In this document: positions 1 through 64,000 of the stretch, in pieces
Position numbering within the stretch: position 1 is the first letter of the stretch
Layout of the letters: every line of letters begins with the position of its first letter
DNA from: Thermocoleostomius sinensis A174
Lineage (GTDB): Bacteria; Cyanobacteriota; Cyanobacteriia; Elainellales; Elainellaceae
Length of the DNA stretch: 64,000 nucleotides
Direction: 5' to 3'
Assembly: GCF_026802175.1 (NCBI RefSeq)
Contig: NZ_CP113797.1
Location: 4,069,026 to 4,133,025 of the forward strand
Translations under genes and position numbers: made by a program
The notes under the pieces: generated by a model
What the model was told of the DNA's origin: nothing
Database searches by the model: none
The model's input: the letters and a program-made list of their open reading frames with translations, nothing else

Positions 1-193
1 TTCTAAATTTAAAAGGATATTCGTTGGCTAAAGCTGAGCATTGTTGAGGCTTTTAGGCTGCAAATGCAATAGCAATAGCTCAAAGGCTGAATGCATTTGT
101 TGCCCAATTGAAGAGTCTCTGGGCTGAAAAATACACCCATCAACTGGAGCGATCGACTCACTGGTGCTTTCGATTCAAAATCAACTAGGCGTT

Positions 194-208
194 CTTCAAA
201 ATTTGAAG
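194..208. promoter_or_regulatory. 15-bp dyad upstream of sugar ABC operon
   Basis: Perfect inverted repeat CTTCAAA-A-TTTGAAG about 50 bp before the ATG of the substrate-binding protein. Its position suits an operator for a LacI- or GntR-like regulator, but no regulator gene is adjacent. The rest of positions 1-257 shows no gene or tRNA. Function is inference. Confidence 0.35.
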
Positions 209-257
209 TGCGGCACCTTTTTTCTGCAACATTTTATCCTTGCGTCGTCTACTTTCT

Positions 258-1586
258 ATGAATGTTAATTTACTCATTCATCGCTTAAAACGGTTGCTGT
301 TGAGCAGGTTGCCATCACGATTGTGGCTAGTGCTCACAGGAATTGGAGTGGCGCTCAGCATTGTGTTCTATGCGGCGATCGCCTTCTCCCAGCAACCTGT
401 TGTGCTTTCTATGTTAATGCCTGCCCTCGATGCGGCTTCAGCCCGGGTGGTTGTAGAAGAATTTGAGGCCCAGAACCCCAACATCCGGCTGAACTTAGTC
501 GAAGGTCCCGCGGCGTCTAACTTGATTGAAGACCTATACACGTCTTCTTTTTTGTTGGGCGATTCGCCCTATGACCTAGTGGTAATGGATGTGGTCTGGC
601 TCCCTAAATTTGCCGCAGCGGGTTGGCTAGTAGACATGACCGACCAGATTCCCGAATCTGAATTAGCCGACTTTTTGCCGGCGGATTTAGAAGGCGGCAG
701 GTATCAAGGACGGCTGTACCGCTTGCCATTTCGCACCGATGTTGGGCTACTGTACTATCGCACTGATCTATTGGAACAAGCGGGATTGCAGCCACCTGAA
801 ACTTTTGATGATTTGCTGACAGCGTCGCGCACTATCCAGGAAGCAGGAGAGGCGCAGTGGGGTTATGTATGGCAAGGGCGACAGTATGAAGGGCTGGTGG
901 CCATGTTCGTCGAGGTGTTGTCGGGAGCTGGTGGCTTTTGGGTCAACCCTGAGACGCTGGAGGTTGGCTTAGACCGCCCTGAAACCTTGAAGGCGATCGA
1001 GTTTCTGCGCAATACCGTTGCTCAAGGTGTTTCTCCACCAGGGGTCACGACCTATCAAGAAGACGAAGCCCGGCGGCTGTTCCAAAGTGGCAATGTAGTG
1101 TTTATGCGCAACTGGCCCTATGCCTACCCGCTGGGTAATGAAGACGGGTCAGCAATTCAAGGACGATTTGACATTAGACCGATGGTGCATGCCCCGGGGC
1201 AAGATGGAGCGGGCTGCTTAGGGGGTTGGGGGCTAGGAATCTCCCACACAACGCCACACCCAGAGGAGGCGCTGCAAGTGGTGCGCTTTTTTGCCGGGCC
1301 TCAAGGGCAAAAACTGACGGCGCTGGCTAATGGCCATTTGCCGACAATTCGATCGCTCTACAACGATCCAGAGATTGTAGCGCAATATCCCTACTATCCT
1401 GATTTGCTGGAAGTGCTAGAACGTGGCGTTTTACGTCCGCCAGTGGCGCAATATGCCCAAGCCTCGGATATTTTGCAGCGCTATCTTAGTGCAGCGTTAA
1501 CGGGTCGTATGAATCCTGAAGCCGCCATGAAGTCAGCCGCTGATGAAACTCGTCGATTACTAGAGGCAGGAGCCGCCGCATCATGA
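258..1586 (+). CDS. ABC sugar transporter substrate-binding protein
   Basis: Periplasmic binding protein of an ABC importer for a sugar or compatible solute (family 1 extracellular binding proteins). The 442-residue product has a basic N-terminus and one hydrophobic segment (about residues 25-43), fitting a signal peptide or anchor. The mature part begins VVLSMLMPALDAASARVVVEEF, followed by the typical YDLVVMDVVWLPKFAAAGWL and WPYAYPLG segments. An in-frame TTG lies 18 bases earlier at 240; the ATG at 258 gives a cleaner signal. The stop overlaps the next permease by 4 bases (ATGA), so the genes are translationally coupled. The order binding protein, two permeases, ATPase resembles the cyanobacterial glucosylglycerol/sucrose/trehalose (Ggt) importer, but the substrate cannot be read from sequence. 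Confidence 0.85.
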   Translation: MNVNLLIHRLKRLLLSRLPSRLWLVLTGIGVALSIVFYAAIAFSQQPVVLSMLMPALDAASARVVVEEFEAQNPNIRLNLVEGPAASNLIEDLYTSSFLLGDSPYDLVVMDVVWLPKFAAAGWLVDMTDQIPESELADFLPADLEGGRYQGRLYRLPFRTDVGLLYYRTDLLEQAGLQPPETFDDLLTASRTIQEAGEAQWGYVWQGRQYEGLVAMFVEVLSGAGGFWVNPETLEVGLDRPETLKAIEFLRNTVAQGVSPPGVTTYQEDEARRLFQSGNVVFMRNWPYAYPLGNEDGSAIQGRFDIRPMVHAPGQDGAGCLGGWGLGISHTTPHPEEALQVVRFFAGPQGQKLTALANGHLPTIRSLYNDPEIVAQYPYYPDLLEVLERGVLRPPVAQYAQASDILQRYLSAALTGRMNPEAAMKSAADETRRLLEAGAAAS

Positions 1587-2485
1587 CAAGTACGATTCGA
1601 TCTCGCGAAAAACGCACTGGATGGCTATTGTTAGCTCCGGCATTGCTGATTTTGGCAGCAGTGTATGCCTACCCCATCGCTCGATCGTTCTGGCTGAGTT
1701 TGTTCACACAGAACCTAGGAACCCAGTTGCAACCTGTGTTTAATGGCTTGGGTAACTATGGACGCATGGCTCAAGATGGGCGCTTTTGGCAGACCATCAG
1801 TAACACGATGGTGTTTACCATTTCATCGCTGGTGTTGGAATTAATCTTAGGCTTAGCCATTGCGCTGGTGTTGAATCAAGCTTTCAAAGGACGGGGAGCA
1901 GTGCGGACGATCGCCATTCTGCCCTGGGCCTTGCCAACAGCACTAATTGCCGCGACGTGGGCTTGGATTTTTAACGACCAGTTTGGTGTGGTCAATGACC
2001 TGCTACTGCGGTTGGGGGTGATTGATACTGGCATCAACTGGTTGGGCAATCCGGTTCCGGCGATGGTATCCGTCGTGATTGCCGATGTTTGGAAAACCAC
2101 CTCGTTTGTGGCCATTTTGCTCTTGGCGGGCTTGCAGTCTATTTCGGGTGATCTTTATGAAGCGCATGCGATGGACGGAGCTACCCCCTGGCAGAGCTTC
2201 CGCCAAATTACCCTACCGATGCTGATGCCACAGATTTTGATTGCCACGCTGTTTCGCTTTGCCCAAGCTTTCGGCATCTTCGACTTGATTCAGGTGATGA
2301 CCGGAGGGGGACCTGGTGGCGCCACGGAAACCGTTTCCATCTATGTCTACGCCACGGTGATGCGCTATCTCGACTTTGGCTATGGAGCCGCACTGGTGGT
2401 TGTCACTTTCTTGATTTTGATTGCTGTTGTGGCGTTGGCGGCTCTGTTCTTGTCTAAACTTCGTAGTGCTGCGGGAGAAAACTAG
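1583..2485 (+). CDS. ABC sugar transporter permease (MalF/UgpA-like)
   Basis: First inner-membrane permease of the sugar importer, 300 aa with about six predicted membrane helices. The cytoplasmic EAA loop is clear near residues 192-212 (EAHAMDGATPWQSFRQITLP), the site that contacts the ATPase. The start ATG overlaps the stop of the binding-protein gene, and the next permease follows after 3 bases, so all belong to one transcript. Length and motif fit the MalF/UgpA/LacF family without the large periplasmic loop of enteric MalF. Confidence 0.9.
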   Translation: MTSTIRSREKRTGWLLLAPALLILAAVYAYPIARSFWLSLFTQNLGTQLQPVFNGLGNYGRMAQDGRFWQTISNTMVFTISSLVLELILGLAIALVLNQAFKGRGAVRTIAILPWALPTALIAATWAWIFNDQFGVVNDLLLRLGVIDTGINWLGNPVPAMVSVVIADVWKTTSFVAILLLAGLQSISGDLYEAHAMDGATPWQSFRQITLPMLMPQILIATLFRFAQAFGIFDLIQVMTGGGPGGATETVSIYVYATVMRYLDFGYGAALVVVTFLILIAVVALAALFLSKLRSAAGEN

Positions 2486-2488
2486 GTT

Positions 2489-3373
2489 ATGACCACCATT
2501 ACCCCTGCTGATCCACAGGTACAACCTCAATCCAAAGAGTCGAGCTTTCCCTGGCGCAAAATTCTGTTTGCGATCGCCGTTGTCGCCATTGTTATCTTCA
2601 GCCTAGCCCCCATTCTTTGGCAAGTATTGACCTCGTTCAAAACCAACGAAGACATTTCGGCGGTTCCCAATGTTTACTTTCCCACTCGGCTGACGCTGCA
2701 ACATTACATTGAGATTTTTGCCCGGCGCCCCTTTCTCAACTACATGCTCAACAGTGCCTTTGTCGCCATTACTTCAACGCTGTTGTGTTTGCTGCTGGGA
2801 ACCCCAGCGGCCTATGCCTTGGCGCGGTTGCGCTTGCCCGGAGAGCGAATTGTGCTGGCGATCGTGCTTGTGGTGACGTTGTTCCCATATATTCTGCTGT
2901 TTCTAGGGCTGCTGGAAATTGTTCGAGCCACTGGTCTAGCCAATAATTTCCTAGCGTTGATTGTTCCCTATACAGCAATGAACGTACCGCTGACCATATT
3001 AGTGATGCGCAGTTTCTTTCAGCAGCTTCCTCGTGACCTAGAAGACTCGGCCAAGGTCGATGGCTATACCACCTGGGGAATGTTGGCCAAGATTCTGATG
3101 CCCATGACGGTTCCAGCCTTGGTCACTACTGGTATTCTCACCTTTATTGCCGCCTGGAATGAATTTTTGTTTGCGCTTACCTTCATCACCCGCGAGTCGA
3201 TGAAGACCATTCCTGTCGCTGTGGCTCAACTCAGCGGCAGTAGCGTCTTTGAGATTCCCTATGGTGCTCAGGCAGCGGCTACGGTGGTTGGGACAATTCC
3301 GCTGGTGATTCTCGTTCTCCTCTTCCAACGCCGTATTGTGCAAGGTCTGACTTCCGGCGCGGTGAAAGGATAA
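2489..3373 (+). CDS. ABC sugar transporter permease (MalG/UgpE-like)
   Basis: Second permease of the importer, 294 aa. It has an N-terminal helix (about residues 25-45), five further helices and an EAA loop variant EDSAKVDGYTTWGMLAKILMP near residues 187-207. Family MalG/UgpE/AraQ. It follows the first permease by 3 bases. Downstream, 122 bases of heptamer-repeat DNA separate it from the ATPase gene. Confidence 0.9.
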   Translation: MTTITPADPQVQPQSKESSFPWRKILFAIAVVAIVIFSLAPILWQVLTSFKTNEDISAVPNVYFPTRLTLQHYIEIFARRPFLNYMLNSAFVAITSTLLCLLLGTPAAYALARLRLPGERIVLAIVLVVTLFPYILLFLGLLEIVRATGLANNFLALIVPYTAMNVPLTILVMRSFFQQLPRDLEDSAKVDGYTTWGMLAKILMPMTVPALVTTGILTFIAAWNEFLFALTFITRESMKTIPVAVAQLSGSSVFEIPYGAQAAATVVGTIPLVILVLLFQRRIVQGLTSGAVKG

Positions 3374-3434
3374 GTCAAGAGAGAAAGGATAAAAATCAAG
3401 AAGTGAGTTTGATACTTTAGCCTTTTGCTTTCCT

Positions 3435-3490
3435 ACTGCCCCCAGTCTCTAATTCCCAACTCCCAGTTCCTAATCCCTAACCCCTTAATA
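3435..3490 (+). repeat. Heptamer short tandem repeat (STRR), intergenic
   Basis: Degenerate 7-base units of the type AATTCCC/AACTCCC/AGTTCCT/AATCCCT/AACCCCT between the second permease and the ATPase gene. This is the cyanobacterial heptamer STRR class. It separates the ATPase from its operon without an obvious terminator. Confidence 0.6.
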
Positions 3491-3495
3491 GAACT

Positions 3496-4587
3496 ATGGC
3501 CAAACTTGAACTGATTCACCTCAATAAAACCTATTCACCCAAGATTATTCCCGTTAAGGATGTTAGCCTTAGCGTGGACGACGGTGAATTTTTGACGTTG
3601 CTGGGACCTTCTGGATGTGGTAAATCTACCATTCTGCGGCTGATTGCCGGGCTGGAACAACCCACCCATGGCGAAATTCGGATTAATGGTCGTGATGTCA
3701 CCAATGCTCCGCCGGGCGATCGCAATATTGCGATGGTGTTCCAAAGCTACGCGCTCTATCCGCACATGTCGGTATATGACAACATTGCGTCTGGGCTAAA
3801 GCTGAAAAAAGTGCCATCCGAAGAAATTCGAGTCCGCATTGAGCAGGTGAGCGATTTCTTGGGACTAGGTAGCCTGATGCAACGCAAGCCCGGTCAGCTT
3901 TCCGGAGGACAACGACAGCGAGTCGCGTTGGGACGGGCGTTGGTACGGCAACCAGATGTGTTTTTGTTAGATGAACCGTTAAGCAACCTAGATGCCCTAC
4001 TGCGGGAACAAGTTCGGGCGGAACTGAAACAAATTTTTGAGACTCAAAACACGCCTGTTGTCTATGTAACGCACGATCAAACCGAAGCAATGACCCTGTC
4101 TACGAAAGTTGCGGTGCTCTATAATGGCGATTTGCAACAACTAGATTCGCCTCGGCGGATTTACACCCATCCTGCGAACCGATTTGTGGCGGGGTTTGTA
4201 GGTAGCCCCCAAATGAACTTGTTGGATCTGAGGTGCGACGGCCGGTTTGCGATTTTGGGGAATTATAAGATTCCCTTACCGAACGGACTACAGTCGCCGG
4301 GGCATATTGTGTTGGGAATTCGACCGGAGCATGTACGGCTCGCCGATGCGAGTGATAGCCATCCGATCGCTGCAAAGGTCATCTTAAAAGAAAACCTAGG
4401 AATGAGTGATTTGATTAGCACTCGTGTGGATGGAGCCGAGAACTTGTTGCTGCGGGCCTTATTGCCCAGCGATCGTCCTTGGCAAGAAGAATCTATCAAA
4501 CTAACGTTGCCATTAGACGCCATTCATTGGTTCCATCCCGATACGGGCGAACGGTTAAACAGTGAGAACCTACAGGTGGTTCGATAG
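3496..4587 (+). CDS. ABC sugar transporter ATP-binding protein (MalK/UgpC-like)
   Basis: Cytoplasmic ATPase energising the importer; 363 aa. Walker A GPSGCGKST (about residues 38-46), Q-loop MVFQSYALYPHM, signature LSGGQRQR, Walker B VFLLDEPLSNLDA and the switch histidine in VYVTHDQTEAM are all intact. The C-terminal ~110 residues are the OB/TOBE regulatory fold of the MalK/MsmK/UgpC subfamily (IRPEHVRL). That subfamily pairs with MalF/MalG-type permeases and sometimes serves several importers. It ends convergent to rpaA. Confidence 0.92.
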   Translation: MAKLELIHLNKTYSPKIIPVKDVSLSVDDGEFLTLLGPSGCGKSTILRLIAGLEQPTHGEIRINGRDVTNAPPGDRNIAMVFQSYALYPHMSVYDNIASGLKLKKVPSEEIRVRIEQVSDFLGLGSLMQRKPGQLSGGQRQRVALGRALVRQPDVFLLDEPLSNLDALLREQVRAELKQIFETQNTPVVYVTHDQTEAMTLSTKVAVLYNGDLQQLDSPRRIYTHPANRFVAGFVGSPQMNLLDLRCDGRFAILGNYKIPLPNGLQSPGHIVLGIRPEHVRLADASDSHPIAAKVILKENLGMSDLISTRVDGAENLLLRALLPSDRPWQEESIKLTLPLDAIHWFHPDTGERLNSENLQVVR

Positions 4588-4598
4588 AACCGCTCGAC

Positions 4599-4634
4599 AT
4601 CCTCTGGCGAGAAGGCTGCGATCGCTCAGAGGAT
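4599..4634. terminator. Possible hairpin between convergent genes
   Basis: Eight-base-pair inverted repeat ATCCTCTG/CAGAGGAT around a 20-base loop containing a HIP1 site, between the ABC ATPase stop and the rpaA stop. It lacks a T-tract, so a bidirectional terminator is only possible. Confidence 0.35.
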
Positions 4635-5386
4635 TAGAGTTCAGAGGGTTCAACATCGTCTGAAGTTGAGGACGCTTGCCCTCCAGTTGTTGGTAGCTCC
4701 AGGCAATAACCAGCACCATACACGGTTTTGATGTAACGAGGATGACGAGGATCAGGTTCTAGCTTGGTGCGTAGATGACGAACGTGTACGCGAATGGTTT
4801 CAATGTCGTCATTGGGATCGTATCCCCATACCTCTTTGAGAATCTCACTTGGCGATACGGTTTGTCCGTGGCGCTGAAGCAAACAGTGTAACAGTTCAAA
4901 CTCTAAATGCGTCAGTTTAACAGTGTGATCAAACCAAATGGCTTCAAGCCGCTCCGGCACGAGGGTGAGTGGCCCGAAGTTGAGAATTTCGGTATGTTTC
5001 GCCGCTTGAGGAATGCGATCGGTTCGCCGCAGTAACGCCCGCACCCGCGCTAACATTTCCTCAATCTCGAAGGGTTTAGTCAAGTAATCATCAGCCCCAG
5101 CATTAAAGCCTTCGACTTTATCTTGAGTTTGCCCCAGCGCCGTCAACATCAACACTGGAATATCGGCCGTGCGATCGTCTCGGCGAAGACGCTGACACAC
5201 CGTAAAACCATCTACCTTCGGCAGCATTAAGTCCAACATAATTAGATCAGGAATTAGCTGGAGTGCTAAAGCCTGACCTTTAATACCATCTGGCGCTTGG
5301 CTCACGTCATACCCAGCCATCTCTAGGTTGACCGCGACCAATTCCGAAATTGCAGGATCATCATCGATGACAAGTATACGAGGCAT
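4634..5386 (-). CDS. rpaA: Response regulator RpaA (OmpR family, circadian output)
   Basis: Two-component response regulator, 250 aa. The receiver domain (1-120) carries the acidic pair DDD near residue 8, the phospho-acceptor in LIMLDLMLP and the switch lysine in [10 protein letters not shown]. The winged-helix OmpR DNA-binding domain spans about 145-235 ([24 protein letters not shown]). Long stretches match the cyanobacterial RpaA sequence as I remember it ([47 protein letters not shown]). RpaA takes the clock signal from SasA/CikA and controls rhythmic and dark-time genes; its paralogue RpaB differs in the receiver. No kinase gene is adjacent, as is usual. Confidence 0.85.
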
Positions 5387-5416
5387 TTCTACAGGTATTG
5401 CGTTGTTTTCATGGAT

Positions 5417-5472
5417 AATGGCTAGCCATTAGGAATCTGTATCGGAATAAAAAGATTCCTGTACAGATTATA
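5417..5472 (-). promoter_or_regulatory. rpaA upstream region with two dyads and a -10-like box
   Basis: Contains a perfect 14-bp palindrome AATGGCTAGCCATT (5417-5430), an adjacent inverted repeat AGGAATCT/AGATTCCT (5431-5438 and 5453-5460), and TATAAT on the minus strand at 5467-5472. All lie within 90 bp of the rpaA ATG. No good -35 box is spaced to the TATAAT. The dyads could be autoregulatory or RNA-leader elements; function is inference. Confidence 0.4.
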
Positions 5473-5569
5473 AGCAAGGATTCTAAATTCTTTCTAAGCA
5501 TGTCAAATCTATCAATTTATGTAGAAGATTTAACACTGCTTTTATGCCGATCGGCTGCCAGACCTGCAA

Positions 5570-6454
5570 CTAGCAAATTGCCAAAATATCTGAGCAATAT
5601 TCCTTGACCATGGGCGATCGAGCGCCTGTGTTCGTCCACAACACTGGGAAAAAGCTGTCGTCTAAGGTAGAACTGTTAGCACAACGGTAGCGGCTGAAAA
5701 TATAACCCACCCCTGTCCCTGGGGGTTGAAAGCAAGCATTGACCGGCAAGGTGCTGATGGCAAAACTGCGCCGCCATTGATTGGTTGTATTGCATCCAGA
5801 CCCATGCCACAGGTCGCCATGCAGAAATACACAGCCGCCAGCCGGTAATTCGATTGGCACAATGGTAGAGCGATCGATTTTGGCATCCCGTGCGGCTTGC
5901 CACAGTGGTTGGCGATAATCTCCTTCGGGCGCATGCACAAAGCGAAACTGATCGGAGCCAGGCCAGTGATGCGATCCGGGAACAACTTCTAAGGTACCCA
6001 TTTGTGCCGTGATGGAGTTGAGGGCAATCCAACAGGTGACAATGGCCGCCGGATCAATGCAACTAACGTAGGTAGAGTTGCGATGAAATGCGACTTCGGG
6101 TGCGTTGGGCGGCTTTAGCCAACAGCTATCCATCGCCAAGCGTGCGCCAGACCAGCCTGCCAGGGTTGCATTCAGTCGCGCCACCTCAGCCGACAACGAC
6201 AAACTGGCCACGGTTCGATCGCAGCGCCACAGTCCAACCATCTGCCGCGTTGCATGGGGACGGCTTAGTCCGGGGCGTCCGTGCCATTCATCCGGATAAA
6301 TGCCTGTTTCTAAGCGGGTAGCAAATAGGGGATCAAGCCGATCGTCAATGTGCTTCACCACCTCAAGGGGCAAAAACCGATCGAGGATGAGAAATCCTTG
6401 CTGGCGAAACTGAAGAATTTGCGCCTCGCTGAATTCAATAGGTTGATAGCGCAT
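5570..6454 (-). CDS. PhyH-family dioxygenase-like protein with HxN in place of HxD
   Basis: Phytanoyl-CoA-dioxygenase (PhyH) superfamily, normally Fe(II)/2-oxoglutarate oxygenases; 294 aa. The fold is well kept: GFLILDRFL near residue 20, EVVPGSHHW about 156-164, GDLWHGSG with the distal histidine H217, and the 2OG-binding arginine region QWRRSFA. The proximal motif is FHRN (H124, N126), where the neighbouring paralogue has HHQD, so the metal-binding carboxylate is replaced by asparagine. It may be a non-catalytic partner or have altered chemistry. The ORF overlaps the end of the upstream paralogue by 20 bases, so the two are coupled. No close assignment to a known substrate. Confidence 0.8.
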   Translation of the reverse strand: MRYQPIEFSEAQILQFRQQGFLILDRFLPLEVVKHIDDRLDPLFATRLETGIYPDEWHGRPGLSRPHATRQMVGLWRCDRTVASLSLSAEVARLNATLAGWSGARLAMDSCWLKPPNAPEVAFHRNSTYVSCIDPAAIVTCWIALNSITAQMGTLEVVPGSHHWPGSDQFRFVHAPEGDYRQPLWQAARDAKIDRSTIVPIELPAGGCVFLHGDLWHGSGCNTTNQWRRSFAISTLPVNACFQPPGTGVGYIFSRYRCANSSTLDDSFFPVLWTNTGARSPMVKEYCSDILAIC

Positions 6455-7379
6455 GATTCTGTGACTCCCCGATTATCCAAGCCTGCTCTCGATCGTCCTC
6501 GTCTAAGTCATTTTCCTGTAAACAATAATTCTGTAAGAAGGGCGTGCGGTAGCCATCTTGTTGCCAAGCGATTGGAAAAAAGCTTTCATCCATTGTGTCA
6601 TCGCCAAAGCGTTTGTAGCGCCCTGGCAAATAGCCACCAGGAACATAAGTGCCAGTAGACTTAAACCGCGCCGTTGAGGGAATATGCGAAATGACCAAAC
6701 TGCGACGGAGGAAATTGGGCTTGAGGTTTTTACCAGAGCCGTGCCACATGTGCCCATGATGAAAGGCACAGTCCCCTGGATTCAGCGATAATTGCAGAAC
6801 AGTAGGGGTTTCAATCCCAGCCCGCTTAGCGGCTTGTTCCATCTCGCTGCGATAGCCCCTACTAGTGGCATGAAATTCTGCAACGGTTTGCGATAACGTC
6901 CAGCGGTGGGAACCAGGAACATATTCGATCGTGCTGGCTCCAGGCATGGCGGGGCTGAGAGCCAACCAACAAATCACCAAGTCCTGGGGTGTGTGATAGT
7001 GGCAGTACATCGAGTCTTGATGATGCGTTGTTTCGGATGCGCCATAGGGTTTCATCCATAGGCTATCGGTTAAGACTCGCGTTCCGCTCCAGCCGCCCAA
7101 GCTGGCGCTGATTTCAGCCAACTCGGCTGAAAATACTACCGACGCAAAAGCCCGATCGCTTTTCCAGACATTGCTCATTTGTCCAGATGCTCCCGGTAGT
7201 CCCAACCGTGGGTTCCAATACCACTCGTCTGGATAAACACCCGTTTCAAAGTTGCCTGCAAACAGCGATTCCACTCGATCGGCTAAGCGTTGCATCCGCG
7301 CCGGATTCATGAGATTGCGGACAACTAAGAAGCCATCGCGGTGAAATTGCTCAATTTGGTCAGAAGTGATCAGCGACAT
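6435..7379 (-). CDS. PhyH-family Fe(II)/2-oxoglutarate dioxygenase
   Basis: Predicted non-haem iron oxygenase of the PhyH superfamily, 314 aa from the ATG at 7379. The open frame extends upstream through the promoter region, but that part is not protein-like. The facial triad is complete: H120 and D122 (HHQD) and H213 (MWHGSG), with RR225-226 for 2-oxoglutarate. It is paralogous to the downstream gene along its whole length. It is transcribed divergently from the amidotransferase/GntR/permease/GS genes, with a dyad operator 57 bp before its start. PhyH enzymes hydroxylate amines, amino acids, phosphonates and lipids; context suggests a nitrogenous substrate. Confidence 0.85.
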   Translation of the reverse strand: MSLITSDQIEQFHRDGFLVVRNLMNPARMQRLADRVESLFAGNFETGVYPDEWYWNPRLGLPGASGQMSNVWKSDRAFASVVFSAELAEISASLGGWSGTRVLTDSLWMKPYGASETTHHQDSMYCHYHTPQDLVICWLALSPAMPGASTIEYVPGSHRWTLSQTVAEFHATSRGYRSEMEQAAKRAGIETPTVLQLSLNPGDCAFHHGHMWHGSGKNLKPNFLRRSLVISHIPSTARFKSTGTYVPGGYLPGRYKRFGDDTMDESFFPIAWQQDGYRTPFLQNYCLQENDLDEDDREQAWIIGESQNHALSTY

Positions 7380-7435
7380 AGACAGAATGAAATTAGGTAG
7401 AGTTGCTACCCGATAGCAGGAACGATAGCAGAAAA

Positions 7436-7474
7436 AATGGTATGAAGTTGTACCATTCAACTTACCATTCAACT
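7436..7474. promoter_or_regulatory. Dyad operator in divergent promoter (site 1)
   Basis: AATGGTA (7436-7442), 8-base spacer, TACCATT (7451-7457). The 12-base block TACCATTCAACT is then tandemly repeated (7451-7462 and 7463-7474), adding a third half-site. It lies between the PhyH gene start (7379) and the amidotransferase start (7525). Read on the opposite strand it matches site 2 at 9137-9158 in 20 of 22 positions. The likely ligand is the FadR/GntR protein encoded at 8295, by context. Confidence 0.75.
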
Positions 7475-7524
7475 TAAAATGTTCACGATTGGCAATTCGT
7501 AGCTGGCAATACCAACAGAAATTT

Positions 7525-8286
7525 ATGCAACTTGCTGCAACCAATCCGCCAAAGATACTTGTAATTCGCCATGAGGCTTGCACTAGCTTAGGGCTATTGG
7601 GGCAAGCGCTCTCCCCCGATCACAGAGTTCACTATCTCAATTTCTTTCAAGGTGAGCAGTTAACGGATGTGATTACCGACTACTCGCACTTGGTTGTGTT
7701 AGGTGGAGCCATCAGTGCCTACGAAGCCGATCGCCATTCCTTTCTGCATGACGAATTTCACCTGATTGAAACGGCGATGGCGGCTGAAATTCCTACGCTT
7801 GGAATTTGTCTAGGGGCGCAGATTTTAGCCAAAGTTTTAGGAGCTAATGTCTATCGTGGCGCTGCTGGACGAGAAGCTGGTTGGTGTGAGGTAGAGTTAC
7901 TAGAGGCTGCTAGTCGGGATCGGTTGCTGCGCTCGTTTCCCAAACGGTTTCGCGTGTTTCAATCGCACCAAGACACCTTTGAGATTCCGACTGGAGCGGT
8001 GCGGCTGGCCCAAAGTGCTCAATATCCCAATCAAGCTTTTTGCTATGGCGATCGGATATGGGCGTTACAATTTCATCTAGAGTTTGACGAGCATGTGTTA
8101 ACCGATTGCGCCGCCGTCATTACCCAAGAACTCTACGACAGTGGTATTCACACTACCACCGTCTCAGATTTACTAGCAGCAGCGAAACGTCATTCTCCTG
8201 CCGTTGCCCCCCTTGCCCATCAATTCATGCAGCAGTTTTTTCAACTTCCAACCCTCAATTCCCAATCCCCCAACCCTAACTCTTAA
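7525..8286 (+). CDS. Class I glutamine amidotransferase-like hydrolase
   Basis: GATase class I fold, 253 aa from the ATG at 7525; a TTG at 7489 would add 12 residues within promoter DNA. The catalytic cysteine lies in GICLGAQ (C95), and the His-Glu pair in ALQFHLEF (H184, E186). No synthetase domain is attached. In amine catabolism, such proteins (PuuD-like or those beside GlnA4) hydrolyse gamma-glutamyl intermediates; this role is inferred from the downstream GS-like ligase. The last residues (LNSQSPNPNS) are encoded by heptamer-repeat DNA, so the C-terminus has been extended or replaced. The GntR gene starts 8 bases later. Confidence 0.8.
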   Translation: MQLAATNPPKILVIRHEACTSLGLLGQALSPDHRVHYLNFFQGEQLTDVITDYSHLVVLGGAISAYEADRHSFLHDEFHLIETAMAAEIPTLGICLGAQILAKVLGANVYRGAAGREAGWCEVELLEAASRDRLLRSFPKRFRVFQSHQDTFEIPTGAVRLAQSAQYPNQAFCYGDRIWALQFHLEFDEHVLTDCAAVITQELYDSGIHTTTVSDLLAAAKRHSPAVAPLAHQFMQQFFQLPTLNSQSPNPNS

Positions 8287-8292
8287 TCCCCT
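8246..8292 (+). repeat. Heptamer STRR at the 3' end of the amidotransferase gene
   Basis: Degenerate units CCAACCC/TCAATTCCC/AATCCCC/CAACCCT/AACTCTT/AATCCCC. It encodes the last dozen residues of the amidotransferase and leads into the GntR start. Confidence 0.6.
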
Positions 8293-8294
8293 TC

Positions 8295-9056
8295 ATGCCT
8301 ACCCCGCGCCACGTATCCAGTCCTATTAGCCAGCGATCGACTCAGCGATCGGCCGATGCGTTGTTGCGAGGCCCTAAGCCCACCATTAATCCCTTTGAAG
8401 TCACCCTAGAGCGACTGGGATCGGCTATTAAAATGGGACTATATGAGCCGGGCGATCAACTGCCTAGTGAACGAGACATCGCCAAATTGATGGGGATCAG
8501 TCGGGCAACGGTGCGGGAAGCAATTCGCCTCCTAGTGGAACAAGGCATTCTTACGGTAAAGCGGGGGCGATCGGGCGGTACGTTTGTTTCTGAAAACCCG
8601 CCCTCAGAAGCGCTGTTGGAGTTGCGACGACGACTTCATACCAGTGGTGCTACTTTATCTGAAATTTTGGATCATCGTTTGGTGGTCGAAACTGGAATTG
8701 TGGAACTGGCGGCCCAACGTGCACAAGCCGATCAATTAGAAGAATTGCAAGCGTTAGTGAATGTGATGCAGCAGGCCGATAGTTACGCGGTTTATCGCAA
8801 ACTAGACATTCGCTTTCATCTATTAATTGCCAAAGCGACGCAAACGAATCGACTTCCGGCGATCGTAGCTGACATTCACTCAGAATTATCGGACTTACTG
8901 CAAACGGCTCCCTATAGCCGCTCTCAACAAAGCCACTCGACGCAACAACATCAAGAGATTCTTGATGCGATGCAGCAGCAAGATGGAGTTTCCGCCAGAG
9001 AGGTGATGCAAGAACATATCCTTGCAACCAACAGCTTTTTGAAGGGATTACTCTAA
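8295..9056 (+). CDS. GntR-family transcriptional regulator, FadR subfamily
   Basis: 253 aa. Residues 33-107 form the winged helix-turn-helix (GDQLPSERDIAKLMGISRATVREAIRLL). Residues 125-245 are the all-helical FCD ligand-binding domain, with the metal-ligand pattern of the family (D and H in KLDIRFHLLI, H in QQHQEIL, H in EHILATN). The first ~30 residues are low-complexity and may be an over-long start. FadR-type regulators usually repress catabolic genes and release DNA on binding a carboxylate. Two matching dyads flank this gene (7436 and 9137), so it is the obvious candidate to control both the PhyH pair and the permease-GS-oxoprolinase genes. Confidence 0.9.
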   Translation: MPTPRHVSSPISQRSTQRSADALLRGPKPTINPFEVTLERLGSAIKMGLYEPGDQLPSERDIAKLMGISRATVREAIRLLVEQGILTVKRGRSGGTFVSENPPSEALLELRRRLHTSGATLSEILDHRLVVETGIVELAAQRAQADQLEELQALVNVMQQADSYAVYRKLDIRFHLLIAKATQTNRLPAIVADIHSELSDLLQTAPYSRSQQSHSTQQHQEILDAMQQQDGVSAREVMQEHILATNSFLKGLL

Positions 9057-9136
9057 AGCCAGTTCAGCTAAGCTTAAGATTTCAATCACTTTGTATTTGC
9101 AGTTACTAATTTACAATCAGGGACAGCGTACGTTTT

Positions 9137-9158
9137 AATGGTACGATTTCATACCATT
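9137..9158. promoter_or_regulatory. Dyad operator before the permease gene (site 2)
   Basis: AATGGTA (9137-9143), spacer CGATTTCA, TACCATT (9152-9158), 132 bp before the permease ATG. Arms are identical to site 1, and 6 of 8 spacer bases agree with site 1 in inverted orientation. This points to a real regulator site rather than a chance dyad. Confidence 0.75.
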
Positions 9159-9290
9159 GGTTCCCGAAAACGACACGCAGATCTTAGGGGAGTGAACCTA
9201 TTCTAGAGCCATTGCTCCAAGACTGGAGCGCGTCGTGGTGACAAAACGATACTGCTAAAATCTTGACGTTATTCTCACAAGTGAGGGTGT

Positions 9291-10778
9291 ATGGCAAATA
9301 AACCGCCGAAAGGAATTGCCCGGTACGAGAATGTGGGAGATGAATACTTGCAAAAACGGCAGCTACGCCGCAGTGCCGGATGGGTTCTGCTGTGGGCGCT
9401 CGGGGTCGGGGCGGTCATCTCTGGCGATTTCTTTGGTTGGAATTTTGGATTGGCGGCAGGCGGCTTTTGGGGACTGGCGATCGCCACGTTTCTCATGGCC
9501 ATCATGTATCTGTGCCTCGTCTTTTGCATTGCAGAATTATCAGCAGCATTACCTCATGCCGGAGGGTCCTATGCTTTCACCCGCTATGCTTTTGGTCCCT
9601 TGGGCGGCTACCTGAACGGCATTACTGACCTAATTGAGTACATTCTGGCCACCTCTGTGGTAGTGGTTGGGATTGGTGGCTACCTACAAACCCTAATACC
9701 AGGCATTCCATTGTTGTTTTGGTGGTTGCTCGCTTATGCCGTGTTTGTGGCAATCAACATTCGCGGGGTAGAACTAACCCTGAAAGTTGCACTCGTCATT
9801 ACGCTGCTGGCAGTTGCCATGTTGGTGTTGTTCTATGTCGGGGCGATTGGGTCGGGTGCGTTTGATCCGGCCTTGTTGTTTAATTTAGAACCCGATCCGG
9901 GGCAATCTGCCACGTGGTTGCCCAGGGGATGGTTTGGCGTATTTGCCGCTTTGCCATTCGCGATTTGGTTCTACTTGGCGATCGAGCAGCTTCCCCTGGC
10001 AGCCGAAGAAACCCATAATGTGGCGCGAGATATCCCAAGGGCAATTGTGTGGGGCATTGTGACGCTGCTGATTTTGTCGCTGTTTACCTTGGTGCTGAAC
10101 TCAGGGGTTGGCGGTGGGGTCGCGGCGATCGGCGAATCGGCGGCTCCGCTTAGTGATGGCTTTCAAGCGGTGTTTGGATCGGGGGTGACAACCGTTGTTT
10201 TAACGCTGATTGCCCTGACTGGATTAATTGCCAGCTTCCACACCGTCATTTATGCCTATGGACGAGTGCTGTTTGCCCTATCGCGGGCAGGCTATATTCC
10301 CCGCTGGATCTCTGTCACCGGACGGTTTCACACCCCAGCCAGAGCACTGATTTTGGGCGCAGTCATTGGGATTTTGTGTGCACTGTTGATCGATCGCTTT
10401 AGCAGCACCTTGGGCGCGGCATTACTCAATATGTCGGTGTTTGGAGCCGTCATTACCTATACGCTGATTTTCTTTACCTATATCAAGCTGCGGTTAGCGC
10501 GTCCTGATTTACATCGTCCTTACAAAAGTCCAGTGGGCTTGACTGGGGCGATCGTAGGAGCGATGTTATCGATTCTGGCACTGTTTGCTTGCTTCTCAAT
10601 TCCCGATTATCGTCCTGGAGTTTGGGGAACGTTGATTTTTCTCATTGTGGCCGTGCTGTATTTTCTGCTGTACAGTCGCCATAAGTTAGTGGCGCAAGCC
10701 CCTGAAGAGGAAGATGCCCTGTTGGGACGTGCCCTTCGGGAAATCGATCATCCACATGGTATTGATTTGCAGCGATAA
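9291..10778 (+). CDS. APC-family amine permease (ethanolamine permease-like)
   Basis: Inner-membrane amino acid/polyamine/organocation transporter, 495 aa with about 12 helices. The segments GDFFGWNFGLAAGGF, MYLCLVFCIAELSAALPHAGG and VVVVGIGGYLQTL closely resemble the ethanolamine permease (Eat) branch as I remember it. A GAGGG-type RBS (GTGAGGGTGT) sits just before the ATG. The GS-like gene follows after 42 bases. Transport of ethanolamine or a similar small amine is likely but not proven. Confidence 0.85.
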   Translation: MANKPPKGIARYENVGDEYLQKRQLRRSAGWVLLWALGVGAVISGDFFGWNFGLAAGGFWGLAIATFLMAIMYLCLVFCIAELSAALPHAGGSYAFTRYAFGPLGGYLNGITDLIEYILATSVVVVGIGGYLQTLIPGIPLLFWWLLAYAVFVAINIRGVELTLKVALVITLLAVAMLVLFYVGAIGSGAFDPALLFNLEPDPGQSATWLPRGWFGVFAALPFAIWFYLAIEQLPLAAEETHNVARDIPRAIVWGIVTLLILSLFTLVLNSGVGGGVAAIGESAAPLSDGFQAVFGSGVTTVVLTLIALTGLIASFHTVIYAYGRVLFALSRAGYIPRWISVTGRFHTPARALILGAVIGILCALLIDRFSSTLGAALLNMSVFGAVITYTLIFFTYIKLRLARPDLHRPYKSPVGLTGAIVGAMLSILALFACFSIPDYRPGVWGTLIFLIVAVLYFLLYSRHKLVAQAPEEEDALLGRALREIDHPHGIDLQR

Positions 10779-10820
10779 CGTTGCCGTTATCATTTCGTCT
10801 GTAGCAAGCGAGAAACAGGT

Positions 10821-12209
10821 ATGGACACCTCAAAGTTGCGTGGCAGGTTGACAGTTGAAACGCTAGCCCAGTTAGTGGAAGATGAGCAGATTGAAACCAT
10901 TCTGACCGTCATTCCTGATCTGTATGGGCGATTGGTAGGTAAACGCATTACGAGTGATTTTTTTCTCAATGATGTACTGAAAGAGGGAATCCATGCCTGT
11001 GATTATTTATTGGCGTGCGATATGGAAATGGAACCCGTGCGCGGCTATGCCTTCACCAATTGGGCCAGCGGCTATGGCGATTTTCGGCTGATTCCTGATT
11101 TAAGCACTCTGCGGCTGGCTTCGTGGTTAGACAAAACGGCGATCGTTCTCTGTGATGTCTACAACGAAGAAGAAGATGAATTGGTGGCGGTGGCTCCCCG
11201 CACAATTTTGCGACAGCAAGTTGAACGAGCAAAATCCCTAGGCTATACGGCTATGGGTGCATCGGAATTAGAACTTTATGTGTTTTCCGAGTCTTACGAA
11301 GAAGCCCGTCGTAAGCACTATCATGACCTACATCCGATCGGTCCGTATGTTGAAGACTATCACATCTTTCAAGGAACAAAAGAAGAATTTGTGATTGGCG
11401 CGATTCGCCGACATTTAGAGCGATCGGGCATTCCGGTTGAGTTCTCTAAAGGAGAGTGGGGCCCGGGTCAGCAGGAAATCAACCTGCGCTACAGCGATTT
11501 CTTGGAAATGTGCGATCGCCATTGCCTCTACAAGCATTTGGCCAAAGAAATTGCTTGGCAAAACCAGGTGGCGGTCACGTTTATGTCTAAGTGGGATGAG
11601 CGCTTCGCCGGATCGAGTATGCACCTGCACGCCAGCCTATGGGATCAAGCAGGACAGGCGTTGTTTCCGGGTGAAGAACCGTTTGGACCAGTACACAGTT
11701 CGCCGCTGTTCCGCTGGTTTTTGGGAGGGTGGATGCAGCATATCCGCGAAATTTTTGCTTTCTATGCCCCCTATCCCACCTCTTATAAGCGCTATGTAGC
11801 CGGTTCGTTCGCACCGACGGGGATCGCTTGGTCGTATGACAACCGCACAGCTGGGTTTCGCGTTTTGGGACACGGATCATCGTTGCGGCTAGAATGTCGT
11901 GCCCCTGGAGCCGATGCCAATCCCTATCTGGCGTTTGCGGTAACGCTAGCTGCCGGACTTGACGGAATCAAGAACCAAATTGAACCCCCGCCTATGTTTG
12001 AGGGTGATGTCTACGAGGCTAACAATTTGCCGCAAGTACCGCGTAGCCTCAATGAAGCCATTGCCGAACTGGAGCAAAGCCAGTGGGCCCGATCGATCTT
12101 GGGAGAGGCGATCGTCGAGCATTACCTCCATTTCTTCCGCACCGAGCAACGCAAATTTGATGAAGTAGTCACCAGTTGGGAACGGGCCCGTTACTTTGAA
12201 CGTGCATAG
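10821..12209 (+). CDS. Glutamine synthetase-like gamma-glutamylamine ligase
   Basis: GS-fold ATP-dependent ligase, 462 aa, close to PuuA/GlnA4-type enzymes rather than housekeeping GlnA. Metal and ATP residues are present: E149/E151 (GASELELYVF), E212 and E219 (GEWGPGQQEI), H268 and H270 (SMHLHASLWD), R342, E358 and R360 (LRLECRAPGADANPYLA). No GlnA adenylylation tyrosine motif is evident. Such enzymes join glutamate to an amine (putrescine, ethanolamine, isopropylamine and so on) to give a gamma-glutamyl amide. Position right after an ethanolamine-type permease supports an amine substrate. Confidence 0.85.
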   Translation: MDTSKLRGRLTVETLAQLVEDEQIETILTVIPDLYGRLVGKRITSDFFLNDVLKEGIHACDYLLACDMEMEPVRGYAFTNWASGYGDFRLIPDLSTLRLASWLDKTAIVLCDVYNEEEDELVAVAPRTILRQQVERAKSLGYTAMGASELELYVFSESYEEARRKHYHDLHPIGPYVEDYHIFQGTKEEFVIGAIRRHLERSGIPVEFSKGEWGPGQQEINLRYSDFLEMCDRHCLYKHLAKEIAWQNQVAVTFMSKWDERFAGSSMHLHASLWDQAGQALFPGEEPFGPVHSSPLFRWFLGGWMQHIREIFAFYAPYPTSYKRYVAGSFAPTGIAWSYDNRTAGFRVLGHGSSLRLECRAPGADANPYLAFAVTLAAGLDGIKNQIEPPPMFEGDVYEANNLPQVPRSLNEAIAELEQSQWARSILGEAIVEHYLHFFRTEQRKFDEVVTSWERARYFERA

Positions 12210-12248
12210 ATGCGGGAATTCCGTGACTGATGCAAGCGCACCTAGAAA

Positions 12249-12290
12249 GCTAATCTGTAGAAATTAGCATCCCTCGGCGAAACGCGCCGA
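12249..12290 (+). promoter_or_regulatory. Tandem hairpins between GS-like and oxoprolinase genes
   Basis: Two short stem-loops: GCTAAT/ATTAGC with an 8-base loop (12249-12268) and TCGGCG/CGCCGA with a 5-base loop (12274-12290). No T-tract follows, so a terminator is unlikely; an mRNA processing or leader structure is possible. The 123-bp gap is the longest inside the permease-GS-oxoprolinase run. Confidence 0.4.
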
Positions 12291-12332
12291 TACCTTGGGG
12301 GTGTGGATTGATCTACGATAAGGACTTCTCTC

Positions 12333-15300
12333 ATGCTGAACGTATTTGCCGATCGCGGCGGAACCTTTACCGATCTGGTGGCAGTTACCGATCAACCTGA
12401 CATTGTCGATCGATTATTGCTATTTCCAGAACGGTTTCAGGTCACGGCGTTACCGAATCAGCAGTGGGTGGTGGTTTATAAATTGCTGTCAGAACAACCG
12501 GATCAGTACCAAGATGCGGTCATTCAGGGCGTGCGCGATATTTTGGGACTGTCGAACCATGAACCGATCCCACCTGAGGCGATCGATCGGCTCAAGATGG
12601 GTACAACGGTGGCAACCAATGCGCTGTTGGAACGCAAAGGCGATCGCACGGTGCTATTAATCACCAAAGGCTTTGGCGATGCCCTGCGAATTGGCTATCA
12701 GAATCGCCCGGATATCTTTGCGCGTCAGATTGTGTTGCCGGAGATGCTCTATGAACGAGTGATTGAAGTAGAGGAGCGCTATACCGCCCAAGGCGACGAA
12801 TTAATTCCGATTACCGCTGAAGAACAGACTCGACTCGTCGAAGCCTTACAAGCAGCTTATAGGGATGGTATTCAAGCTTGTGCAATCGTGTTGTTGCACG
12901 GCTACCGTTACCCCAATCATGAAGCTCAAGTGGCAGCGATCGCCCGTGAGGTGGGGTTCACGCAAATCTCGGTTTCCCATGACGTTAGTCCACTCATGAA
13001 ACTAGTCAGTCGAGGGGACACTACCGTAGTAGATGCGTATCTTTCGCCAATTTTGCGTCGCTATGTAGAGCAAGTTGCGTCTGCTTTAGAGAGTAGTGCT
13101 GATTGTGGATCGGCTAATCTTCTACCAACGCTAGAGTTCATGAAGTCTGATGGCGGGCTAACGAACGCTCGATTGTTTCAAGGGAAAGATAGCATTTTGT
13201 CTGGCCCAGCAGGCGGTATCGTTGGGGCGGTGAAAACAAGTACCAGTGCTGGATTTGACAAAATCATTGGCTTTGACATGGGCGGCACGTCTACCGATGT
13301 TTCCCACTTCAATGGTGAGTACGAACGCAGCTTTGAAACTGAGGTGGCAGGTGTGCGGCTGCGATCGCCGATGCTGTCGATTCATACGGTGGCGGCTGGC
13401 GGTGGTTCTATTCTGGTTTTTGATGGGTTTCGCTATCGAGTTGGGCCAGAGTCTGCCGGAGCACACCCCGGCCCGGCATGTTATCGCAAAGGTGGCCCGC
13501 TGACAGTTACCGACTGCAATGTCATGCTGGGAAAAATTCAGCCAGACTTCTTTCCCAAAGTGTTTGGAGCCGAAGGCAATTTGCCGTTAGATCGATCGAT
13601 CGTTCAAGAAAAATTCACGGCATTGACGGTTGAAATTGCTGAGAAAACTAGCGCTTCGCCCCCCAACCAACGCACCCCAGAACAAGTGGCAGAAGGATTT
13701 TTAAGGATTGCGATCGACAAAATGGCCAACGCCATTAAAAAGATTTCAGTGCAGCGTGGGTATGACATCACTGACTACACATTGTGTTGCTTTGGGGGGG
13801 CGGGCGGTCAACATGCGTGCCTGATTGCTGAAGCGTTGGGCATGAAGCAGATTTTTATCCATCCCTACGCCGGCGTGTTATCGGCTTACGGGATTGGACT
13901 GGCCGATTTGCGCACCCTCAAGGAAAAAGCAATTGAAGCTCGATTACATGAGTCTGTGATGCCTACCCTAACCCAGACATTAGAGGAATTGACCCATAGC
14001 GCTTGGGCTGAAATGATCGCTCAGGGAGTCAGCGATGATCGAATTCAGGTGATACAAAAGGCACATCTTCGATATGAAGGTACAGACTCAGCGTTGGTTG
14101 TGGATGTTGGTTCAACCGCAGAAATGCGATCGCGATTTGAGCGAGCGTATCAGCAGCGCTACGGATTTATCATGACCGACAAGGCTTTGGTGGTAGAGGC
14201 GGTTTCGGTAGAAGTTATTGGACAAACGACCCCGTTAGAAGAACCCCGATTGTCCACCGAGCGAACCACATCCCTACAGCCTGTGGCAACCGTGACGCTC
14301 TACACAAAAAACCAGTGGTGGGAAACTCCTGTTTATCAACGTGAGGATTTAAGACCAGGCGATCGAATCATAGGAACGGCTCTAATTATTGAAGCAACCG
14401 GAACAAATGTCATTGAACCGGGGTGGTATGCAGAAGTAACCGAAAAAAATCATCTAATCTTGAAGCGAGAGCAGTTTACTTCATCAAATTTTACTGCTCT
14501 AGAAACCACCTTAAATCATCGAACTGACTATCCTGAAACTCGTCCTGATCCAGTACTGTTAGAAATTTTCAATAACTTGTTTCGAGCGATCGCTGAAGAA
14601 ATGGGTATTACTCTGCAAAATACTAGCTATTCCGTCAACATCAAAGAGCGACTTGATTTTTCTTGCGCTGTTTTTGACCACCAAGGACAACTTGTGGCGA
14701 ATGCTCCACATATTCCCGTACACCTTGGTTCTATGAGTGAAAGTGTACGCAGCCTCATCGATGCCAACGGTAACGCCCTCAGACCTGGGGACGTTTATGT
14801 GTCCAATAATCCCTACAATGGTGGTACACATTTGCCAGATGTGACAGTCATTACTCCGGTATTCATGCCGAATGTCTCAGCTTCAGAGGAGGAACTTCAT
14901 CCTCACTTTTATGTAGCATCTCGTGGACATCATGCGGATATTGGCGGAATTACACCCGGTTCGATGCCACCCCATAGCACCTCTATGGAACAAGAGGGGG
15001 TTTTGCTGGACAACGTTCAACTAATCAAACAAGGTCAATTTTGCGAATCAGAAATCTTACATCTATTAACCACAGGTGCGTATCCCGCACGCAATCCAGT
15101 TCAAAATTTGGCCGATCTGCAAGCTCAAGTTGCCGCAAATGAGCGCGGAGTGCAAGAGCTACAACGGATTGTAAAGCACTATGGATTAGAACTAGTGCAA
15201 ACCTATATGCAGCATGTACAAGCGAATGCTGAGGAATCTGTGCGTCGAGTAATTGATGTTCTCAGAGATGGACAGTTCTGTTACCCAATGGATGACGGCT

Positions 15301-16106
15301 GTGAGATTCAGGTTCGCATTACAATCGACCGTTCGACACGATCGGCGCACATCGATTTCACCGGCACATCTCCCCAACAACCAACCAACTTAAATGCGCC
15401 ACTGGCCATTGGTAAAGCGGTGGTTCTGTATGTATTTCGTACCTTGGTCGATGATGACATTCCTCTTAATGCAGGCTGCCTGAAGCCGCTGAAGATCACT
15501 ATTCCAGAAGGGTGTATGCTCAATCCGCGCTATCCAGCCGCCGTAGTGGCAGGTAACGTGGAAACTTCACAAGCGATCGCCAATGCCCTCTATGGGGCGC
15601 TGGGGGTGATGGCAGCGGCTCAAGGGACGATGAACAACTTTACTTTTGGCAATCAGCATCATCAATACTACGAAACCATTTGCGGTGGTTCGGGGGCGGG
15701 CGCAACCTTTGACGGAACTGATGCTGTGCAAACACACATGACCAACTCACGCTTAACTGATCCAGAAGTACTAGAGTGGCGCTTTCCTGTCCTAGTCGAA
15801 AACTTCGCTATTCGTGCTAACAGTGGTGGTAAGGGCCAGCATTCGGGAGGCAATGGCGTAATTCGACATATTCGGTTTCAGGAAGCCATGACAGCAGCCA
15901 TTTTGTCAGGGCATCGCATTGTTCCACCATTTGGGCTACAGGGAGGCAACCCAGGGGCAGTCGGGCGAAATGCGGTCAAACGACGGAACGGAGCGATCGA
16001 GCCTCTTTCCAGCAAAGCCGAAGTGGATATGCAACCGGGCGATGTTTTTGTAATTGAAACGCCGGGCGGTGGTGGGTTTGGAACAAAACCCTTGGAAAAC
16101 TCATAA
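12333..16106 (+). CDS. ATP-dependent 5-oxoprolinase (HyuA-HyuB fusion)
   Basis: 1257 aa, the full length of eukaryote-type 5-oxoprolinase. The N-terminal hydantoinase A part (1 to about 690) has the phosphate-binding start [39 protein letters not shown] and [19 protein letters not shown]. The C-terminal hydantoinase B part (about 740-1257) has [19 protein letters not shown] and ends with the ETPGGGGFG motif. It hydrolyses 5-oxo-L-proline to glutamate using ATP. Behind a gamma-glutamyl ligase it would return glutamate from 5-oxoproline formed out of gamma-glutamyl compounds. Other Hyu-family activities are less likely given these motifs. Confidence 0.85.
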
Positions 16107-16411
16107 TAAGGTCAAAGAATCATGAGAAGATGCCGCCGAAACTCCCTCGCCCGTTAAGCAGGATACGTCCAACTGATACAGCCCTCAGCCTCTGTTCCTC
16201 TCCCAAAGGGCGCGAGACTGGAAGCCGGAAGAATGGGTGTTGCTGGAGCTGTGGTGAGAGGGTGCTCTAGACTCCCCTTTGTCTAAGGTTGGGAGAAGGG
16301 GCAGGGGGATGGGGGCGGATACGGACATTACAATCCGAATGTGGGTGCAATCCGTTAGGCAGGCGCGATCGCAGGGAATCCTGTATATAGTCACACTGTG
16401 TAAGAAGCCGC
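16107..16411. repeat. Intergenic spacer with dispersed G/C-rich inverted repeat
   Basis: No gene is seen. From about 16185 to 16316 there is a C-rich stretch (CCTCTCCCAAAGGG) followed by a G-rich one (GGGAGAAGGGGCAGGGGGATGGGG). The same composition and arrangement recur near 27 kb, 40.8 kb and 49.8 kb, suggesting a dispersed non-coding element. Confidence 0.45.
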
Positions 16412-17428
16412 ATGTCTTTCAAGATTGAGCAAGGGCTGTTTAGTCTCGATTTCACGGACTATCATGCCATTTTGGGAGTTCCAGTCGATGCAGACGCCAA
16501 AGATATCCGAAAGCGCTACTTAACTATTGCCCGCCGGCTCCATCCCGACAGTTGCACCACCGACAATGATGTCGATCGTCAACGTGCCGCCAACTTTTTG
16601 TCAAAGCTCGTCAATCCTGCCTACGAAAAGCTGTCACAAGAAAAAAACTATGTGGAGTATGCTGTACTCTTGCGGTTAAAGGGGCAACAAGCCCTGCGAC
16701 AACAAGACACCATAGCATTAACCAGTGATGCTGCTCGTCGATTAGCCTCTGCCAGTGATTTAGAGACGTCTTACCGGGCGGCAATACGAGAAGTAGCCGA
16801 ACACCAATACCAGCAGCTAGAGCAATCGCTCGTGTATATTGGGCAAATCAGTGAGCTAAACCTAGTGTATTTGATGCGCAAGGAAAGCCGAGGAGAATCG
16901 ATCGGACTGCCGCAATTGGACGAATCCATCAATTCATCGAGTGCAGCCTCTCGATCGAGCACTGTTCCATCACCGTTGCCGAAACCCCCTTCTGCCCCCC
17001 CAACTCGCGACTCGCTGATCTCAGCCTACCTCCGCCGTGCCCAAGAGTTTGAAACCAAACAAGACTTTCCTCGTGCCATTCAAGAACTGCGAGAAGCCCT
17101 GCGAATGGATGCAACCAACAGTGCTTGTCACAGCCGTCTAGGTCTCATTTACCTGAAAACCCAACAAACCACGATGGCGAAAATCCATTTTAATAAAGCC
17201 TTAGAGTTAAATCCCCAAGATGCGGTAGCCTTGGAAGGTAAACGCAAATTAGAACCCTCAAACAGTCAGAAAGCGACTAAGCCAGATGGAAAGGGTGCTA
17301 AACCTGCTTTTGGTAAATCTGATCCAAAGGCAAAAACGCCTCCTAGAGGCGCTTTGGAAGCGGGAGAAAAGCCCAATTCCACCGGCAAGGGCGGTCTGTT
17401 CAGACTGTTTGGCAACAAGAAGAAGTGA
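16412..17428 (+). CDS. J-domain/TPR protein
   Basis: 338 aa. Residues 15-75 form a DnaJ-type J-domain (DYHAILGVPVDADAKDIRKRY) with the essential HPD in RLHPDSC, so it can stimulate an Hsp70 (DnaK). A Pro/Ser linker (about 175-200) leads to two TPR-like repeats (about 205-285: AQEFETKQDFPRAIQELREALRMD and LGLIYLKTQQTTMAKIHFNKALEL). The tail is Lys/Gly/Pro-rich and ends FRLFGNKKK. There are no Zn-finger or substrate domains, so it is a type III J-protein. It overlaps the hisZ start by one base (TGATG). Confidence 0.85.
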   Translation: MSFKIEQGLFSLDFTDYHAILGVPVDADAKDIRKRYLTIARRLHPDSCTTDNDVDRQRAANFLSKLVNPAYEKLSQEKNYVEYAVLLRLKGQQALRQQDTIALTSDAARRLASASDLETSYRAAIREVAEHQYQQLEQSLVYIGQISELNLVYLMRKESRGESIGLPQLDESINSSSAASRSSTVPSPLPKPPSAPPTRDSLISAYLRRAQEFETKQDFPRAIQELREALRMDATNSACHSRLGLIYLKTQQTTMAKIHFNKALELNPQDAVALEGKRKLEPSNSQKATKPDGKGAKPAFGKSDPKAKTPPRGALEAGEKPNSTGKGGLFRLFGNKKK

Positions 17429-18651
17429 TGGTTTACCAACCCCCCGCTGGCTCACGCGATTTGTTTCCCCTAGATGTTGCCCAAAAACGATGGATTGAAG
17501 AGCGAATTCAACAAGTCTTTCACAGCTGGGGATATCACCGAATCATTACCCCGACCTTAGAACGATTAGAAACGCTGATGGCAGGTGGCGCGATCGAACA
17601 ATCGACTGTGATTCAACTGCAAGATGTGGATGGGGAAGCGCTGGGGTTACGCCCAGAACTAACTGCGTCAATTGCCAGAGCGGCTGTCACTCGCATGGTC
17701 GGAGTGAGCTATCCTCAACGGCTCTACTACAACGCCAATGTGTTTCGTCGGGCTACTAAAGGCAGCGACAATCGGCAACAAGAGTTTTATCAAGCCGGGG
17801 TAGAACTCCTGGGAACGGGTAGCGTTGCGGCCGATGCAGAAATTCTCTTCATCTTGTTCGACTGTCTGCATAGCCTCAAGCTCGAAGGGTGTTCGCTCAT
17901 CGTTGGAGACGCCGGCCTAACCCGATCGCTGCTTTCGCCCTTTCCTGAATCGATTCGAGAATCGGTACGAGAGTCGATTGCTCAACTCGATCGCATTGCC
18001 CTAGAATCCTTACCGCTGTCTGCCGAACTCCAGGAACGCGCCCGATTGTTGCTCGACTTACGAGGTGAACCCGCCGATGTACTGCAACAGGTGTCTCGCC
18101 TTAATCTGGATGACAAGCAACGATCGATCGTCACTCGCCTCAAAGCCCTGACTGAATTACTGCAAACCAGCCAATCACCAATCCCTAACCCCCAACCCTC
18201 GATCGTACTGGATTTAAGCCTGATTCAAGCGATCGACTACTACACCGGGATTGTATTTGAAGTCGCGGGGCCATCCGGGCGGCGCATTTTGGGACAAGGT
18301 GGACGCTATGATCAACTGCTGAGCCTTTACCAACCTCAGGGGCAGACCTGTCCTGGTATCGGATTTGTGCTGAATATCGAAGAATTGCAACAGGTATTGC
18401 TGACCGACGGACAGTTGCCCCTGCACACACCTGCCAGTGAATGGTTAGTTGTACCGACGAGTCCCGCTGCCTATGCAGCAGCCTTTGCTCATGCCCAAAA
18501 GATTCGAGCTTCGGCTCACTTGGTGCGGGTAGAGGTAGAATTGGGCGATCGAACGACTCCAGAGGACATTCGTGAATATGCTAAACATCGCCGCGTTAAA
18601 CAAATTGCTTGGGTTAGCGCTGAGGGATTATCGCAAGTGGAGACGGTGTAG
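17428..18651 (+). CDS. hisZ: ATP phosphoribosyltransferase regulatory subunit HisZ
   Basis: 407 aa, homologous to the catalytic core of histidyl-tRNA synthetase but without an anticodon-binding domain. It has class II motifs: motif 2-like FRRATKGSDNRQQEFYQAGVELLG, and YYTGIVFEV with GGRYDQL. HisZ assembles with short-form HisG to catalyse and regulate the first step of histidine synthesis. The ATG at 17428 overlaps the upstream stop; a GTG three bases earlier is also possible. A Pro/Asn-rich loop (SQSPIPNPQPS) before VLDLSLIQAIDYYTG is encoded by heptamer-repeat DNA and is probably a lineage-specific insertion. Confidence 0.85.
   Translation: MVYQPPAGSRDLFPLDVAQKRWIEERIQQVFHSWGYHRIITPTLERLETLMAGGAIEQSTVIQLQDVDGEALGLRPELTASIARAAVTRMVGVSYPQRLYYNANVFRRATKGSDNRQQEFYQAGVELLGTGSVAADAEILFILFDCLHSLKLEGCSLIVGDAGLTRSLLSPFPESIRESVRESIAQLDRIALESLPLSAELQERARLLLDLRGEPADVLQQVSRLNLDDKQRSIVTRLKALTELLQTSQSPIPNPQPSIVLDLSLIQAIDYYTGIVFEVAGPSGRRILGQGGRYDQLLSLYQPQGQTCPGIGFVLNIEELQQVLLTDGQLPLHTPASEWLVVPTSPAAYAAAFAHAQKIRASAHLVRVEVELGDRTTPEDIREYAKHRRVKQIAWVSAEGLSQVETV
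18172..18202 (+). repeat. Heptamer STRR inside hisZ
   Basis: AATCACC/AATCCCT/AACCCCC/AACCCTC units in frame, encoding the SQSPIPNPQPS loop of HisZ. Confidence 0.6.
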
Positions 18652-18683
18652 GGAGAGGGAGTCGGAAGTCGGAGTGGGAACGG

Positions 18684-19682
18684 CTACACGTCAAATTGCC
18701 ATTGCACGGGTTCCCACGCGAAGCCGCCCTCGCTGCGGCGACGAAGATGTCCCAAGCCAGGAAATGGAAAATGGTAGGCAAACATAAGGTGGCGTTCGGC
18801 GGCGATCGAGGCCAAGGTTTGTTGGCGAGTAGCGACAGCTTGATCGGCATCGAAATCAAAAATTGGCTGCCAGCTTACATTCCAGAGATTCACTGTATGC
18901 GTGTGAACCACATCAGCCGTGTGAATTAGAGATTCACCGTTTGAGGTGATGCGAACGGCAATCTGCCCTGGAGTATGTCCTGGCGCGGCAAGCGCATGAA
19001 AGCCAGGAATAATTTCCTGCTCGGGTTCAACCAAAGTAACCCGATCGCTAATTGCCCCCAAGCATCTCTGCGCTACACTGATGAACTGTTGCCGCATTGG
19101 CTCATCAATGTTGATTCTTGCCAAGCTAACTTGAGGATCAGTCCAGAACTCATATTCAGTACGAGAAACAAAATACTGCGCATCGGGGAACACAAAGGCA
19201 TCGGCTGCATCTAAGACACCACCGATGTGATCGACATGCGCGTGAGTAATGATGATCGTATCGATATCGGCTGGCGAAAGCTGTACGGTTTGCAAATGGT
19301 TGAGCAGCTTCCCGGCTGTTGGAGCCATCATTGAACCACCACCCACATCAACCAGAACGTTATGACTACCTGTATTCACAAACAAAACGTTGCAGTCCAG
19401 CGTTAAGGTTTCAGTTTGAAAGGCTTGTTCTAAAACCTCCGCGACTTCAGTAGCCGGAGCATTACCAGCAAACAGTGCTGCCGGAGCATTGATAATTCCA
19501 TCGCTAATGGAGATTACTTCAAACTCACCAAGCTTGAATCGGTAAAACGGAGCATTGCTCAGTGAAGTGGCTGCACTTTCTTGAGCCGTTGCTCCTTGTC
19601 TCCAGGTAATAGGCAGCGCCGAAGCGATCGTCGCTCCTGTTGCTAACTGCAAAAATAACCGTCGTGAAAATTTTGGGTTCAT
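18684..19682 (-). CDS. Tat-exported MBL-fold metallohydrolase
   Basis: 332 aa from the ATG at 19682; an in-frame extension to 19718 lacks support. It begins with a twin-arginine signal (FSRRLFLQLATGATIASALP). The metallo-beta-lactamase motif THAHVDHIGG binds two metals. Further ligands are in AAPGHTPGQIAV and HTADVVHT. The family includes AHL lactonase-like and other esterases; substrate unknown. It would act in the periplasm or thylakoid lumen. It ends convergent to hisZ with a 32-bp gap, and the OYE gene upstream reads in the same direction. Confidence 0.8.
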   Translation of the reverse strand: MNPKFSRRLFLQLATGATIASALPITWRQGATAQESAATSLSNAPFYRFKLGEFEVISISDGIINAPAALFAGNAPATEVAEVLEQAFQTETLTLDCNVLFVNTGSHNVLVDVGGGSMMAPTAGKLLNHLQTVQLSPADIDTIIITHAHVDHIGGVLDAADAFVFPDAQYFVSRTEYEFWTDPQVSLARINIDEPMRQQFISVAQRCLGAISDRVTLVEPEQEIIPGFHALAAPGHTPGQIAVRITSNGESLIHTADVVHTHTVNLWNVSWQPIFDFDADQAVATRQQTLASIAAERHLMFAYHFPFPGLGHLRRRSEGGFAWEPVQWQFDV

Positions 19683-19771
19683 AGCAGGATCAGATATTTG
19701 TAAGCCTTGTCCGAACAAGGGAGTGGGAGAGGAAGAGCAGCAGATGAGCGATTATTTCCGCTCAATCCACT

Positions 19772-20866
19772 TTATGCTGTTTGTGTCATGGCTGGGTAAT
19801 CTGTATACCCTTTTTCATTACCACCGTAGAAGGTCGATCGATCATAAGGGTTGAGGTCAGCGTTGGCAGCAAAACGCTCTGGTAAATCAGGGTTAGAAAT
19901 ATACCAGCGACCGTAAGCAATCAAATCGGCTTCTCCGTTGGCAAGGGTGACTTCTCCAGATTCTTTGTCGTGTCCGCCAGCAGAAATCAGCGTGCCGCTG
20001 TAGACCGATCGAAAGAAGCTAGTGGTCAGGTTTTGCCCGGCGGGCGCGCCGTTATCAATGCGGGGTTCTACGATGTGAACGTAAGCCAGATGGTGGCGAT
20101 CGAGTTGTCCAACCACATAAGAAAACAAGGCTTGCGGATCAGAATCAGACATGCTGTTGAACGTGCCGCTGGGCGATAGGCGAATTCCCACGCGATCGCT
20201 GCCCCACACACTGGTCACGACCTCTACAATGTCAAACAAGAAACGGGCCCGATTTTCGATCGATCCTCCATACCGATCGGTGCGCTGATTGGAGCCATCG
20301 CGTAGAAACTGATCAACTAGATATCCATTGGCAGCATGAATTTCAACCCCATCAAAGCCCGCTTCTAGGGCATTTTTGGCGGCTTGGCGATAGTCTTCTA
20401 CAATGCTAGGAATCTCTTTAATGTCAAGGGCACGAGGGGTGACAAACGGCTTTTCGCCATCATAGGTAGTGGCCATGCCTTCAGGCGCAATGGCACTCGG
20501 TGCGACGGGCAACTCACCATTCGGTTGCAGCGACGGATGAGAGATCCGACCGACATGCCATAGTTGCAGAAACACACAACCACCGCGATCGTGCACTGCC
20601 TTCGTGACCAGCTTCCATCCTTCCACCTGTTCTGGTGAATGAATTCCAGGTGTAGCGGGATACCCAACTCCTTGGGGTGAAATTTGGGTAGCTTCAGTGA
20701 TGATGAGACCCGCCGTTGATCGCTGAGCATAATAGACTGCATTCAATTCGTGAGGGACATTTCCGGCCCCGACTCGATTGCGTGTTAACGGAGCCATAAC
20801 CAAACGATTGGGCAATTCATAGCGACCCAGTTTGACAGGCGACAAAAGAGTTGTAGCAGTGCTCAT
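19772..20866 (-). CDS. Old Yellow Enzyme family alkene reductase (NemA-like)
   Basis: NADH:flavin oxidoreductase, 364 aa from the ATG at 20866. The frame runs 42 residues further upstream but that part is hydrophobic and absent from the family. Typical segments are NRLVMAPLTRNRVG, LWHVGRISHPS, HAANGYLVDQFLRDGSNQRTD, YGGSIENRARF and LIAYGRWYISNPDLP. These FMN enzymes reduce activated C=C bonds and nitro-compounds and often serve in electrophile stress. Spacing to the MBL gene (about 90 bp) allows co-transcription. Confidence 0.9.
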   Translation of the reverse strand: MSTATTLLSPVKLGRYELPNRLVMAPLTRNRVGAGNVPHELNAVYYAQRSTAGLIITEATQISPQGVGYPATPGIHSPEQVEGWKLVTKAVHDRGGCVFLQLWHVGRISHPSLQPNGELPVAPSAIAPEGMATTYDGEKPFVTPRALDIKEIPSIVEDYRQAAKNALEAGFDGVEIHAANGYLVDQFLRDGSNQRTDRYGGSIENRARFLFDIVEVVTSVWGSDRVGIRLSPSGTFNSMSDSDPQALFSYVVGQLDRHHLAYVHIVEPRIDNGAPAGQNLTTSFFRSVYSGTLISAGGHDKESGEVTLANGEADLIAYGRWYISNPDLPERFAANADLNPYDRSTFYGGNEKGYTDYPAMTQTA

Positions 20867-21093
20867 AGATGAGATGACAGTGAATAGAAAAACAGTAAGA
20901 GAAACAACGGCTAAAGAGACAGCAACTAGGCAAGCAACCTCCAATTGAGACCATACAATTGAACCGGTAAGTTGCTCATAAGTGCACACCAAAAAGAGGA
21001 GTTGGTAAACTCCTCTACTGTACAGGATGCATATGATTCTCAGCCAATTCTCAGGTATTTTGCAGCTAATTCACACCGAACCCAACACACGGG

Positions 21094-21780
21094 TTAACGA
21101 GACCGCATCCGCTTTGCCCGCAAACGTTCTTCAAAGCGCTGAAGCACAGATGGCGACTGGTCAATATGACCGCTGGTAAGATTGCTGTGATAGTTTGGTG
21201 CCGATGGATAATCGCGCTGCATTCCATATGCTCCTTGATTGCTCACTGAGTGATCCGGACGTGACATGGACTGAGGAGCAGTGGATGGATACGACGAACG
21301 CTCAAGCGGTGCCGTTCGCTCAATTGGCATGACCTGATAGGTAGGGTTCATCGGCTGAGGTGGCAGAGTTTCAGCCGTGGCCTGTGAGCGGCTGGAACGT
21401 GAATCTGCGACAGGTTGGTGAACGGGTTGACGCAAACTCTCGTGTAACTCTTGACGACGATCGTCATCGATGCGCAAGCTTTCGTTAAATTCTGCCAACT
21501 GTTCCACTTGATCCTTGTGCAGACCCAGGGCATAAAGATGCTTTCCATCACTGTCAATCTGGGCACGTTCGACTGGCAACATCACCTTTTTACCGAAGCC
21601 CCAAAAACCTAGATCAACGATGAAGTAACGAAAATGGCCTTGTTCATCCACTAAAAGGTCATGAACAGTTCCAACCTTCTCATTATTAACATCCGAATAG
21701 ACATCGAGACCCTTGATATCATATCCGCCAAACGCTTCGCGATAATCCGGCTCAAAATCCTTAATTTTCACGAGGGCCAT
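21094..21780 (-). CDS. PRC-barrel domain protein
   Basis: 228 aa. Residues 1-95 form a PRC-barrel (GGYDIKGLDVYSDVNNEKVGTVHDLLVDEQGHFRYFIVDLGF). The rest (about 125-228) is Ser/Pro/Gln-rich and probably disordered, ending in a basic tail RLRAKRMRSR. PRC-barrels occur in RNA-processing factors and photosynthetic assembly proteins; in cyanobacteria such proteins are often stress-inducible. Function unknown. An AGGATC stretch lies just before the ATG. Confidence 0.85.
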   Translation of the reverse strand: MALVKIKDFEPDYREAFGGYDIKGLDVYSDVNNEKVGTVHDLLVDEQGHFRYFIVDLGFWGFGKKVMLPVERAQIDSDGKHLYALGLHKDQVEQLAEFNESLRIDDDRRQELHESLRQPVHQPVADSRSSRSQATAETLPPQPMNPTYQVMPIERTAPLERSSYPSTAPQSMSRPDHSVSNQGAYGMQRDYPSAPNYHSNLTSGHIDQSPSVLQRFEERLRAKRMRSR

Positions 21781-21937
21781 AGAGTTGATCCTCCGACTTT
21801 AACTTTCAAACAACTGAACGCTTTAAGGCGCTTCTAACGAATAAAACAATCATCAAAGAAGCATCGATCGCGTAATCAATCTAATTAACGCTGGATATGT
21901 GCGACACTATCAGCAAGTGCGTCGCTCATGCGTAAAA

Positions 21938-22315
21938 CTATTCGCGATAGTCAGTGCGGTTGATAGCATTGGGATCGCGATAGCGGGGAACATCTGTGCG
22001 AGTATTGGTAGGTGCCCCAGGTTGATAGCTAGGATCAGCATCCGTGCGATGCTCATTACGATAGCGCGTGTCTACATCACGCACATCATCACGTCTGCCG
22101 CGACCTGCCAGACCAGCAAGCCCAATCAGCCCTAATAATCCCAATAACCCCCAATCAAAATCCGTATTCTCTACGGCTGCTTGAGTCGATTCAACTGTGT
22201 CTTCTACAGGGTTTGTTGTCTCTTGAGCAGAAGCGCTAATGGAAAACGGAACTGCAACTAATCCAAACGATAAAACACTGACACTTGCCACTTTTGCTAA
22301 CTTGGAGAAGCTCAT
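21938..22315 (-). CDS. Small exported WGxxGxxG-type protein
   Basis: 125 aa with a clear signal peptide (residues 1-30, cleavage near SASAQ). A central hydrophobic stretch holds the WGxxGxxG motif (DWGLLGLLGLIGLAGLAGRGRR), followed by a charged Arg/Asp-rich tail ending in NRTDYRE. Cyanobacteria carry many proteins of this kind, annotated by motif only. The helix would insert in a membrane with the charged tail on one face. A GGGAG Shine-Dalgarno precedes the ATG. It is transcribed toward the PRC-barrel gene. Confidence 0.8.
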   Translation of the reverse strand: MSFSKLAKVASVSVLSFGLVAVPFSISASAQETTNPVEDTVESTQAAVENTDFDWGLLGLLGLIGLAGLAGRGRRDDVRDVDTRYRNEHRTDADPSYQPGAPTNTRTDVPRYRDPNAINRTDYRE

Positions 22316-22568
22316 ACATTTACTCCCTTTACTGCATCTTTTTTAAGAGTTCAAAAACGCGATCGGGCTGGGTTAAAAAACTCTTACAACAATAAACAAA
22401 CTGCCTTGTTGTTATTACTTTATAAAAATCTTATAAAACTTGAATCGTCCCATAGCAAGAACGTTAACTGCTCCCCGCTCCTACTGAAGGGATAGGAATC
22501 GGTTCTAAAACTGCTAGATCTTTGTCTATTCTAGTTTTGGTGAAGTAGCAGAAATGTTAAGTTGAGGC

Positions 22569-23372
22569 ATGGCAGGACACAGTAAATGGGCCAATATCAA
22601 ACGGCAGAAAGCTAGAGTAGATGCGGTTAAGGGAAAAACCTTTGCTAAGATGTCGCGGGCTATCATTGTGGCAGCCAGAACGGGTGGAGCTGACCCTGCT
22701 GGCAATTTTCAACTCCGCACAGCTATCGATAAGGCCAAAGCCGCAGGCATCCCCAACGACAACATCGATCGGGCGATCGCCAAGGGAGCTGGCAAACTAG
22801 GAGCCGATGGAGACAACCTAGAATCGATTCGCTATGAGGGGTACGGCCCCGGTGGCGTAGCCGTTTTGATTGAAGCGTTAACCGACAATCGCAATCGTAC
22901 TGCCGCCGACTTGAGAACAGCCTTTAGCAAAAACGGAGGAAACTTGGGCGAAACAGGCTGTGTGGGGTGGATGTTTGACCAACGAGGGGTTGTCACCATT
23001 AAAGGAAAGCCCGTCCTGCGCGGTCGAAAAGAAGTCTTTGAATTAGATGAAGAAGCGTTATTGGAAGCCCTATTAGAAGCTGGAGCCGAGTCCTACGAAA
23101 TCGTTGAATTAGACGAGGATAGTTTAGGAGCCGAAGTATTTACTCAGGCATCGCAATTAGAATCATTGTCCCAGGCTTTGAGTGCATCAGGGTATCGCCT
23201 AATCCAGTCTGAGTTGCGCTGGATTCCAAATAACAGCGTGGAAGTCACAGACACTGAACAAGCACGATCGCTATTGAAGCTGATGGATGCCTTGGAAGAG
23301 CTAGACGATGTACAGTCTGTAACAGCCAACTTCGAAATGTCCGACGAGCTAATGTCGCTGAGCATGGCTTAG
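22569..23372 (+). CDS. YebC/PmpR (TACO1) family protein
   Basis: 267 aa. The N-terminus [23 protein letters not shown] and the block [13 protein letters not shown] are diagnostic. Also present are [15 protein letters not shown] and [28 protein letters not shown]. The family was long described as a DNA-binding regulator; recent work assigns some members a role in relieving ribosome stalling at proline stretches. About 20 residues longer than usual because of a segment near [26 protein letters not shown]. Confidence 0.9.
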
Positions 23373-23443
23373 AAAAATGATAATGTTTCATAACCCATTA
23401 CCTATGCCCCCTATTCCTCATCACCATTCGGTAAGTTCGCAAT

Positions 23444-23620
23444 TTATTGCCCAAACCAGTCCGCCGTATAGCTATTGGTGCCTGCGCTCAGTCGCTGTAA
23501 GGTTTCTTCAAGTAACTCGATCGGTGATCCTGCCAGGTTGCTTGCTGCCATCGCCGCAAACAATGGCTTAGCGAAGGAAGATCGATCTGTTGTTCCTGGG
23601 GAAGGAAAAGTTGCAGTCAT
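23444..23620 (-). CDS. Small hypothetical protein or 3' gene remnant
   Basis: 58 residues from the ATG at 23620 (TTG at 23632 possible); the frame is open back to a TAA about 45 bases before the ATG. The sequence ending LSAGTNSYTADWFGQ looks protein-like and has normal composition. Immediately upstream on its strand is a heptamer-repeat block (23668-23716), so this could be the 3' end of a gene whose start was lost. I do not recognise a family. Confidence 0.35.
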   Translation of the reverse strand: MTATFPSPGTTDRSSFAKPLFAAMAASNLAGSPIELLEETLQRLSAGTNSYTADWFGQ

Positions 23621-23667
23621 GATTTCAGCCAAGCGTTTGCGATCGTGTTCAAGCCAGAATCCTTAGA

Positions 23668-23716
23668 AAAGCCAGTCCCAATTCCCGACTTCCGACTCCC
23701 GATTTCCGACTCCCAA
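23668..23716. repeat. Heptamer STRR, intergenic
   Basis: Units CCCAATT/CCCGACTT/CCGACTC/CCGATTT/CCGACTC/CCAATGA between the small minus-strand ORF and pcrA. The remainder of 23373-23734 shows no other gene. Confidence 0.6.
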
Positions 23717-23734
23717 TGACCAAAACTACTCCTA

Positions 23735-26098
23735 TTATTCCACCCGCTTCAACGCGACCAGTTTGGGATCGAGAATGCGAGGAATGGGTTGATCATTAAA
23801 GCGCACAGCGATCGTCGCTTTGTTGCCACTGCCCAATACGTGCGTCACTTGCCCCATGCCAAATTTGGGATGAATAATTTGATCGCCCACGTTCCAGTCG
23901 GTAATGGTGGTTTTTGGGGTGCTGGGTTTTGTCGCTGCTTGGTCACGTTTAACATCACGAATTTGCTGCGTAAATTTGGTAGGAATGGCATTGGCGACGC
24001 TACTCAACAGCAAGTCTTTGGGCAATTCTGCCAAAAATAGCGACGGGCTGGCGGGTTCTCGATTGCCGTATAATCGCCGTTCACGGGCATAGCTGAGAAA
24101 TAGCCGCTCTTTGGCGCGAGTGATGCCTACATAGCAGAGCCGCCGCTCTTCTTCGATCGCCTTGGGATCTTCCAGCGAGCGGAAGTTGGGAAACAAGCCC
24201 TGCTCTAACCCCACTAAAAATACTACGGGAAACTCCAGTCCCTTGGAGGAATGCAGCGTCATCAGCGATACTTTCGACTGCTGTTGCTCATTTAAGTTGT
24301 CCAAATCGGAGGCTAATGACGCATTGGCCAAAAATAGCGGTAGATTAGATTCGTCGTTTTCTTCTTCAAACTGTAAAACAGCGTTATAAAGCTCCTGCAC
24401 GTTTTGCAACCGATCGATCGCTTCGTCGGTTCCCTGATTTTTGAGATCTGCTATATAGCCGGAATCTTCCAAAATTCCCTGTACGATGGTAGAAGCAGCA
24501 GCGGTTTCTACTTGTTCTTGCCAAGTTCGCACGAGGCTGGTGAAAGTCAGCACTGGCTTAGCCGATCGTCCCGCTAATGTTTGCACCGAGGTCTCATCAG
24601 TGAGCAGTTGCCAGAGGGGAATGTTCAGTTCTCTGGCGGCATTTTCTAAGCGATCGATTGTGGCTTTGCCGATACCACGGCGGGGGGTGTTGATGATGCG
24701 CTTGAGGCTAATAGTATCGTCAGGGTTGGCAATCACCCGCAGGTAGGCCAGCACATCTTTGATTTCTTTACGATCATAAAATCGCAAACCGCCTACCACC
24801 GTATAGGGAATCGCATACTTTACCAACACTTCTTCAAACGCCCGCGACTGTGCATTGGTGCGATAGAGAATCGCAAAGCTACCCCATTGCAAATCCGGCT
24901 CTGTCAGTTCCATCTGCCGAATTTGATTGACAACGAAGTGGGCTTCTGCGGTTTCATCATCGGCGCGGTAACAGAAGATTTCTTCTCCAGTGCCACGAGT
25001 TGGACGCAGAACTTTGTCAATTCGTTCGGTATTGTTTTCAATTAATTCATTCGCAACTTCGAGAATGTTAGCTGTCGATCGATAGTTTTCCTCCAGTTTC
25101 ACCATTGTCCGTGTGTCATCATCTGGCAAACCATCGCCGAAGTCATGCTGAAAGTCCATGAGAATGGTAAAATCTGCCGCTCGAAACGAATAGATTGACT
25201 GATCCGCGTCGCCCACCACAAAGATCGATCGATGGTTCCAGTCGTTAAATTTACGCGAATCTTCTCCATTTGTCACCAGCAATCGAATTAAATCATATTG
25301 GGTGCGATTAGTATCCTGATATTCATCCACCAAAATATGGCGAAATCGCTTGTGCCAATAGGCTAATACCTGTTCGTTTTGCTGAAAAAGCTGCACTGGA
25401 ATCCAGATTAGATCATCAAAATCGACTGAGTTGTTGGCAGCCAGTCCTTTTAGATACTCAGAATAGACATTGGCCAAAACGCGCCCGCGAAAATTGGGCT
25501 GTTCCCGTTCTACATCTTCTGGTGACAACCCCTGGTTTTTGGCATTACTGATGGCATAGCGCATCGATCGTGGCTCAAATTTCTTATCGTCCAAATTTAA
25601 TTGGTTGACAACAATGTCTTTCACTAGGCTCTGCGCATCAGATTCATCCAAAATAGAGAAATTTCGATTCCAGCGAAACCCTTGAGGGCTTTGATATTTT
25701 TCGATGTCAAACCGCAGGATGCGCGCACACAGGGCATGGAACGTGCCAATCCACAAATCTTTGGTGATGGTTTTGTAGACCTGCGATTTTAGCCGGGTTT
25801 GCTCTACGGGAGCTAGTTCTGTCAGTGGTTTATCGTACTTTTCCCAAGCCTGCTGTTCGGCAAACAACCGCTCAATCCGCTCTTTCATTTCCCGTGCCGC
25901 CTTATTGGTAAAGGTGACGGCGAGGATATTTTCAGGATCGACTCGATGGGTTAGCACCAAGTTGGCAATGCGATAGGTCAGCGCTCGTGTTTTTCCAGAC
26001 CCTGCTCCGGCCACCACGAGCAGTGGCCCACAAAAGTGCTCAACGGCCCGATGTTGAGATGGATTCAGATGCTTGAGAAAATCGATCGATTGAGGCAT
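23735..26098 (-). CDS. pcrA: ATP-dependent DNA helicase PcrA/UvrD
   Basis: Superfamily 1A 3'-5' helicase, 787 aa. Visible motifs: Q-motif LNPSQHRAVEHF, Walker A GAGSGKTRALTYRI, VTFTNKAAREMKERI, GTFHALCARILR, Walker B ILVDEYQDTN, VGDADQSIYSFRAAD, LEENYRS, MTLHSSKGLEFPVVFLVG and VGITRAKERLFLSYA. The C-terminal ~60 residues form a Tudor-like domain (GDQIIHPKFGMGQVTHVLG), which in PcrA binds RNA polymerase. Roles are nucleotide excision repair and clearing of stalled complexes. Full-length and unremarkable. Confidence 0.93.
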   Translation of the reverse strand: MPQSIDFLKHLNPSQHRAVEHFCGPLLVVAGAGSGKTRALTYRIANLVLTHRVDPENILAVTFTNKAAREMKERIERLFAEQQAWEKYDKPLTELAPVEQTRLKSQVYKTITKDLWIGTFHALCARILRFDIEKYQSPQGFRWNRNFSILDESDAQSLVKDIVVNQLNLDDKKFEPRSMRYAISNAKNQGLSPEDVEREQPNFRGRVLANVYSEYLKGLAANNSVDFDDLIWIPVQLFQQNEQVLAYWHKRFRHILVDEYQDTNRTQYDLIRLLVTNGEDSRKFNDWNHRSIFVVGDADQSIYSFRAADFTILMDFQHDFGDGLPDDDTRTMVKLEENYRSTANILEVANELIENNTERIDKVLRPTRGTGEEIFCYRADDETAEAHFVVNQIRQMELTEPDLQWGSFAILYRTNAQSRAFEEVLVKYAIPYTVVGGLRFYDRKEIKDVLAYLRVIANPDDTISLKRIINTPRRGIGKATIDRLENAARELNIPLWQLLTDETSVQTLAGRSAKPVLTFTSLVRTWQEQVETAAASTIVQGILEDSGYIADLKNQGTDEAIDRLQNVQELYNAVLQFEEENDESNLPLFLANASLASDLDNLNEQQQSKVSLMTLHSSKGLEFPVVFLVGLEQGLFPNFRSLEDPKAIEEERRLCYVGITRAKERLFLSYARERRLYGNREPASPSLFLAELPKDLLLSSVANAIPTKFTQQIRDVKRDQAATKPSTPKTTITDWNVGDQIIHPKFGMGQVTHVLGSGNKATIAVRFNDQPIPRILDPKLVALKRVE

Positions 26099-26366
26099 GA
26101 AGCTAAAGATACGAATGAACGCAAATAGCCAAGATACAGAAGCGCAAGGACTAACAAAGACTTACAATAAAAGCGGTGGAATGAACCTAAGCGTTTCCTA
26201 GGCGTGTCCTGTACGTTTGTCCTCGAGTCTTCCGTACTCAAGGGTATCGCATCTCTTGAAGACATGACTGATCGCGATTCTCCTTCTCAGGATCTACGTC
26301 TTTGGATAGTAGGAACTGCACGGATACACGCTGAAGATCAGTTATATATTTTTATACCAGTGACCT

Positions 26367-26915
26367 ATGCACGACAGAGAAAAGGGTGACAGAAACAAGT
26401 CCGTTGATGAAATGGAGAGCGATCGAGCACTCGATGTGGAAGCTAAGCTACACAATCGCAAGCCTCGACCACTGATTTATGCCTTGAGTCGGCTATTGGT
26501 GACATTGTCCTACGCGATTGTGGGTAGCTTGATCGTCAGTCTTATTGCGCAAGCTTTTACCCTCAACATCGAAGCTGGTCTAAAGTGCCTAGCGGCTGCG
26601 ACTCTACCGCCTCTTGTCATTACCTACTTTGCCTTGTTCACCCGATCGATTCGTCCTCCCCGTCACATTTCTGAAATTTCGCTGTTTGTGGCAGCGGCGG
26701 CGTGGATGATTGCGATGCTGTTGCTGGTCAACTATTTGAACCAGTATGCAACCTATGGGATTCCCCTCGGGGTTCTAGCGCTGTCCACCACCCTCAGCGG
26801 TCTTATCTATCTCAACAAGCACATTCCCTTCTCTGCCACCCTTTCTTGCTCCTACGGCATTGTGGCAGGGTTGCTGCTTTACACTCTGTTGTTTGGATTT
26901 ACCTTTGGGATCTAA
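26367..26915 (+). CDS. Four-helix membrane protein of unknown function
   Basis: 182 aa with a charged N-terminal 35 residues and four strong hydrophobic segments (about 43-70, 73-95, 103-125 and 155-182, plus a weaker one near 130-150). No recognised motif. The ATG at 26367 is used; one at 26412 is also possible. Divergent from pcrA with a 268-bp gap showing no other gene. Codon use and HIP1 sites match the neighbours, so it is likely real. Confidence 0.65.
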   Translation: MHDREKGDRNKSVDEMESDRALDVEAKLHNRKPRPLIYALSRLLVTLSYAIVGSLIVSLIAQAFTLNIEAGLKCLAAATLPPLVITYFALFTRSIRPPRHISEISLFVAAAAWMIAMLLLVNYLNQYATYGIPLGVLALSTTLSGLIYLNKHIPFSATLSCSYGIVAGLLLYTLLFGFTFGI

Positions 26916-26984
26916 GTTGAGTCCTTCAGATTGGAATTGACGTGCTCCTAGAGGATGTTTGACACGTGGCAACCATTACGCTCC

Positions 26985-27062
26985 ATCCCCCAATCCCTAC
27001 TCCTGTGGAAGAAGGGGAGGGCGTTGCAGCTCCTTCTGCTGGGGGTGAGGGTGAGGAAAGGG
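26985..27062. repeat. Dispersed C-rich/G-rich inverted repeat
   Basis: CCATCCCCCAATCCC on one side and GGGGGTGAGGGTGAGG on the other, between convergent genes. Similar in composition and layout to elements near 16.2, 40.8 and 49.8 kb. Could form a hairpin and aid termination of both genes. Confidence 0.45.
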
Positions 27063-27100
27063 CAGTTTGAGCCATCTATTGATTCTATTCAACCAACCTC

Positions 27101-28921
27101 TTAACCGATTGTCGATCGAGCATCAAATTCTTCGCTCCAAGCTGGAATGTCAGTGTTGATCTGTCGCCCATAGATCGTCACCTTCTGAATCGCATCGAGA
27201 CTCATGTGCGCCAGTTCTTGCCGAACAAACTCAACGAGTTCAGCTTCGCTAGGAATCTGGTCTGACTCTAGCATCACTTGCAGCGAACCGTTGGTGTTGG
27301 TCACTCGGGCAGTAATGTTTTGGGAGTTTAAAGAGCGATTCAAGCGATCGGCCACAGCCGCGATCGAGGGAGATAGCGAAGACGAGGCAGAGCTAGATGA
27401 GGGAAAAGATAGCGCTTGCCAATTCACTTTGCCTGCCAGGGTGCCAACAGCATCAACCGGAATGTCGTCGGGTTGCAGAGTAGTTAATACCTCGTCGGTT
27501 AAAGAAGACAGTACCGCAAGTCGATTTGCTTGCCGTTCAATACTCTTTTCAAACAGGTTTCGGGCAACTCGTGCATTACCAAAGGTTCGATCGCGCCGAA
27601 CATAGAGTTCTTCAAACACCCGTAAGAGCTTGGTGCGGGTAGCAGCAGTGAGATGAAAATGGCTTTTATTGGCCATCTTTTCAAAAATCTGTAATAGTTC
27701 ATCCGGCTTATAATCATCGAAATAAAAATAGCGATTGAAACGCGACTTTAAGCCTGGATTCGATTCAATAAAACGGGTCATTTCATCGGTATATCCTGCC
27801 ACAATTACCACCAATCGATCGCGGTTGTCTTCCATGCGTTTTAACAACACATCGATTGCTTCTCGCCCGAAATCTCGTTCGGCATCTTCAGGAGCCAGTG
27901 AGTAAGCTTCGTCAATAAACAACACACCATCGAGAGCCGAATTAATTACCGCCTCTACTTTTTCTGCGGTTTTACCGATGTAACCGGCCACCAATCCAGC
28001 CCGATCGGTTTCTACAAGATGCCCTTTCGTCAAAAAGCCCAAGCCCTGATAAATTCGACTCATCAAGCGAGCCACGGTCGTCTTGCCGGTGCCGGGTGGA
28101 CCACAAAAGACGGCGTGCAGTGAAACGGAGGTTTGCGCTAGCCCACGTTCCTCACGGATTTTCTGCACCTTAAGAAAATTTGCCAGCGTTTTCACTTCTT
28201 CTTTGATATTATCTAGACCCACCAAATCATTCAATTCTGCCAGGGCTTGATTCAAAATTTGGTTCAACTCAGCTTCACTTTTGGCAACTGATTTATCAGC
28301 GAGTTGTGTGTTCGAGGCGGTTGACGAGGATGGAGTTTGCTCGATCGTCTGCGACGGAATTTTCGCCACCGCTTGATTCAATGCAGCTTGATAATCCTCG
28401 ATCGATTGATAGGAATGCAGCAGTTGCCAAATATGGGATAAAGCATCCATTTCCTGCATCGAAATTTCGCCATCTGCCTTGACAATCACCTGGGCAAATT
28501 TGTAGATTGCATTAACTGCCGTATCTAAATAGTGAGTATTTTTCTCCTCATCAAGCTTATTCAAAACAGACGGTAACGTTAATTGATCTGGAGTTTGATG
28601 TTTGGTTAAATTTAGCAAAATTTGCAGTGTTGTTTTCTCGAATTTCGATCGCTCAACTTCAGAAAACTCCCATGTATTTAAGGCAACATTGAGTTTATCT
28701 TTATCCTTTTTAATTAGGGCATAGATAATTAGATAGGCCAATAATTCAGCCGAGGTGATTTCACCACTCGCTTGTCCACAAATTTGCACCACTTTGGCCA
28801 GATCAATTAAAATTAATTCTGCAAACTTTTCATCGAGTTCCAGGATTGGCGTTAACGATCGATGCAACGCACTCGCTTCTTGCTTAACCATCCTGAAATT
28901 GACGATTTGTCTAAAATCCAC
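27101..28921 (-). CDS. TerB-like/CbbX-type AAA+ ATPase with cyanobacterial C-terminal module
   Basis: 606 aa in three parts. Residues 1-185 are all-helical with a TerB-like acidic motif (VIVKADGEISMQEMDALSHI). Residues 215-490 are a SpoVK/CbbX-type AAA+ domain: Walker A GPPGTGKT (274-281), Walker B VLFIDEAYSL (333-342), sensor-like VVIVAGYTDEM, and an SRFNRYF arginine finger region. After a serine-rich linker, the last ~85 residues (SLNSQNITARV...YGRQINTDIPAWSEEF) match a small module I recall at the C-terminus of many unrelated cyanobacterial proteins. The closest characterised relatives remodel Rubisco (CbbX), but no Rubisco gene is near. A 75-aa gene lies 48 bp upstream on the same strand. 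Confidence 0.8.
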   Translation of the reverse strand: MDFRQIVNFRMVKQEASALHRSLTPILELDEKFAELILIDLAKVVQICGQASGEITSAELLAYLIIYALIKKDKDKLNVALNTWEFSEVERSKFEKTTLQILLNLTKHQTPDQLTLPSVLNKLDEEKNTHYLDTAVNAIYKFAQVIVKADGEISMQEMDALSHIWQLLHSYQSIEDYQAALNQAVAKIPSQTIEQTPSSSTASNTQLADKSVAKSEAELNQILNQALAELNDLVGLDNIKEEVKTLANFLKVQKIREERGLAQTSVSLHAVFCGPPGTGKTTVARLMSRIYQGLGFLTKGHLVETDRAGLVAGYIGKTAEKVEAVINSALDGVLFIDEAYSLAPEDAERDFGREAIDVLLKRMEDNRDRLVVIVAGYTDEMTRFIESNPGLKSRFNRYFYFDDYKPDELLQIFEKMANKSHFHLTAATRTKLLRVFEELYVRRDRTFGNARVARNLFEKSIERQANRLAVLSSLTDEVLTTLQPDDIPVDAVGTLAGKVNWQALSFPSSSSASSSLSPSIAAVADRLNRSLNSQNITARVTNTNGSLQVMLESDQIPSEAELVEFVRQELAHMSLDAIQKVTIYGRQINTDIPAWSEEFDARSTIG

Positions 28922-28969
28922 GATCGTCTCCTAGGGGTGGGAAAAAGGAAAGGGGGAAGAAGAGAACGA

Positions 28970-29197
28970 TTAGCGATCGGTATCAGACATTTCATTTGAG
29001 TCACGAATTTCAGCATTTTTACCACGCACGGGAGGTAAGCGATCGACCAAACCCATCTCAAACGCAAGGTCAGGTAACTCTCCCGCTAAATAGGTGCCTG
29101 GCTCAAACACGCGCCCCGGTGTGAAGCACGTTTGCCGCAGTTGCACAACTTCGCTTGGCAAAAATGCGCCCTTAAACATCCTGTGCTCGATGCCCAT
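28970..29197 (-). CDS. 75-aa hypothetical protein upstream of AAA+ gene
   Basis: 75 residues with no recognised family. The sequence MFKGAFLPSEVVQLRQTCFTPGRVFEPGTYLAGELPDLAF shows normal composition, and the tail is acidic/polar. A good Shine-Dalgarno (GAGAGGA) sits 8 bases before the ATG. It is followed on the same strand by the TerB/AAA+ gene after 48 bp, so the two are likely co-transcribed. It could be a substrate, adaptor or regulator of the ATPase (inference). Confidence 0.65.
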   Translation of the reverse strand: MGIEHRMFKGAFLPSEVVQLRQTCFTPGRVFEPGTYLAGELPDLAFEMGLVDRLPPVRGKNAEIRDSNEMSDTDR

Positions 29198-29283
29198 TTC
29201 GCAATCCTCTCATACCAAATCCTTCCCCTCAGTTTAGCAGTCTCCCCTAGAGATAGCGCAGGCGATCGAGCGTTTCCTCCACC

Positions 29284-30336
29284 CTAAAGGGTAAAGCGAG
29301 CATAGATCGGGGCATGATCTGGGCGGTTTTTACCGAAGCGTTCGACTGGATTGTCACCAATGCTTTGCTGTTGAATGCTGTCTACTAAACTTCGCACCTC
29401 CAGGACACGCCATTGATCCTGCCGCAAAGAACTTTCTGTACCAAGAAGTCCTTTACTGACTAGGATGTGATCAATCAATTCATATCGTCCTTTATAGATT
29501 CGCGAAAACCGTTCCTTTGAAGACAAAAATCGTTTATCGTTAGATTCATCACCTCGACGCGGAATTGAATCCACCAAGTTGTACAACCGCACAATATCTA
29601 ACTTATCGTCGGTGGTAATATCGGCGTCTTCGGGACCTAGCAACAGTTGTGTAGTAGCGGCTCGCGGTTCATCGTTCAAATCACCTAAGACGATCGTTTC
29701 AGTTGTATCATCAGGCTGCATCAGCGAGTTGAGATAAACCCGTACCGTCACTGCTTCGGCTGTTCGTCGCAATAGGGCCAATCCTTGTCCGATCGATCGT
29801 TCATTCTCATCCCTAGGTTGAAAGCGTGGGTTCGCTCTTGCAGTCGGCAGGTAAGTAATGAGCTTAGACTTTAAGTGTAAATTGATCAGGCGAATTCGGA
29901 GTCCGGATGAGAGTTCAATCTCAATTCGTAAACCACCCCGTCCCATTTGAGTGACAGGCGGTTTAGACGACCAATCGGGCACTTGGGATAATTCTCCTGC
30001 TGGAAAATCAGCGAAATCGTCTGTTTGTAAAATATCTAATTTTGATAGAAATCCAACCCGAATTAAGCGACGATCGGGATTGCTAGAGAGCGCTTTATAG
30101 GGATAGTTCTGCAAGTGGGCTTGCAAATCATCCAACGATTGAGTATCGTCCGGCGATCGGCTGCCAATCTCTTGTAGGGCAATGATATCTGGATCAACTT
30201 CCAGAATCCGTTGTTTCAAATAGCTTAATTTACTCTCGTAATCCGCTGGAGAAATCACCTTACTAGGGCTGATGGCATGGCCGGGTGGAAACAGATTTTC
30301 AACGTTCCAGGTCATCACCGTAAAAGCAGTCGGCAT
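29284..30336 (-). CDS. Endonuclease/exonuclease/phosphatase (EEP) family protein
   Basis: 350 aa from the ATG at 30336, which has AGGA at a good distance. A frame extension to 30423 lacks an RBS. Motifs of the DNase I-like fold are present: TWNVENLF, ALQEIGS, NLHLKSK, LGDLNDEP, DHILVSK and PDHAPIYARF, giving the Mg-binding and catalytic His/Asp set. The family cleaves phosphodiesters of nucleic acids or phospholipids; the substrate is not evident. No signal peptide with this start. Confidence 0.85.
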   Translation of the reverse strand: MPTAFTVMTWNVENLFPPGHAISPSKVISPADYESKLSYLKQRILEVDPDIIALQEIGSRSPDDTQSLDDLQAHLQNYPYKALSSNPDRRLIRVGFLSKLDILQTDDFADFPAGELSQVPDWSSKPPVTQMGRGGLRIEIELSSGLRIRLINLHLKSKLITYLPTARANPRFQPRDENERSIGQGLALLRRTAEAVTVRVYLNSLMQPDDTTETIVLGDLNDEPRAATTQLLLGPEDADITTDDKLDIVRLYNLVDSIPRRGDESNDKRFLSSKERFSRIYKGRYELIDHILVSKGLLGTESSLRQDQWRVLEVRSLVDSIQQQSIGDNPVERFGKNRPDHAPIYARFTL

Positions 30337-30583
30337 CGAATTGTCCTGGGTAACAATCACGGTTGTACCCCAAATTACGGAGCGATCGGCTTTTTTACAG
30401 AAAGAGTTAACGAGGGTTGCCAAGCACCAACATCTAGACGTGATGACTTGATTGGGCTACGTTTGGGGAACCTTGAGATTAGAAAAAGTTTGAAGAACTT
30501 TAATTGAGCGCGCCATCACGCTTTTGCTGAGATCCCATCTACACTAAATGGTGAAACATTGGTCATCTTTGCCCCAAACCTGC

Positions 30584-31435
30584 ATGAATCTTCTGATTAG
30601 CAACGACGATGGCATTTTTGCATTGGGTGTTCGTACCCTTGCTAACACTCTCGCTGCCGCTGGGCATCATGTCACAGTTGTGTGTCCCGATCGCGAGCGA
30701 TCGGCAACAGGACACGGATTAACGTTGCACGATCCGATTCGAGCAAAACTAGTGGAATCAGGGTTTCATCCCACTATTCAGGCTTGGGCGTGTTCGGGAA
30801 CTCCCTCAGATTGTGTCAAACTGGCGTTGGGTGCTCTGCTAGACGCTCCCCCAGATATGGTGCTTTCTGGCATTAATCATGGATCGAACCTGGGAACCGA
30901 TGTGCTCTATTCAGGCACGGTCTCTGCTGCGATGGAGGGTGTCATTGAAGGCATTCCCAGTATTGCCTTCAGCTTAACCAGCTTCACCCATCAGGATTTT
31001 CAACCGGCTGCTGACTTTGCCCGATCGCTGCTAGCCCAACTGGAGACCCGATCGTTACCGCATTTGGCGTTGCTCAATGTCAATATCCCAGCAGTGGCGG
31101 CTGACGAAATTGCTGGGGTTGTGATGACTCGACAAGGAGTACGTCGCTATTTTGATACCTTTGAAAAACGGGTTGATCCGCGTGGAAAAATCTACTACTG
31201 GTTGGCTGGAGAGGTACTAGAAGAGGTGAGCCAAGAAGAACTCGAACAAGCGGGAATGTCAGGGTTGAAAGCATCTGGCGGGGATATTGAGTGGTTCCGC
31301 AACACACCCACTGATGTGGAAATGATTCGCAAAAATTACATCACTATTACGCCCCTGCAATACAACCTGACCTGTGCTTTGGGGTTGGAAAGTTTACAAA
31401 AGTGGCAGCAGGGCTACAAAAAATGGGCAGAATAG
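30584..31435 (+). CDS. surE: 5'/3'-nucleotidase SurE
   Basis: 283 aa from the ATG at 30584; a start at 30548 would add 12 residues not typical of the family. The N-terminal [11 protein letters not shown] holds the metal-binding Asp pair; further motifs are [52 protein letters not shown] and SIAFSL. SurE dephosphorylates nucleoside monophosphates and acts in stress or stationary phase. Convergent with sdhA. Confidence 0.93.
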
Positions 31436-31451
31436 TTTTACCTTAAGATTT

Positions 31452-31477
31452 AAGGCTTAATACTAAGGCTTAATACT
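31452..31477. repeat. Tandem 13-bp duplication across the sdhA stop codon
   Basis: AAGGCTTAATACT occurs twice in a row (31452-31464 and 31465-31477). The second copy holds the TAA stop of sdhA on the minus strand (31470-31472). Just before it is a dyad CCTTAA-GAT-TTAAGG (31441-31455). Confidence 0.6.
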
Positions 31478-33200
31478 TACGCTCTTGCGGCTCAAATCGG
31501 GTAATGACCACTGGCATCGATCGAATCTCTACCCCAGCCGCCGGAGCATAGTAAGCCAAGGTGTGCTTGAGGAAGTTGGTATCATCGCGATCGGTGTAAT
31601 CTTCACGGCAGTGGGCCCCTCGGCTTTCTTGGCGATTCAAGGCGCTGCTGAGAATAATTTCACCCACGGCTAATAAACTCTGAAGTTCCAGCGCTTCCAC
31701 TAGTTCGGTATTCCAGAGTCGATCTTTGTCATCTAGATAGATACGATCGGCCTGCTGGCGGATCTGGTGCAGTTGTTCCAGTCCTTCCTGCATTAGGCTC
31801 TCGGTACGAAAAACGCCACAGTAGTCGGTCATGCAGTCTTGAAATGCCTGCCGCACAGTAGCAATGCGATATTCTCCGGGTTTGTCGAGGAGGGACTGCA
31901 ATTGTTGTTGAGCCTCATTGAGGTAGCGGGCTTCGTCAAGGTCGGGCAACTTGCGAGTTTCCACATAGCGGGCGATCGCCGCCCCGGTGCGTTTACCATA
32001 GACAACACATTCCAGCAACGAGTTACTGCCCAAGCGATTCGCTCCATGCACGGAGACGCAAGCAGTTTCTCCAGCCGCAAAAAAGCCTTCGACTAATCCT
32101 TCCGCACTGCTGCGCACCTGTCCATCGGTGTTGGTAGGAATACCACCCATCGAGTAATGCACGGTGGGGCGTACGGGAATTGGCTGCTGCACGGCGTCAA
32201 TCCCCACTAAGCGATGGGCTTCTTCCCAACAGAAGGGAATGCGGCTCATGATGTGATCGCGCCCTAAATGCCGTACATCCAAGTGCACAAACGGCCCGCC
32301 CGCACTGCCATCGGGCTGAATGCCACGACCTGCCCGAATTTCTTTGACGATCGCTCGCGAGGTAATATCTCGTGGAGCTAGTTCCATCCGACTGGGAGCA
32401 TAGTCCGCCATGAAGCGATGACCGTCGCTGTTGATCAGGTAAGCGCCCTCTCCCCGCACCGCTTCTGAAATCAGCACCCCTACTGGGTATAGCCCCGTTG
32501 GGTGAAACTGTACAAACTCCATATCTTCCAACGGCAGTCCGGCCGCCGCAGTCATTGCTAGCCCGTCCCCCGTAGAGGCGTAATCGTTGGAAGTGGTATT
32601 ATAAACCCGCCCATAGCCGCCTGTGGCAAACATCACCGCTTTGGCTCGCACCACTTCAATGTGTCCGTCGCGGATGCGATACATCACAACGCCCTTAGCC
32701 TGGCTGTCTTCCAAAATTAAGCGCATAACATACCATTCGTCATAAATCACGACTCCATAGCGGCGCAAGTTATTGACGAGTTCGTGCAAAATGGCATGTC
32801 CGGTTTTGTCGGCAGCATAGCAAGTGCGCTTGTGAGAATGACCACCAAAGGCGCGTTGGGCAATGCGTCCATCGGGCAAGCGCGAGAACAGCACACCCAT
32901 GTGTTCTAAATCAATCACCACATCGGGAGCTTCACGGGTGAGAATTTCAACAGCATCTTGGTCAGCGAGATAATCGGATCCTTTGACCGTATCAAAAGCG
33001 TGGGCTTCCCAGGAGTCTTGCTCGTCTACATTTTTTAATGTGGCAGCAATGCCACCTTGGGCCGCCACCGAGTGCGATCGAATGGGATGAGTTTTAGCCA
33101 CTACGGCAACCCTGAGACGTGGGTTGGTTTTAGCAATTTCGACGGCGGCTCGGCAGCCAGCTAGTCCTCCTCCCACAATGATTACGTCGTGTTCAATCAT
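31470..33200 (-). CDS. sdhA: Succinate dehydrogenase/fumarate reductase flavoprotein subunit
   Basis: 576 aa from the ATG at 33200; the frame continues upstream without protein-like sequence. The FAD dinucleotide fold VIIVGGGLAGCRAA is at residues 6-19, and the likely covalent FAD histidine is H43 in RSHSVAAQGG. Catalytic-domain segments include EFVQFHPTGLYP, LISEAVRGEGAYL, HYSMGGIPTN and AGETACVSVHGANRLGSNSLLE. It oxidises succinate to fumarate and passes electrons via SdhB to the thylakoid quinone pool in cyanobacteria. SdhB is not adjacent, which is common in this phylum. L-aspartate oxidase is a related alternative, but the length and residues favour SdhA. Confidence 0.85.
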   Translation of the reverse strand: MIEHDVIIVGGGLAGCRAAVEIAKTNPRLRVAVVAKTHPIRSHSVAAQGGIAATLKNVDEQDSWEAHAFDTVKGSDYLADQDAVEILTREAPDVVIDLEHMGVLFSRLPDGRIAQRAFGGHSHKRTCYAADKTGHAILHELVNNLRRYGVVIYDEWYVMRLILEDSQAKGVVMYRIRDGHIEVVRAKAVMFATGGYGRVYNTTSNDYASTGDGLAMTAAAGLPLEDMEFVQFHPTGLYPVGVLISEAVRGEGAYLINSDGHRFMADYAPSRMELAPRDITSRAIVKEIRAGRGIQPDGSAGGPFVHLDVRHLGRDHIMSRIPFCWEEAHRLVGIDAVQQPIPVRPTVHYSMGGIPTNTDGQVRSSAEGLVEGFFAAGETACVSVHGANRLGSNSLLECVVYGKRTGAAIARYVETRKLPDLDEARYLNEAQQQLQSLLDKPGEYRIATVRQAFQDCMTDYCGVFRTESLMQEGLEQLHQIRQQADRIYLDDKDRLWNTELVEALELQSLLAVGEIILSSALNRQESRGAHCREDYTDRDDTNFLKHTLAYYAPAAGVEIRSMPVVITRFEPQERKY

Positions 33201-33403
33201 GCTGTATCTTGCGTTTAAGCAGTAGTCGTATAGTTCAGAGTTGAATCGGCTTCTAATTCTATCCTGACGCAAATGCCCGGCTTGGCGAGAATTTCCCCAA
33301 ATCCCGTAATATCTCTCAACTGGGATAGCCGTCCGCTGTGGCCGCAATCCGATTAGGATAGACAAGTCCCCTCTCAAGATGTTACTGAGACTCCTGGTCA
33401 GCC

Positions 33404-33787
33404 ATGCGTGTATTTGTTCTGCTATTCAATGCCGGTACGGAGAACGAAGGAATTCATACGCTGAAAGTGGGCGATCGCAATACCATTCTGATGTTTGAGT
33501 CAGAAGACGACGCCACTCGCTATGGTCTAATGCTAGAAGCTCAAGATTTTATTACGCCATCGGTCGAAGCCTTTGAATCAGAAGAAATCGAGGAGTTTTG
33601 CCAAGGAAGTGACTATGATTGCAAGCTAGTTCCTGAAGGCACACTTGCGGTTCCGCCCGAAACGAATTTGGAACAAACCGACTGGCAGCCCGATGGTACT
33701 CCTGCTAATGCATCCAGTGCTGAGAAACCCGATTTTTCCCAATCCGAGTTAGATGAAATTCGCCGTCGCCTAGAAGGCTTGATATAA
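33404..33787 (+). CDS. DUF3110 domain protein
   Basis: 127 aa. MRVFVLLFNAGTENEGIHTLKV and VLMFESEDDATRYGLMLEAQDF-like blocks identify the cyanobacterial/plastid DUF3110 family, whose function is unknown. The C-terminal third is acidic and Pro/Ser-rich, ending in a short helix (SELDEIRRRLEGL). Divergent from sdhA with a 203-bp gap. No T-tract terminator follows, only a weak CTCTG/CAGAG hairpin near 33791. Confidence 0.85.
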   Translation: MRVFVLLFNAGTENEGIHTLKVGDRNTILMFESEDDATRYGLMLEAQDFITPSVEAFESEEIEEFCQGSDYDCKLVPEGTLAVPPETNLEQTDWQPDGTPANASSAEKPDFSQSELDEIRRRLEGLI

Positions 33788-33949
33788 CCTCTGCAATTGC
33801 GCACAGAGAAGACGATTTAATTGAACGAAATCGCGCCAGAACCGCTACAGTGTTAGGAAAGCGAGCCGCAACAATTTAGCTCTGCCTAAACCTATACGGC
33901 TTCAGAATTTCTCAGTATTGGTTCTGAAGAAACCGAGGAAGTTAAAAGG

Positions 33950-35485
33950 ATGATTATTGCTTTAATTTTAGTGGCAGCACTGGGGATACTAGGATGGGGA
34001 TTCTATCGCGCTAAACCCTATGGCAAGTTGGGTCTCCTATCATGGCTGCAATCAGTGGTGTTGATGCTCCCTTGGCTCACCTTTTTTGGACTTGTGGCAC
34101 TGGGCATATATATCAACTTGGCGATCGTGATTTTTCTGTTGGTTGGGTCGATCGGGCTATACATTCTCCTTGGTCGGCAACTACGGACAATTGCCGGAAA
34201 TGAAAATTTCACGAAGCGGTTTTCGTCGGTCAACGCCACAAACACCAAAGCGGAAATCGATCAATCGGAGCCTGCGGCAGCGGATGCCTCGCCTCAGTCC
34301 CCCTCAGAGACCCCCGCCCCCACCCCAGCATCGTCCTCTCCTTCAGCTTCGACGGAGCCTGCCAAGCTGTCGCCATCGTTGCCAGCAGAGGATTTGCAAG
34401 CCATTCAGGGTATCTTTGGCATTGATACCTTTTTTGCCACCGAAACAATTCCGTATCAAGATGGTGTGATTTTTCGCGGCAATTTGCGCGGCGAGCCAGA
34501 CTCTAGCTACGATCGCCTTGCCGCTAACCTCAAAACCCAAGTAGGCGATCGGTATCGCTTATTCCTCGTAGAAGGGATGGAAGGTAGACCTGTAGTGGTG
34601 GTGTTACCCAGCGCTAACCAACCACAACCAACCACCCCGGCCCAACTTGTCCTGGCAATTGTGCTGGGACTAGCCACTATTGCCACCTGTCTAGAAACAG
34701 CCGGGCTACTGCTGGGGTTTGATTTCTTTAGCGAAATGAGCCGCTATGCTGAAGTTTTACCAATCGCCAGCGGTATTTTAGCGGTGCTGGGGGCGCACGA
34801 AATCGCTCATCGCGTTGTGGCCAGGCGCTACCAAATTCGGCTTAGCCCCCCTTTCTTCATCCCCACAGGGCAAATTGGCTCGTTTGGTGCCCTAATGCGG
34901 TTTGAATCGGTTCTGCCAAATCGATCGGTCTTGTTTGATATTGCTTTCGCCGGACCGGCGATCGGCGGCCTTGTAGCCCTAGGATTGCTCATTATTGGGT
35001 TGTTGCTGTCTCACCCTGGCAGCCTATTCCAAATTCCCGCTGAGTTTTTGCAAGGCTCAATCTTGGTGGGAACGCTGGCGCGGGTAGTGTTGGGAGCCGC
35101 TGTTCAGCAACCCCTAGTGGATGTGCATCCGCTGGTGCTCATCGGCTGGTTAGGGTTGGTAATCACGGCTCTGAACCTCATGCCAGCAGGTCAACTCGAT
35201 GGTGGCCGTATTGTGCAGTCTATTTACGGGCGCAAGGTGGCTGGACGCACTACAGTGGCAACCTTAATTGTTTTGGGGTTGGCGTCTCTGGTCAACCCGT
35301 TGGCGCTATACTGGGCTATCTTAATCTTGTTTCTACAGCGCGATTTAGAACGTCCAGCCCTAAATGAGCTTTCCGAACCCAACGATGCGCGTGCCGCACT
35401 GGGGCTGTTAGTGCTGTTTCTGATGGCAGCTACCTTGCTGCCGCTGACTCCTAGTTTGGCAGGGCGGTTAGGAATTGGCGGTTGA
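33950..35485 (+). CDS. Site-2 protease family (M50) membrane metalloprotease, EGY-like
   Basis: 511 aa. Two N-terminal helices and a Pro/Ser-rich linker (about 100-140) precede a conserved soluble segment (DRYRLFLVEGMEGRPVVVVLP), then about six helices. The zinc motif GAHEIAHRVV lies near residue 281, with the third ligand in NLMPAGQLDGGR near 413. This arrangement matches the chloroplast EGY1/EGY2 and cyanobacterial S2P proteins, which cleave membrane-bound regulators or assist thylakoid development. The RBS is weak (GAGGAAG), and the PIN gene follows closely. Confidence 0.88.
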   Translation: MIIALILVAALGILGWGFYRAKPYGKLGLLSWLQSVVLMLPWLTFFGLVALGIYINLAIVIFLLVGSIGLYILLGRQLRTIAGNENFTKRFSSVNATNTKAEIDQSEPAAADASPQSPSETPAPTPASSSPSASTEPAKLSPSLPAEDLQAIQGIFGIDTFFATETIPYQDGVIFRGNLRGEPDSSYDRLAANLKTQVGDRYRLFLVEGMEGRPVVVVLPSANQPQPTTPAQLVLAIVLGLATIATCLETAGLLLGFDFFSEMSRYAEVLPIASGILAVLGAHEIAHRVVARRYQIRLSPPFFIPTGQIGSFGALMRFESVLPNRSVLFDIAFAGPAIGGLVALGLLIIGLLLSHPGSLFQIPAEFLQGSILVGTLARVVLGAAVQQPLVDVHPLVLIGWLGLVITALNLMPAGQLDGGRIVQSIYGRKVAGRTTVATLIVLGLASLVNPLALYWAILILFLQRDLERPALNELSEPNDARAALGLLVLFLMAATLLPLTPSLAGRLGIGG

Positions 35486-35523
35486 TAGATATAGGAGCAG
35501 CGGTTGATATAGGAGAAAACGAT

Positions 35524-36453
35524 ATGGTGATGGTTCCTCCGGTGATTCTAGTGTTTGATATCAGTGCTCTATCAGCCGCCTCGTCGTTGGAATGGCGCGA
35601 GTTTTCACGGGTAGGAAATTGCTACATTCCACAAGTTGTCTATGAAGAGGTGAAGCGGCTAATCGATCGCGCTCCCGATTCAGACCTAGAGCGTATGGCC
35701 AGGGCATTTCACCAATTTTATGGTGCTAGTGGTTGGCAAGTGAGTGAGGCAAATGCCTATCATACTGCCCTCACAAGCGATGCTGGACTTCCCCCGACTC
35801 GACGTACAACCTTATCGCTGGCAGTCGGACGCTGTGCCTATGGCATGGCCCAAGAATTTCCCAATAGTCTCGTTGTTCTAGTTAGCAAAGACCGCTCTTT
35901 GTTACAACGACTGTACGAAATTTCTCGCTTCAATCTATGTGGCATCACGGGTGAATCGTTGCTGCAATGGAGCCGTAGCGGTCAGCGTCCGATTCCTGTG
36001 AGTCAAACCTTTCAACAGTTTAGAGCTAAACATAGGTTTCAGCCACATCACTCATCTGTTAGTTCGACGTTTGAGCCATCTGCGTTGTCTGCTTATCCGA
36101 TCGCTCATACTACATTGCTGTTGACAGCGGCAGTGAGACCTGCATCTGCTCGATCGCGGCTGCCTTTATTCAACCGATCGACAGAATGGTTGGTGGCAGG
36201 AAAATCTCTCCTGGTTGCCCTTGTCAGCTTCGCGATCGTCACCTATTTGGTGTGGCTACTCTTCAACGCCACCGGATGGAACACGCTCCTGCAACGCCCA
36301 TCCAATCTTCAATCACTTAGACATCTCATGAAAGCGCAACTGGTACTAGGCGAACTCCCTCACCCCGATGCGCAAGAGGCAGACAGAGAGAGGGTAGAGG
36401 GAAAAAGGCTACAGCAGATCTCGAATTCGACTGCGATAGGCGGCGTTATCTAG
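35524..36453 (+). CDS. PIN-domain protein with C-terminal membrane helix
   Basis: 309 aa from the ATG at 35524, preceded by TAGGAG. Residues 8-145 fit a PIN nuclease fold: VFDISALSA (D12), VVYEEVKRL (E41/E42) and VLVSKDRSLLQRL (D123). Residues 245-270 form a membrane helix (LLVALVSFAIVTYLVWLLF), so the nuclease-like domain would be membrane-tethered. No antitoxin gene is adjacent, so a toxin-antitoxin role is not supported. The last 45 bases overlap the convergent M48 protease gene. Confidence 0.7.
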   Translation: MVMVPPVILVFDISALSAASSLEWREFSRVGNCYIPQVVYEEVKRLIDRAPDSDLERMARAFHQFYGASGWQVSEANAYHTALTSDAGLPPTRRTTLSLAVGRCAYGMAQEFPNSLVVLVSKDRSLLQRLYEISRFNLCGITGESLLQWSRSGQRPIPVSQTFQQFRAKHRFQPHHSSVSSTFEPSALSAYPIAHTTLLLTAAVRPASARSRLPLFNRSTEWLVAGKSLLVALVSFAIVTYLVWLLFNATGWNTLLQRPSNLQSLRHLMKAQLVLGELPHPDAQEADRERVEGKRLQQISNSTAIGGVI

Positions 36454-37254
36454 TCCATCTCCAGCGTTGGCGGTGGCTGGGTCAATTAACGCATTTAACC
36501 GCTCGATGCGGGTGCTGGTGGCGGGATGCGTACTTAAAAACGTCGGTACAGACCGCTGATTTAGCAACTTCTCCATGAAAGCTGGCATGGCCCCGGCGGC
36601 ATATCCCGCTCTAGTTAAATTAGCTAATCCCAGTTCATCCGCTTCTAGCTCGTCTTGACGACTGTTGGGACGACGAATCGCCAAATCAACACCGATCGCC
36701 ACCGCATCATTACGATTGAGTCCAGCGGCTGTCAATGCCCCAGCAGCAATGGCCTGTTCTCGCATTTGTTGTACTGCATGGCGTCCGACAATATGTCCAA
36801 TCTCATGACTGATGACGCTGGCCAATTGTGCTTCGTTGTCGGCAGTCCGTATCAGTCCAGTGGTGACATAGACATAGCCGCCCATCGTGGCAAATGCATT
36901 AACGCTTTGATCATCAACCACTTGAAATACATAGGGAAGATTAGGGCGATCGCTATGGGGGACTAATCGTTGACCAATATCATCAACATAGTTAGCAATA
37001 TCGGCATTGCGATAGAGCCTGATTTCTCGGCGAACCAATTGATCATTGATTTGACGTCCTAAAGCGACTTCATTGGACGTTGACAAGGTAGAGAGTTGAA
37101 TAACTTGAATACCCCGAAATAGTAGCTCCAGTAGAGAAGAAGCGTGAGATGGAGTAGGAGTACTAACAATTAACCCTAGGGCGACGATGAGGGAAATTAA
37201 TCCATACATCCATCGGCGACGCAATTGACGAAAACGATGAAAAAAAAGGTTCAT
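36409..37254 (-). CDS. M48 family metallopeptidase, membrane/periplasmic
   Basis: 281 aa from the ATG at 37254 (another at 37257). A basic N-terminus and one hydrophobic segment (about 15-35, with PSHAS) suggest an export signal. The zinc protease motif VISHEIGHIVGRH and the downstream ELEADELGLANLTRAGY glutamate are intact. The family includes BepA/LoiP-type quality-control proteases of the cell envelope. The C-terminus HPATSTRIERLNALI is typical. Its 3' end overlaps the PIN gene by 45 bp. Confidence 0.88.
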   Translation of the reverse strand: MNLFFHRFRQLRRRWMYGLISLIVALGLIVSTPTPSHASSLLELLFRGIQVIQLSTLSTSNEVALGRQINDQLVRREIRLYRNADIANYVDDIGQRLVPHSDRPNLPYVFQVVDDQSVNAFATMGGYVYVTTGLIRTADNEAQLASVISHEIGHIVGRHAVQQMREQAIAAGALTAAGLNRNDAVAIGVDLAIRRPNSRQDELEADELGLANLTRAGYAAGAMPAFMEKLLNQRSVPTFLSTHPATSTRIERLNALIDPATANAGDGLDNAAYRSRIRDLL

Positions 37255-37559
37255 CATGATTTGGAACTTAGCAAAAGCTACGACAGTGTAAGAGGGCTGT
37301 ATCAGTATGGACATGAATCAGCCTTGACCCATGGAGACGTTACCCCGCTTTTTTTCAAGACGATCGCCTCAATCGCTTGTTCCGACCGAGCGCAATCTTG
37401 GGCAAGTCGTCTTGTACCCATGCTTTTAGTTTAAATGGTTGACTCGATCGGGTTTTTCTGGCGATTTTTTCTGGCAAAAAGACATTAAAAATGCACCCGT
37501 TTTCAAGGTGCTTTAGGTACGATTTGCAAAAAATTGCTGGTAGAGCTTAACCAGCTTAT
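37255..37559. other. Intergenic region between DUF4330 and M48 genes
   Basis: No gene seen in about 300 bp. It holds the terminator of the DUF4330 gene at the right end. Further left are a weak GCACC/GGTGC hairpin near 37492-37512 and AT-rich sequence that probably contains the M48 promoter. Confidence 0.5.
37526..37555 (-). terminator. Rho-independent terminator of the DUF4330 gene
   Basis: On the minus strand, a GCTGGT/ACCAGC stem with an 8-base loop is followed by AATTTTTTG. It begins 5 bases after the DUF4330 stop codon. Confidence 0.75.
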
Positions 37560-38093
37560 TTACTTATCCAAAATTCTAACTCCAACAACGGGCGCATTAA
37601 AGCGATAGGTTAGTCCTTCTAATTCCATGGGTGTTCCCACTTTAATGTTTGTATTCCCTAACACAGCCCCATTATTAACAATTTGAGCATCGCCACCCAG
37701 GGTAATCAACATATCGATCGTGTAGTTTAACTCTGGGCGGGGGTCAGGCAACGATTTTACCGTACCGTCGGGCTGAGGAACTGCCACACTGCGCGGCAAG
37801 GATTGGACTGCCAAAACATCAACTTCGCCATAGGGCTGGTTGCGAATGATGATTTTGGTTTTCTTCTCGTCTTCAAAGGCTTTTAGCAATGCTTGAGGAT
37901 CGCGCACAGTTAAGCCCCGCACCATTACATCAACTTCAACCGGGCGGGTGGTTGTTCCCACCTGTGCCACGGAACCAGATCCACCAGGAAACAGAAATAT
38001 CCCGGCTAACACTAGTAAGATCATCAACGCTGCGCCGAGATCTAGAATGCTGACTTTGCCGAACAAACGACCTTTAGAATCTAAAATAGCCAT
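37560..38093 (-). CDS. DUF4330 domain protein
   Basis: 177 aa from the ATG at 38093. One N-terminal membrane helix (SILDLGAALMILLVLAGIFLF, about 15-35) is followed by an extracytoplasmic domain with repeated beta-type segments (VDVMVRGLTVRDPQALL; NYTIDMLITLGGDAQIVNNGAVLGNTNIKVGTPMELEG). This is the DUF4330 family common in cyanobacteria, function unknown; some are near exopolysaccharide or secretion genes. Here the neighbours give no hint. Confidence 0.85.
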   Translation of the reverse strand: MAILDSKGRLFGKVSILDLGAALMILLVLAGIFLFPGGSGSVAQVGTTTRPVEVDVMVRGLTVRDPQALLKAFEDEKKTKIIIRNQPYGEVDVLAVQSLPRSVAVPQPDGTVKSLPDPRPELNYTIDMLITLGGDAQIVNNGAVLGNTNIKVGTPMELEGLTYRFNAPVVGVRILDK

Positions 38094-38232
38094 GTGAAAG
38101 GCTCCCAACCGGAGAGTGGATTCATATCAGATAGCACTGTAGCAGCAAATTCATCGGAAAGATCCACAAAACTACAAAAATCGATCGAGCAATGAATACT
38201 GGGAGAATGAACCGTCAGCAACCGTTCAGCCC

Positions 38233-39147
38233 TTAATTCTCATCCCCATCCCAACTAGGAGATTGACCAAACCGCTCTTTTAAGAAACTGGTGAATAGCT
38301 GAATTTTGGTAGACAAATGCCGATTTGCCGGATAGATAACACAGACATAAATATCCGGTGGCGCATAGTCTGGCAGCACTCGTTGCAGCGTTCCTTGATG
38401 TAGACACCGGCTAACAATAAAAGTGGGCAACAGAGTGATACCTAATCCTTTCAGGGCAGCCGCTTGTAACACTTCGCCGTTATTAGAGCACAGCACAGCC
38501 GGGGTTGAAATTAGGTGTTCTCCATCAGGGCCCCTCAGCTTCCATTGATTATCAAAGGTGGAGTGGCCATAGTGTAGACAAGCGTGTTGCCGTAGTTGAG
38601 AAGGATGGGTGGGATTGCCATGTCGGCTTAAATACTGAGGAGAGGCACACAAGATGCGCTCTGCAAGAACAAGAGGATGCACAATCAAAGCCGTGGAGTT
38701 GGGTGGGTCGGCAATGCGCACAATCAGATCAAATCCTTCGCTGATGGGATCGATGAAGCGATCCTCTAGGGTTAATTGCACCTGCAAGTCTGGATATTTG
38801 ACCATAAAGTCAGCGGTGGCGGCGGCTAGATGTAGTGTTCCAAATGACATCGGCGCATTCACCCGTAACGTCCCTTTCGGCTCTTCGTGCAGTTGCGACA
38901 CAGCCAGTTCTGCCTCTTGCAGATCTGCCAAGATGGAAACGCAGCGATCGTAAAATGCCAGTCCAGTCTCCGTTGGAATCACTCGGCGTGTACTGCGATG
39001 CAGCAGTTGCACTCCTAAATCATTCTCTAGATTAATTACCAGTTTATTGACTGCCGAGCGCGACAGTCCCAGTTCGCGAGCCGCTGCTGCGAACCCACCT
39101 GATGCCACCACTTGGGTAAATGCTTTCATTGACTCAAATTTGTCCAT
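38233..39147 (-). CDS. LysR-family transcriptional regulator
   Basis: 304 aa from the ATG at 39147. N-terminal helix-turn-helix ([48 protein letters not shown]) followed by an effector-binding domain (about 90-290). It is divergent from a pirin and an FMN-reductase gene, the usual layout for LysR proteins that control quinone or electrophile detoxification genes. A dyad (39188-39200) lies in the shared promoter. Confidence 0.9.
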
Positions 39148-39187
39148 TTCTGCCTGCCATCCGCACACGTTATTGTAGAAAAATTAG

Positions 39188-39200
39188 ATACAAAATGTAT
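39188..39200. promoter_or_regulatory. Dyad in the LysR/pirin divergent promoter
   Basis: ATACA-AAA-TGTAT, 41 bp upstream of the LysR start and about 100 bp upstream of pirin, in AT-rich DNA. It suits LysR autoregulation and activation of the divergent genes. No experimental basis. Confidence 0.5.
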
Positions 39201-39301
39201 ATAAAATTGGTTATTGTCTTTTAATTTAATTCAATTCATAATAGAACTATACGAAGACGGCAGTTCAAACCGTTCGCTCCTTCCATCAGGAGGTACACCT
39301 T

Positions 39302-40006
39302 ATGATTACTATTCGGCCTTCTAGCGATCGAGGGGTAGCAAATTTTGGGTGGCTTAACAGTCGGCACACCTTTTCTTTTGGTAATTACTATGACCCCAAC
39401 CATATGGGCTTTGCCAGTCTACGGGTGATCAATGAAGACAAGGTTGATCCCAGCCAAGGCTTTGCCACGCATGGACACCGAGATATGGAAATCATTTCCT
39501 ATGTTTTAGAGGGCGCGTTAGAGCACAACGATAGCATTGGCAATGGTTCTGTAATTCGTCCAGGCGATGTGCAGCGGATGTCAGCCGGAACGGGAATTCT
39601 GCACAGCGAGTTTAACGCTTCAGATACCGATCCCGTTCACTTTTTGCAAATTTGGATCTTGCCAGAGCAACGCAACCTAGAGCCAGGCTATGAGCAGAAG
39701 CATTTCTCTGATACGGACAAGCGTGGACAGTTGCGGTTGGTGGGGTCGCAGGATGGACGGGAGGGGTCTGTCACCATTCACCAAGATGTTAACCTCTACG
39801 CGGGCTTGTTCAATGCAGGCGAAACCGCTGCATATCCGATTCAAACGGGACGCTCGATTTGGGTACAAGTGGCCCGAGGCACGCTGCAACTCAATGACCA
39901 CAACCTAACGGCGGGCGATGGTGCAGCCATTGATGCAATCGACTCTCTTACCTTGACAGCGACCGCTGACGACACAGAAGTGTTGCTGTTTGATATGGCG
40001 GCTTAA
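39302..40006 (+). CDS. Pirin family protein (YhhW-like)
   Basis: 234 aa bicupin. The N-terminal cupin has the metal ligands in [19 protein letters not shown] (His, His) and [12 protein letters not shown] (His, Glu). The second cupin (about 150-230) is shorter. Bacterial pirins of the YhhW/YhaK type include quercetin 2,3-dioxygenases and redox sensors. A perfect AGGAGG lies 8 bases before the ATG. Next to a LysR regulator and an FMN-reductase it probably belongs to a stress-responsive unit. Confidence 0.9.
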
Positions 40007-40129
40007 CCCCAGCGGTACACAACGCTTGAGGGGACGATCGTCTAAAGTATAGCCAGTTTGCGTTATGTAGGGTGGGCCAAGCCCACCTTACTCCAACCTG
40101 TACATGTCAACTATTCATAGGAGGTTCTA

Positions 40130-40717
40130 GTGACAAACTCAGCAAAAATCTTGGCCTTTGCAGGCAGTGCGCGAGAAGGGTCGTTCAATAAGATGTTGGT
40201 GAAAATTGCAGCGGAAGGCGCTAAAACCGCTGGAGCCGACGTGACGTATGTAGATTTACGCGATCTGCCGATGCCGTTGTATGACCAAGATTTAGAGGCG
40301 AAAGAAGGATTGCCAGAGAACGTGCTTAAGCTCAAAGGACTGATGAAGTCCCATCAAGGATTTTTGATTGCCTGCCCAGAATACAATAGTTCCATTACTC
40401 CATTGTTGAAAAATACGATCGACTGGGCTTCTCGATCGGAACCGGGCGAACCACCGCTGGCCTTAACCTGCTTTCAGGGCAAAGTCGCGGGAATTATGGC
40501 AGCATCTCCAGGTGGATTGGGGGGGCTGCGGGGGTTAGCTCACGTGCGCTCCATTTTAGAAAGCATTGGTGTGATTGTCATTCCCAATCAAACAGCGGTC
40601 CCCAGCGCCTACAGTGCCTTTGATGAAGCGGGAAATTTGAAAGACGAAAATCAGCGATCGTCCGTTCAAGCGATCGGTGCAAAATTGGCGGATGTAGTGG
40701 CGAAATTGAATGCTTAA
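40130..40717 (+). CDS. NAD(P)H-dependent FMN/quinone reductase
   Basis: 195 aa flavodoxin-like fold with a GTG start supported by AGGAGG 8 bases upstream. FMN-binding segments FAGSAREGSFNKMLV and CPEYNSSITPLLKNTIDWASR are present, as in ArsH/ChrR/NQO-like reductases. It likely reduces quinones or azo/metal compounds by two electrons. It lies 123 bp after the pirin gene and on the same strand; the shared LysR control is inferred. Confidence 0.9.
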   Translation: MTNSAKILAFAGSAREGSFNKMLVKIAAEGAKTAGADVTYVDLRDLPMPLYDQDLEAKEGLPENVLKLKGLMKSHQGFLIACPEYNSSITPLLKNTIDWASRSEPGEPPLALTCFQGKVAGIMAASPGGLGGLRGLAHVRSILESIGVIVIPNQTAVPSAYSAFDEAGNLKDENQRSSVQAIGAKLADVVAKLNA

Positions 40718-40788
40718 ACTGCATGGCAGCAGCCTCAGAATCAGCCGTTTGATGACCTATACCAATTCTCTATAGGGTTGCACCGGAT

Positions 40789-40853
40789 GCTGACCCCTCC
40801 CAACCTCCCCTCGCCAAGGGGAGGAGCCGCAGGCGGTGGGGTGAATGTGATGC
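40789..40853. repeat. Dispersed element with strong hairpin, between convergent genes
   Basis: CCTCCCC (40804-40810) pairs with GGGGAGG (40818-40824) around TCGCCAA, flanked by ACCCCTCCCAA on the left and GCGGTGGGGTGA on the right. It probably terminates both the FMN-reductase and the glycosyltransferase transcripts. The same style of C-rich/G-rich element recurs at three other sites in the window. Confidence 0.5.
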
Positions 40854-40874
40854 CGCATGAATAAGGCATGGGTA

Positions 40875-41993
40875 TTACAAACATGCTGCTACGATGTGAT
40901 TCAATTCAACCATAAACCGCTGAGTAGAGAACAGGTTTCTCTGCTCATTTAATGCTAGTCGCAGATTTTTTTGCTGTTCAGAGTGGCGCAAAACCGTAAC
41001 AATTTTATCAACAGCTTCCTGCTCATTGCGAAACATTAAAGCATGGTTCTGTTTACCCACAATTTCAATTTGTCCTCCTTGATCGCGCACAAAGGGAATG
41101 GCTCCTGCTTTTACCATTTCTGCGATCGAAATGCCAAAAGGTTCCTGCTTGAAATGAATGCCAAAACGGCACTTGGCTAATATCTGGGCATAGGCTTGAT
41201 AGGATAAGTTTTCATAGAGCGTTATCCAGTCAGCATTTTCTTTTACTAGCTTTTTGACAAAATTCTGATATTTCCAAGCATAGGCTCCGCCACCGCCACC
41301 AGTTAGATAGAGCTTTACATCAAAGCCCTGCTGGCGCACTCGTTTAAGAATGGCAATCACTTTGTGGGGTTGTTTGGCTTCTGTAATGCGACCGCTACAA
41401 ATGAAAGCATTTTCTTTTTGCTCCCACGAAAGATTGGGTGTATCTAACACAACTGGCGGATAAAGAACGTTAGCAGTGCAGCCATATTCCTGTTGAATAT
41501 ACTCAGCAACGGTATAGGAGTTAGTGATCGAATGATTCTGCTTCATGCGCTCGATTGAAAAATTAGAAATTTGATTGTAGAATGCATTCGTTTCTAATAC
41601 TTTGATCCAGTGGATATATTGCAAACCTGGTTTGCCAAAATCAACCGCATTATAGGCAGAAATCAATAAATCATAGCGATCGCGATGGACTTTTAGAGAT
41701 CGAAGCAGCCAGTGAAACAGCAGCAGCCGAATATGTTGATTGTTGGCAATTAAACTGTTCACCATCGGACGTAGCCAACCAGCAAAAAACGACTGCACTG
41801 TAACAGACTGGAGCGAGAGGCTGGTGCCATAGAGAGCATTGAGGCGATCGAAGTCTACCGCAGCCAGCGTAAACAGCGTTAGGTCATAGTTTTGCTGAAG
41901 TGCCTCCAGCATCCAAAGTCCAACGGTTTCAGCGCCTCCACCTAGAAAGGCTGGGTAGTAAACTGCGATTTTGGGGTTGCCTAACATCTGCAT
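40875..41993 (-). CDS. Glycosyltransferase family 4 protein
   Basis: 372 aa from an ATG at 41993 (41987 equally possible). The N-terminal acceptor domain begins KIAVYYPAFLGGGAETVGLWML. The C-terminal GT-B donor domain has ENAFICSGRITEAKQPHKVI, WITLYENLSYQAYAQILAKCRFGIHFKQEPFGISIAEMVKAGAIPFV with the E-x7-E motif. Retaining GT-B enzyme, probably for exopolysaccharide or glycolipid synthesis. It stands alone here; its sequence is more AT-rich than its neighbours, which hints at transfer. Confidence 0.85.
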   Translation of the reverse strand: MQMLGNPKIAVYYPAFLGGGAETVGLWMLEALQQNYDLTLFTLAAVDFDRLNALYGTSLSLQSVTVQSFFAGWLRPMVNSLIANNQHIRLLLFHWLLRSLKVHRDRYDLLISAYNAVDFGKPGLQYIHWIKVLETNAFYNQISNFSIERMKQNHSITNSYTVAEYIQQEYGCTANVLYPPVVLDTPNLSWEQKENAFICSGRITEAKQPHKVIAILKRVRQQGFDVKLYLTGGGGGAYAWKYQNFVKKLVKENADWITLYENLSYQAYAQILAKCRFGIHFKQEPFGISIAEMVKAGAIPFVRDQGGQIEIVGKQNHALMFRNEQEAVDKIVTVLRHSEQQKNLRLALNEQRNLFSTQRFMVELNHIVAACL

Positions 41994-42163
41994 AAGGGCA
42001 TGGTAAAAAAAGGCTCTTGTCGTAGCGTTCCCTTCAAACAGTATCAGGCAATCAACCTGCCTCATTTCCCCAATCGGTACGCAGTAAGTTATCCTATTTA
42101 TTTAATCGGCCGTATACAACATTACGTCCCCGACGGAACTTTTAAAATTTGGATTGAGAAAAG

Positions 42164-43441
42164 TTGGTTGTACTTCTCAGAACCGAATCGCCCGTTCACA
42201 CGTTTTTAGCCCATCATTGTCAGTTAGAGAATGGACTGACCCTGATTCATCAGCAAATTCCTGCTGCCCCTGTTGTCACTGTAGATGTTTGGGTTCGGGC
42301 TGGGGCCGCCACTGAACCCGAGCCGTGGGCAGGCATGGCACATTTTTTGGAGCACATGATCTTTAAAGGGACCGATCGATTGGCTCCTGGCATGTTTGAC
42401 CAAATCATTGAAAGTCGGGGCGGAGTGACCAATGCCGCCACCAGCCATGATTACGCTCACTTTTACATCAACACCGCCGCTGCCGATTTACCCGAAACCT
42501 TGCCCTGCTTGGCAGATTTGTTGTTGAATGCTGCCATCCCCGATCAAGAGTTTGACCTAGAGCGGGATGTGGTGCTGGAGGAAATCCGACAGTCTTTGGA
42601 TGATCCGGACGCTCTGGGATTTCAAGCGCTATTGGAGACCACATTTCAACGCCATCCCTATGGCCGATCGATTCTAGGCGATGCCGCTGGATTGTTGGAG
42701 CGATCGCCAGACGAAATGCGCTGCTTTCACCACACGCATTATCAACCCGAAAATATGACAGTGGTCATAGTAGGCGATATTGCGTGGGATGTAACCGTTG
42801 AACTGGTGCAGCGTCACTTCAGTCGATTTGCCCCTCGTGCTATTTGCCCTGTGCCAGAGTTGGTGGTTGAGCCACCCCTGACCGAGATTCGTCGCCAAGA
42901 GTTGGGCTTGCCGCACATTGGTTCTGCCCGGTTGATGATGGCCTGGGTTGGACCTGGAGCCGAGCAGTTACACCGTGCCTATGGGCTAGATCTTTTGTCG
43001 GTGCTGCTATCGGGGGGACGGACTTCGCGATTGGTGCGGGAGTTGCGCGAAGAACGGCAGTTGGTACAAGATATCAGCAGCGGCTTTTCACTCCAGCGAG
43101 ATTCGAGCTTGTTTACGGTGACGGCGTGGCTTGATCCAGCCCATCTTGATCAAGTGGAGGCGATCGTAGGCGATCGGTTGGCAGAACTGTCAGCGGTTCC
43201 GGTTAGTGAACTAGAACTGCGACGCTATCAGCGGCTTCTGTGCAATGACTATGCGTTTTCCACCGAAACCACAAACCAACTTGCCGGACTGTACGGCTAT
43301 TACAGCACCATTGCCCAACCAGAACTATCGGCTGTTTATCCGCATGTGATTCAGGCGATCGAACCAGACGAATTGAGCCAGTTGGCAGCACAATATCTAT
43401 CTCCGTATCGCTATGCAGCAACTGTGGTGAGACCATGCTAA
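42164..43441 (+). CDS. M16 family zinc peptidase, catalytic subunit
   Basis: 425 aa. Inverzincin motif HFLEH (H60, E63, H64) and the distal E140, exactly 76 residues after H64, give a complete active site. Only a TTG at 42164 can start the frame, since an in-frame TGA lies 9 bases upstream. The C-terminal half is the second M16 domain. Resembles mitochondrial-processing-peptidase-like M16B enzymes. It lies just before a second M16 gene that lacks the motif, so they likely form a heterodimer that degrades or processes peptides. Confidence 0.88.
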   Translation: MVVLLRTESPVHTFLAHHCQLENGLTLIHQQIPAAPVVTVDVWVRAGAATEPEPWAGMAHFLEHMIFKGTDRLAPGMFDQIIESRGGVTNAATSHDYAHFYINTAAADLPETLPCLADLLLNAAIPDQEFDLERDVVLEEIRQSLDDPDALGFQALLETTFQRHPYGRSILGDAAGLLERSPDEMRCFHHTHYQPENMTVVIVGDIAWDVTVELVQRHFSRFAPRAICPVPELVVEPPLTEIRRQELGLPHIGSARLMMAWVGPGAEQLHRAYGLDLLSVLLSGGRTSRLVRELREERQLVQDISSGFSLQRDSSLFTVTAWLDPAHLDQVEAIVGDRLAELSAVPVSELELRRYQRLLCNDYAFSTETTNQLAGLYGYYSTIAQPELSAVYPHVIQAIEPDELSQLAAQYLSPYRYAATVVRPC

Positions 43442-43536
43442 CCCACTTACTCTCTGGACATTTGAGGGTGACGCTACAGTAGGAAAGGAAATTCTGTGGT
43501 GTTGGTGGTCATAGCTTTTATTTTTTGTATCTAACC

Positions 43537-44850
43537 ATGCCTAGTTATCAAACCGTTACTCATTCGTTCCAAAATCGCACCGTTCATCGAACCGAACTGC
43601 ACAACGGCATGGTGGTTTTGGTAGTGGAAAACCCCGCCGCCGATATTGTGGCGACACGCATGTTCATTCGAGCGGGCAGTCGCTATGAGCCGCTGCATCA
43701 AGCAGGACTCTCGCATCTGTGGGCCGCCGTCCTCACCAAGGGAACCGATCGCCTGTCGTCTCAAGATATTGCTGAACGAATTGAGTCGGTTGGGGCTGGG
43801 CTGGGCACAGACTCGGCAACCGATTATTGCCTCCTGAGTTTGAAAACGGTCTCGTCTGACTTTCCCGAAATTCTGCAACTGGCGGCAGAGTTGTTGCAAT
43901 CACCCTCGTTTCCTGATGCAGAGGTGGAATTAGAGCGGCGGTTAACCCTACAAGGCATTCGCTCGATGCAGGAACAGCCGTTTTCTGTCGCCAACAATCA
44001 ATTGCGCTACGCCATCTATCAACACCACCCCTACGCCCTACCAGGATTGGGCACCGAAGCAACGGTGGCTCAACTCGATCGCTCGGCATTGCAGCAGTAC
44101 CATCAAACCTATGTTCGTCCCGATAATCTGGTGGTCAGCATTGCCGGACGCATTACGTCTCAGCAGGCGATCGATCTGGTGGATCAGTATTTTGGCAATT
44201 GGCAACCACCACAGCAGAACGGACAGCTTGTGCCGTTGCCCAGCCTGACTCTCCCTAAAGTCACGGCAAACCCGACTCAGGTCATCACCCTACGCGATAC
44301 GCAACAGGCGATCGTGATGTTGGGATATCTCACTAATTCGGTTCACAGTGCCGATCACTTGGCTCTAAAACTGCTGAATACCTATTTGGGGAGTGGTTTA
44401 TCAAGTCGGCTGTTTGTGGAACTGCGAGAAAAGCGAGGGCTGGCTTACGAAGTGTCGGCTTTTTATCCCACTCGCATCGACACGTCGCATTTTGTCACGT
44501 ATATGGGCACGGCTCCCGAAAACGCGGGCATCGCTCAGGAAGGATTACGATACGAAGTCGATCGCCTGTGCACGACGTTGCTGACGCCTGAAGAACTGCA
44601 AACGGCTAAGAATAAGCTGCTGGGTCAATACGCCTTGGGCAAGCAAACGAATGGGCAAATTGCGCAAGTTCTCGGCTGGTATGAGATTCTAGGACTAGGC
44701 GTTGGTTATGATGAAACGTTTCAACAGAATGTGGCTGCTCTCACGGCCGAGCAAATTCAGCAAGTAGCGCGGCGCTATTTCACCGAACCTTACTTATCAA
44801 TTGTGGGCCCCGAAACCGCTATTGCGCTGCTGAACACTGTTCCAGTTTAA
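43537..44850 (+). CDS. M16 family peptidase-like protein, non-catalytic subunit
   Basis: 437 aa from the ATG at 43537. The fold is M16 (ENGMVVLVV-like start LHNGMVVLVVENPAAD, ERRLTLQGIRSMQEQPF, GSGLSSRLFVELREKRGLAYEVSAFYPTR). Where the partner has HFLEH this protein has HLWAA (residues 60-64), so the zinc site is lost. It keeps the C-terminal R/Y pair segment that inactive partners contribute to substrate binding. It follows the active subunit by 95 bp. Confidence 0.88.
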   Translation: MPSYQTVTHSFQNRTVHRTELHNGMVVLVVENPAADIVATRMFIRAGSRYEPLHQAGLSHLWAAVLTKGTDRLSSQDIAERIESVGAGLGTDSATDYCLLSLKTVSSDFPEILQLAAELLQSPSFPDAEVELERRLTLQGIRSMQEQPFSVANNQLRYAIYQHHPYALPGLGTEATVAQLDRSALQQYHQTYVRPDNLVVSIAGRITSQQAIDLVDQYFGNWQPPQQNGQLVPLPSLTLPKVTANPTQVITLRDTQQAIVMLGYLTNSVHSADHLALKLLNTYLGSGLSSRLFVELREKRGLAYEVSAFYPTRIDTSHFVTYMGTAPENAGIAQEGLRYEVDRLCTTLLTPEELQTAKNKLLGQYALGKQTNGQIAQVLGWYEILGLGVGYDETFQQNVAALTAEQIQQVARRYFTEPYLSIVGPETAIALLNTVPV

Positions 44851-44868
44851 CCCACCTCCCCTAGACCC

Positions 44869-46080
44869 ATGACTCAAGTTGTCGTTGTTGGAGCCGGGCC
44901 AGCCGGGGCTACCCTATCGCGGTTGCTGCTGCAACGGGGCATCTCGGTGCAACTTGTGGAAGCGTCTCGCACATTTCGACGATCGTTTCGAGGCGAAGGG
45001 CTGATGCCCAGCGGCTTAGAGTCCCTGCAACAGATGGGTCTCTCCTCCGTGCTCGATCGAGTACCTCATCAAGCGTTACATGCCTGGGAATTTATCATCA
45101 ATCAGCGACGGTTATTCCGGGTCGAAGAACCGATCGAACCCGGCAGCCCACCCTGCACTTTGGTGTCGCAGCCCGCTTTACTAGAAGCTCTAATTCAGGA
45201 AGCCAGCACCTTTCCCCAGTTTGCATGGATGCCAGGAACACGAGTACAGGATTTGGTCTGGCATGGCTCGCGAGTTGTTGGCGTCAAGCTGACAGACGGA
45301 CGCAAGTTGCTCGCTGACCTAGTGATCGGTACCGATGGGCGCAACTCGATCGTGCGGCAACGGGCCAATTTAGCACTGCAATCTTCACCAGGAGCCACTC
45401 ATTCGTTTAATATCCTCTGGTTCAAGCTGGCAGACAGTCCTGACTTTGGAACTGAGAATAATTTCTACTCGATTGTGCAGGGTTGCCATGCCTTTGGACT
45501 ATTTCGCAGTTCTGAAGGGAATCTGCAAATTGGTTGGGCGTTGCGTAATACTGAAGCCAACACCTGGAAGCAAACCAACTGGGTTGAGAAATTGGCGGCT
45601 GCCTCACCTAATTGGCTATCCGAGCACCTTCGGTTGCACTCCGATACCCTGGAAGGGCCAGTATTGCTAACGGTTGTAGTAGGGCACTGTCCGCAGTGGT
45701 CGGTTCCAGGAGTGTTGCTGCTGGGAGATGCGGCTCATCCCATGTCACCGATTCGCGCCCAAGGCATCAACATGGCGTTGCGAGATGTGATTGTAGCGGT
45801 TAATTATCTAGTCAAACCTTTGCAGCAGAGAAATTGGGAGGCGATCGATGCAGCCTTGCCTCAGATTCAAGCAGAGCGAGAACCAGAAATCATTCGAGTG
45901 CAACAGCTTCAAGCTCAGGAAGCGGCTCAGGCAGATTTATTAGAAAAAACCGAACTGTTCCCATGGATTGTTAGCCAGCTTGCGCCCCTATTGCGGCCTC
46001 CGATTCGATTCGCGTGGCTGCGACGGCAGCGGCAGTTACGTCAAGGGGTCACTCAGGTGAGGCTGAGGACTGAGGGCTGA
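44869..46080 (+). CDS. FAD-dependent monooxygenase-like protein
   Basis: 403 aa, aromatic-hydroxylase/geranylgeranyl-reductase superfamily. The FAD-binding GxGxxG is VVVVGAGPAGATLSRLL (4-20). RRSFRGEGLMPSGLESL and the GD motif LLGDAAHPMSPIRAQGINMALRD (about 285-307) fit p-hydroxybenzoate hydroxylase-type enzymes. DG motif VIGTDGRNSIVR is present. Substrate unknown. It begins 18 bp after the M16 pair, so it may be in their operon, and it ends convergent to ftsH. Confidence 0.85.
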   Translation: MTQVVVVGAGPAGATLSRLLLQRGISVQLVEASRTFRRSFRGEGLMPSGLESLQQMGLSSVLDRVPHQALHAWEFIINQRRLFRVEEPIEPGSPPCTLVSQPALLEALIQEASTFPQFAWMPGTRVQDLVWHGSRVVGVKLTDGRKLLADLVIGTDGRNSIVRQRANLALQSSPGATHSFNILWFKLADSPDFGTENNFYSIVQGCHAFGLFRSSEGNLQIGWALRNTEANTWKQTNWVEKLAAASPNWLSEHLRLHSDTLEGPVLLTVVVGHCPQWSVPGVLLLGDAAHPMSPIRAQGINMALRDVIVAVNYLVKPLQQRNWEAIDAALPQIQAEREPEIIRVQQLQAQEAAQADLLEKTELFPWIVSQLAPLLRPPIRFAWLRRQRQLRQGVTQVRLRTEG

Positions 46081-46139
46081 AGGAGAGCGTAAGAGGCAGC
46101 CCCCTGTATCGACCCTCATCACAGACAAATCATGTCAGC

Positions 46140-46193
46140 AAAAAGGGTGAGCAAGGCCCACCCCTGAGAAATGAGGCACGCTTGAAACGCCTC
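46140..46193 (-). terminator. ftsH terminator and adjacent hairpin
   Basis: On the minus strand a GGGTG/CACCC stem (46145-46149 with 46159-46163) is followed by TTTTT (46140-46144), 44-67 bp after the ftsH stop. A second stem GAGGC/GCCTC lies at 46173-46193. It may also serve the convergent monooxygenase gene. Confidence 0.6.
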
Positions 46194-46206
46194 CCATACG
46201 GTTAAT

Positions 46207-48093
46207 TTACAGTTGCGGCACGTACTGCTCCTTCTCAGGCACAACCGTGTACTCTGCCACAATCTGGCGGAATTCTTCGCCATCAATCGTTTCTTTTTCA
46301 ATCAAGAGATCGACCAAGCGATCGATTACGATCCGATTGTCACGAATCAAACGGCAGGCCACTTCATAGCAGTGTTCCACGATTGTGCGGACTTGGGCAT
46401 CAATCCGAGCGGCAATCTCTTCCGAATAGTCCGAGCGCGACATCCAATCCCGTCCCAGGAACACTTCACCCTGCTGGCTTTCCAGCGAAACTGGTCCAAG
46501 GTCAGACATGCCGAACCGCGTCACCATCTGCCGCGCCATGCCCGTTACCTGCTGCAAGTCACCGCCTGCCCCGGTGGTGACTTCCGCATCACCAAAAATC
46601 ACCTGCTCTGCGGCCCGACCACCCAACGCACCAGAAATACGAGCTAGTAGCTGTGCCCGCGAGACCAAGCCTTGCTCCTCATTTGGCATAAACCAAGTCA
46701 ACCCCTGCGCCTGTCCACGCGGAATTAGAGTAACTTTCTGAACCGGATCGTGGTGTTGCAACAGCGTTCCTACCAGAGCATGACCAATTTCGTGGTAAGC
46801 AATCAAGCGCTTGCTCTTGCTGTCTACCAGTGGTGTCCCTTCCATGCCAGCTACTACTCGATCGACTGCATCGTCAATTTCCAACATTGTAATGCTTTCC
46901 TTGCGACGGCGGGCCGTGAGAATAGCTGCCTCATTCAACAGATTCGCCAAATCAGCCCCAGTGAAACCGGGTGTACGACGAGCGATCGCCTCTAGAGACA
47001 CTTCTGGCGCAATCTTCTTGTTGCGAGCGTGCACTTGCAGCACTTCCAATCGACCCTTGATATCCGGTGCATCGACCATCACTTGGCGATCGAAGCGACC
47101 CGGACGCAGCAGCGCTGAATCCAGCACATCGGGACGGTTGGTAGCAGCAATGATGATAATGCCCGTGTTGCCCTCGAACCCGTCCATCTCGGTCAGCAAC
47201 TGGTTGAGGGTTTGTTCGCGCTCGTCGTTGCCACCGCCAATACCAGCCCCCCGCTGCCGACCCACGGCGTCAATTTCATCAATAAAGATAATGCAGGGGG
47301 CGTTCTCCTTCGCCTTCTTGAATAAATCGCGGACACGAGAAGCTCCCACTCCCACAAACATCTCCACAAACTCAGAGCCAGAAATGCTGAAGAAGGGCAC
47401 TCCTGCTTCCCCGGCGATCGCCTTGGCGAGCAACGTTTTGCCCGTTCCCGGTGGTCCAACTAGGAGAACACCCTTAGGAATTTTGGCTCCCACGGCGGTA
47501 AAGCGCTCTGGTTTTTTCAAGAAGGTGACCACTTCTTGCAGTTCTTCTTTGGCTTCTTCAATGCCAGCGACATCGTCAAACATCACACCCGTTTTAGCTT
47601 CCATCATGAAGCGGGCGCGAGATTTACCGAAGTTCATTGCTTGACCAGGGCCACCCGGAACGTTGCTAGAGCGACGGAACAGAAAGAACAGTCCACCAAT
47701 TAGCAGAATGGGGAAGATCAAGTTACCAATGAGGCCCCAGAAAGCGCCATCATTGCGGGGTGGATGTACGTCAAAATTTACATGATCAGTTCTCAGCCTA
47801 GAAATTAATTCCGGCGCGTTGCCCGGCAGGTCTACCCGCAAGCGCTGTACCCGATCGTCCAACTCTGGATCGGTCGCCTCCACGATGGCTGTTCGTCCAC
47901 CATCAAACAAATCAACACTGGTGACTCGACCTTGATTAAGATAATCCAGAAAGCGGCCGTAGGTCATGCGCGTGCTAGCCGTATTATTGCCCACGTTCAT
48001 CGGGGATGTAGCAAATGCGCCTTGCCAGACGAAGAAACCTATCAATAAGGCTGGCAACGTCCAGAGAAGAATTACTCTCCAGGAAATTTTCAT
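46207..48093 (-). CDS. ftsH: Thylakoid-type ATP-dependent zinc protease FtsH2
   Basis: 628 aa. Two membrane helices (about 7-24 and 117-140) flank a lumenal domain. The AAA domain has Walker A GPPGTGKT (213-220), Walker B IIFIDEID, and the arginine fingers RPGRFDR. The protease site is HEIGH (434-438). The N-terminus, [21 protein letters not shown] and the ending [26 protein letters not shown] closely resemble Synechocystis Slr0228 (FtsH2) as I remember it. That protease, as a hetero-hexamer with FtsH3, removes damaged photosystem II D1 protein. Confidence 0.92.
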
Positions 48094-48640
48094 AATTTAA
48101 GTCGCCTCTGAGATATTAATACAGCAGCAAAACGTTAGAACTGAGCAATCAACGCGATTGAAACTCGATCTAGCCTGAAACCTGACTATTTCAATCCAAT
48201 TTTTCAATCCAGTTTCTCAAGTGTCACGAACTTTATAACCCCAGTTTAGAACCTCTGGTTCAGTCCTGAACGGCTCTTGCGCAGAGCAAGAATAAGTCTG
48301 TCTGCTCTACGAGCGCTCGAGGATTCGTACAAACTGAGAGCAAATCTTAATTAAATTTAACTTAATTAAGGGCCTTCGAGCAACGTATCTTTCGGTACAG
48401 GTTGATTTAAGGTGCATCAGGCAAAGCGTTTCAGGCGTTTATCGGGATGATAACCAGATTCATAGGGGAACAGGTAGGGCGAAATTTCTGAGCCTCATTC
48501 TGAGAAATCGATCGCTGCATTCCATTTTGATATACATTTGTACTATTCCGGCAAGGCTTACGGGTTACAGAATGCCGACATATGCTTTCGGCAGAATCAT
48601 AGTAAAATCGCAGCATCAAGTAGATAGAGGCATTCCGCTC
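48094..48640. other. 547-bp divergent spacer between ftsH2 and the ParM-like gene
   Basis: No gene is seen. It contains an AT-rich dyad with arms CTTAATTAA (48346-48354) and TTAATTAAG (48362-48370). It also has a TGCCGA/TCGGCA hairpin near 48570-48590, and scattered GCATTCC/GAATGCC heptamers near 48514, 48566 and 48630. It must hold both promoters; a centromere-like site for the segregation pair could be here. Confidence 0.45.
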
Positions 48641-49711
48641 ATGGCTGGCAGGCAACCTGTTGTTGCTTCTCCGATCACTGTTCTCAGTGTGGATCTGGGT
48701 CGAACGTCCACCAAGACTTGTATTAGTCGCGATCCAGATCAAGTGGTGTTGATTCCGGCAAACGTCGCTCACTTAACGGTGGAGCAAGTGCGTCGGGGTG
48801 GCTTTGAATCACAGTCAACCGATCCGCTGTTGGATATTTGGCTGGAATATCAAGGGCGAGGATTTGCGATCGGTCAATTGGCGGCTGATTTTGGAGCCAA
48901 TTTGGGTGTGGGTCAATCTAAGGTGGAAGATGCATTGGTGAAGGTGTTGGCCTGTGTCGGATTCTTTCAGCTACAAGGAGAAATTGCTGTGGTGTTGGGG
49001 CTGCCCTATTATTCTCAGGAGCAATTCGATCGCGAAAAGGAACTGCTGAACAGCTTGGTGCGATCGCCCCATATCATGAACTATCGGGGAGAGCCAGTTT
49101 CAGTAGACATCAAGCATGTGTGGATAATGCCAGAAGGGTTTGGCAGTTTAATTTGGAGCGAGGCCCAGGACAAAAAAGCCTCTAGTCCCGATTTTCCCAA
49201 CCTCTCTGTAGCAGTTGTGGATATTGGACACCAGACGACCGATTTTCTCATGGTCGATCGCTTTCGTTTTGCTAGGGGTGCATCCAAAAGTGAACCCTTT
49301 GCCATGAGCCAGTTCTATGACCAAGTGGCAACACAAATTCAAGGGGCAGATAGCCAGTCGCTGTCGTTAATTGAAGCAGTGCATCGCCCCGAAGGCGAAC
49401 GGTTTTTCCGGCCGCGTGGAGCCACTAAGCCTACCAATTTAGACGATATTTTGCCGAGTTTGCGCAAAAGCTTTGCCCGTGAATTGTCCGATCGCCTAGT
49501 AGCTTGGCTGCCAGAGCGGGTCACAGATGTGATTGTCAGCGGTGGTGGTGGCGAATTCTTCTGGAGTGAACTGCGGCCACTGTTGCGCGAAGCTCGGCTG
49601 AAGGGACATCTGGCCAAACCGTCGCGGCAAGCCAATGCTTTGGGACAGTATATTTATGGAGAAGCACAAATGATGGCACTGATAACCAAATCAACCGCGA
49701 CACAGCCCTGA
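48641..49711 (+). CDS. ParM/StbA-family actin-like ATPase
   Basis: 356 aa from the ATG at 48641; a longer frame to 48527 is less protein-like. Actin-fold signatures: phosphate-1 loop SVDLGRTSTK (16-25), phosphate-2 loop AVVDIGHQTTDF (191-202) and adenosine motif VIVSGGGGEFF (298-307). These place it with the ParM/StbA/Alp plasmid-segregation and archaeal-like actins, not MreB or FtsA. Such proteins form dynamic filaments that move DNA bound by a small adaptor. The next gene encodes an RHH/coiled-coil protein, a fitting adaptor, though the replicon here looks chromosomal. Confidence 0.8.
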   Translation: MAGRQPVVASPITVLSVDLGRTSTKTCISRDPDQVVLIPANVAHLTVEQVRRGGFESQSTDPLLDIWLEYQGRGFAIGQLAADFGANLGVGQSKVEDALVKVLACVGFFQLQGEIAVVLGLPYYSQEQFDREKELLNSLVRSPHIMNYRGEPVSVDIKHVWIMPEGFGSLIWSEAQDKKASSPDFPNLSVAVVDIGHQTTDFLMVDRFRFARGASKSEPFAMSQFYDQVATQIQGADSQSLSLIEAVHRPEGERFFRPRGATKPTNLDDILPSLRKSFARELSDRLVAWLPERVTDVIVSGGGGEFFWSELRPLLREARLKGHLAKPSRQANALGQYIYGEAQMMALITKSTATQP

Positions 49712-49767
49712 TTCAGTTCAGGTGTTTGAACGTTTTATGGCATGGCTGAATCGAGCTATGAATCTGA

Positions 49768-49855
49768 CCGTCCCCCTCACCCTCGCCCTCTCCTAACCAG
49801 CGAGGAAGCGTTTTGGCTCTCTGCTCCCTTGAGGAGAAGGGGTGGGGATGAGGGC
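49768..49855. repeat. Dispersed C-rich/G-rich inverted repeat
   Basis: CCCTCACCCTCGCCCTCTCC is mirrored by GGAGAAGGGGTGGGGATGAG about 50 bp later. It lies between the ParM-like and RHH genes and is read through by an open frame beginning at 49742, which is why the downstream start is placed at 49910. Confidence 0.5.
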
Positions 49856-49909
49856 AAACCCGACTTCAATTCAGAAACGCCCGTTTTATTAGCCCCTGTT
49901 TTTGCAACC

Positions 49910-50407
49910 ATGTCTTCTGGGAAAGAGATCAACAAAGATAAATTCAGTCAGGTTGTTAAGTTTGCTCCGACCGAGTCTGATCAAGCCTTGAAGCAGGCGA
50001 TCGAGCGGACTTTGGAAACTGGCGAGTATTCCAACTTTAGTGAGTTGTGTAAACAAGCCTTACGGCAGTTAGTTTCCACCCAAGCTCCCTCAGTAAGGTC
50101 AGATGTCACACTGTTGCAAAGTCAGGTGAGTTCACTGCAAAAACAGATGCGATCGTTGCAGATGCAGTTGGCTCGGTTGGAAGGGGCACTGGGAATGCAG
50201 CAACGGTTGTCGTTGGGATCGCTGGAACACCAGATGAGTCAACTAGAAGAACGCTTGATGCAGCAAACGGCTCAATTATCCGATCGGCTTCAGCAGATGG
50301 AATCTCATCTTGCTTCCCACAATCTACCGACAGAACCTGAAGAAGTCCCTGTTCATGAATTCGATCCACTATTAACTCGGCTGGTGCCGCTGCTAGAAGA
50401 TTTTTAG
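49910..50407 (+). CDS. Ribbon-helix-helix/coiled-coil protein (ParR-like candidate)
   Basis: 165 aa from the ATG at 49910. Residues 12-55 fit a ribbon-helix-helix DNA-binding fold: a strand KFSQVVKFAPTESD, then helices ALKQAIERTLETG and YSNFSELCKQALRQLV, as in CopG/MetJ-type proteins. Residues 65-137 are a long Gln/Leu-rich coiled coil, and the end is short and acidic (PLLTRLVPLLEDF). Placed directly after a ParM-like actin, it matches the adaptor of type II partition systems, where an RHH protein binds DNA repeats and its C-terminus contacts the filament. The family assignment is by pattern, not by search. Confidence 0.7.
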   Translation: MSSGKEINKDKFSQVVKFAPTESDQALKQAIERTLETGEYSNFSELCKQALRQLVSTQAPSVRSDVTLLQSQVSSLQKQMRSLQMQLARLEGALGMQQRLSLGSLEHQMSQLEERLMQQTAQLSDRLQQMESHLASHNLPTEPEEVPVHEFDPLLTRLVPLLEDF

Positions 50408-50620
50408 TCTTAATCACCGTCTAGGTAGGTTAATTAGCCACCTGGCTTCCATAATTAATTTGTGTAGCTAAAGTTGGCTAACAACCCCCAAGTAGAAACG
50501 AGCATCACTACATCATTTCTATTAAACGCTTGAGTAGGCTTCCTATTCAGGAGATTCTATCCTATCGGAGTGCGTGAAACTGGTATAATGCCGAGGGCAA
50601 CTTGTTCAAGAGTGAGCAGC

Positions 50621-50812
50621 ATGACCCGGACTCCACACAACCAGTTCTCAAAACAGTATTTGGAAGAATTGCTGTCACCTCTGGGTCAAGTCCCCCTTAG
50701 CCAGGAAGTGCCAGGAGAAGCAAGGCAGGTTGTAGAGTTCAACAGCAAGCCATTCAGGAATTAGCTGCTCTACTTAGAGAAGATGCACTCCGTGATAGAG
50801 TCTTAGCGTGTG
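50621..50812 (+). pseudogene. Decayed Rpn-family (PD-(D/E)XK nuclease/transposase) gene
   Basis: The start MTRTPHNQFSKQYLEELLSPLG resembles the N-terminus of cyanobacterial Rpn/DUF4351 proteins as I remember it. After about 30 codons the frame breaks. In another frame, a segment reading QQAIQELAALLREDALRDRVLA resembles an interior helix of the same family. Most of the usual ~300 residues are missing, so this is a deletion remnant. It ends at the tRNA gene. The preceding spacer (50408-50620) holds nothing else visible. Confidence 0.65.
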
Positions 50813-50814
50813 CA

Positions 50815-50888
50815 TGGACACAACTGGACTCGAACCAGTGACCCCCACGATGTCAACGTGGTGCTCTAACCAACTGAGCTATGCGTCC
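50815..50888 (-). tRNA. tRNA-Val (anticodon GAC)
   Basis: 74-nt cloverleaf on the minus strand. Acceptor GGACGCA pairs with TGTGTCC (one G-T). The D arm is GCTC/GAGC. The anticodon stem CCACG/CGTGG holds loop TTGACAT, giving GAC for valine GUC/GUU. The T arm ACTGG/CCAGT has loop TTCGAGT. CCA is not encoded. The decayed Rpn-like gene abuts its 3' end, consistent with tRNA 3' ends being insertion points. Confidence 0.95.
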
Positions 50889-50972
50889 AAATTATCCAGA
50901 CAATAGTAGCACGAATTCTATGCCTCCTGCAAATAGCGATTCAGAGAGAAAAGAAACGAGGAAAGAGACTCG

Positions 50973-53735
50973 CTAACGGAAATAGAGAGGACTAGAGAGG
51001 GGCATGAGGGGCAGCATGATTGTAAAGGTAGCTCCTTGTTCTTCTCCCATACTTGTGGCTTGAATCCCCCCTTGATGTAATTCAACGAGTTGTCTGGCAA
51101 TGGCTAGTCCCAAGCCTAGCCCCCCATACTTGCGTGTGTTAGAGCTATCGGCTTGGCGAAAGTAGTCAAAGATATAGGGTAGGGCTTCGGCTGAAATTCC
51201 CACCCCCGTGTCGCTGATAGTAATTCGGGCGTATTGGAAGTCGGCGAGTGGAGAACTGGAGGTTGGAGGTTGGGAGTTGGGGGCGGCGATCGCTGTGACC
51301 CAATCGCAATGACCCACGACCGCTTCTAGTTTCACCTCGACACAACCGCCAGATGGGGTGAATTTGATGGCATTGGAGAGCAGATTTTCCACAACTTGTT
51401 GCAATCGATTGCTATCTCCTAACACCTCACCTACTGCATCATCTAGGGCACTGTTTAATTGAATGGCTTTTGACAAGGCTTGGGGATTGACAGTTTGAAG
51501 GGCCGCTTCGATCACTAATTTCAGATTGACGGGATGTTTATTTAACTGCAACTTGCCCTGCAACAACCGAGAAACATCGAGCAAATTCTCAACAAGCTGT
51601 CTCTGTAATCGAGCGTTGCGTTCGATCGTTTCCAGTGCGCGGGCGGTAACGGACTCATTGAACTGACGGGTTCGCAACACCTCGGCCCAGCCCAGAATGG
51701 CATTGAGAGGAGTTCGCAGTTCGTGAGATACGATCGCCAAAAACTCGTCCTTTAAGCGGTTCGCTTGTTCCAGTTCTTCTGAGCGTTGTCGCAGTGCAAC
51801 CAAAGCTGCTTGTAGTTCTTGGCGGCGCAAACTCACTTCTTGAACGAGTGCTTCTAAATCATGGCTTTGACTAGCAAGTTCCTGCTGTAACAAGTCTCGC
51901 ACCCGTTTGATGGCAATTAAGTTACCAACTCGTGCTCGTAGTTCCTCAACCGAAAAAGGCTTCATTAAGTAATCTTGAACACCCTGCCGCAGCAGTTGTA
52001 TCCGTAGTTCATCATCAGCTTTGGCAGTCAGAATTACCACTGGCGTTGGGTCTAGCGTTGGATAAGTGCGGAGTTGCTGAACAAATTGATTGCCGCTGAG
52101 GGCTGGCATCATGACATCACTCAAAATGAGATCGGGTTGAAGGGCGATCGCTTGCTCCAGTCCTTCTTGTCCGTTGGCGGCCGTAGCCGTGCGATACTCA
52201 GTGGCCAACGTGGTGGTAATGAATTGATTCATTTCTGGGTTATCTTCCACAATCAACACCAAGGGTTTACCCAGGGTTTGTTCTGGAATTGGATAAGCAG
52301 GTTGGCGAACTGTGCGGAATTCTTCCAAGCTCAACACATTGTTAACACTCACTGGTTCCAAAGCTTGTGGCGGTTCTGATGCAGCTATGCCAGAGGTCGT
52401 CACTGCACCCAACGAAGAGACCAATGGAATTTCAACGGTGAATTGAGCACCGCCTTCAGGAGCATTGCTAGCGCGAATCGTACCACCTTGAAGTTCAACA
52501 AACTCTTTGGCGATCGCTAAGCCTAAACCCGTGCCACCAAAGCGCCGGGTAGAGCCACCTTCCCCTTGACTGAACCGTTCAAAGATATGAGGCAGGAAGT
52601 CGGGAGCAATGCCTTTACCCGTGTCGGAGACGGTAATTTGAGCGTACTGGGACTGAGGAGTTGAGGGTTGGGAGTTCGAGGGTGAGTTCAACGGTGTATC
52701 GATCGATGACGCATGACCCTTGACTTCCTGCACCTGTACTTTAATTTGCCCACCTTCTGGAGTAAATTTGAAGGCATTAGAAAGCAGATTTAGAAGAATT
52801 CGTTGTACCTTTGCAACATCAACCTCAGCAAGCAACGATTCTGGAGCAACCACACTAAAGGCGATTTGCTTTTCTTCTGCCAAACCATCAAAATTGGCGG
52901 CCATCAAACGCACGAGTTGCGCCAAGTTTACAGGGCTGTACTCCACGTTCATTTTTCCGGCTTCTAGCTTTGACACATCCAACAGATCATTGACTTGCTT
53001 CAACAGTAATCGAGCATTGCGATCGACAATTTTCAAATCGTGCTGGTGCTCTTGGCACAAGTCTTGTTTAAGCAGTTTTTCAATCGGCCCCAAAATTAAG
53101 GTAAGGGGTGTCCGCAGTTCATGACTGACATTGGCAAAAAATTGAGTTTTAAGTTGATCCACCGCTTTGAGTTGTTCATTCAGAGACTCTAGCTGATGAT
53201 TTGCCGTTTCGAGATGAAAGCGCCGTTCTTCCGAAAGTTTGGCAGCTTCAACGAGGGCTAAGGCTTTGGGGACGAGAAACGGTAAGATTATGGCTGTAGT
53301 GACAGAGGCGATCGCCGTGATCACTTTGAAAGCACCTGAAAGCCAATAGGTTGGATGCCACAACGTCCAGACCTCCATGAAATGCGTGCTTCCACAGGCA
53401 ATGATGAAGGAACCAAATGCCAAGAACATCCAGTGAAACGGAATTTCTTGACGAGTTTTATAGACGAGGTAAGCCAAGGTCGCTGAAATGGCAACGTAGG
53501 CAAGCGCAATCAATGAGTCTGAAATGACATGTAACCAAACTAAACTTGGCTTCCACAAATAACAGTGACCGTGGGGAATAAACTCATTTGCCGTCAATAA
53601 TGCATTCCACCATTGTGGAACCATCAACAGAAGTATGAGGGCCACCACGCTGATAGCGGTGCCATAACTCCGGGTGTCTTGATCGATATTTATCATCTGT
53701 TTGAATTTGAACACCAAGTTTTGATAGCCTGACAT
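50973..53735 (-). CDS. Ethylene-receptor-type hybrid histidine kinase (HK-REC-HK)
   Basis: 920 aa from the ATG at 53735; GTG 53747 and ATG 53696 are alternatives. After one N-terminal helix comes a three-helix domain matching ETR1/Slr1212 ethylene-binding domains. It has the invariant Asp and Tyr in SDSLIALAY (D73, Y80), and Cys/His in IIACGSTHFMEVWT (C114, H118), the copper ligands of ETR1 (C65, H69). A first HisKA/HATPase follows (FFANVSHELRTPL, H205), then a receiver (LILSDVMMP), a coiled linker, and a second complete HisKA/HATPase (FLAIVSHELRTPLNAILGW). Two kinase cores around one receiver is unusual. Both HATPase domains carry a Pro/Ser insertion from repeat DNA at the same loop. Confidence 0.88.
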   Translation of the reverse strand: MSGYQNLVFKFKQMINIDQDTRSYGTAISVVALILLLMVPQWWNALLTANEFIPHGHCYLWKPSLVWLHVISDSLIALAYVAISATLAYLVYKTRQEIPFHWMFLAFGSFIIACGSTHFMEVWTLWHPTYWLSGAFKVITAIASVTTAIILPFLVPKALALVEAAKLSEERRFHLETANHQLESLNEQLKAVDQLKTQFFANVSHELRTPLTLILGPIEKLLKQDLCQEHQHDLKIVDRNARLLLKQVNDLLDVSKLEAGKMNVEYSPVNLAQLVRLMAANFDGLAEEKQIAFSVVAPESLLAEVDVAKVQRILLNLLSNAFKFTPEGGQIKVQVQEVKGHASSIDTPLNSPSNSQPSTPQSQYAQITVSDTGKGIAPDFLPHIFERFSQGEGGSTRRFGGTGLGLAIAKEFVELQGGTIRASNAPEGGAQFTVEIPLVSSLGAVTTSGIAASEPPQALEPVSVNNVLSLEEFRTVRQPAYPIPEQTLGKPLVLIVEDNPEMNQFITTTLATEYRTATAANGQEGLEQAIALQPDLILSDVMMPALSGNQFVQQLRTYPTLDPTPVVILTAKADDELRIQLLRQGVQDYLMKPFSVEELRARVGNLIAIKRVRDLLQQELASQSHDLEALVQEVSLRRQELQAALVALRQRSEELEQANRLKDEFLAIVSHELRTPLNAILGWAEVLRTRQFNESVTARALETIERNARLQRQLVENLLDVSRLLQGKLQLNKHPVNLKLVIEAALQTVNPQALSKAIQLNSALDDAVGEVLGDSNRLQQVVENLLSNAIKFTPSGGCVEVKLEAVVGHCDWVTAIAAPNSQPPTSSSPLADFQYARITISDTGVGISAEALPYIFDYFRQADSSNTRKYGGLGLGLAIARQLVELHQGGIQATSMGEEQGATFTIMLPLMPLSSPLYFR
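51238..51298. repeat. Heptamer STRR inside the second HATPase of the ethylene-type kinase
   Basis: GGAGGTT/GGAGGTT/GGGAGTT/GGGGGCG units, in frame, encoding APNSQPPTSSSPLADF between EVKLEAVVGHC and YARITISDTG. Confidence 0.65.
52645..52702. repeat. Heptamer STRR inside the first HATPase of the ethylene-type kinase
   Basis: GGACTGA/GGAGTTGA/GGGTTGG/GAGTTCGA units, in frame, encoding LNSPSNSQPSTPQSQ between VQEVKGHA and YAQITVSDTG. Confidence 0.65.
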
Positions 53736-53888
53736 CCAATAAATCACGGTCTAAACAATCTCCAAAATTAGAAGACTGTTCATCTACCTTACCGTGACCT
53801 TTGGTTTGGGCCCAAGGTGTGGTATTGAGAATGATGAAGAGTAAGAAGAATGACGAAGGGTGAGAAGAATAGCGTGAAAGAGCAGCAA

Positions 53889-54287
53889 TTAAGGCGAACA
53901 GGGATTCTGCTTAAATTGTAAAAATGCGGCCACTCGTGTCAACAGTTGATCAAATTCGATCGGCTTGCGGATGAAGTCATTAGCCCCTAATGCCAAGCCC
54001 TGCACATCATTGGCATCTTCATGGGCAGTCACTAGCAGAATTGGAACGAACGGAATACTTGAATTCTGCCGAATTCTCCGAGTGACTTCATAGCCGTTCA
54101 TATCGGGCATCATTACATCCATCAGGATCAGATCCGGTGGAGAGGCTTCAACTTTAGCTAAGGCTGAACTTCCATTGTTGGCTGTATCGACCTCGTACCC
54201 CTCTGCTTCCAGAATTGTCTGTAGCAGAAATAAGTTGTCATCGAGGTCATCTACAACCAAAATCCGAAAGGCTGGGAAGTCACACAC
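53889..54287 (-). CDS. Single-domain response regulator (CheY-like)
   Basis: 132 aa receiver only: acidic pair in ILVVDDLDDN (D13/D14), phospho-acceptor D57 in LILMDVMMPDMNGYEV, and lysine in DFIRKPIEFDQLL. GTG start at 54287 with AGGTGA 8 bases upstream; no ATG precedes the conserved region. It is followed on the same strand, about 150 bp on, by the ethylene-type hybrid kinase, so it may be the acceptor of that kinase or a phosphorelay intermediate. Confidence 0.88.
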   Translation of the reverse strand: MCDFPAFRILVVDDLDDNLFLLQTILEAEGYEVDTANNGSSALAKVEASPPDLILMDVMMPDMNGYEVTRRIRQNSSIPFVPILLVTAHEDANDVQGLALGANDFIRKPIEFDQLLTRVAAFLQFKQNPCSP

Positions 54288-54689
54288 AAGTCACCTGAAT
54301 ATAGACGCTAAGACAGTAATTATTGTCATTCTTCCCCAACAAGTTGGAATTTGCCTCTCACTTTGGATAGAAGCTGATCAAAAAGAAGCCTCAACTATTC
54401 AGGAGAGGTTCGATCGAGTAAGGTTATCTGTTGGCTAAGGTTGGCTAAGATAGTTGACCCTCCAGATAGATCAGAATTTTCACACGATAGTGGACAATGA
54501 GTAGAGACCCGCCATATCCTATTCCATCTAAAGTAAGATTGTGCTGAGCCATGGAATAGGTTGCGACTCGCGCCTTGGCCTAATAGCCGTAACCGGACTC
54601 ATTGCCCCAGATTCACTGCCTAAAATCGTCAATCGCCATTTGCTGTATTTTGGTCGTTTACTATTCGGAAGTTTGGAGAGAGGCACTGT
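54288..54689. other. 402-bp divergent spacer between signalling genes
   Basis: No gene seen. A perfect 10-bp inverted repeat CCTATTCCAT (54518-54527)/ATGGAATAGG (54551-54560) with a 23-bp spacer lies in the middle. It could be a regulator site or an RNA hairpin. Promoters for both flanking signalling genes must be here. Confidence 0.5.
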
Positions 54690-57194
54690 ATGACATCCGA
54701 TCGGATTGCTTCACTAAGCGAGTATCATCGCTTACCTCAAGCATCCCAACCTTCTGATTTCTATAAGCGGCTGCTGGAGGTGGTTTGCAATAACGCCACC
54801 CTTGCGCTTTTCATTATGGATGAGCATCAGCAGTGTATTTATATGAACCCGACGGCGGAAACATTGACGGGCTTTAGTTTGGCAGAAACGCAGGGACGGG
54901 CCCTGCACGATGTTATTCACCATACACGACCAGATGGGCGTCCTTATCCGTTGTGCGAGTGTCCGATCGATCAAGCCTTTCCTCAAAACAATCGGGAACA
55001 AGGAGAGGAAGTATTTGTTCATAAAGACGGTCACTTCTATCCGGTGGCCTATACAGCCAGCCCCATTCGAGAAGGCGATCGAGTCACTGGCACAATTATT
55101 GAAGTTCGCGATATCACTCAGGAAAAGTTAGATCAACAGTCTCGTGAAGAGGCCCTGCGCCGAGAACAACAGCTACGAGCCGAAGCCGAAGCGACTCAAC
55201 GACGGCTCACCCATTTGTTGGAGCACATGACTGATGCCTTTATCGCCCTCGATCGCAACTGGCGCGTGATTTATCTAAATGCTGAAGCAGAGCGAATTAG
55301 TCGCAAATCCCGTTCTGAAGTCCTGGGTAGAACTCATTGGGAAGAGTGGCCGGCATCGATAGGAACAGCGATGGAAACCCAATATCGTCAGGCTATGGCA
55401 GAACAAATACCCGTTCACTTTGAACATCACTATTATCTGCCACCCGACTATGACCTTTGGCTAGAAGTTCATGCTTATCCGTCTGAAGATGGGCTGGGGA
55501 TTTTCTATCGAAACATCACCGATCGCAAACGGGCAGAAGTTGCTTTAAGCCAAAGTGAATTCCGCTACCAAACACTAGTCAAAAATATACCTGGCATGGT
55601 GTACCGCTATGCTCCAGATACAGGCATAGGCGATCGCTTTACCTATGTAAGTTCTGGCTCTCGTGATCTGTTTGAGCTAGAACCAGATTTGATTCTTCAA
55701 GATCCATCTGAGTTTTGGTCATTGGTTCACCCTGAAGATGTCGCGTCGTTACAAGTGTCGATCGAGCAAGCGGTGGTTCAATCAACTGGCTGGGAATGGG
55801 AAGGGCGGTTTATCACCCCTTCTGGGAAAATGAAGTGGATTCAGAGCAAGGCCCGCATGGAGGCAATTGGACAAGGCAAGGTTTGGGATGGATTGCTCAT
55901 TGACATCACTGATCGTAAACAGGCTGAAACTGAACGAGAACGATTATTGATCCGAGAAAAGAATGCCCGGGAAGATGCTGAGACCGCTAACCGAATTAAA
56001 GATGAATTTCTGGCAGTACTATCGCATGAATTACGATCGCCATTGAATCCGATTCTTGGTTGGACAAAATTATTGCAAGCACAAACGCTAGATCAACAAA
56101 AAACTCAACAAGCATTAGCAACCATTGAGCGGAATGCAAAATTACAAACTCAACTAATTGAGGACTTACTTGATGTCTCTCGAATTCTGCGCGGCAAGTT
56201 GACGTTGAATACGGGGGCTGTGAACTTGTTGGATACGATTGAAGCAGCAATGGAAACCGTGCGATTGGCAGTCGATGCCAAGGCGATCGATTTGTGCTTG
56301 GCAGTGACCTCGTCCTCCCGTTCTCTTCAAGTGATGGGCGATGCGGCCCGGCTGCAACAGGTGGTCTGGAACTTGCTTTCCAACGCGGTTAAATTCACTC
56401 CCACTGGTGGTCGCATCGAGGTAAAACTAGAAACGGTCACGGGGCATTGCTCATCGATGACCCAACGGTTTGACTCACCCCCCACCCCCGATTCCCCATC
56501 CTCTGCCCTCCCATACGCTCAGATTACCGTCTCCGACACTGGCAAAGGCATTGCTCCCGATTTTCTACCCTATGTATTTGACTATTTTCGCCAAGAAGAT
56601 GGCACCACCACTCGCAAATTTGGCGGCTTGGGTTTGGGATTGGCGATCGTGCGGCATATTACGGAACTGCATGGCGGCACAGTCAGGGTAGAGAGCGCTG
56701 GAGAAGGGCAAGGGGCTACATTTACGGTGCAGTTGCCATTGCCCGGTTCCGACCTCCTCGGAGAGCAGGAGGAAACCGCAGACGCCCCTTGTTTAGCTGA
56801 GTATTCTTCTCTTCAAGGTGTGCGGGTGTTAGCGGTGGATGATGATGCAGATATCCGGGAATTGATTGAGTTTGTTCTACAGCAAGCGGGGGCAACCGTG
56901 TGTGCGGTGAGTTCTGCCTCGGAAGTGCTGCAACAAATCAAAGTTTTTGCTCCAGATGTGCTGATTTCAGATATCGGTATGCCTGAAATGGATGGATACA
57001 TGCTGATGCGACAAATTCGCACCTTTTTGGAACGCCGAGGCATTTTGGCGATCGCCCTCACGGCTTACGCTGGCGAGATCAATCAGCAACAGGCGATGGC
57101 AGCGGGGTTTCGGGTACATCTGGCAAAACCGATCGAACCCAAAGCATTGATTGAGGCGGTCGAGATGGTTCTAAATCGCAATCGACCGCTGTGA
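54690..57194 (+). CDS. PAS-PAS-PAS hybrid histidine kinase with C-terminal receiver
   Basis: 834 aa, soluble. Three PAS domains: about 22-150 (FIMDEHQQCIYMNPTAETLTGFS), 165-280 (FIALDRNWRVIYLNAEAERIS) and 290-415 (PGMVYRYAPDTG...VHPEDVASL). HisKA follows with H446 (FLAVLSHELRSPLNPILGW) and HATPase with NLLSNAVKFTPTGG and GLGLGLAIVRHITELHGG. A receiver ends the protein (LISDIGMPEMDGYML). The HATPase has a Pro/Ser insertion at the same loop as the neighbouring kinase. An AGAGG lies near the ATG. No membrane segment, so a cytoplasmic signal (redox, light or ligand in PAS) is likely. Confidence 0.92.
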   Translation: MTSDRIASLSEYHRLPQASQPSDFYKRLLEVVCNNATLALFIMDEHQQCIYMNPTAETLTGFSLAETQGRALHDVIHHTRPDGRPYPLCECPIDQAFPQNNREQGEEVFVHKDGHFYPVAYTASPIREGDRVTGTIIEVRDITQEKLDQQSREEALRREQQLRAEAEATQRRLTHLLEHMTDAFIALDRNWRVIYLNAEAERISRKSRSEVLGRTHWEEWPASIGTAMETQYRQAMAEQIPVHFEHHYYLPPDYDLWLEVHAYPSEDGLGIFYRNITDRKRAEVALSQSEFRYQTLVKNIPGMVYRYAPDTGIGDRFTYVSSGSRDLFELEPDLILQDPSEFWSLVHPEDVASLQVSIEQAVVQSTGWEWEGRFITPSGKMKWIQSKARMEAIGQGKVWDGLLIDITDRKQAETERERLLIREKNAREDAETANRIKDEFLAVLSHELRSPLNPILGWTKLLQAQTLDQQKTQQALATIERNAKLQTQLIEDLLDVSRILRGKLTLNTGAVNLLDTIEAAMETVRLAVDAKAIDLCLAVTSSSRSLQVMGDAARLQQVVWNLLSNAVKFTPTGGRIEVKLETVTGHCSSMTQRFDSPPTPDSPSSALPYAQITVSDTGKGIAPDFLPYVFDYFRQEDGTTTRKFGGLGLGLAIVRHITELHGGTVRVESAGEGQGATFTVQLPLPGSDLLGEQEETADAPCLAEYSSLQGVRVLAVDDDADIRELIEFVLQQAGATVCAVSSASEVLQQIKVFAPDVLISDIGMPEMDGYMLMRQIRTFLERRGILAIALTAYAGEINQQQAMAAGFRVHLAKPIEPKALIEAVEMVLNRNRPL
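56462..56515. repeat. C-rich repeat-derived insertion in the HATPase of the PAS kinase
   Basis: CACCCCC/CACCCCC/GATTCCC/CATCCTC/TGCCCTC units, in frame, encoding SPPTPDSPSSALP between VKLETVTGHC and YAQITVSDTG. Confidence 0.6.
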
Positions 57195-57316
57195 GAGCTA
57201 ATTTATAAAGTAAGTCTTAAGCAAGCTGATTGACTGACAATTCTTTGTTCCCTCATCTTCTAACCCTATTGAGTCAGCAAACCTGAGCCTAGACGGAAAT
57301 GGTTTAGGAATGAATT

Positions 57317-60300
57317 TTAGGAATGAACAGTCGGTGGGTGTTGGGCTAATACTTTCTTGAGATACTGCCCGGTGTACGATCGCTGATTTGCTGCTACCTC
57401 TTCGGGAGTGCCAATCGCCACAATCTCACCACCGCGATCGCCGCCCTCCGGACCGAGATCGATAATCCAATCAGAGCAGCGAATCACATCCAGATTATGT
57501 TCGATCACTAAAATTGTGTTGCCCATGTCGGTCAGCCGTTGCAGCACGTCCAGCAGCTTATGCACATCGTAAAACGATAAGCCAGTCGTCGGTTCATCGA
57601 TTAGATACAGAGTCTTGCCTGTGGCGCGACGAGAGAGTTCTGAGGCCAGTTTCAGTCGTTGGGCTTCTCCGCCAGATAGGGTGGGGGCCGTTTGTCCCAG
57701 TCGCACATAGCCCAAGCCTACATCCACCATCGTTTGCAATCGCGAGGCGGCTTTGGGGATGTTCTCGAAGAATACCAAGGCCTCTTCAGCCGTCATGTTC
57801 AACACATCGGAGATGGATTTACCTTTGTATTTCACCTGCAAGGTTTCGCGATTGTAGCGTGCGCCTTTGCAGACTTCGCATTGCACATACACATCCGGCA
57901 GGAAATTCATCTCAATTACGTTCACGCCTTGTCCACCACAGGCTTCGCAGCGGCCGCCCTTAACGTTAAACGAAAACTGTCCTGGTTTGTATCCACGTGC
58001 TTTTGCTTCAATGGTCTCTGAAAATAGATCGCGAATTACATCAAACACCCCCGTATAAGTAGCAGGATTCGATCGTGGGGTGCGGCCGATCGGCGATTGA
58101 TCAATGACGATGACTTTATCTAAGGCATTCAGCCCTTCAATCTTTTCTAATTCTTTTGGGAAGGGAATTTTGTGACCAAAGTGATGTTGCAGCGCCGGAA
58201 ACAGCAGTTCGTTGATCAGGGTCGATTTGCCGGAACCAGATACGCCCGTAACGCAGACTAATTTACCTAGCGGAATCTCTACGTTGATGTTTCTGAGGTT
58301 ATTGCGATGAGCGTTACGAATGCGTAGCGATCGGCCATTGCCTTCCCGGCGTTCGGCTGGCGTGGGAATCACCCGTCGCCCCGACAGATACGCACCCGTC
58401 AGCGAATTTTCTTCATTGAGCAGGGTTTCCAGCGATCCCTGGGCCACAATTTGCCCACCATGAATACCAGCGCCAGGGCCAATATCCACCAGATGATCAG
58501 CCGCCCGAATCGTATCTTCATCGTGTTCCACTACGATCAAGGTATTGCCCAAATCGCGCAGTTTGGTCAGCGTATTCAGCAAGCGATCGTTGTCGCGTTG
58601 GTGCAGTCCAATGCTGGGTTCATCCAGGACATACAGCACTCCAGTTAATCCGGCCCCGATCTGCGTTGCCAACCGAATCCGCTGCGCTTCTCCCCCTGAG
58701 AGAGTCATGGCCGTGCGATCGAGGGTGAGATAGTCCAATCCCACGTCTAACAAAAATTGCAGTCGGGCTTTAATTTCCCGCAGCACCAGATCGCCAATTT
58801 GCGCTTGTCGGGGCGTTAGTTGCAGATGGTTGACTCGCTCTAAACAATCGCGAATCGATGCACCCGTCAGATCAGTAATAGTGTACTGTCCCACCTTCAC
58901 CGCCAACGATTCCGGCTTGAGGCGATCGCCACCGCAGACTTCACAGGGTTGATCGACGAGATACTGTTCCAGCTTTTGCTTATACAGATCGGAGGTAGAT
59001 TCCCGATACTGGCGATCGAGCATGGGCAACACACCCTCATAGCGACGGTGATAGCCTTTGTTGTCGCGATAGCGAGAATCGGCTTCAATCAAAATTTTCT
59101 CATCGGAGCCATGCAGCAGGACCGCTTGCTGATCGGGGGTGAGTTGATTCCAGGGAGTTTGAATTTCAAATCCGAAGGCTTTGCCGACGCTGTAGAGCAA
59201 CGAGAAGTAGTAAGTGTTGTCTTTCTCTGACCAAGGAGCAATAGCGGCATATACAGGCAGCGATGGGTCAGGCACAACGAGTTCAGCAGAAAAGGTGCGC
59301 AATGTCCCCAGTCCGTGACAGTTGGGGCAGGCTCCGTAGGGCGAGTTAAAGGAGAACAAGCGCGGTGACAGTTCCTCCATCACGGCTCCATGTTCTGGAC
59401 AGGCGAAGTTCTCGGAAAAGATCAGTTCCAGCCGATTTTTGTCTGCTTCCTCCGATTTGCCATAGCGTCCGGCGGGTTCTGCGGCCATTGAGGGCAACAT
59501 CGCCAGTTGCAGATCGGGATTTAGCGTTACTACATTGTTAGTCTCGGGCAGCGTCGCATCAATGATGGCAATGCCGTCCGATCGCTTCAGGCAGGTACTG
59601 AGCGAATCGACCAAGCGCTCTTGAATGCCATCTTTTTTCACCAGGCGATCGACGACAATTTCGATATTGTGTAGGTGGTTTTTGTCCAGTTCAATATTGT
59701 CTGAGAGTTCCCGCACTTCTCGATCGACCCGCACCCGCACAAAGCCCTCGGATGCCAAACTCGAGAGCAATTTCTTATGCGTTCCTTTCTTGCCGCGTAC
59801 CACCGGAGCCAGAATTTGAAAGCGGGTGCGATCGGGCAATTCCATAATTTGATCGACCATTTGATCCACCGTTTGTGGCACAATTGACCGCCCGCAGTGG
59901 GGACAGTGGGGTTCCCCGGCCCGTCCATACAGCAAGCGCAGGTAGTCGTAGATTTCCGTCACCGTGCCCACTGTCGATCGTGGGTTGTGGGAGGTAGATT
60001 TTTGGTCAATGGAAATGGCCGGACTCAAGCCTTCGATCGCGTCTACATCCGGCTTATCCACTTGTCCCAAGAACTGCCGCGCATAGGCGCTCAGCGATTC
60101 CACGTAGCGGCGCTGTCCCTCAGCAAAAATCGTATCGAACGCCAGCGAGGACTTTCCCGATCCCGATACCCCTGTGAATACAATCAGCCGATCGCGCGGT
60201 AATTCTAAATCAATATTCTTGAGATTGTGCTGTCGGGCCCCGCGAATATGAATGCAGTTCTGCGCTTTGCCATTCAAGATTCCAGGTGAACTGAGCACAG

Positions 60301-60406
60301 CTACTTTCTTACCTTTTGCCTTTTGCCTTTTGCCGTCTGCCTTTTCATCAACCGGAATTGGCGGGACAACAGTCTCAGACTCTATAAACACATCACGCTG
60401 GGACAT
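57317..60406 (-). CDS. uvrA: Excinuclease ABC subunit A (UvrA)
   Basis: 1029 aa from the ATG at 60406; an in-frame ATG at 60454 would add 16. Two ABC ATPase modules: Walker [17 protein letters not shown] and [15 protein letters not shown], signatures [16 protein letters not shown] and [16 protein letters not shown], and zinc-finger CxxC pairs (CPHCG, CEVCGG, CEACGG, CEVCKG). It finds bulky lesions and loads UvrB. About 55 residues precede the usual start region [22 protein letters not shown]. They include the Lys/Gly-rich segment [18 protein letters not shown] encoded by repeat DNA, so the N-terminus is extended. Confidence 0.93.
60301..60345. repeat. CCTTTTG tandem heptamer near the start of uvrA
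   Basis: TACCTTTTG/CCTTTTG/CCTTTTG/CCGTCTG/CCTTTT in the plus sense. It encodes, on the minus strand, the basic [12 protein letters not shown] segment of the UvrA N-terminus. Confidence 0.7.
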
Positions 60407-60628
60407 GGGCGATCGGGGGGAGACAGAAACGGTTCTTAACAATTCTATCGTCAAGCTTCATCTAGTCGAGTTGACGCACTGCCATCAACCCAATTATCCT
60501 AGCGCGATCGAATCCAACAGTACACCCGTCCTAATCATTTAAGCTTTCCCAACCAATGTTCTCGTGTGCAGAGAATAGTTAAAGTCTATGGAAAAAACAC
60601 TCTACGTCAACCTCGTTCGATCTTCGAC

Positions 60629-61798
60629 CTAATTTGCCCCATCGGGTAGAAAATTGAAATCCCCATTGGGCACAATCTGGGTTTCGACTCGCCCGCCGCT
60701 AACAACGATCGTTCTATCTTGTAACCTGCCCACGGCTTTTGGCCCACGCAACGTAGCAGGTGGATCAGGTTGGGTATAGACAACATTTCCCTCGGCTTCC
60801 ACGCGCTGTGAATCGATTTGCCAAGTGAGTTGATCAGCCGTCAGCAGCGCTTGGTTTTGCTGCCCTGTTGCCCGAACATTGCCCATGAAATAAGCCGTCT
60901 GCGGCTCAAATTCCATGCGTCCTTGATCAGCCGTCAGCGTTACTTGTTCTTGGCGCTGTACCGCCGTCACTGCTTGATCAGACACGAGAGTTTTCTCGTC
61001 CATATTCCACAACAGCGAGTTGCCACGGATTTGCAGTGGTGGTTCCGTCAGCGTCAAGATCGCGTTGTCCAGCAGTTTCACGGTCTTTGCCTGAAGATTG
61101 ACCTCGGCACGGTTGCTTTCTGCTTGTTCGGTGACTTGTTCGCCCTCAAGCTGCTGCATGACCAACGGACGATCGCTAATCACCATTTCGTTATCTAATT
61201 GCCAAACAATTCGCTCGCCTTCAAGCTGTAGTTTTGGATTATCTAAGGTTGTTGCCTGAATTTGGCCAGTGAGTTCCACTTCCCGGCGTCGATTAGAAGC
61301 CCGGGCCTCATCTGCCGAAACTTGTAACTGTGGATGGGTTCCCCGTAAATTGCCGCGCACAATCAGCAAATCACGCTTGGGTTGCCATTCCATCTCGTTA
61401 CCCCGCAGAATAGCCCCACTTTTGATATCCGTAGCGACCACATTGCCACGCAGAAAAATTCGTTCACCATCCCGTCGTACCTCACCCTCTTGGGCTTGCA
61501 CCTGATAAACCGCCTTGCCTTCCTGATACAGTTCGCCATCGGGATTGACCACCGTTGCCACTCGCTGATCCGGACTGTAAACCACTTGCTCGGACTGCAC
61601 CTTCCAAAGCACCCGTCCTTGCTCATCCGCTTGTTCCAAGGTGATGTTATTGAAAGTGAGATTAGAATCCACCTGTTGAGCCGCTGAACTGTCTTCAGCC
61701 AGTCGATCGGCCCCACGGCTTCCCGATCGACAGCCAGTCGCCGTCAACAACAGCGTGACTAGAAGTATTGGCAGCGTTGAGAGTCGAATCCAGCCCAT
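60629..61798 (-). CDS. lptC: LPS export protein LptC/OstA-like lipoprotein
   Basis: 389 aa from the ATG at 61798; a TTG five codons earlier is possible. The signal has a lipobox (LLLTATGC), so it is predicted to be membrane-anchored through a lipidated cysteine. The rest is a long series of beta-type repeats (RVLWKVQSEQVVYSPDQRVATV; GERIFLRGNVVATDIKSGAILRG; LTADQGRMEFEPQTAYFMGNVRATGQ) of the LptA/LptC/OstA jellyroll type. It would bridge the periplasm for lipopolysaccharide transport. Cyanobacterial LptC proteins are much longer than the ~190-aa enteric form, as here. Confidence 0.82.
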   Translation of the reverse strand: MGWIRLSTLPILLVTLLLTATGCRSGSRGADRLAEDSSAAQQVDSNLTFNNITLEQADEQGRVLWKVQSEQVVYSPDQRVATVVNPDGELYQEGKAVYQVQAQEGEVRRDGERIFLRGNVVATDIKSGAILRGNEMEWQPKRDLLIVRGNLRGTHPQLQVSADEARASNRRREVELTGQIQATTLDNPKLQLEGERIVWQLDNEMVISDRPLVMQQLEGEQVTEQAESNRAEVNLQAKTVKLLDNAILTLTEPPLQIRGNSLLWNMDEKTLVSDQAVTAVQRQEQVTLTADQGRMEFEPQTAYFMGNVRATGQQNQALLTADQLTWQIDSQRVEAEGNVVYTQPDPPATLRGPKAVGRLQDRTIVVSGGRVETQIVPNGDFNFLPDGAN

Positions 61799-61954
61799 GG
61801 TTTTTGTGTTCAATTCAGTAGCTCAGCGTTTGATTCAGATGTTCGATCAGACGATTCGATCGAATTAGACGCACTGCGATCGACAATGCTTCCCCATTTA
61901 ACCGTGTGATTCCAATATAATAAGAACAGAAGAATGTAAATTTCTGTAAAAATT

Positions 61955-62632
61955 ATGAGCCAACTCAGCCTCGAGCAAATTGCCGCCCAACTCGATAGCG
62001 ATAGTACCAAAGACCGCATGTTGGCGCTGGCGTCGCTGCGCAACGTACCGGCTGAAGCGGCTGTGCCGCTAATTAAAAAAGTTTTAGACGACGAAAGCTT
62101 GCAAATTCGATCGATGGCTGTGTTTGCGTTGGGATTAAAACCAACCGAGGAATGTTTTTCAATTCTGGTGAAGTTACTGGAAACCGATCCTGATTATGGC
62201 ATTCGGGCCGATGCTGCTGGAGCGTTGGGATATTTGGAAGATCTGCGAGCGTTCGAGCCGTTAGTTCGGGCTTTTTATGAAGATACCGATTGGTTGGTGC
62301 GCTTTAGTGCGGCTGTGGCATTGGGTAATCTCAAAGATCCGCGGGCGCGAGATGTGTTGATTCGGGCCCTAGAGAGTGAGGAAGTAGTGCTTCATCAAGC
62401 GGCGATCGCGGCCATTGGTGAAATTCGAGATGTGACGGCGGTCGATCAGATTTTGCGGTTTGCCCAATCCGACGATTGGTTAGTGCGGCAACGCCTTGCA
62501 GAAGCCCTAGGACAATTGCCTACAGAAAAGAGTGTTTCCGCTCTTAAGTATTTGGAGAAAGACAGCCACGCTCACGTTTCTACTGCGGCGACCCTTTCTT
62601 TGAAAAAGTTAGAGGAAAGTGGATGGCGTTAA
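61955..62632 (+). CDS. HEAT-repeat (PBS-lyase type) protein
   Basis: 225 aa made of about six HEAT repeats of ~31 residues (LQIRSMAVFALGLKPTEECFSILVKLLE; YGIRADAAGALGYLEDLRAFEPLVRAF; WLVRFSAAVALGNLKDPRARDVLIRALE; VVLHQAAIAAIGEIRD; WLVRQRLAEALGQLPTEKSVSAL). These PBS-lyase-type repeats occur in phycobilin lyases (CpcE) and NblB-like phycobilisome degradation factors. Length suits NblB-like proteins, but without a search I cannot choose. Divergent from lptC. A terminator follows at 62704. Confidence 0.8.
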   Translation: MSQLSLEQIAAQLDSDSTKDRMLALASLRNVPAEAAVPLIKKVLDDESLQIRSMAVFALGLKPTEECFSILVKLLETDPDYGIRADAAGALGYLEDLRAFEPLVRAFYEDTDWLVRFSAAVALGNLKDPRARDVLIRALESEEVVLHQAAIAAIGEIRDVTAVDQILRFAQSDDWLVRQRLAEALGQLPTEKSVSALKYLEKDSHAHVSTAATLSLKKLEESGWR

Positions 62633-62678
62633 AAAGCGATTGAGGAGGCCATTAGCCAACGGCTCACCTGAACTTTGT

Positions 62679-62704
62679 ATCTGTTAATGTCATCTGTTAA
62701 TGTC
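62679..62704. repeat. Tandem 13-bp direct repeat
   Basis: ATCTGTTAATGTC occurs twice without a gap (62679-62691 and 62692-62704), immediately before the terminator stem of the HEAT-repeat gene. Confidence 0.6.
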
Positions 62705-62738
62705 CCTGGTGAACCCCACACATCACCGGGGGCTTTTT
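62704..62738 (+). terminator. Rho-independent terminator after the HEAT-repeat gene
   Basis: Nine-pair stem CCCTGGTGA (62704-62712)/TCACCGGGG (62723-62731), one T-G pair, loop of 10, then CTTTTT. It lies about 70 bp after the stop codon. The rest of 62633-62949 shows no gene and must include the promoter of the phosphotransferase gene. Confidence 0.85.
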
Positions 62739-62949
62739 GTAATTTCGCCACACCAAGGGAGCATGGACGGCTAAGTCTTGAAAAAGATGAACAAAAGCTT
62801 AAATCTTTTGCGATGAAAAAGAAAACACATCCCCCTTGTCCTCAGAATGAAACAATAGCGATTGCAGCTTCACATAGCCACAGAGCAGAGAACTGAATCA
62901 ATCCATTACTTTACGGTTCTTTGCAATAAAACAACATTGGGAGATTACG

Positions 62950-64000
62950 ATGACGTACACAGCTACATCGGTTCAGCCCGGTACAGGTGTGCTTTTAACA
63001 GCCCCACTGTCTGGAAAATTGGTGCCGATCGAACAGGTGCCTGATCCAGTCTTTGCCCAAAAAATGGTCGGAGATGGCATCTCCATTGATCCGGTTAGTC
63101 AAAGTTTGCTTGCTCCATGTGACGGTGAAGTCATTCAGTTGCATCCGTCCCATCATGCCATCACCCTTAAAACAGCGAATGATTTAGAAGTGTTGATGCA
63201 TATTGGCTTGGATACCGTGACGCTACGGGGTGAAGGCTTTACGCCTAAGGTGAAAGTTGGTGATCAAGTGCAGATGGGCGATCGGTTAATTGATTTTGAT
63301 GCCGATTATGTGGCACTAAATGCCAAAAGCTTGTTAACGCAAATTGTCATTACCAACAGCGAGCAAGTCACCACGTTCATACCGCGATCGGGCAATGTTA
63401 CCGCTGGGCGCGATCCGGTGTTGGAGTTAGCCTTTGCGGGTACAGAGGCAACGGCTCCGGCAACCGACAACCATGATGTGGCTACATCCGAAGCGATCGT
63501 TATTCCTAATCCAACGGGACTTCATGCTCGACCAGCCGCAGTCTTAGCCAATTTAGCGAAGAAGTACAAATCTGATATTCGCTTGAAATATGGCGACAAG
63601 AAGACCAATGTGCGCAGCGTTGTTGGAGTGATGGGGTTGTCGATCGACAAGGGTGACACTGTATCCCTAGAAGCAACTGGGCCAGATGCGGCGGCGGCCA
63701 TTGCAGAGTTGACCGAAGCATTGCGATCGGGGTTAGGTGAAGCTGGGGTAACTCCTGTGGCCACAACGACCAGCCAAGCAGCGGCAGATGTGTCTGCTCC
63801 ACCTCCTCGACCGCGATCGGACGATCCCAATTTAGTGTTGGGGGTGGCGGCCTCTCCTGGGGTGGCGGTGGGCTATTTGCATCGGGTACAACAACAGGAC
63901 ATTGCCGTTACCGAACAGTCCGACAATCCTGCTGCTGAACGCCGTCGCCTTGAGCAAGCGATCGCCCAGGCAAAGCTGGAAATTGAAGCGCTACGGGCCA
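62950..64000 (+). CDS. PTS multiphosphoryl transfer protein (IIA-HPr-EI), 5' part
   Basis: Open to the window end; 350 codons visible. Residues 15-165 are a glucose-type IIA domain with the phospho-histidine in VLMHIGLDTV. HPr follows at about 178-265 with its active histidine in NPTGLHARPAA. A Pro/Ser linker leads to the start of enzyme I (LGVAASPGVAVGYL). The domain order IIA(Glc)-HPr-EI is that of NagF-type proteins, which feed an N-acetylglucosamine IIBC permease; a partner should lie beyond the window. PTS genes are uncommon in cyanobacteria. The weak AGATTACG before the ATG gives little RBS support. Confidence 0.88.
   Translation, partial: MTYTATSVQPGTGVLLTAPLSGKLVPIEQVPDPVFAQKMVGDGISIDPVSQSLLAPCDGEVIQLHPSHHAITLKTANDLEVLMHIGLDTVTLRGEGFTPKVKVGDQVQMGDRLIDFDADYVALNAKSLLTQIVITNSEQVTTFIPRSGNVTAGRDPVLELAFAGTEATAPATDNHDVATSEAIVIPNPTGLHARPAAVLANLAKKYKSDIRLKYGDKKTNVRSVVGVMGLSIDKGDTVSLEATGPDAAAAIAELTEALRSGLGEAGVTPVATTTSQAAADVSAPPPRPRSDDPNLVLGVAASPGVAVGYLHRVQQQDIAVTEQSDNPAAERRRLEQAIAQAKLEIEALRA

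Follow-up and report, generated by a model that had tools for sequence, protein, structure and literature searches.

A candidate GntR-controlled amine-use regulon with a tandem PhyH pair in the cyanobacterium Thermocoleostomius sinensis A174

In the Puu putrescine pathway, glutamylation is the first step and hydrolysis by a GATase-fold enzyme is the last, and glutamylation-dependent amine use is also known with flavin oxidases. Routes of this kind that involve dehydrogenases or Rieske oxygenases have been reported (PMC6529630, PMC10132767, PMC11335346). A pathway through gamma-glutamylated ethanolamine is reported for the GlnA4 cluster of Streptomyces (PMC6529630) and for a Phaeobacter cluster (PMC10132767).

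The window analysed here is a 64,000-nucleotide stretch of the T. sinensis A174 genome (NZ_CP113797.1, positions 4,069,026 to 4,133,025). Seven genes had been assigned to positions 5570-16106 by a sequence-only reading; all were confirmed at their coordinates, and each is open from end to end. We give about even weight to the view that the block spanning 5570-12209 is a single GntR-controlled regulon for the use of small amines as nitrogen source, with oxidation carried out by a PhyH pair. On the minus strand, PhyH1 (5570..6454) and PhyH2 (6435..7379, within an open frame of 6435-7583) overlap by 20 nt. The plus strand carries a GATase of the class I glutamine-amidotransferase fold (7525..8286), a GntR/FCD transcription regulator (8295..9056; PF07729 and PF00392), an APC-family permease (9291..10778), a predicted GS-like gamma-glutamyl ligase (10821..12209) and a fused HyuA-HyuB protein of the 5-oxoprolinase/hydantoinase type (12333..16106; PF01968 and PF02538). 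The likeliest starts of PhyH2 and GATase are the ATG codons at 7379 and 7525, respectively, and with these revised starts the divergent promoter measures 145 bp. A promoter scan stayed at background (10 found, 11.6 expected), and terminator-like sites (21 found, 11.4 expected) were in many cases intragenic.

Both PhyH proteins match the PF05721 profile (102.7 bits for PhyH1 and 78.9 bits for PhyH2; curated cut-off 22). The Fe/2OG oxygenase role earlier proposed for the pair fits PhyH2, in which the iron triad is intact (HQD and WHGSG), but is doubtful for PhyH1, which features HRN at the HxD site and has a triad devoid of Asp. The substitution is conserved, as HxN occurs in PhyH1 at all 13 tandem pair loci, while HQD occurs in PhyH2 at 12 of the 13, locus L109 being unread at that site. 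PhyH1 is under purifying selection (dN/dS 0.06-0.13 in three comparisons), and 11 PhyH1 rows form one clade (support 100/100). Solo PhyH relatives branch outside both pair clades. On sequence grounds, the likely role of PhyH1 is that of a partner to PhyH2, either non-catalytic or altered. AlphaFold models built from a two-row alignment had a mean pLDDT of 32.0 for PhyH2 and 31.4 for PhyH1, too low for use. PhyH2 retrieved 23 records from a plasmid collection; all fell short of 80% query coverage, and the 20 matches listed were each less than 30% identical.

Linkage of the PhyH pair to these functions outside this genome was borne out. Tandem PhyH2-PhyH1 genes were found at 13 loci. A GS-like gene lies near the pair at 9 of the 11 loci that could be judged, which belong to two cyanobacterial families, and a GATase gene is present at 10 of 12; a permease is often found as well. 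GATase, PhyH2, PhyH1 and a GS-like gamma-glutamyl ligase thus form a conserved core. For independent loci, the chance of the 9-of-11 GS linkage would be approximately 2e-15, but these loci are not independent. GATase is missing at L189 and L067. The L067 pair is embedded in a PKS/P450 cluster, with no GS-like gene in the 20 kb examined; L107 has a GATase and lacks a GS-like gene within its 20 kb. Solo PhyH relatives are located near a GS-like gene at 11 of 19 loci. In a ligase tree that included L189, four lineages can be told apart among the ligases located close to PhyH genes (the window type, GS', GS500 and GS441), indicating that oxygenase and ligase were joined more than once. An ALDH gene occurs near the pair at two loci (L103 and L109), so PhyH need not substitute for ALDH. 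The window GATase, a relative of gamma-glutamyl peptidase 1 (9k7i, E 5e-8), scores 64.3 bits with PF00117 and 162 bits with NF005458, under the cut-off of 250; it is a probable gamma-glutamyl amide hydrolase. At E 1e-40 it was found in 2 of 386 cyanobacterial genomes, its own included.

The window ligase and permease are, by their sequences, of the ethanolamine type, and the ligase belongs to a lineage other than that of the conserved PhyH core. The permease exceeds the cut-off of the TIGR00908 "ethanolamine permease" model (410.6 bits; cut-off 381.75), as do those of L021 and L027. The ligase contains the catalytic domain (PF00120, 312.6 bits), and its closest solved chains are 11zs_A and 5dm3_A. 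Relatives of the ligase were identified at 38 loci from several phyla, as judged from record titles, with SDR (24 loci), ALDH (14) and C26 hydrolase (12) genes as neighbours. These neighbours resemble the gene sets reported for the use of gamma-glutamylated ethanolamine (PMC6529630, PMC10132767). Taken together, the permease and the ligase lineage make an ethanolamine-like substrate plausible only. No SDR or ALDH gene adjoins the ligase within the block. Copies of this ALDH beside the ligase in other cyanobacteria match it at 75-82% identity; here the best match reaches 43% and is located elsewhere in the genome, which lacks a close copy of this dedicated enzyme. At none of the 38 loci was a PhyH or OplAH gene, or a GATase scoring more than 70 bits, found in the vicinity of the ligase (L039 has one weak GATase match), and the exact combination in the window was therefore seen in this genome only. 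None of the three other GS-like genes of the genome exceeds about 33% identity to GS', which leaves the window ligase as the sole candidate partner seen beside the pair.

Perfect copies of the palindrome ATGGTA-N8-TACCAT number exactly two in the 5.81-Mb genome. One (7437..7456), a probable GntR operator, is located in the PhyH2/GATase divergent promoter, and the other (9138..9157) lies upstream of the permease gene. Since its perfect copies are confined to the block's two promoters, the palindrome supports a single GntR regulon; co-regulation of the PhyH genes with the remaining genes, as previously suggested, is supported and not proved. GntR would be the protein that binds it. Of 14 other genomes searched, 5 contain the backward control pattern once or twice in perfect form, meaning that a count of two is not rare and that only the placement of the copies is telling. 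The perfect palindrome is missing from 13 of the same 14 genomes, which rules it out as a general operator of PhyH loci; the remaining genome, G413, has one copy at its GATase/PhyH2 promoter. GntR proteins 55-67% identical to that of the window are encoded near relatives of the window ligase at L015, L021 and L023. The L015 copy is broken, and at L021 and L023 different palindromes lie between the GntR and permease genes.

The substrate of the regulon is most likely, we infer, ethanolamine or a similar amino alcohol. The amine would be imported by the permease and coupled to glutamate by the GS-like ligase. PhyH2 might then act on the glutamylated form, with PhyH2 and the HxN protein PhyH1 assembling as a heteromer that would use O2 and 2-oxoglutarate to oxidise the gamma-glutamyl amide. 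This oxidation would stand in for the SDR and ALDH steps of related ligase clusters. In the order of steps envisaged, GATase would come last, cutting the gamma-glutamyl bond either to free product and glutamate or to hold the intermediate at a low level.

The recovery of glutamate by the 5-oxoprolinase, which in the original proposal would act on 5-oxoproline freed from the gamma-glutamyl amide, seems very improbable. Its gene follows the ligase gene on the same strand, at a distance of 123 bp. However, this genome contains a single match, the gene occurs in 53 of the 60 genomes searched (own included), and none of the stretches examined around the 31 other PhyH loci contained it, a distribution that places it outside the core and rules it out as a conserved part of the regulon. 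Moreover, no perfect or one-mismatch palindrome was found before it. The HyuA-HyuB gene probably adjoins the regulon without being a member. The sequence-only interpretation is partly supported: linkage and, short of proof, co-regulation speak for it, and the 5-oxoprolinase and the missing iron-motif Asp of PhyH1 speak against it. It is unlikely, though less so, that the block joins two unrelated neighbours, i.e., an ethanolamine-type GntR-permease-ligase operon and a GATase-PhyH2-PhyH1 unit with a job of its own, perhaps biosynthetic. The two sets have separate histories, as no PhyH was seen with relatives of the window ligase at 38 loci and the pair is elsewhere associated with GS'; genomes G403 and G412 carry both clusters, apart from one another, and the PKS/P450 setting of the L067 pair would also suit this view. 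Yet an identical perfect palindrome, found nowhere else in the genome, marks both promoters, and at other loci the pair is mostly linked to a GS-like ligase.

A somewhat stronger alternative, still doubtful, is that the amine served is a different one, an alkylamine (isopropylamine or methylamine, for example), and that the PhyH pair hydroxylates the gamma-glutamyl alkylamide in the manner of isopropylamine and aniline oxygenases. Hydroxylation might occur at the carbon next to the nitrogen, so that an aldehyde and glutamine would be freed. Islands of solo PhyH relatives carry type III GS-like ligases and, at 7 of 19 loci, a TMAO demethylase-like gene; at L068 this match reaches 826 bits, below the cut-off of 1100, and a trimethylamine monooxygenase exceeds its own (NF058570, 798 bits; cut-off 675). 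Aniline systems likewise pair a GS-like ligase and a GAT-like protein with a Rieske oxygenase, as reported (PMC11335346). In contrast, the window permease and ligase lineage belong to ethanolamine-type clusters, neither Tmm nor Tdm was detected among the scanned proteins of 1583-18651, and the solo PhyHs lie outside both pair clades. A broader, tentative scheme, which we regard as less likely than not, is that cyanobacteria possess a general module for oxidising glutamylated amines. PhyH Fe/2OG oxygenases, either solo or as an obligate HxD+HxN pair, would act on gamma-glutamyl N-alkyl amides and would have combined with four or more GS-like ligase lineages. In trimethylamine-type islands, solo PhyHs would yield glutamine and formaldehyde by demethylating gamma-glutamylmethylamide, and the window pair would oxidise gamma-glutamylethanolamide.

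We continue to favour a single GntR regulon acting on ethanolamine or a related amino alcohol. Clusters akin to this one in further cyanobacteria point to a little-explored way of drawing nitrogen from amines. Among the matches listed, the titles and abstract openings of the open-licence PMC literature describe no amine pathway combining PhyH with a GS-like enzyme. If true, an Fe/2OG version with a conserved subunit lacking a metal ligand would represent a new enzyme logic, and phototrophs would have a so far unrecognised means of obtaining nitrogen from ethanolamine and methylated amines.

EctD, MysH and PHYHD1 have the family in common with the PhyH pair and the HxD...H motif in common with PhyH2, but are only distant from the window proteins. 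On the ectoine hydroxylase model (cut-off 336.5), PhyH1 reaches 18.6 bits and PhyH2 has no match; the best solved chains are 2opw for PhyH1 (E 1.3e-11) and 4xaa for PhyH2 (E 1.4e-9). Puu (models NF045547 and NF008471) is similar in that glutamylation opens and GATase-fold hydrolysis closes the pathway, but the oxidising enzyme is another one and, with the gamma-glutamylputrescine synthetase model (cut-off 650), the window ligase reaches 194.5. The reported GlnA4 and Phaeobacter clusters likewise group a GS-like ligase, a regulator, a transporter and an amidotransferase-fold protein, and SDR and ALDH genes are found near many relatives of the window ligase, too. In contrast, neither SDR nor ALDH adjoins the window ligase, the block having the PhyH2-PhyH1 pair instead, and the transporter reported for Phaeobacter is of the TRAP type (PMC10132767), whereas the window encodes a permease. 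The Atd and Npa systems for aniline and 1-naphthylamine, as reported (PMC11335346), combine a GS-like ligase and a GAT-like hydrolase with an oxygenase that acts on the glutamylated amine. Their oxygenase is of the Rieske type and works with a reductase; no Rieske oxygenase or reductase domain was found among the proteins of the block, which features a PhyH-type pair and includes a permease.

All seven genes claimed for this block by the sequence-only reading were found in the window, a 64-kb piece of a single-contig genome of 5.81 Mb, and each has an open reading frame. On the minus strand, PhyH2 (6435-7379), an oxygenase with an intact iron motif, shares a 20-nt overlap with its paired protein PhyH1 (5570-6454), which suggests that translation of the two is coupled. 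The plus strand carries genes for a GATase (7525-8286), a GntR/FCD regulator (8295-9056), an APC permease (9291-10778), a GS-like ligase (10821-12209) and an OplAH-type 5-oxoprolinase (12333-16106). The probable start codons are the ATG at 7379 for PhyH2 and that at 7525 for the GATase gene, so that a divergent promoter of 145 bp would separate them.

The perfect palindrome ATGGTA-N8-TACCAT occurs just twice in the whole 5.81-Mb genome, at 7437-7456 and 9138-9157, and both copies have the seven-base arms AATGGTA/TACCATT. Sites with one mismatch number seven, the same level as a backward control pattern (seven in all), and shuffling of the window yields 0.12 matches when up to one mismatch is allowed. 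In the PhyH2 group of the tree, the sister of the window genome is G413, which has a single perfect copy, located in the GATase/PhyH2 promoter; this genome is a 69% complete draft, and no gene for GntR, the permease or GS is seen on the contig concerned. The perfect palindrome is absent from the other 13 of the 14 further genomes searched. Since 5 of these 14 contain the backward control once or twice in perfect form, chance copies occur, and the evidence lies in the location of the copies rather than in their number. From position and shape, we infer that the GntR protein of the block binds the palindrome, in which case the PhyH, GATase, GntR, permease and GS genes would form one regulon.

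Searches of related genomes, all cyanobacterial, identified PhyH2 relatives (E 1e-25) in 5 of 386 genomes of the phylum and PhyH1 matches in 24 of 60 related genomes, the window genome included in both. The stretches examined came from the PhyH1 search of the 60 relatives (25), the PhyH2 search of the 386 genomes (4) and a search of another family (2); two fragmentary PhyH1 matches (G398:C493 and G415:C432) and a second copy in G592 were left out. A tandem PhyH2-PhyH1 pair is present at 13 loci (window, L067, L102-L111 and L189). The linkage proposed for the PhyH pair holds beyond this genome: a GS-like gene lies near the pair in 9 of the 11 loci with enough sequence beyond PhyH1 (L102 and L111, whose contigs end just after or within PhyH1, are omitted), the exceptions being L107 and L067, and a GATase gene, always divergent, in 10 of the 12 with enough sequence before PhyH2 (L108 omitted), the exceptions being L067 and L189. 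With a chance of about 1.5% of finding a GS-like gene in a stretch (four per genome), 9 of 11 corresponds to p near 2e-15, a guide only, as the loci are related. APC permeases follow the pair in L103-L106 and L110 and are 22-24% identical to that of the window (three measured). L189 belongs to a different family, in which 3 of 217 genomes carry this PhyH at all. In the draft contigs, the L109 PhyH2 and the L105 permease are split between frames, and the L108 PhyH2 fragment, at a contig edge, has a stop. In L067 (6527-19998), the pair is found within a PKS/P450/methyltransferase cluster, with no GS-like gene in the 20-kb stretch. At five pair loci (L103-L106 and L110), a DUF6885 gene, recognized by Pfam in L103 and by similarity in the others, is convergent to the ligase gene, which here is of the GS' lineage.

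The OplAH-type gene lies 123 bp past the GS gene on the same strand. It was proposed as a pathway member, yet none occurs within the stretches examined at the 31 other PhyH loci, while 53 of the 60 genomes searched, including the window genome (one match), possess one. The gene is therefore regarded as a neighbour and not as part of the regulon.

PhyH1 proteins feature HxN at the iron-motif site, where HxD is expected, at all 13 pair loci (HRN in 12, HHN in L067). HQD is present in PhyH2 at the 12 pair loci read at this site (all but L109) and in all 19 solo PhyH proteins. In a tree of 39 PhyH rows, 11 PhyH1 and 10 pair PhyH2 rows form separate groups, each with 100/100 support. Purifying selection acts on PhyH1, which thus is not a decaying gene: three comparisons gave dN/dS values of 0.06, 0.08 and 0.13, and dS was >1.5 in two of them. 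An arginine in PhyH-type proteins is usually said to bind 2-oxoglutarate. In nine solo proteins (L114, L116, L118-L122, L124 and L125), HQD and the distal His are retained, but FHS stands in place of the RRS or similar sequence of the others, and this arginine seems to be lost.

Solo PhyH genes of this family map to 19 further loci (18 plus L190). Although some contigs are short, a GS-like gene was found near 11 and an SBP_bac_3 gene near 13 of them; TMAO demethylase-like genes occur at seven, and ammonium transporters near seven. The PhyH family is thereby linked, by association, to the use of amine nitrogen. Islands L068, L069, L115, L116, L118, L119 and L122 combine TMAO demethylase-like and SBP_bac_3 genes with a type III GS-like ligase, except L116, where the contig ends early. 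They often hold ammonium transporter, acyl-CoA-dehydrogenase-like and MOSC genes, and L068 has a trimethylamine monooxygenase (798 against a cut-off of 675), the demethylase-like neighbour of which scores below its cut-off (826 against 1100). Such cyanobacterial islands suggest methylated-amine use, a subject on which a literature search listed a single paper, a review on contaminants. A small ORF, K4 (roughly 133-147 aa), adjoins the ammonium transporter at L069, L115, L116, L118-L120 and L122; Pfam yields no match for the copy in L122.

PhyH-associated ligases split into four lineages, the deep joins of which are unsafe because of long branches: that of the window (100/100 with its relatives from a 38-locus scan), GS' (seven rows including L189, 100/100), GS500 (nine rows, 100/100) and GS441 (L066, near L014, a paralogue from the window genome). 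None of the three other GS-like genes of the window genome exceeds about 33% identity to GS'. G403 and G412 each carry a PhyH-GS' cluster and, on a separate contig, a window-type ligase with ALDH and C26 genes (and SDR in G403), so that the two clusters appear functionally distinct in those genomes. The window itself has the ethanolamine-type ligase together with the PhyH-GATase core.

One scan of genome contigs placed relatives of the window ligase at 38 loci assigned by record titles to cyanobacteria, Chloroflexi, KSB1, Acidobacteria, Armatimonadetes, Deltaproteobacteria/Myxococcota and others. Within at most 10 kb per side, many contigs being shorter, the ligase has close by an SDR in 24, an ALDH in 14 (two just 31-32% identical), a C26 hydrolase in 12 and a permease related to that of the window in 4 of the 38; PhyH and OplAH genes were found in none, nor was a GATase at a 70-bit cut (L039 has a weak match of 48 bits, and L054 another GATase-fold neighbour). 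These neighbourhoods resemble the gamma-glutamylated ethanolamine gene sets described in two reports, namely, short-chain dehydrogenase, aldehyde dehydrogenase, glnA4, regulator, permease and amidotransferase in Streptomyces (PMC6529630), and ligase, two dehydrogenases, amidohydrolase and TRAP transporter in Phaeobacter (PMC10132767). The permeases of the window, L021 and L027 pass the TIGR00908 ethanolamine permease cut-off, L027 by just 0.15 bits. The neighbouring ALDHs at other cyanobacterial loci share 75-82% identity with that of L021, the best match of which in the window genome is 43% identical and located outside the block. With no SDR or ALDH beside the ligase, the window has the front end of an ethanolamine-type pathway without the usual oxidising enzymes alongside. 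The ligases of L028 and L043, filed under Nitrospinota and KSB1, are 79% identical to that of the window, which suggests gene transfer or misbinned contigs. In G011, from the same family, an ISKra4-type transposase gene breaks the GntR gene near a window-type ligase (L015:5381-7564).

In the proposed pathway, an amine would be imported and glutamylated, as family membership indicates; PhyH2, with PhyH1, may then oxidise the gamma-glutamyl amide, and the GATase may cleave the product, two steps based on conserved linkage and precedent. If the substrate is a gamma-glutamyl amino alcohol, hydroxylating its carbinol carbon twice would yield the aldehyde and then the acid, replacing SDR and ALDH; alternatively, attack beside the nitrogen would release glycolaldehyde and glutamine. 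Among the papers listed by searches of open-licence PMC, which mostly excludes subscription journals and for which several lists were capped, none describes PhyH oxygenases in glutamylation-based amine use, as judged by titles and abstract openings. The isopropylamine pathway follows the same logic as the aniline and 1-naphthylamine systems. In the latter, which provide a precedent for the oxidation and GATase steps, an oxygenase works in concert with a GS-like ligase and a GAT-like protein, the last of which is considered to keep levels of the glutamylated intermediate down (PMC11335346).
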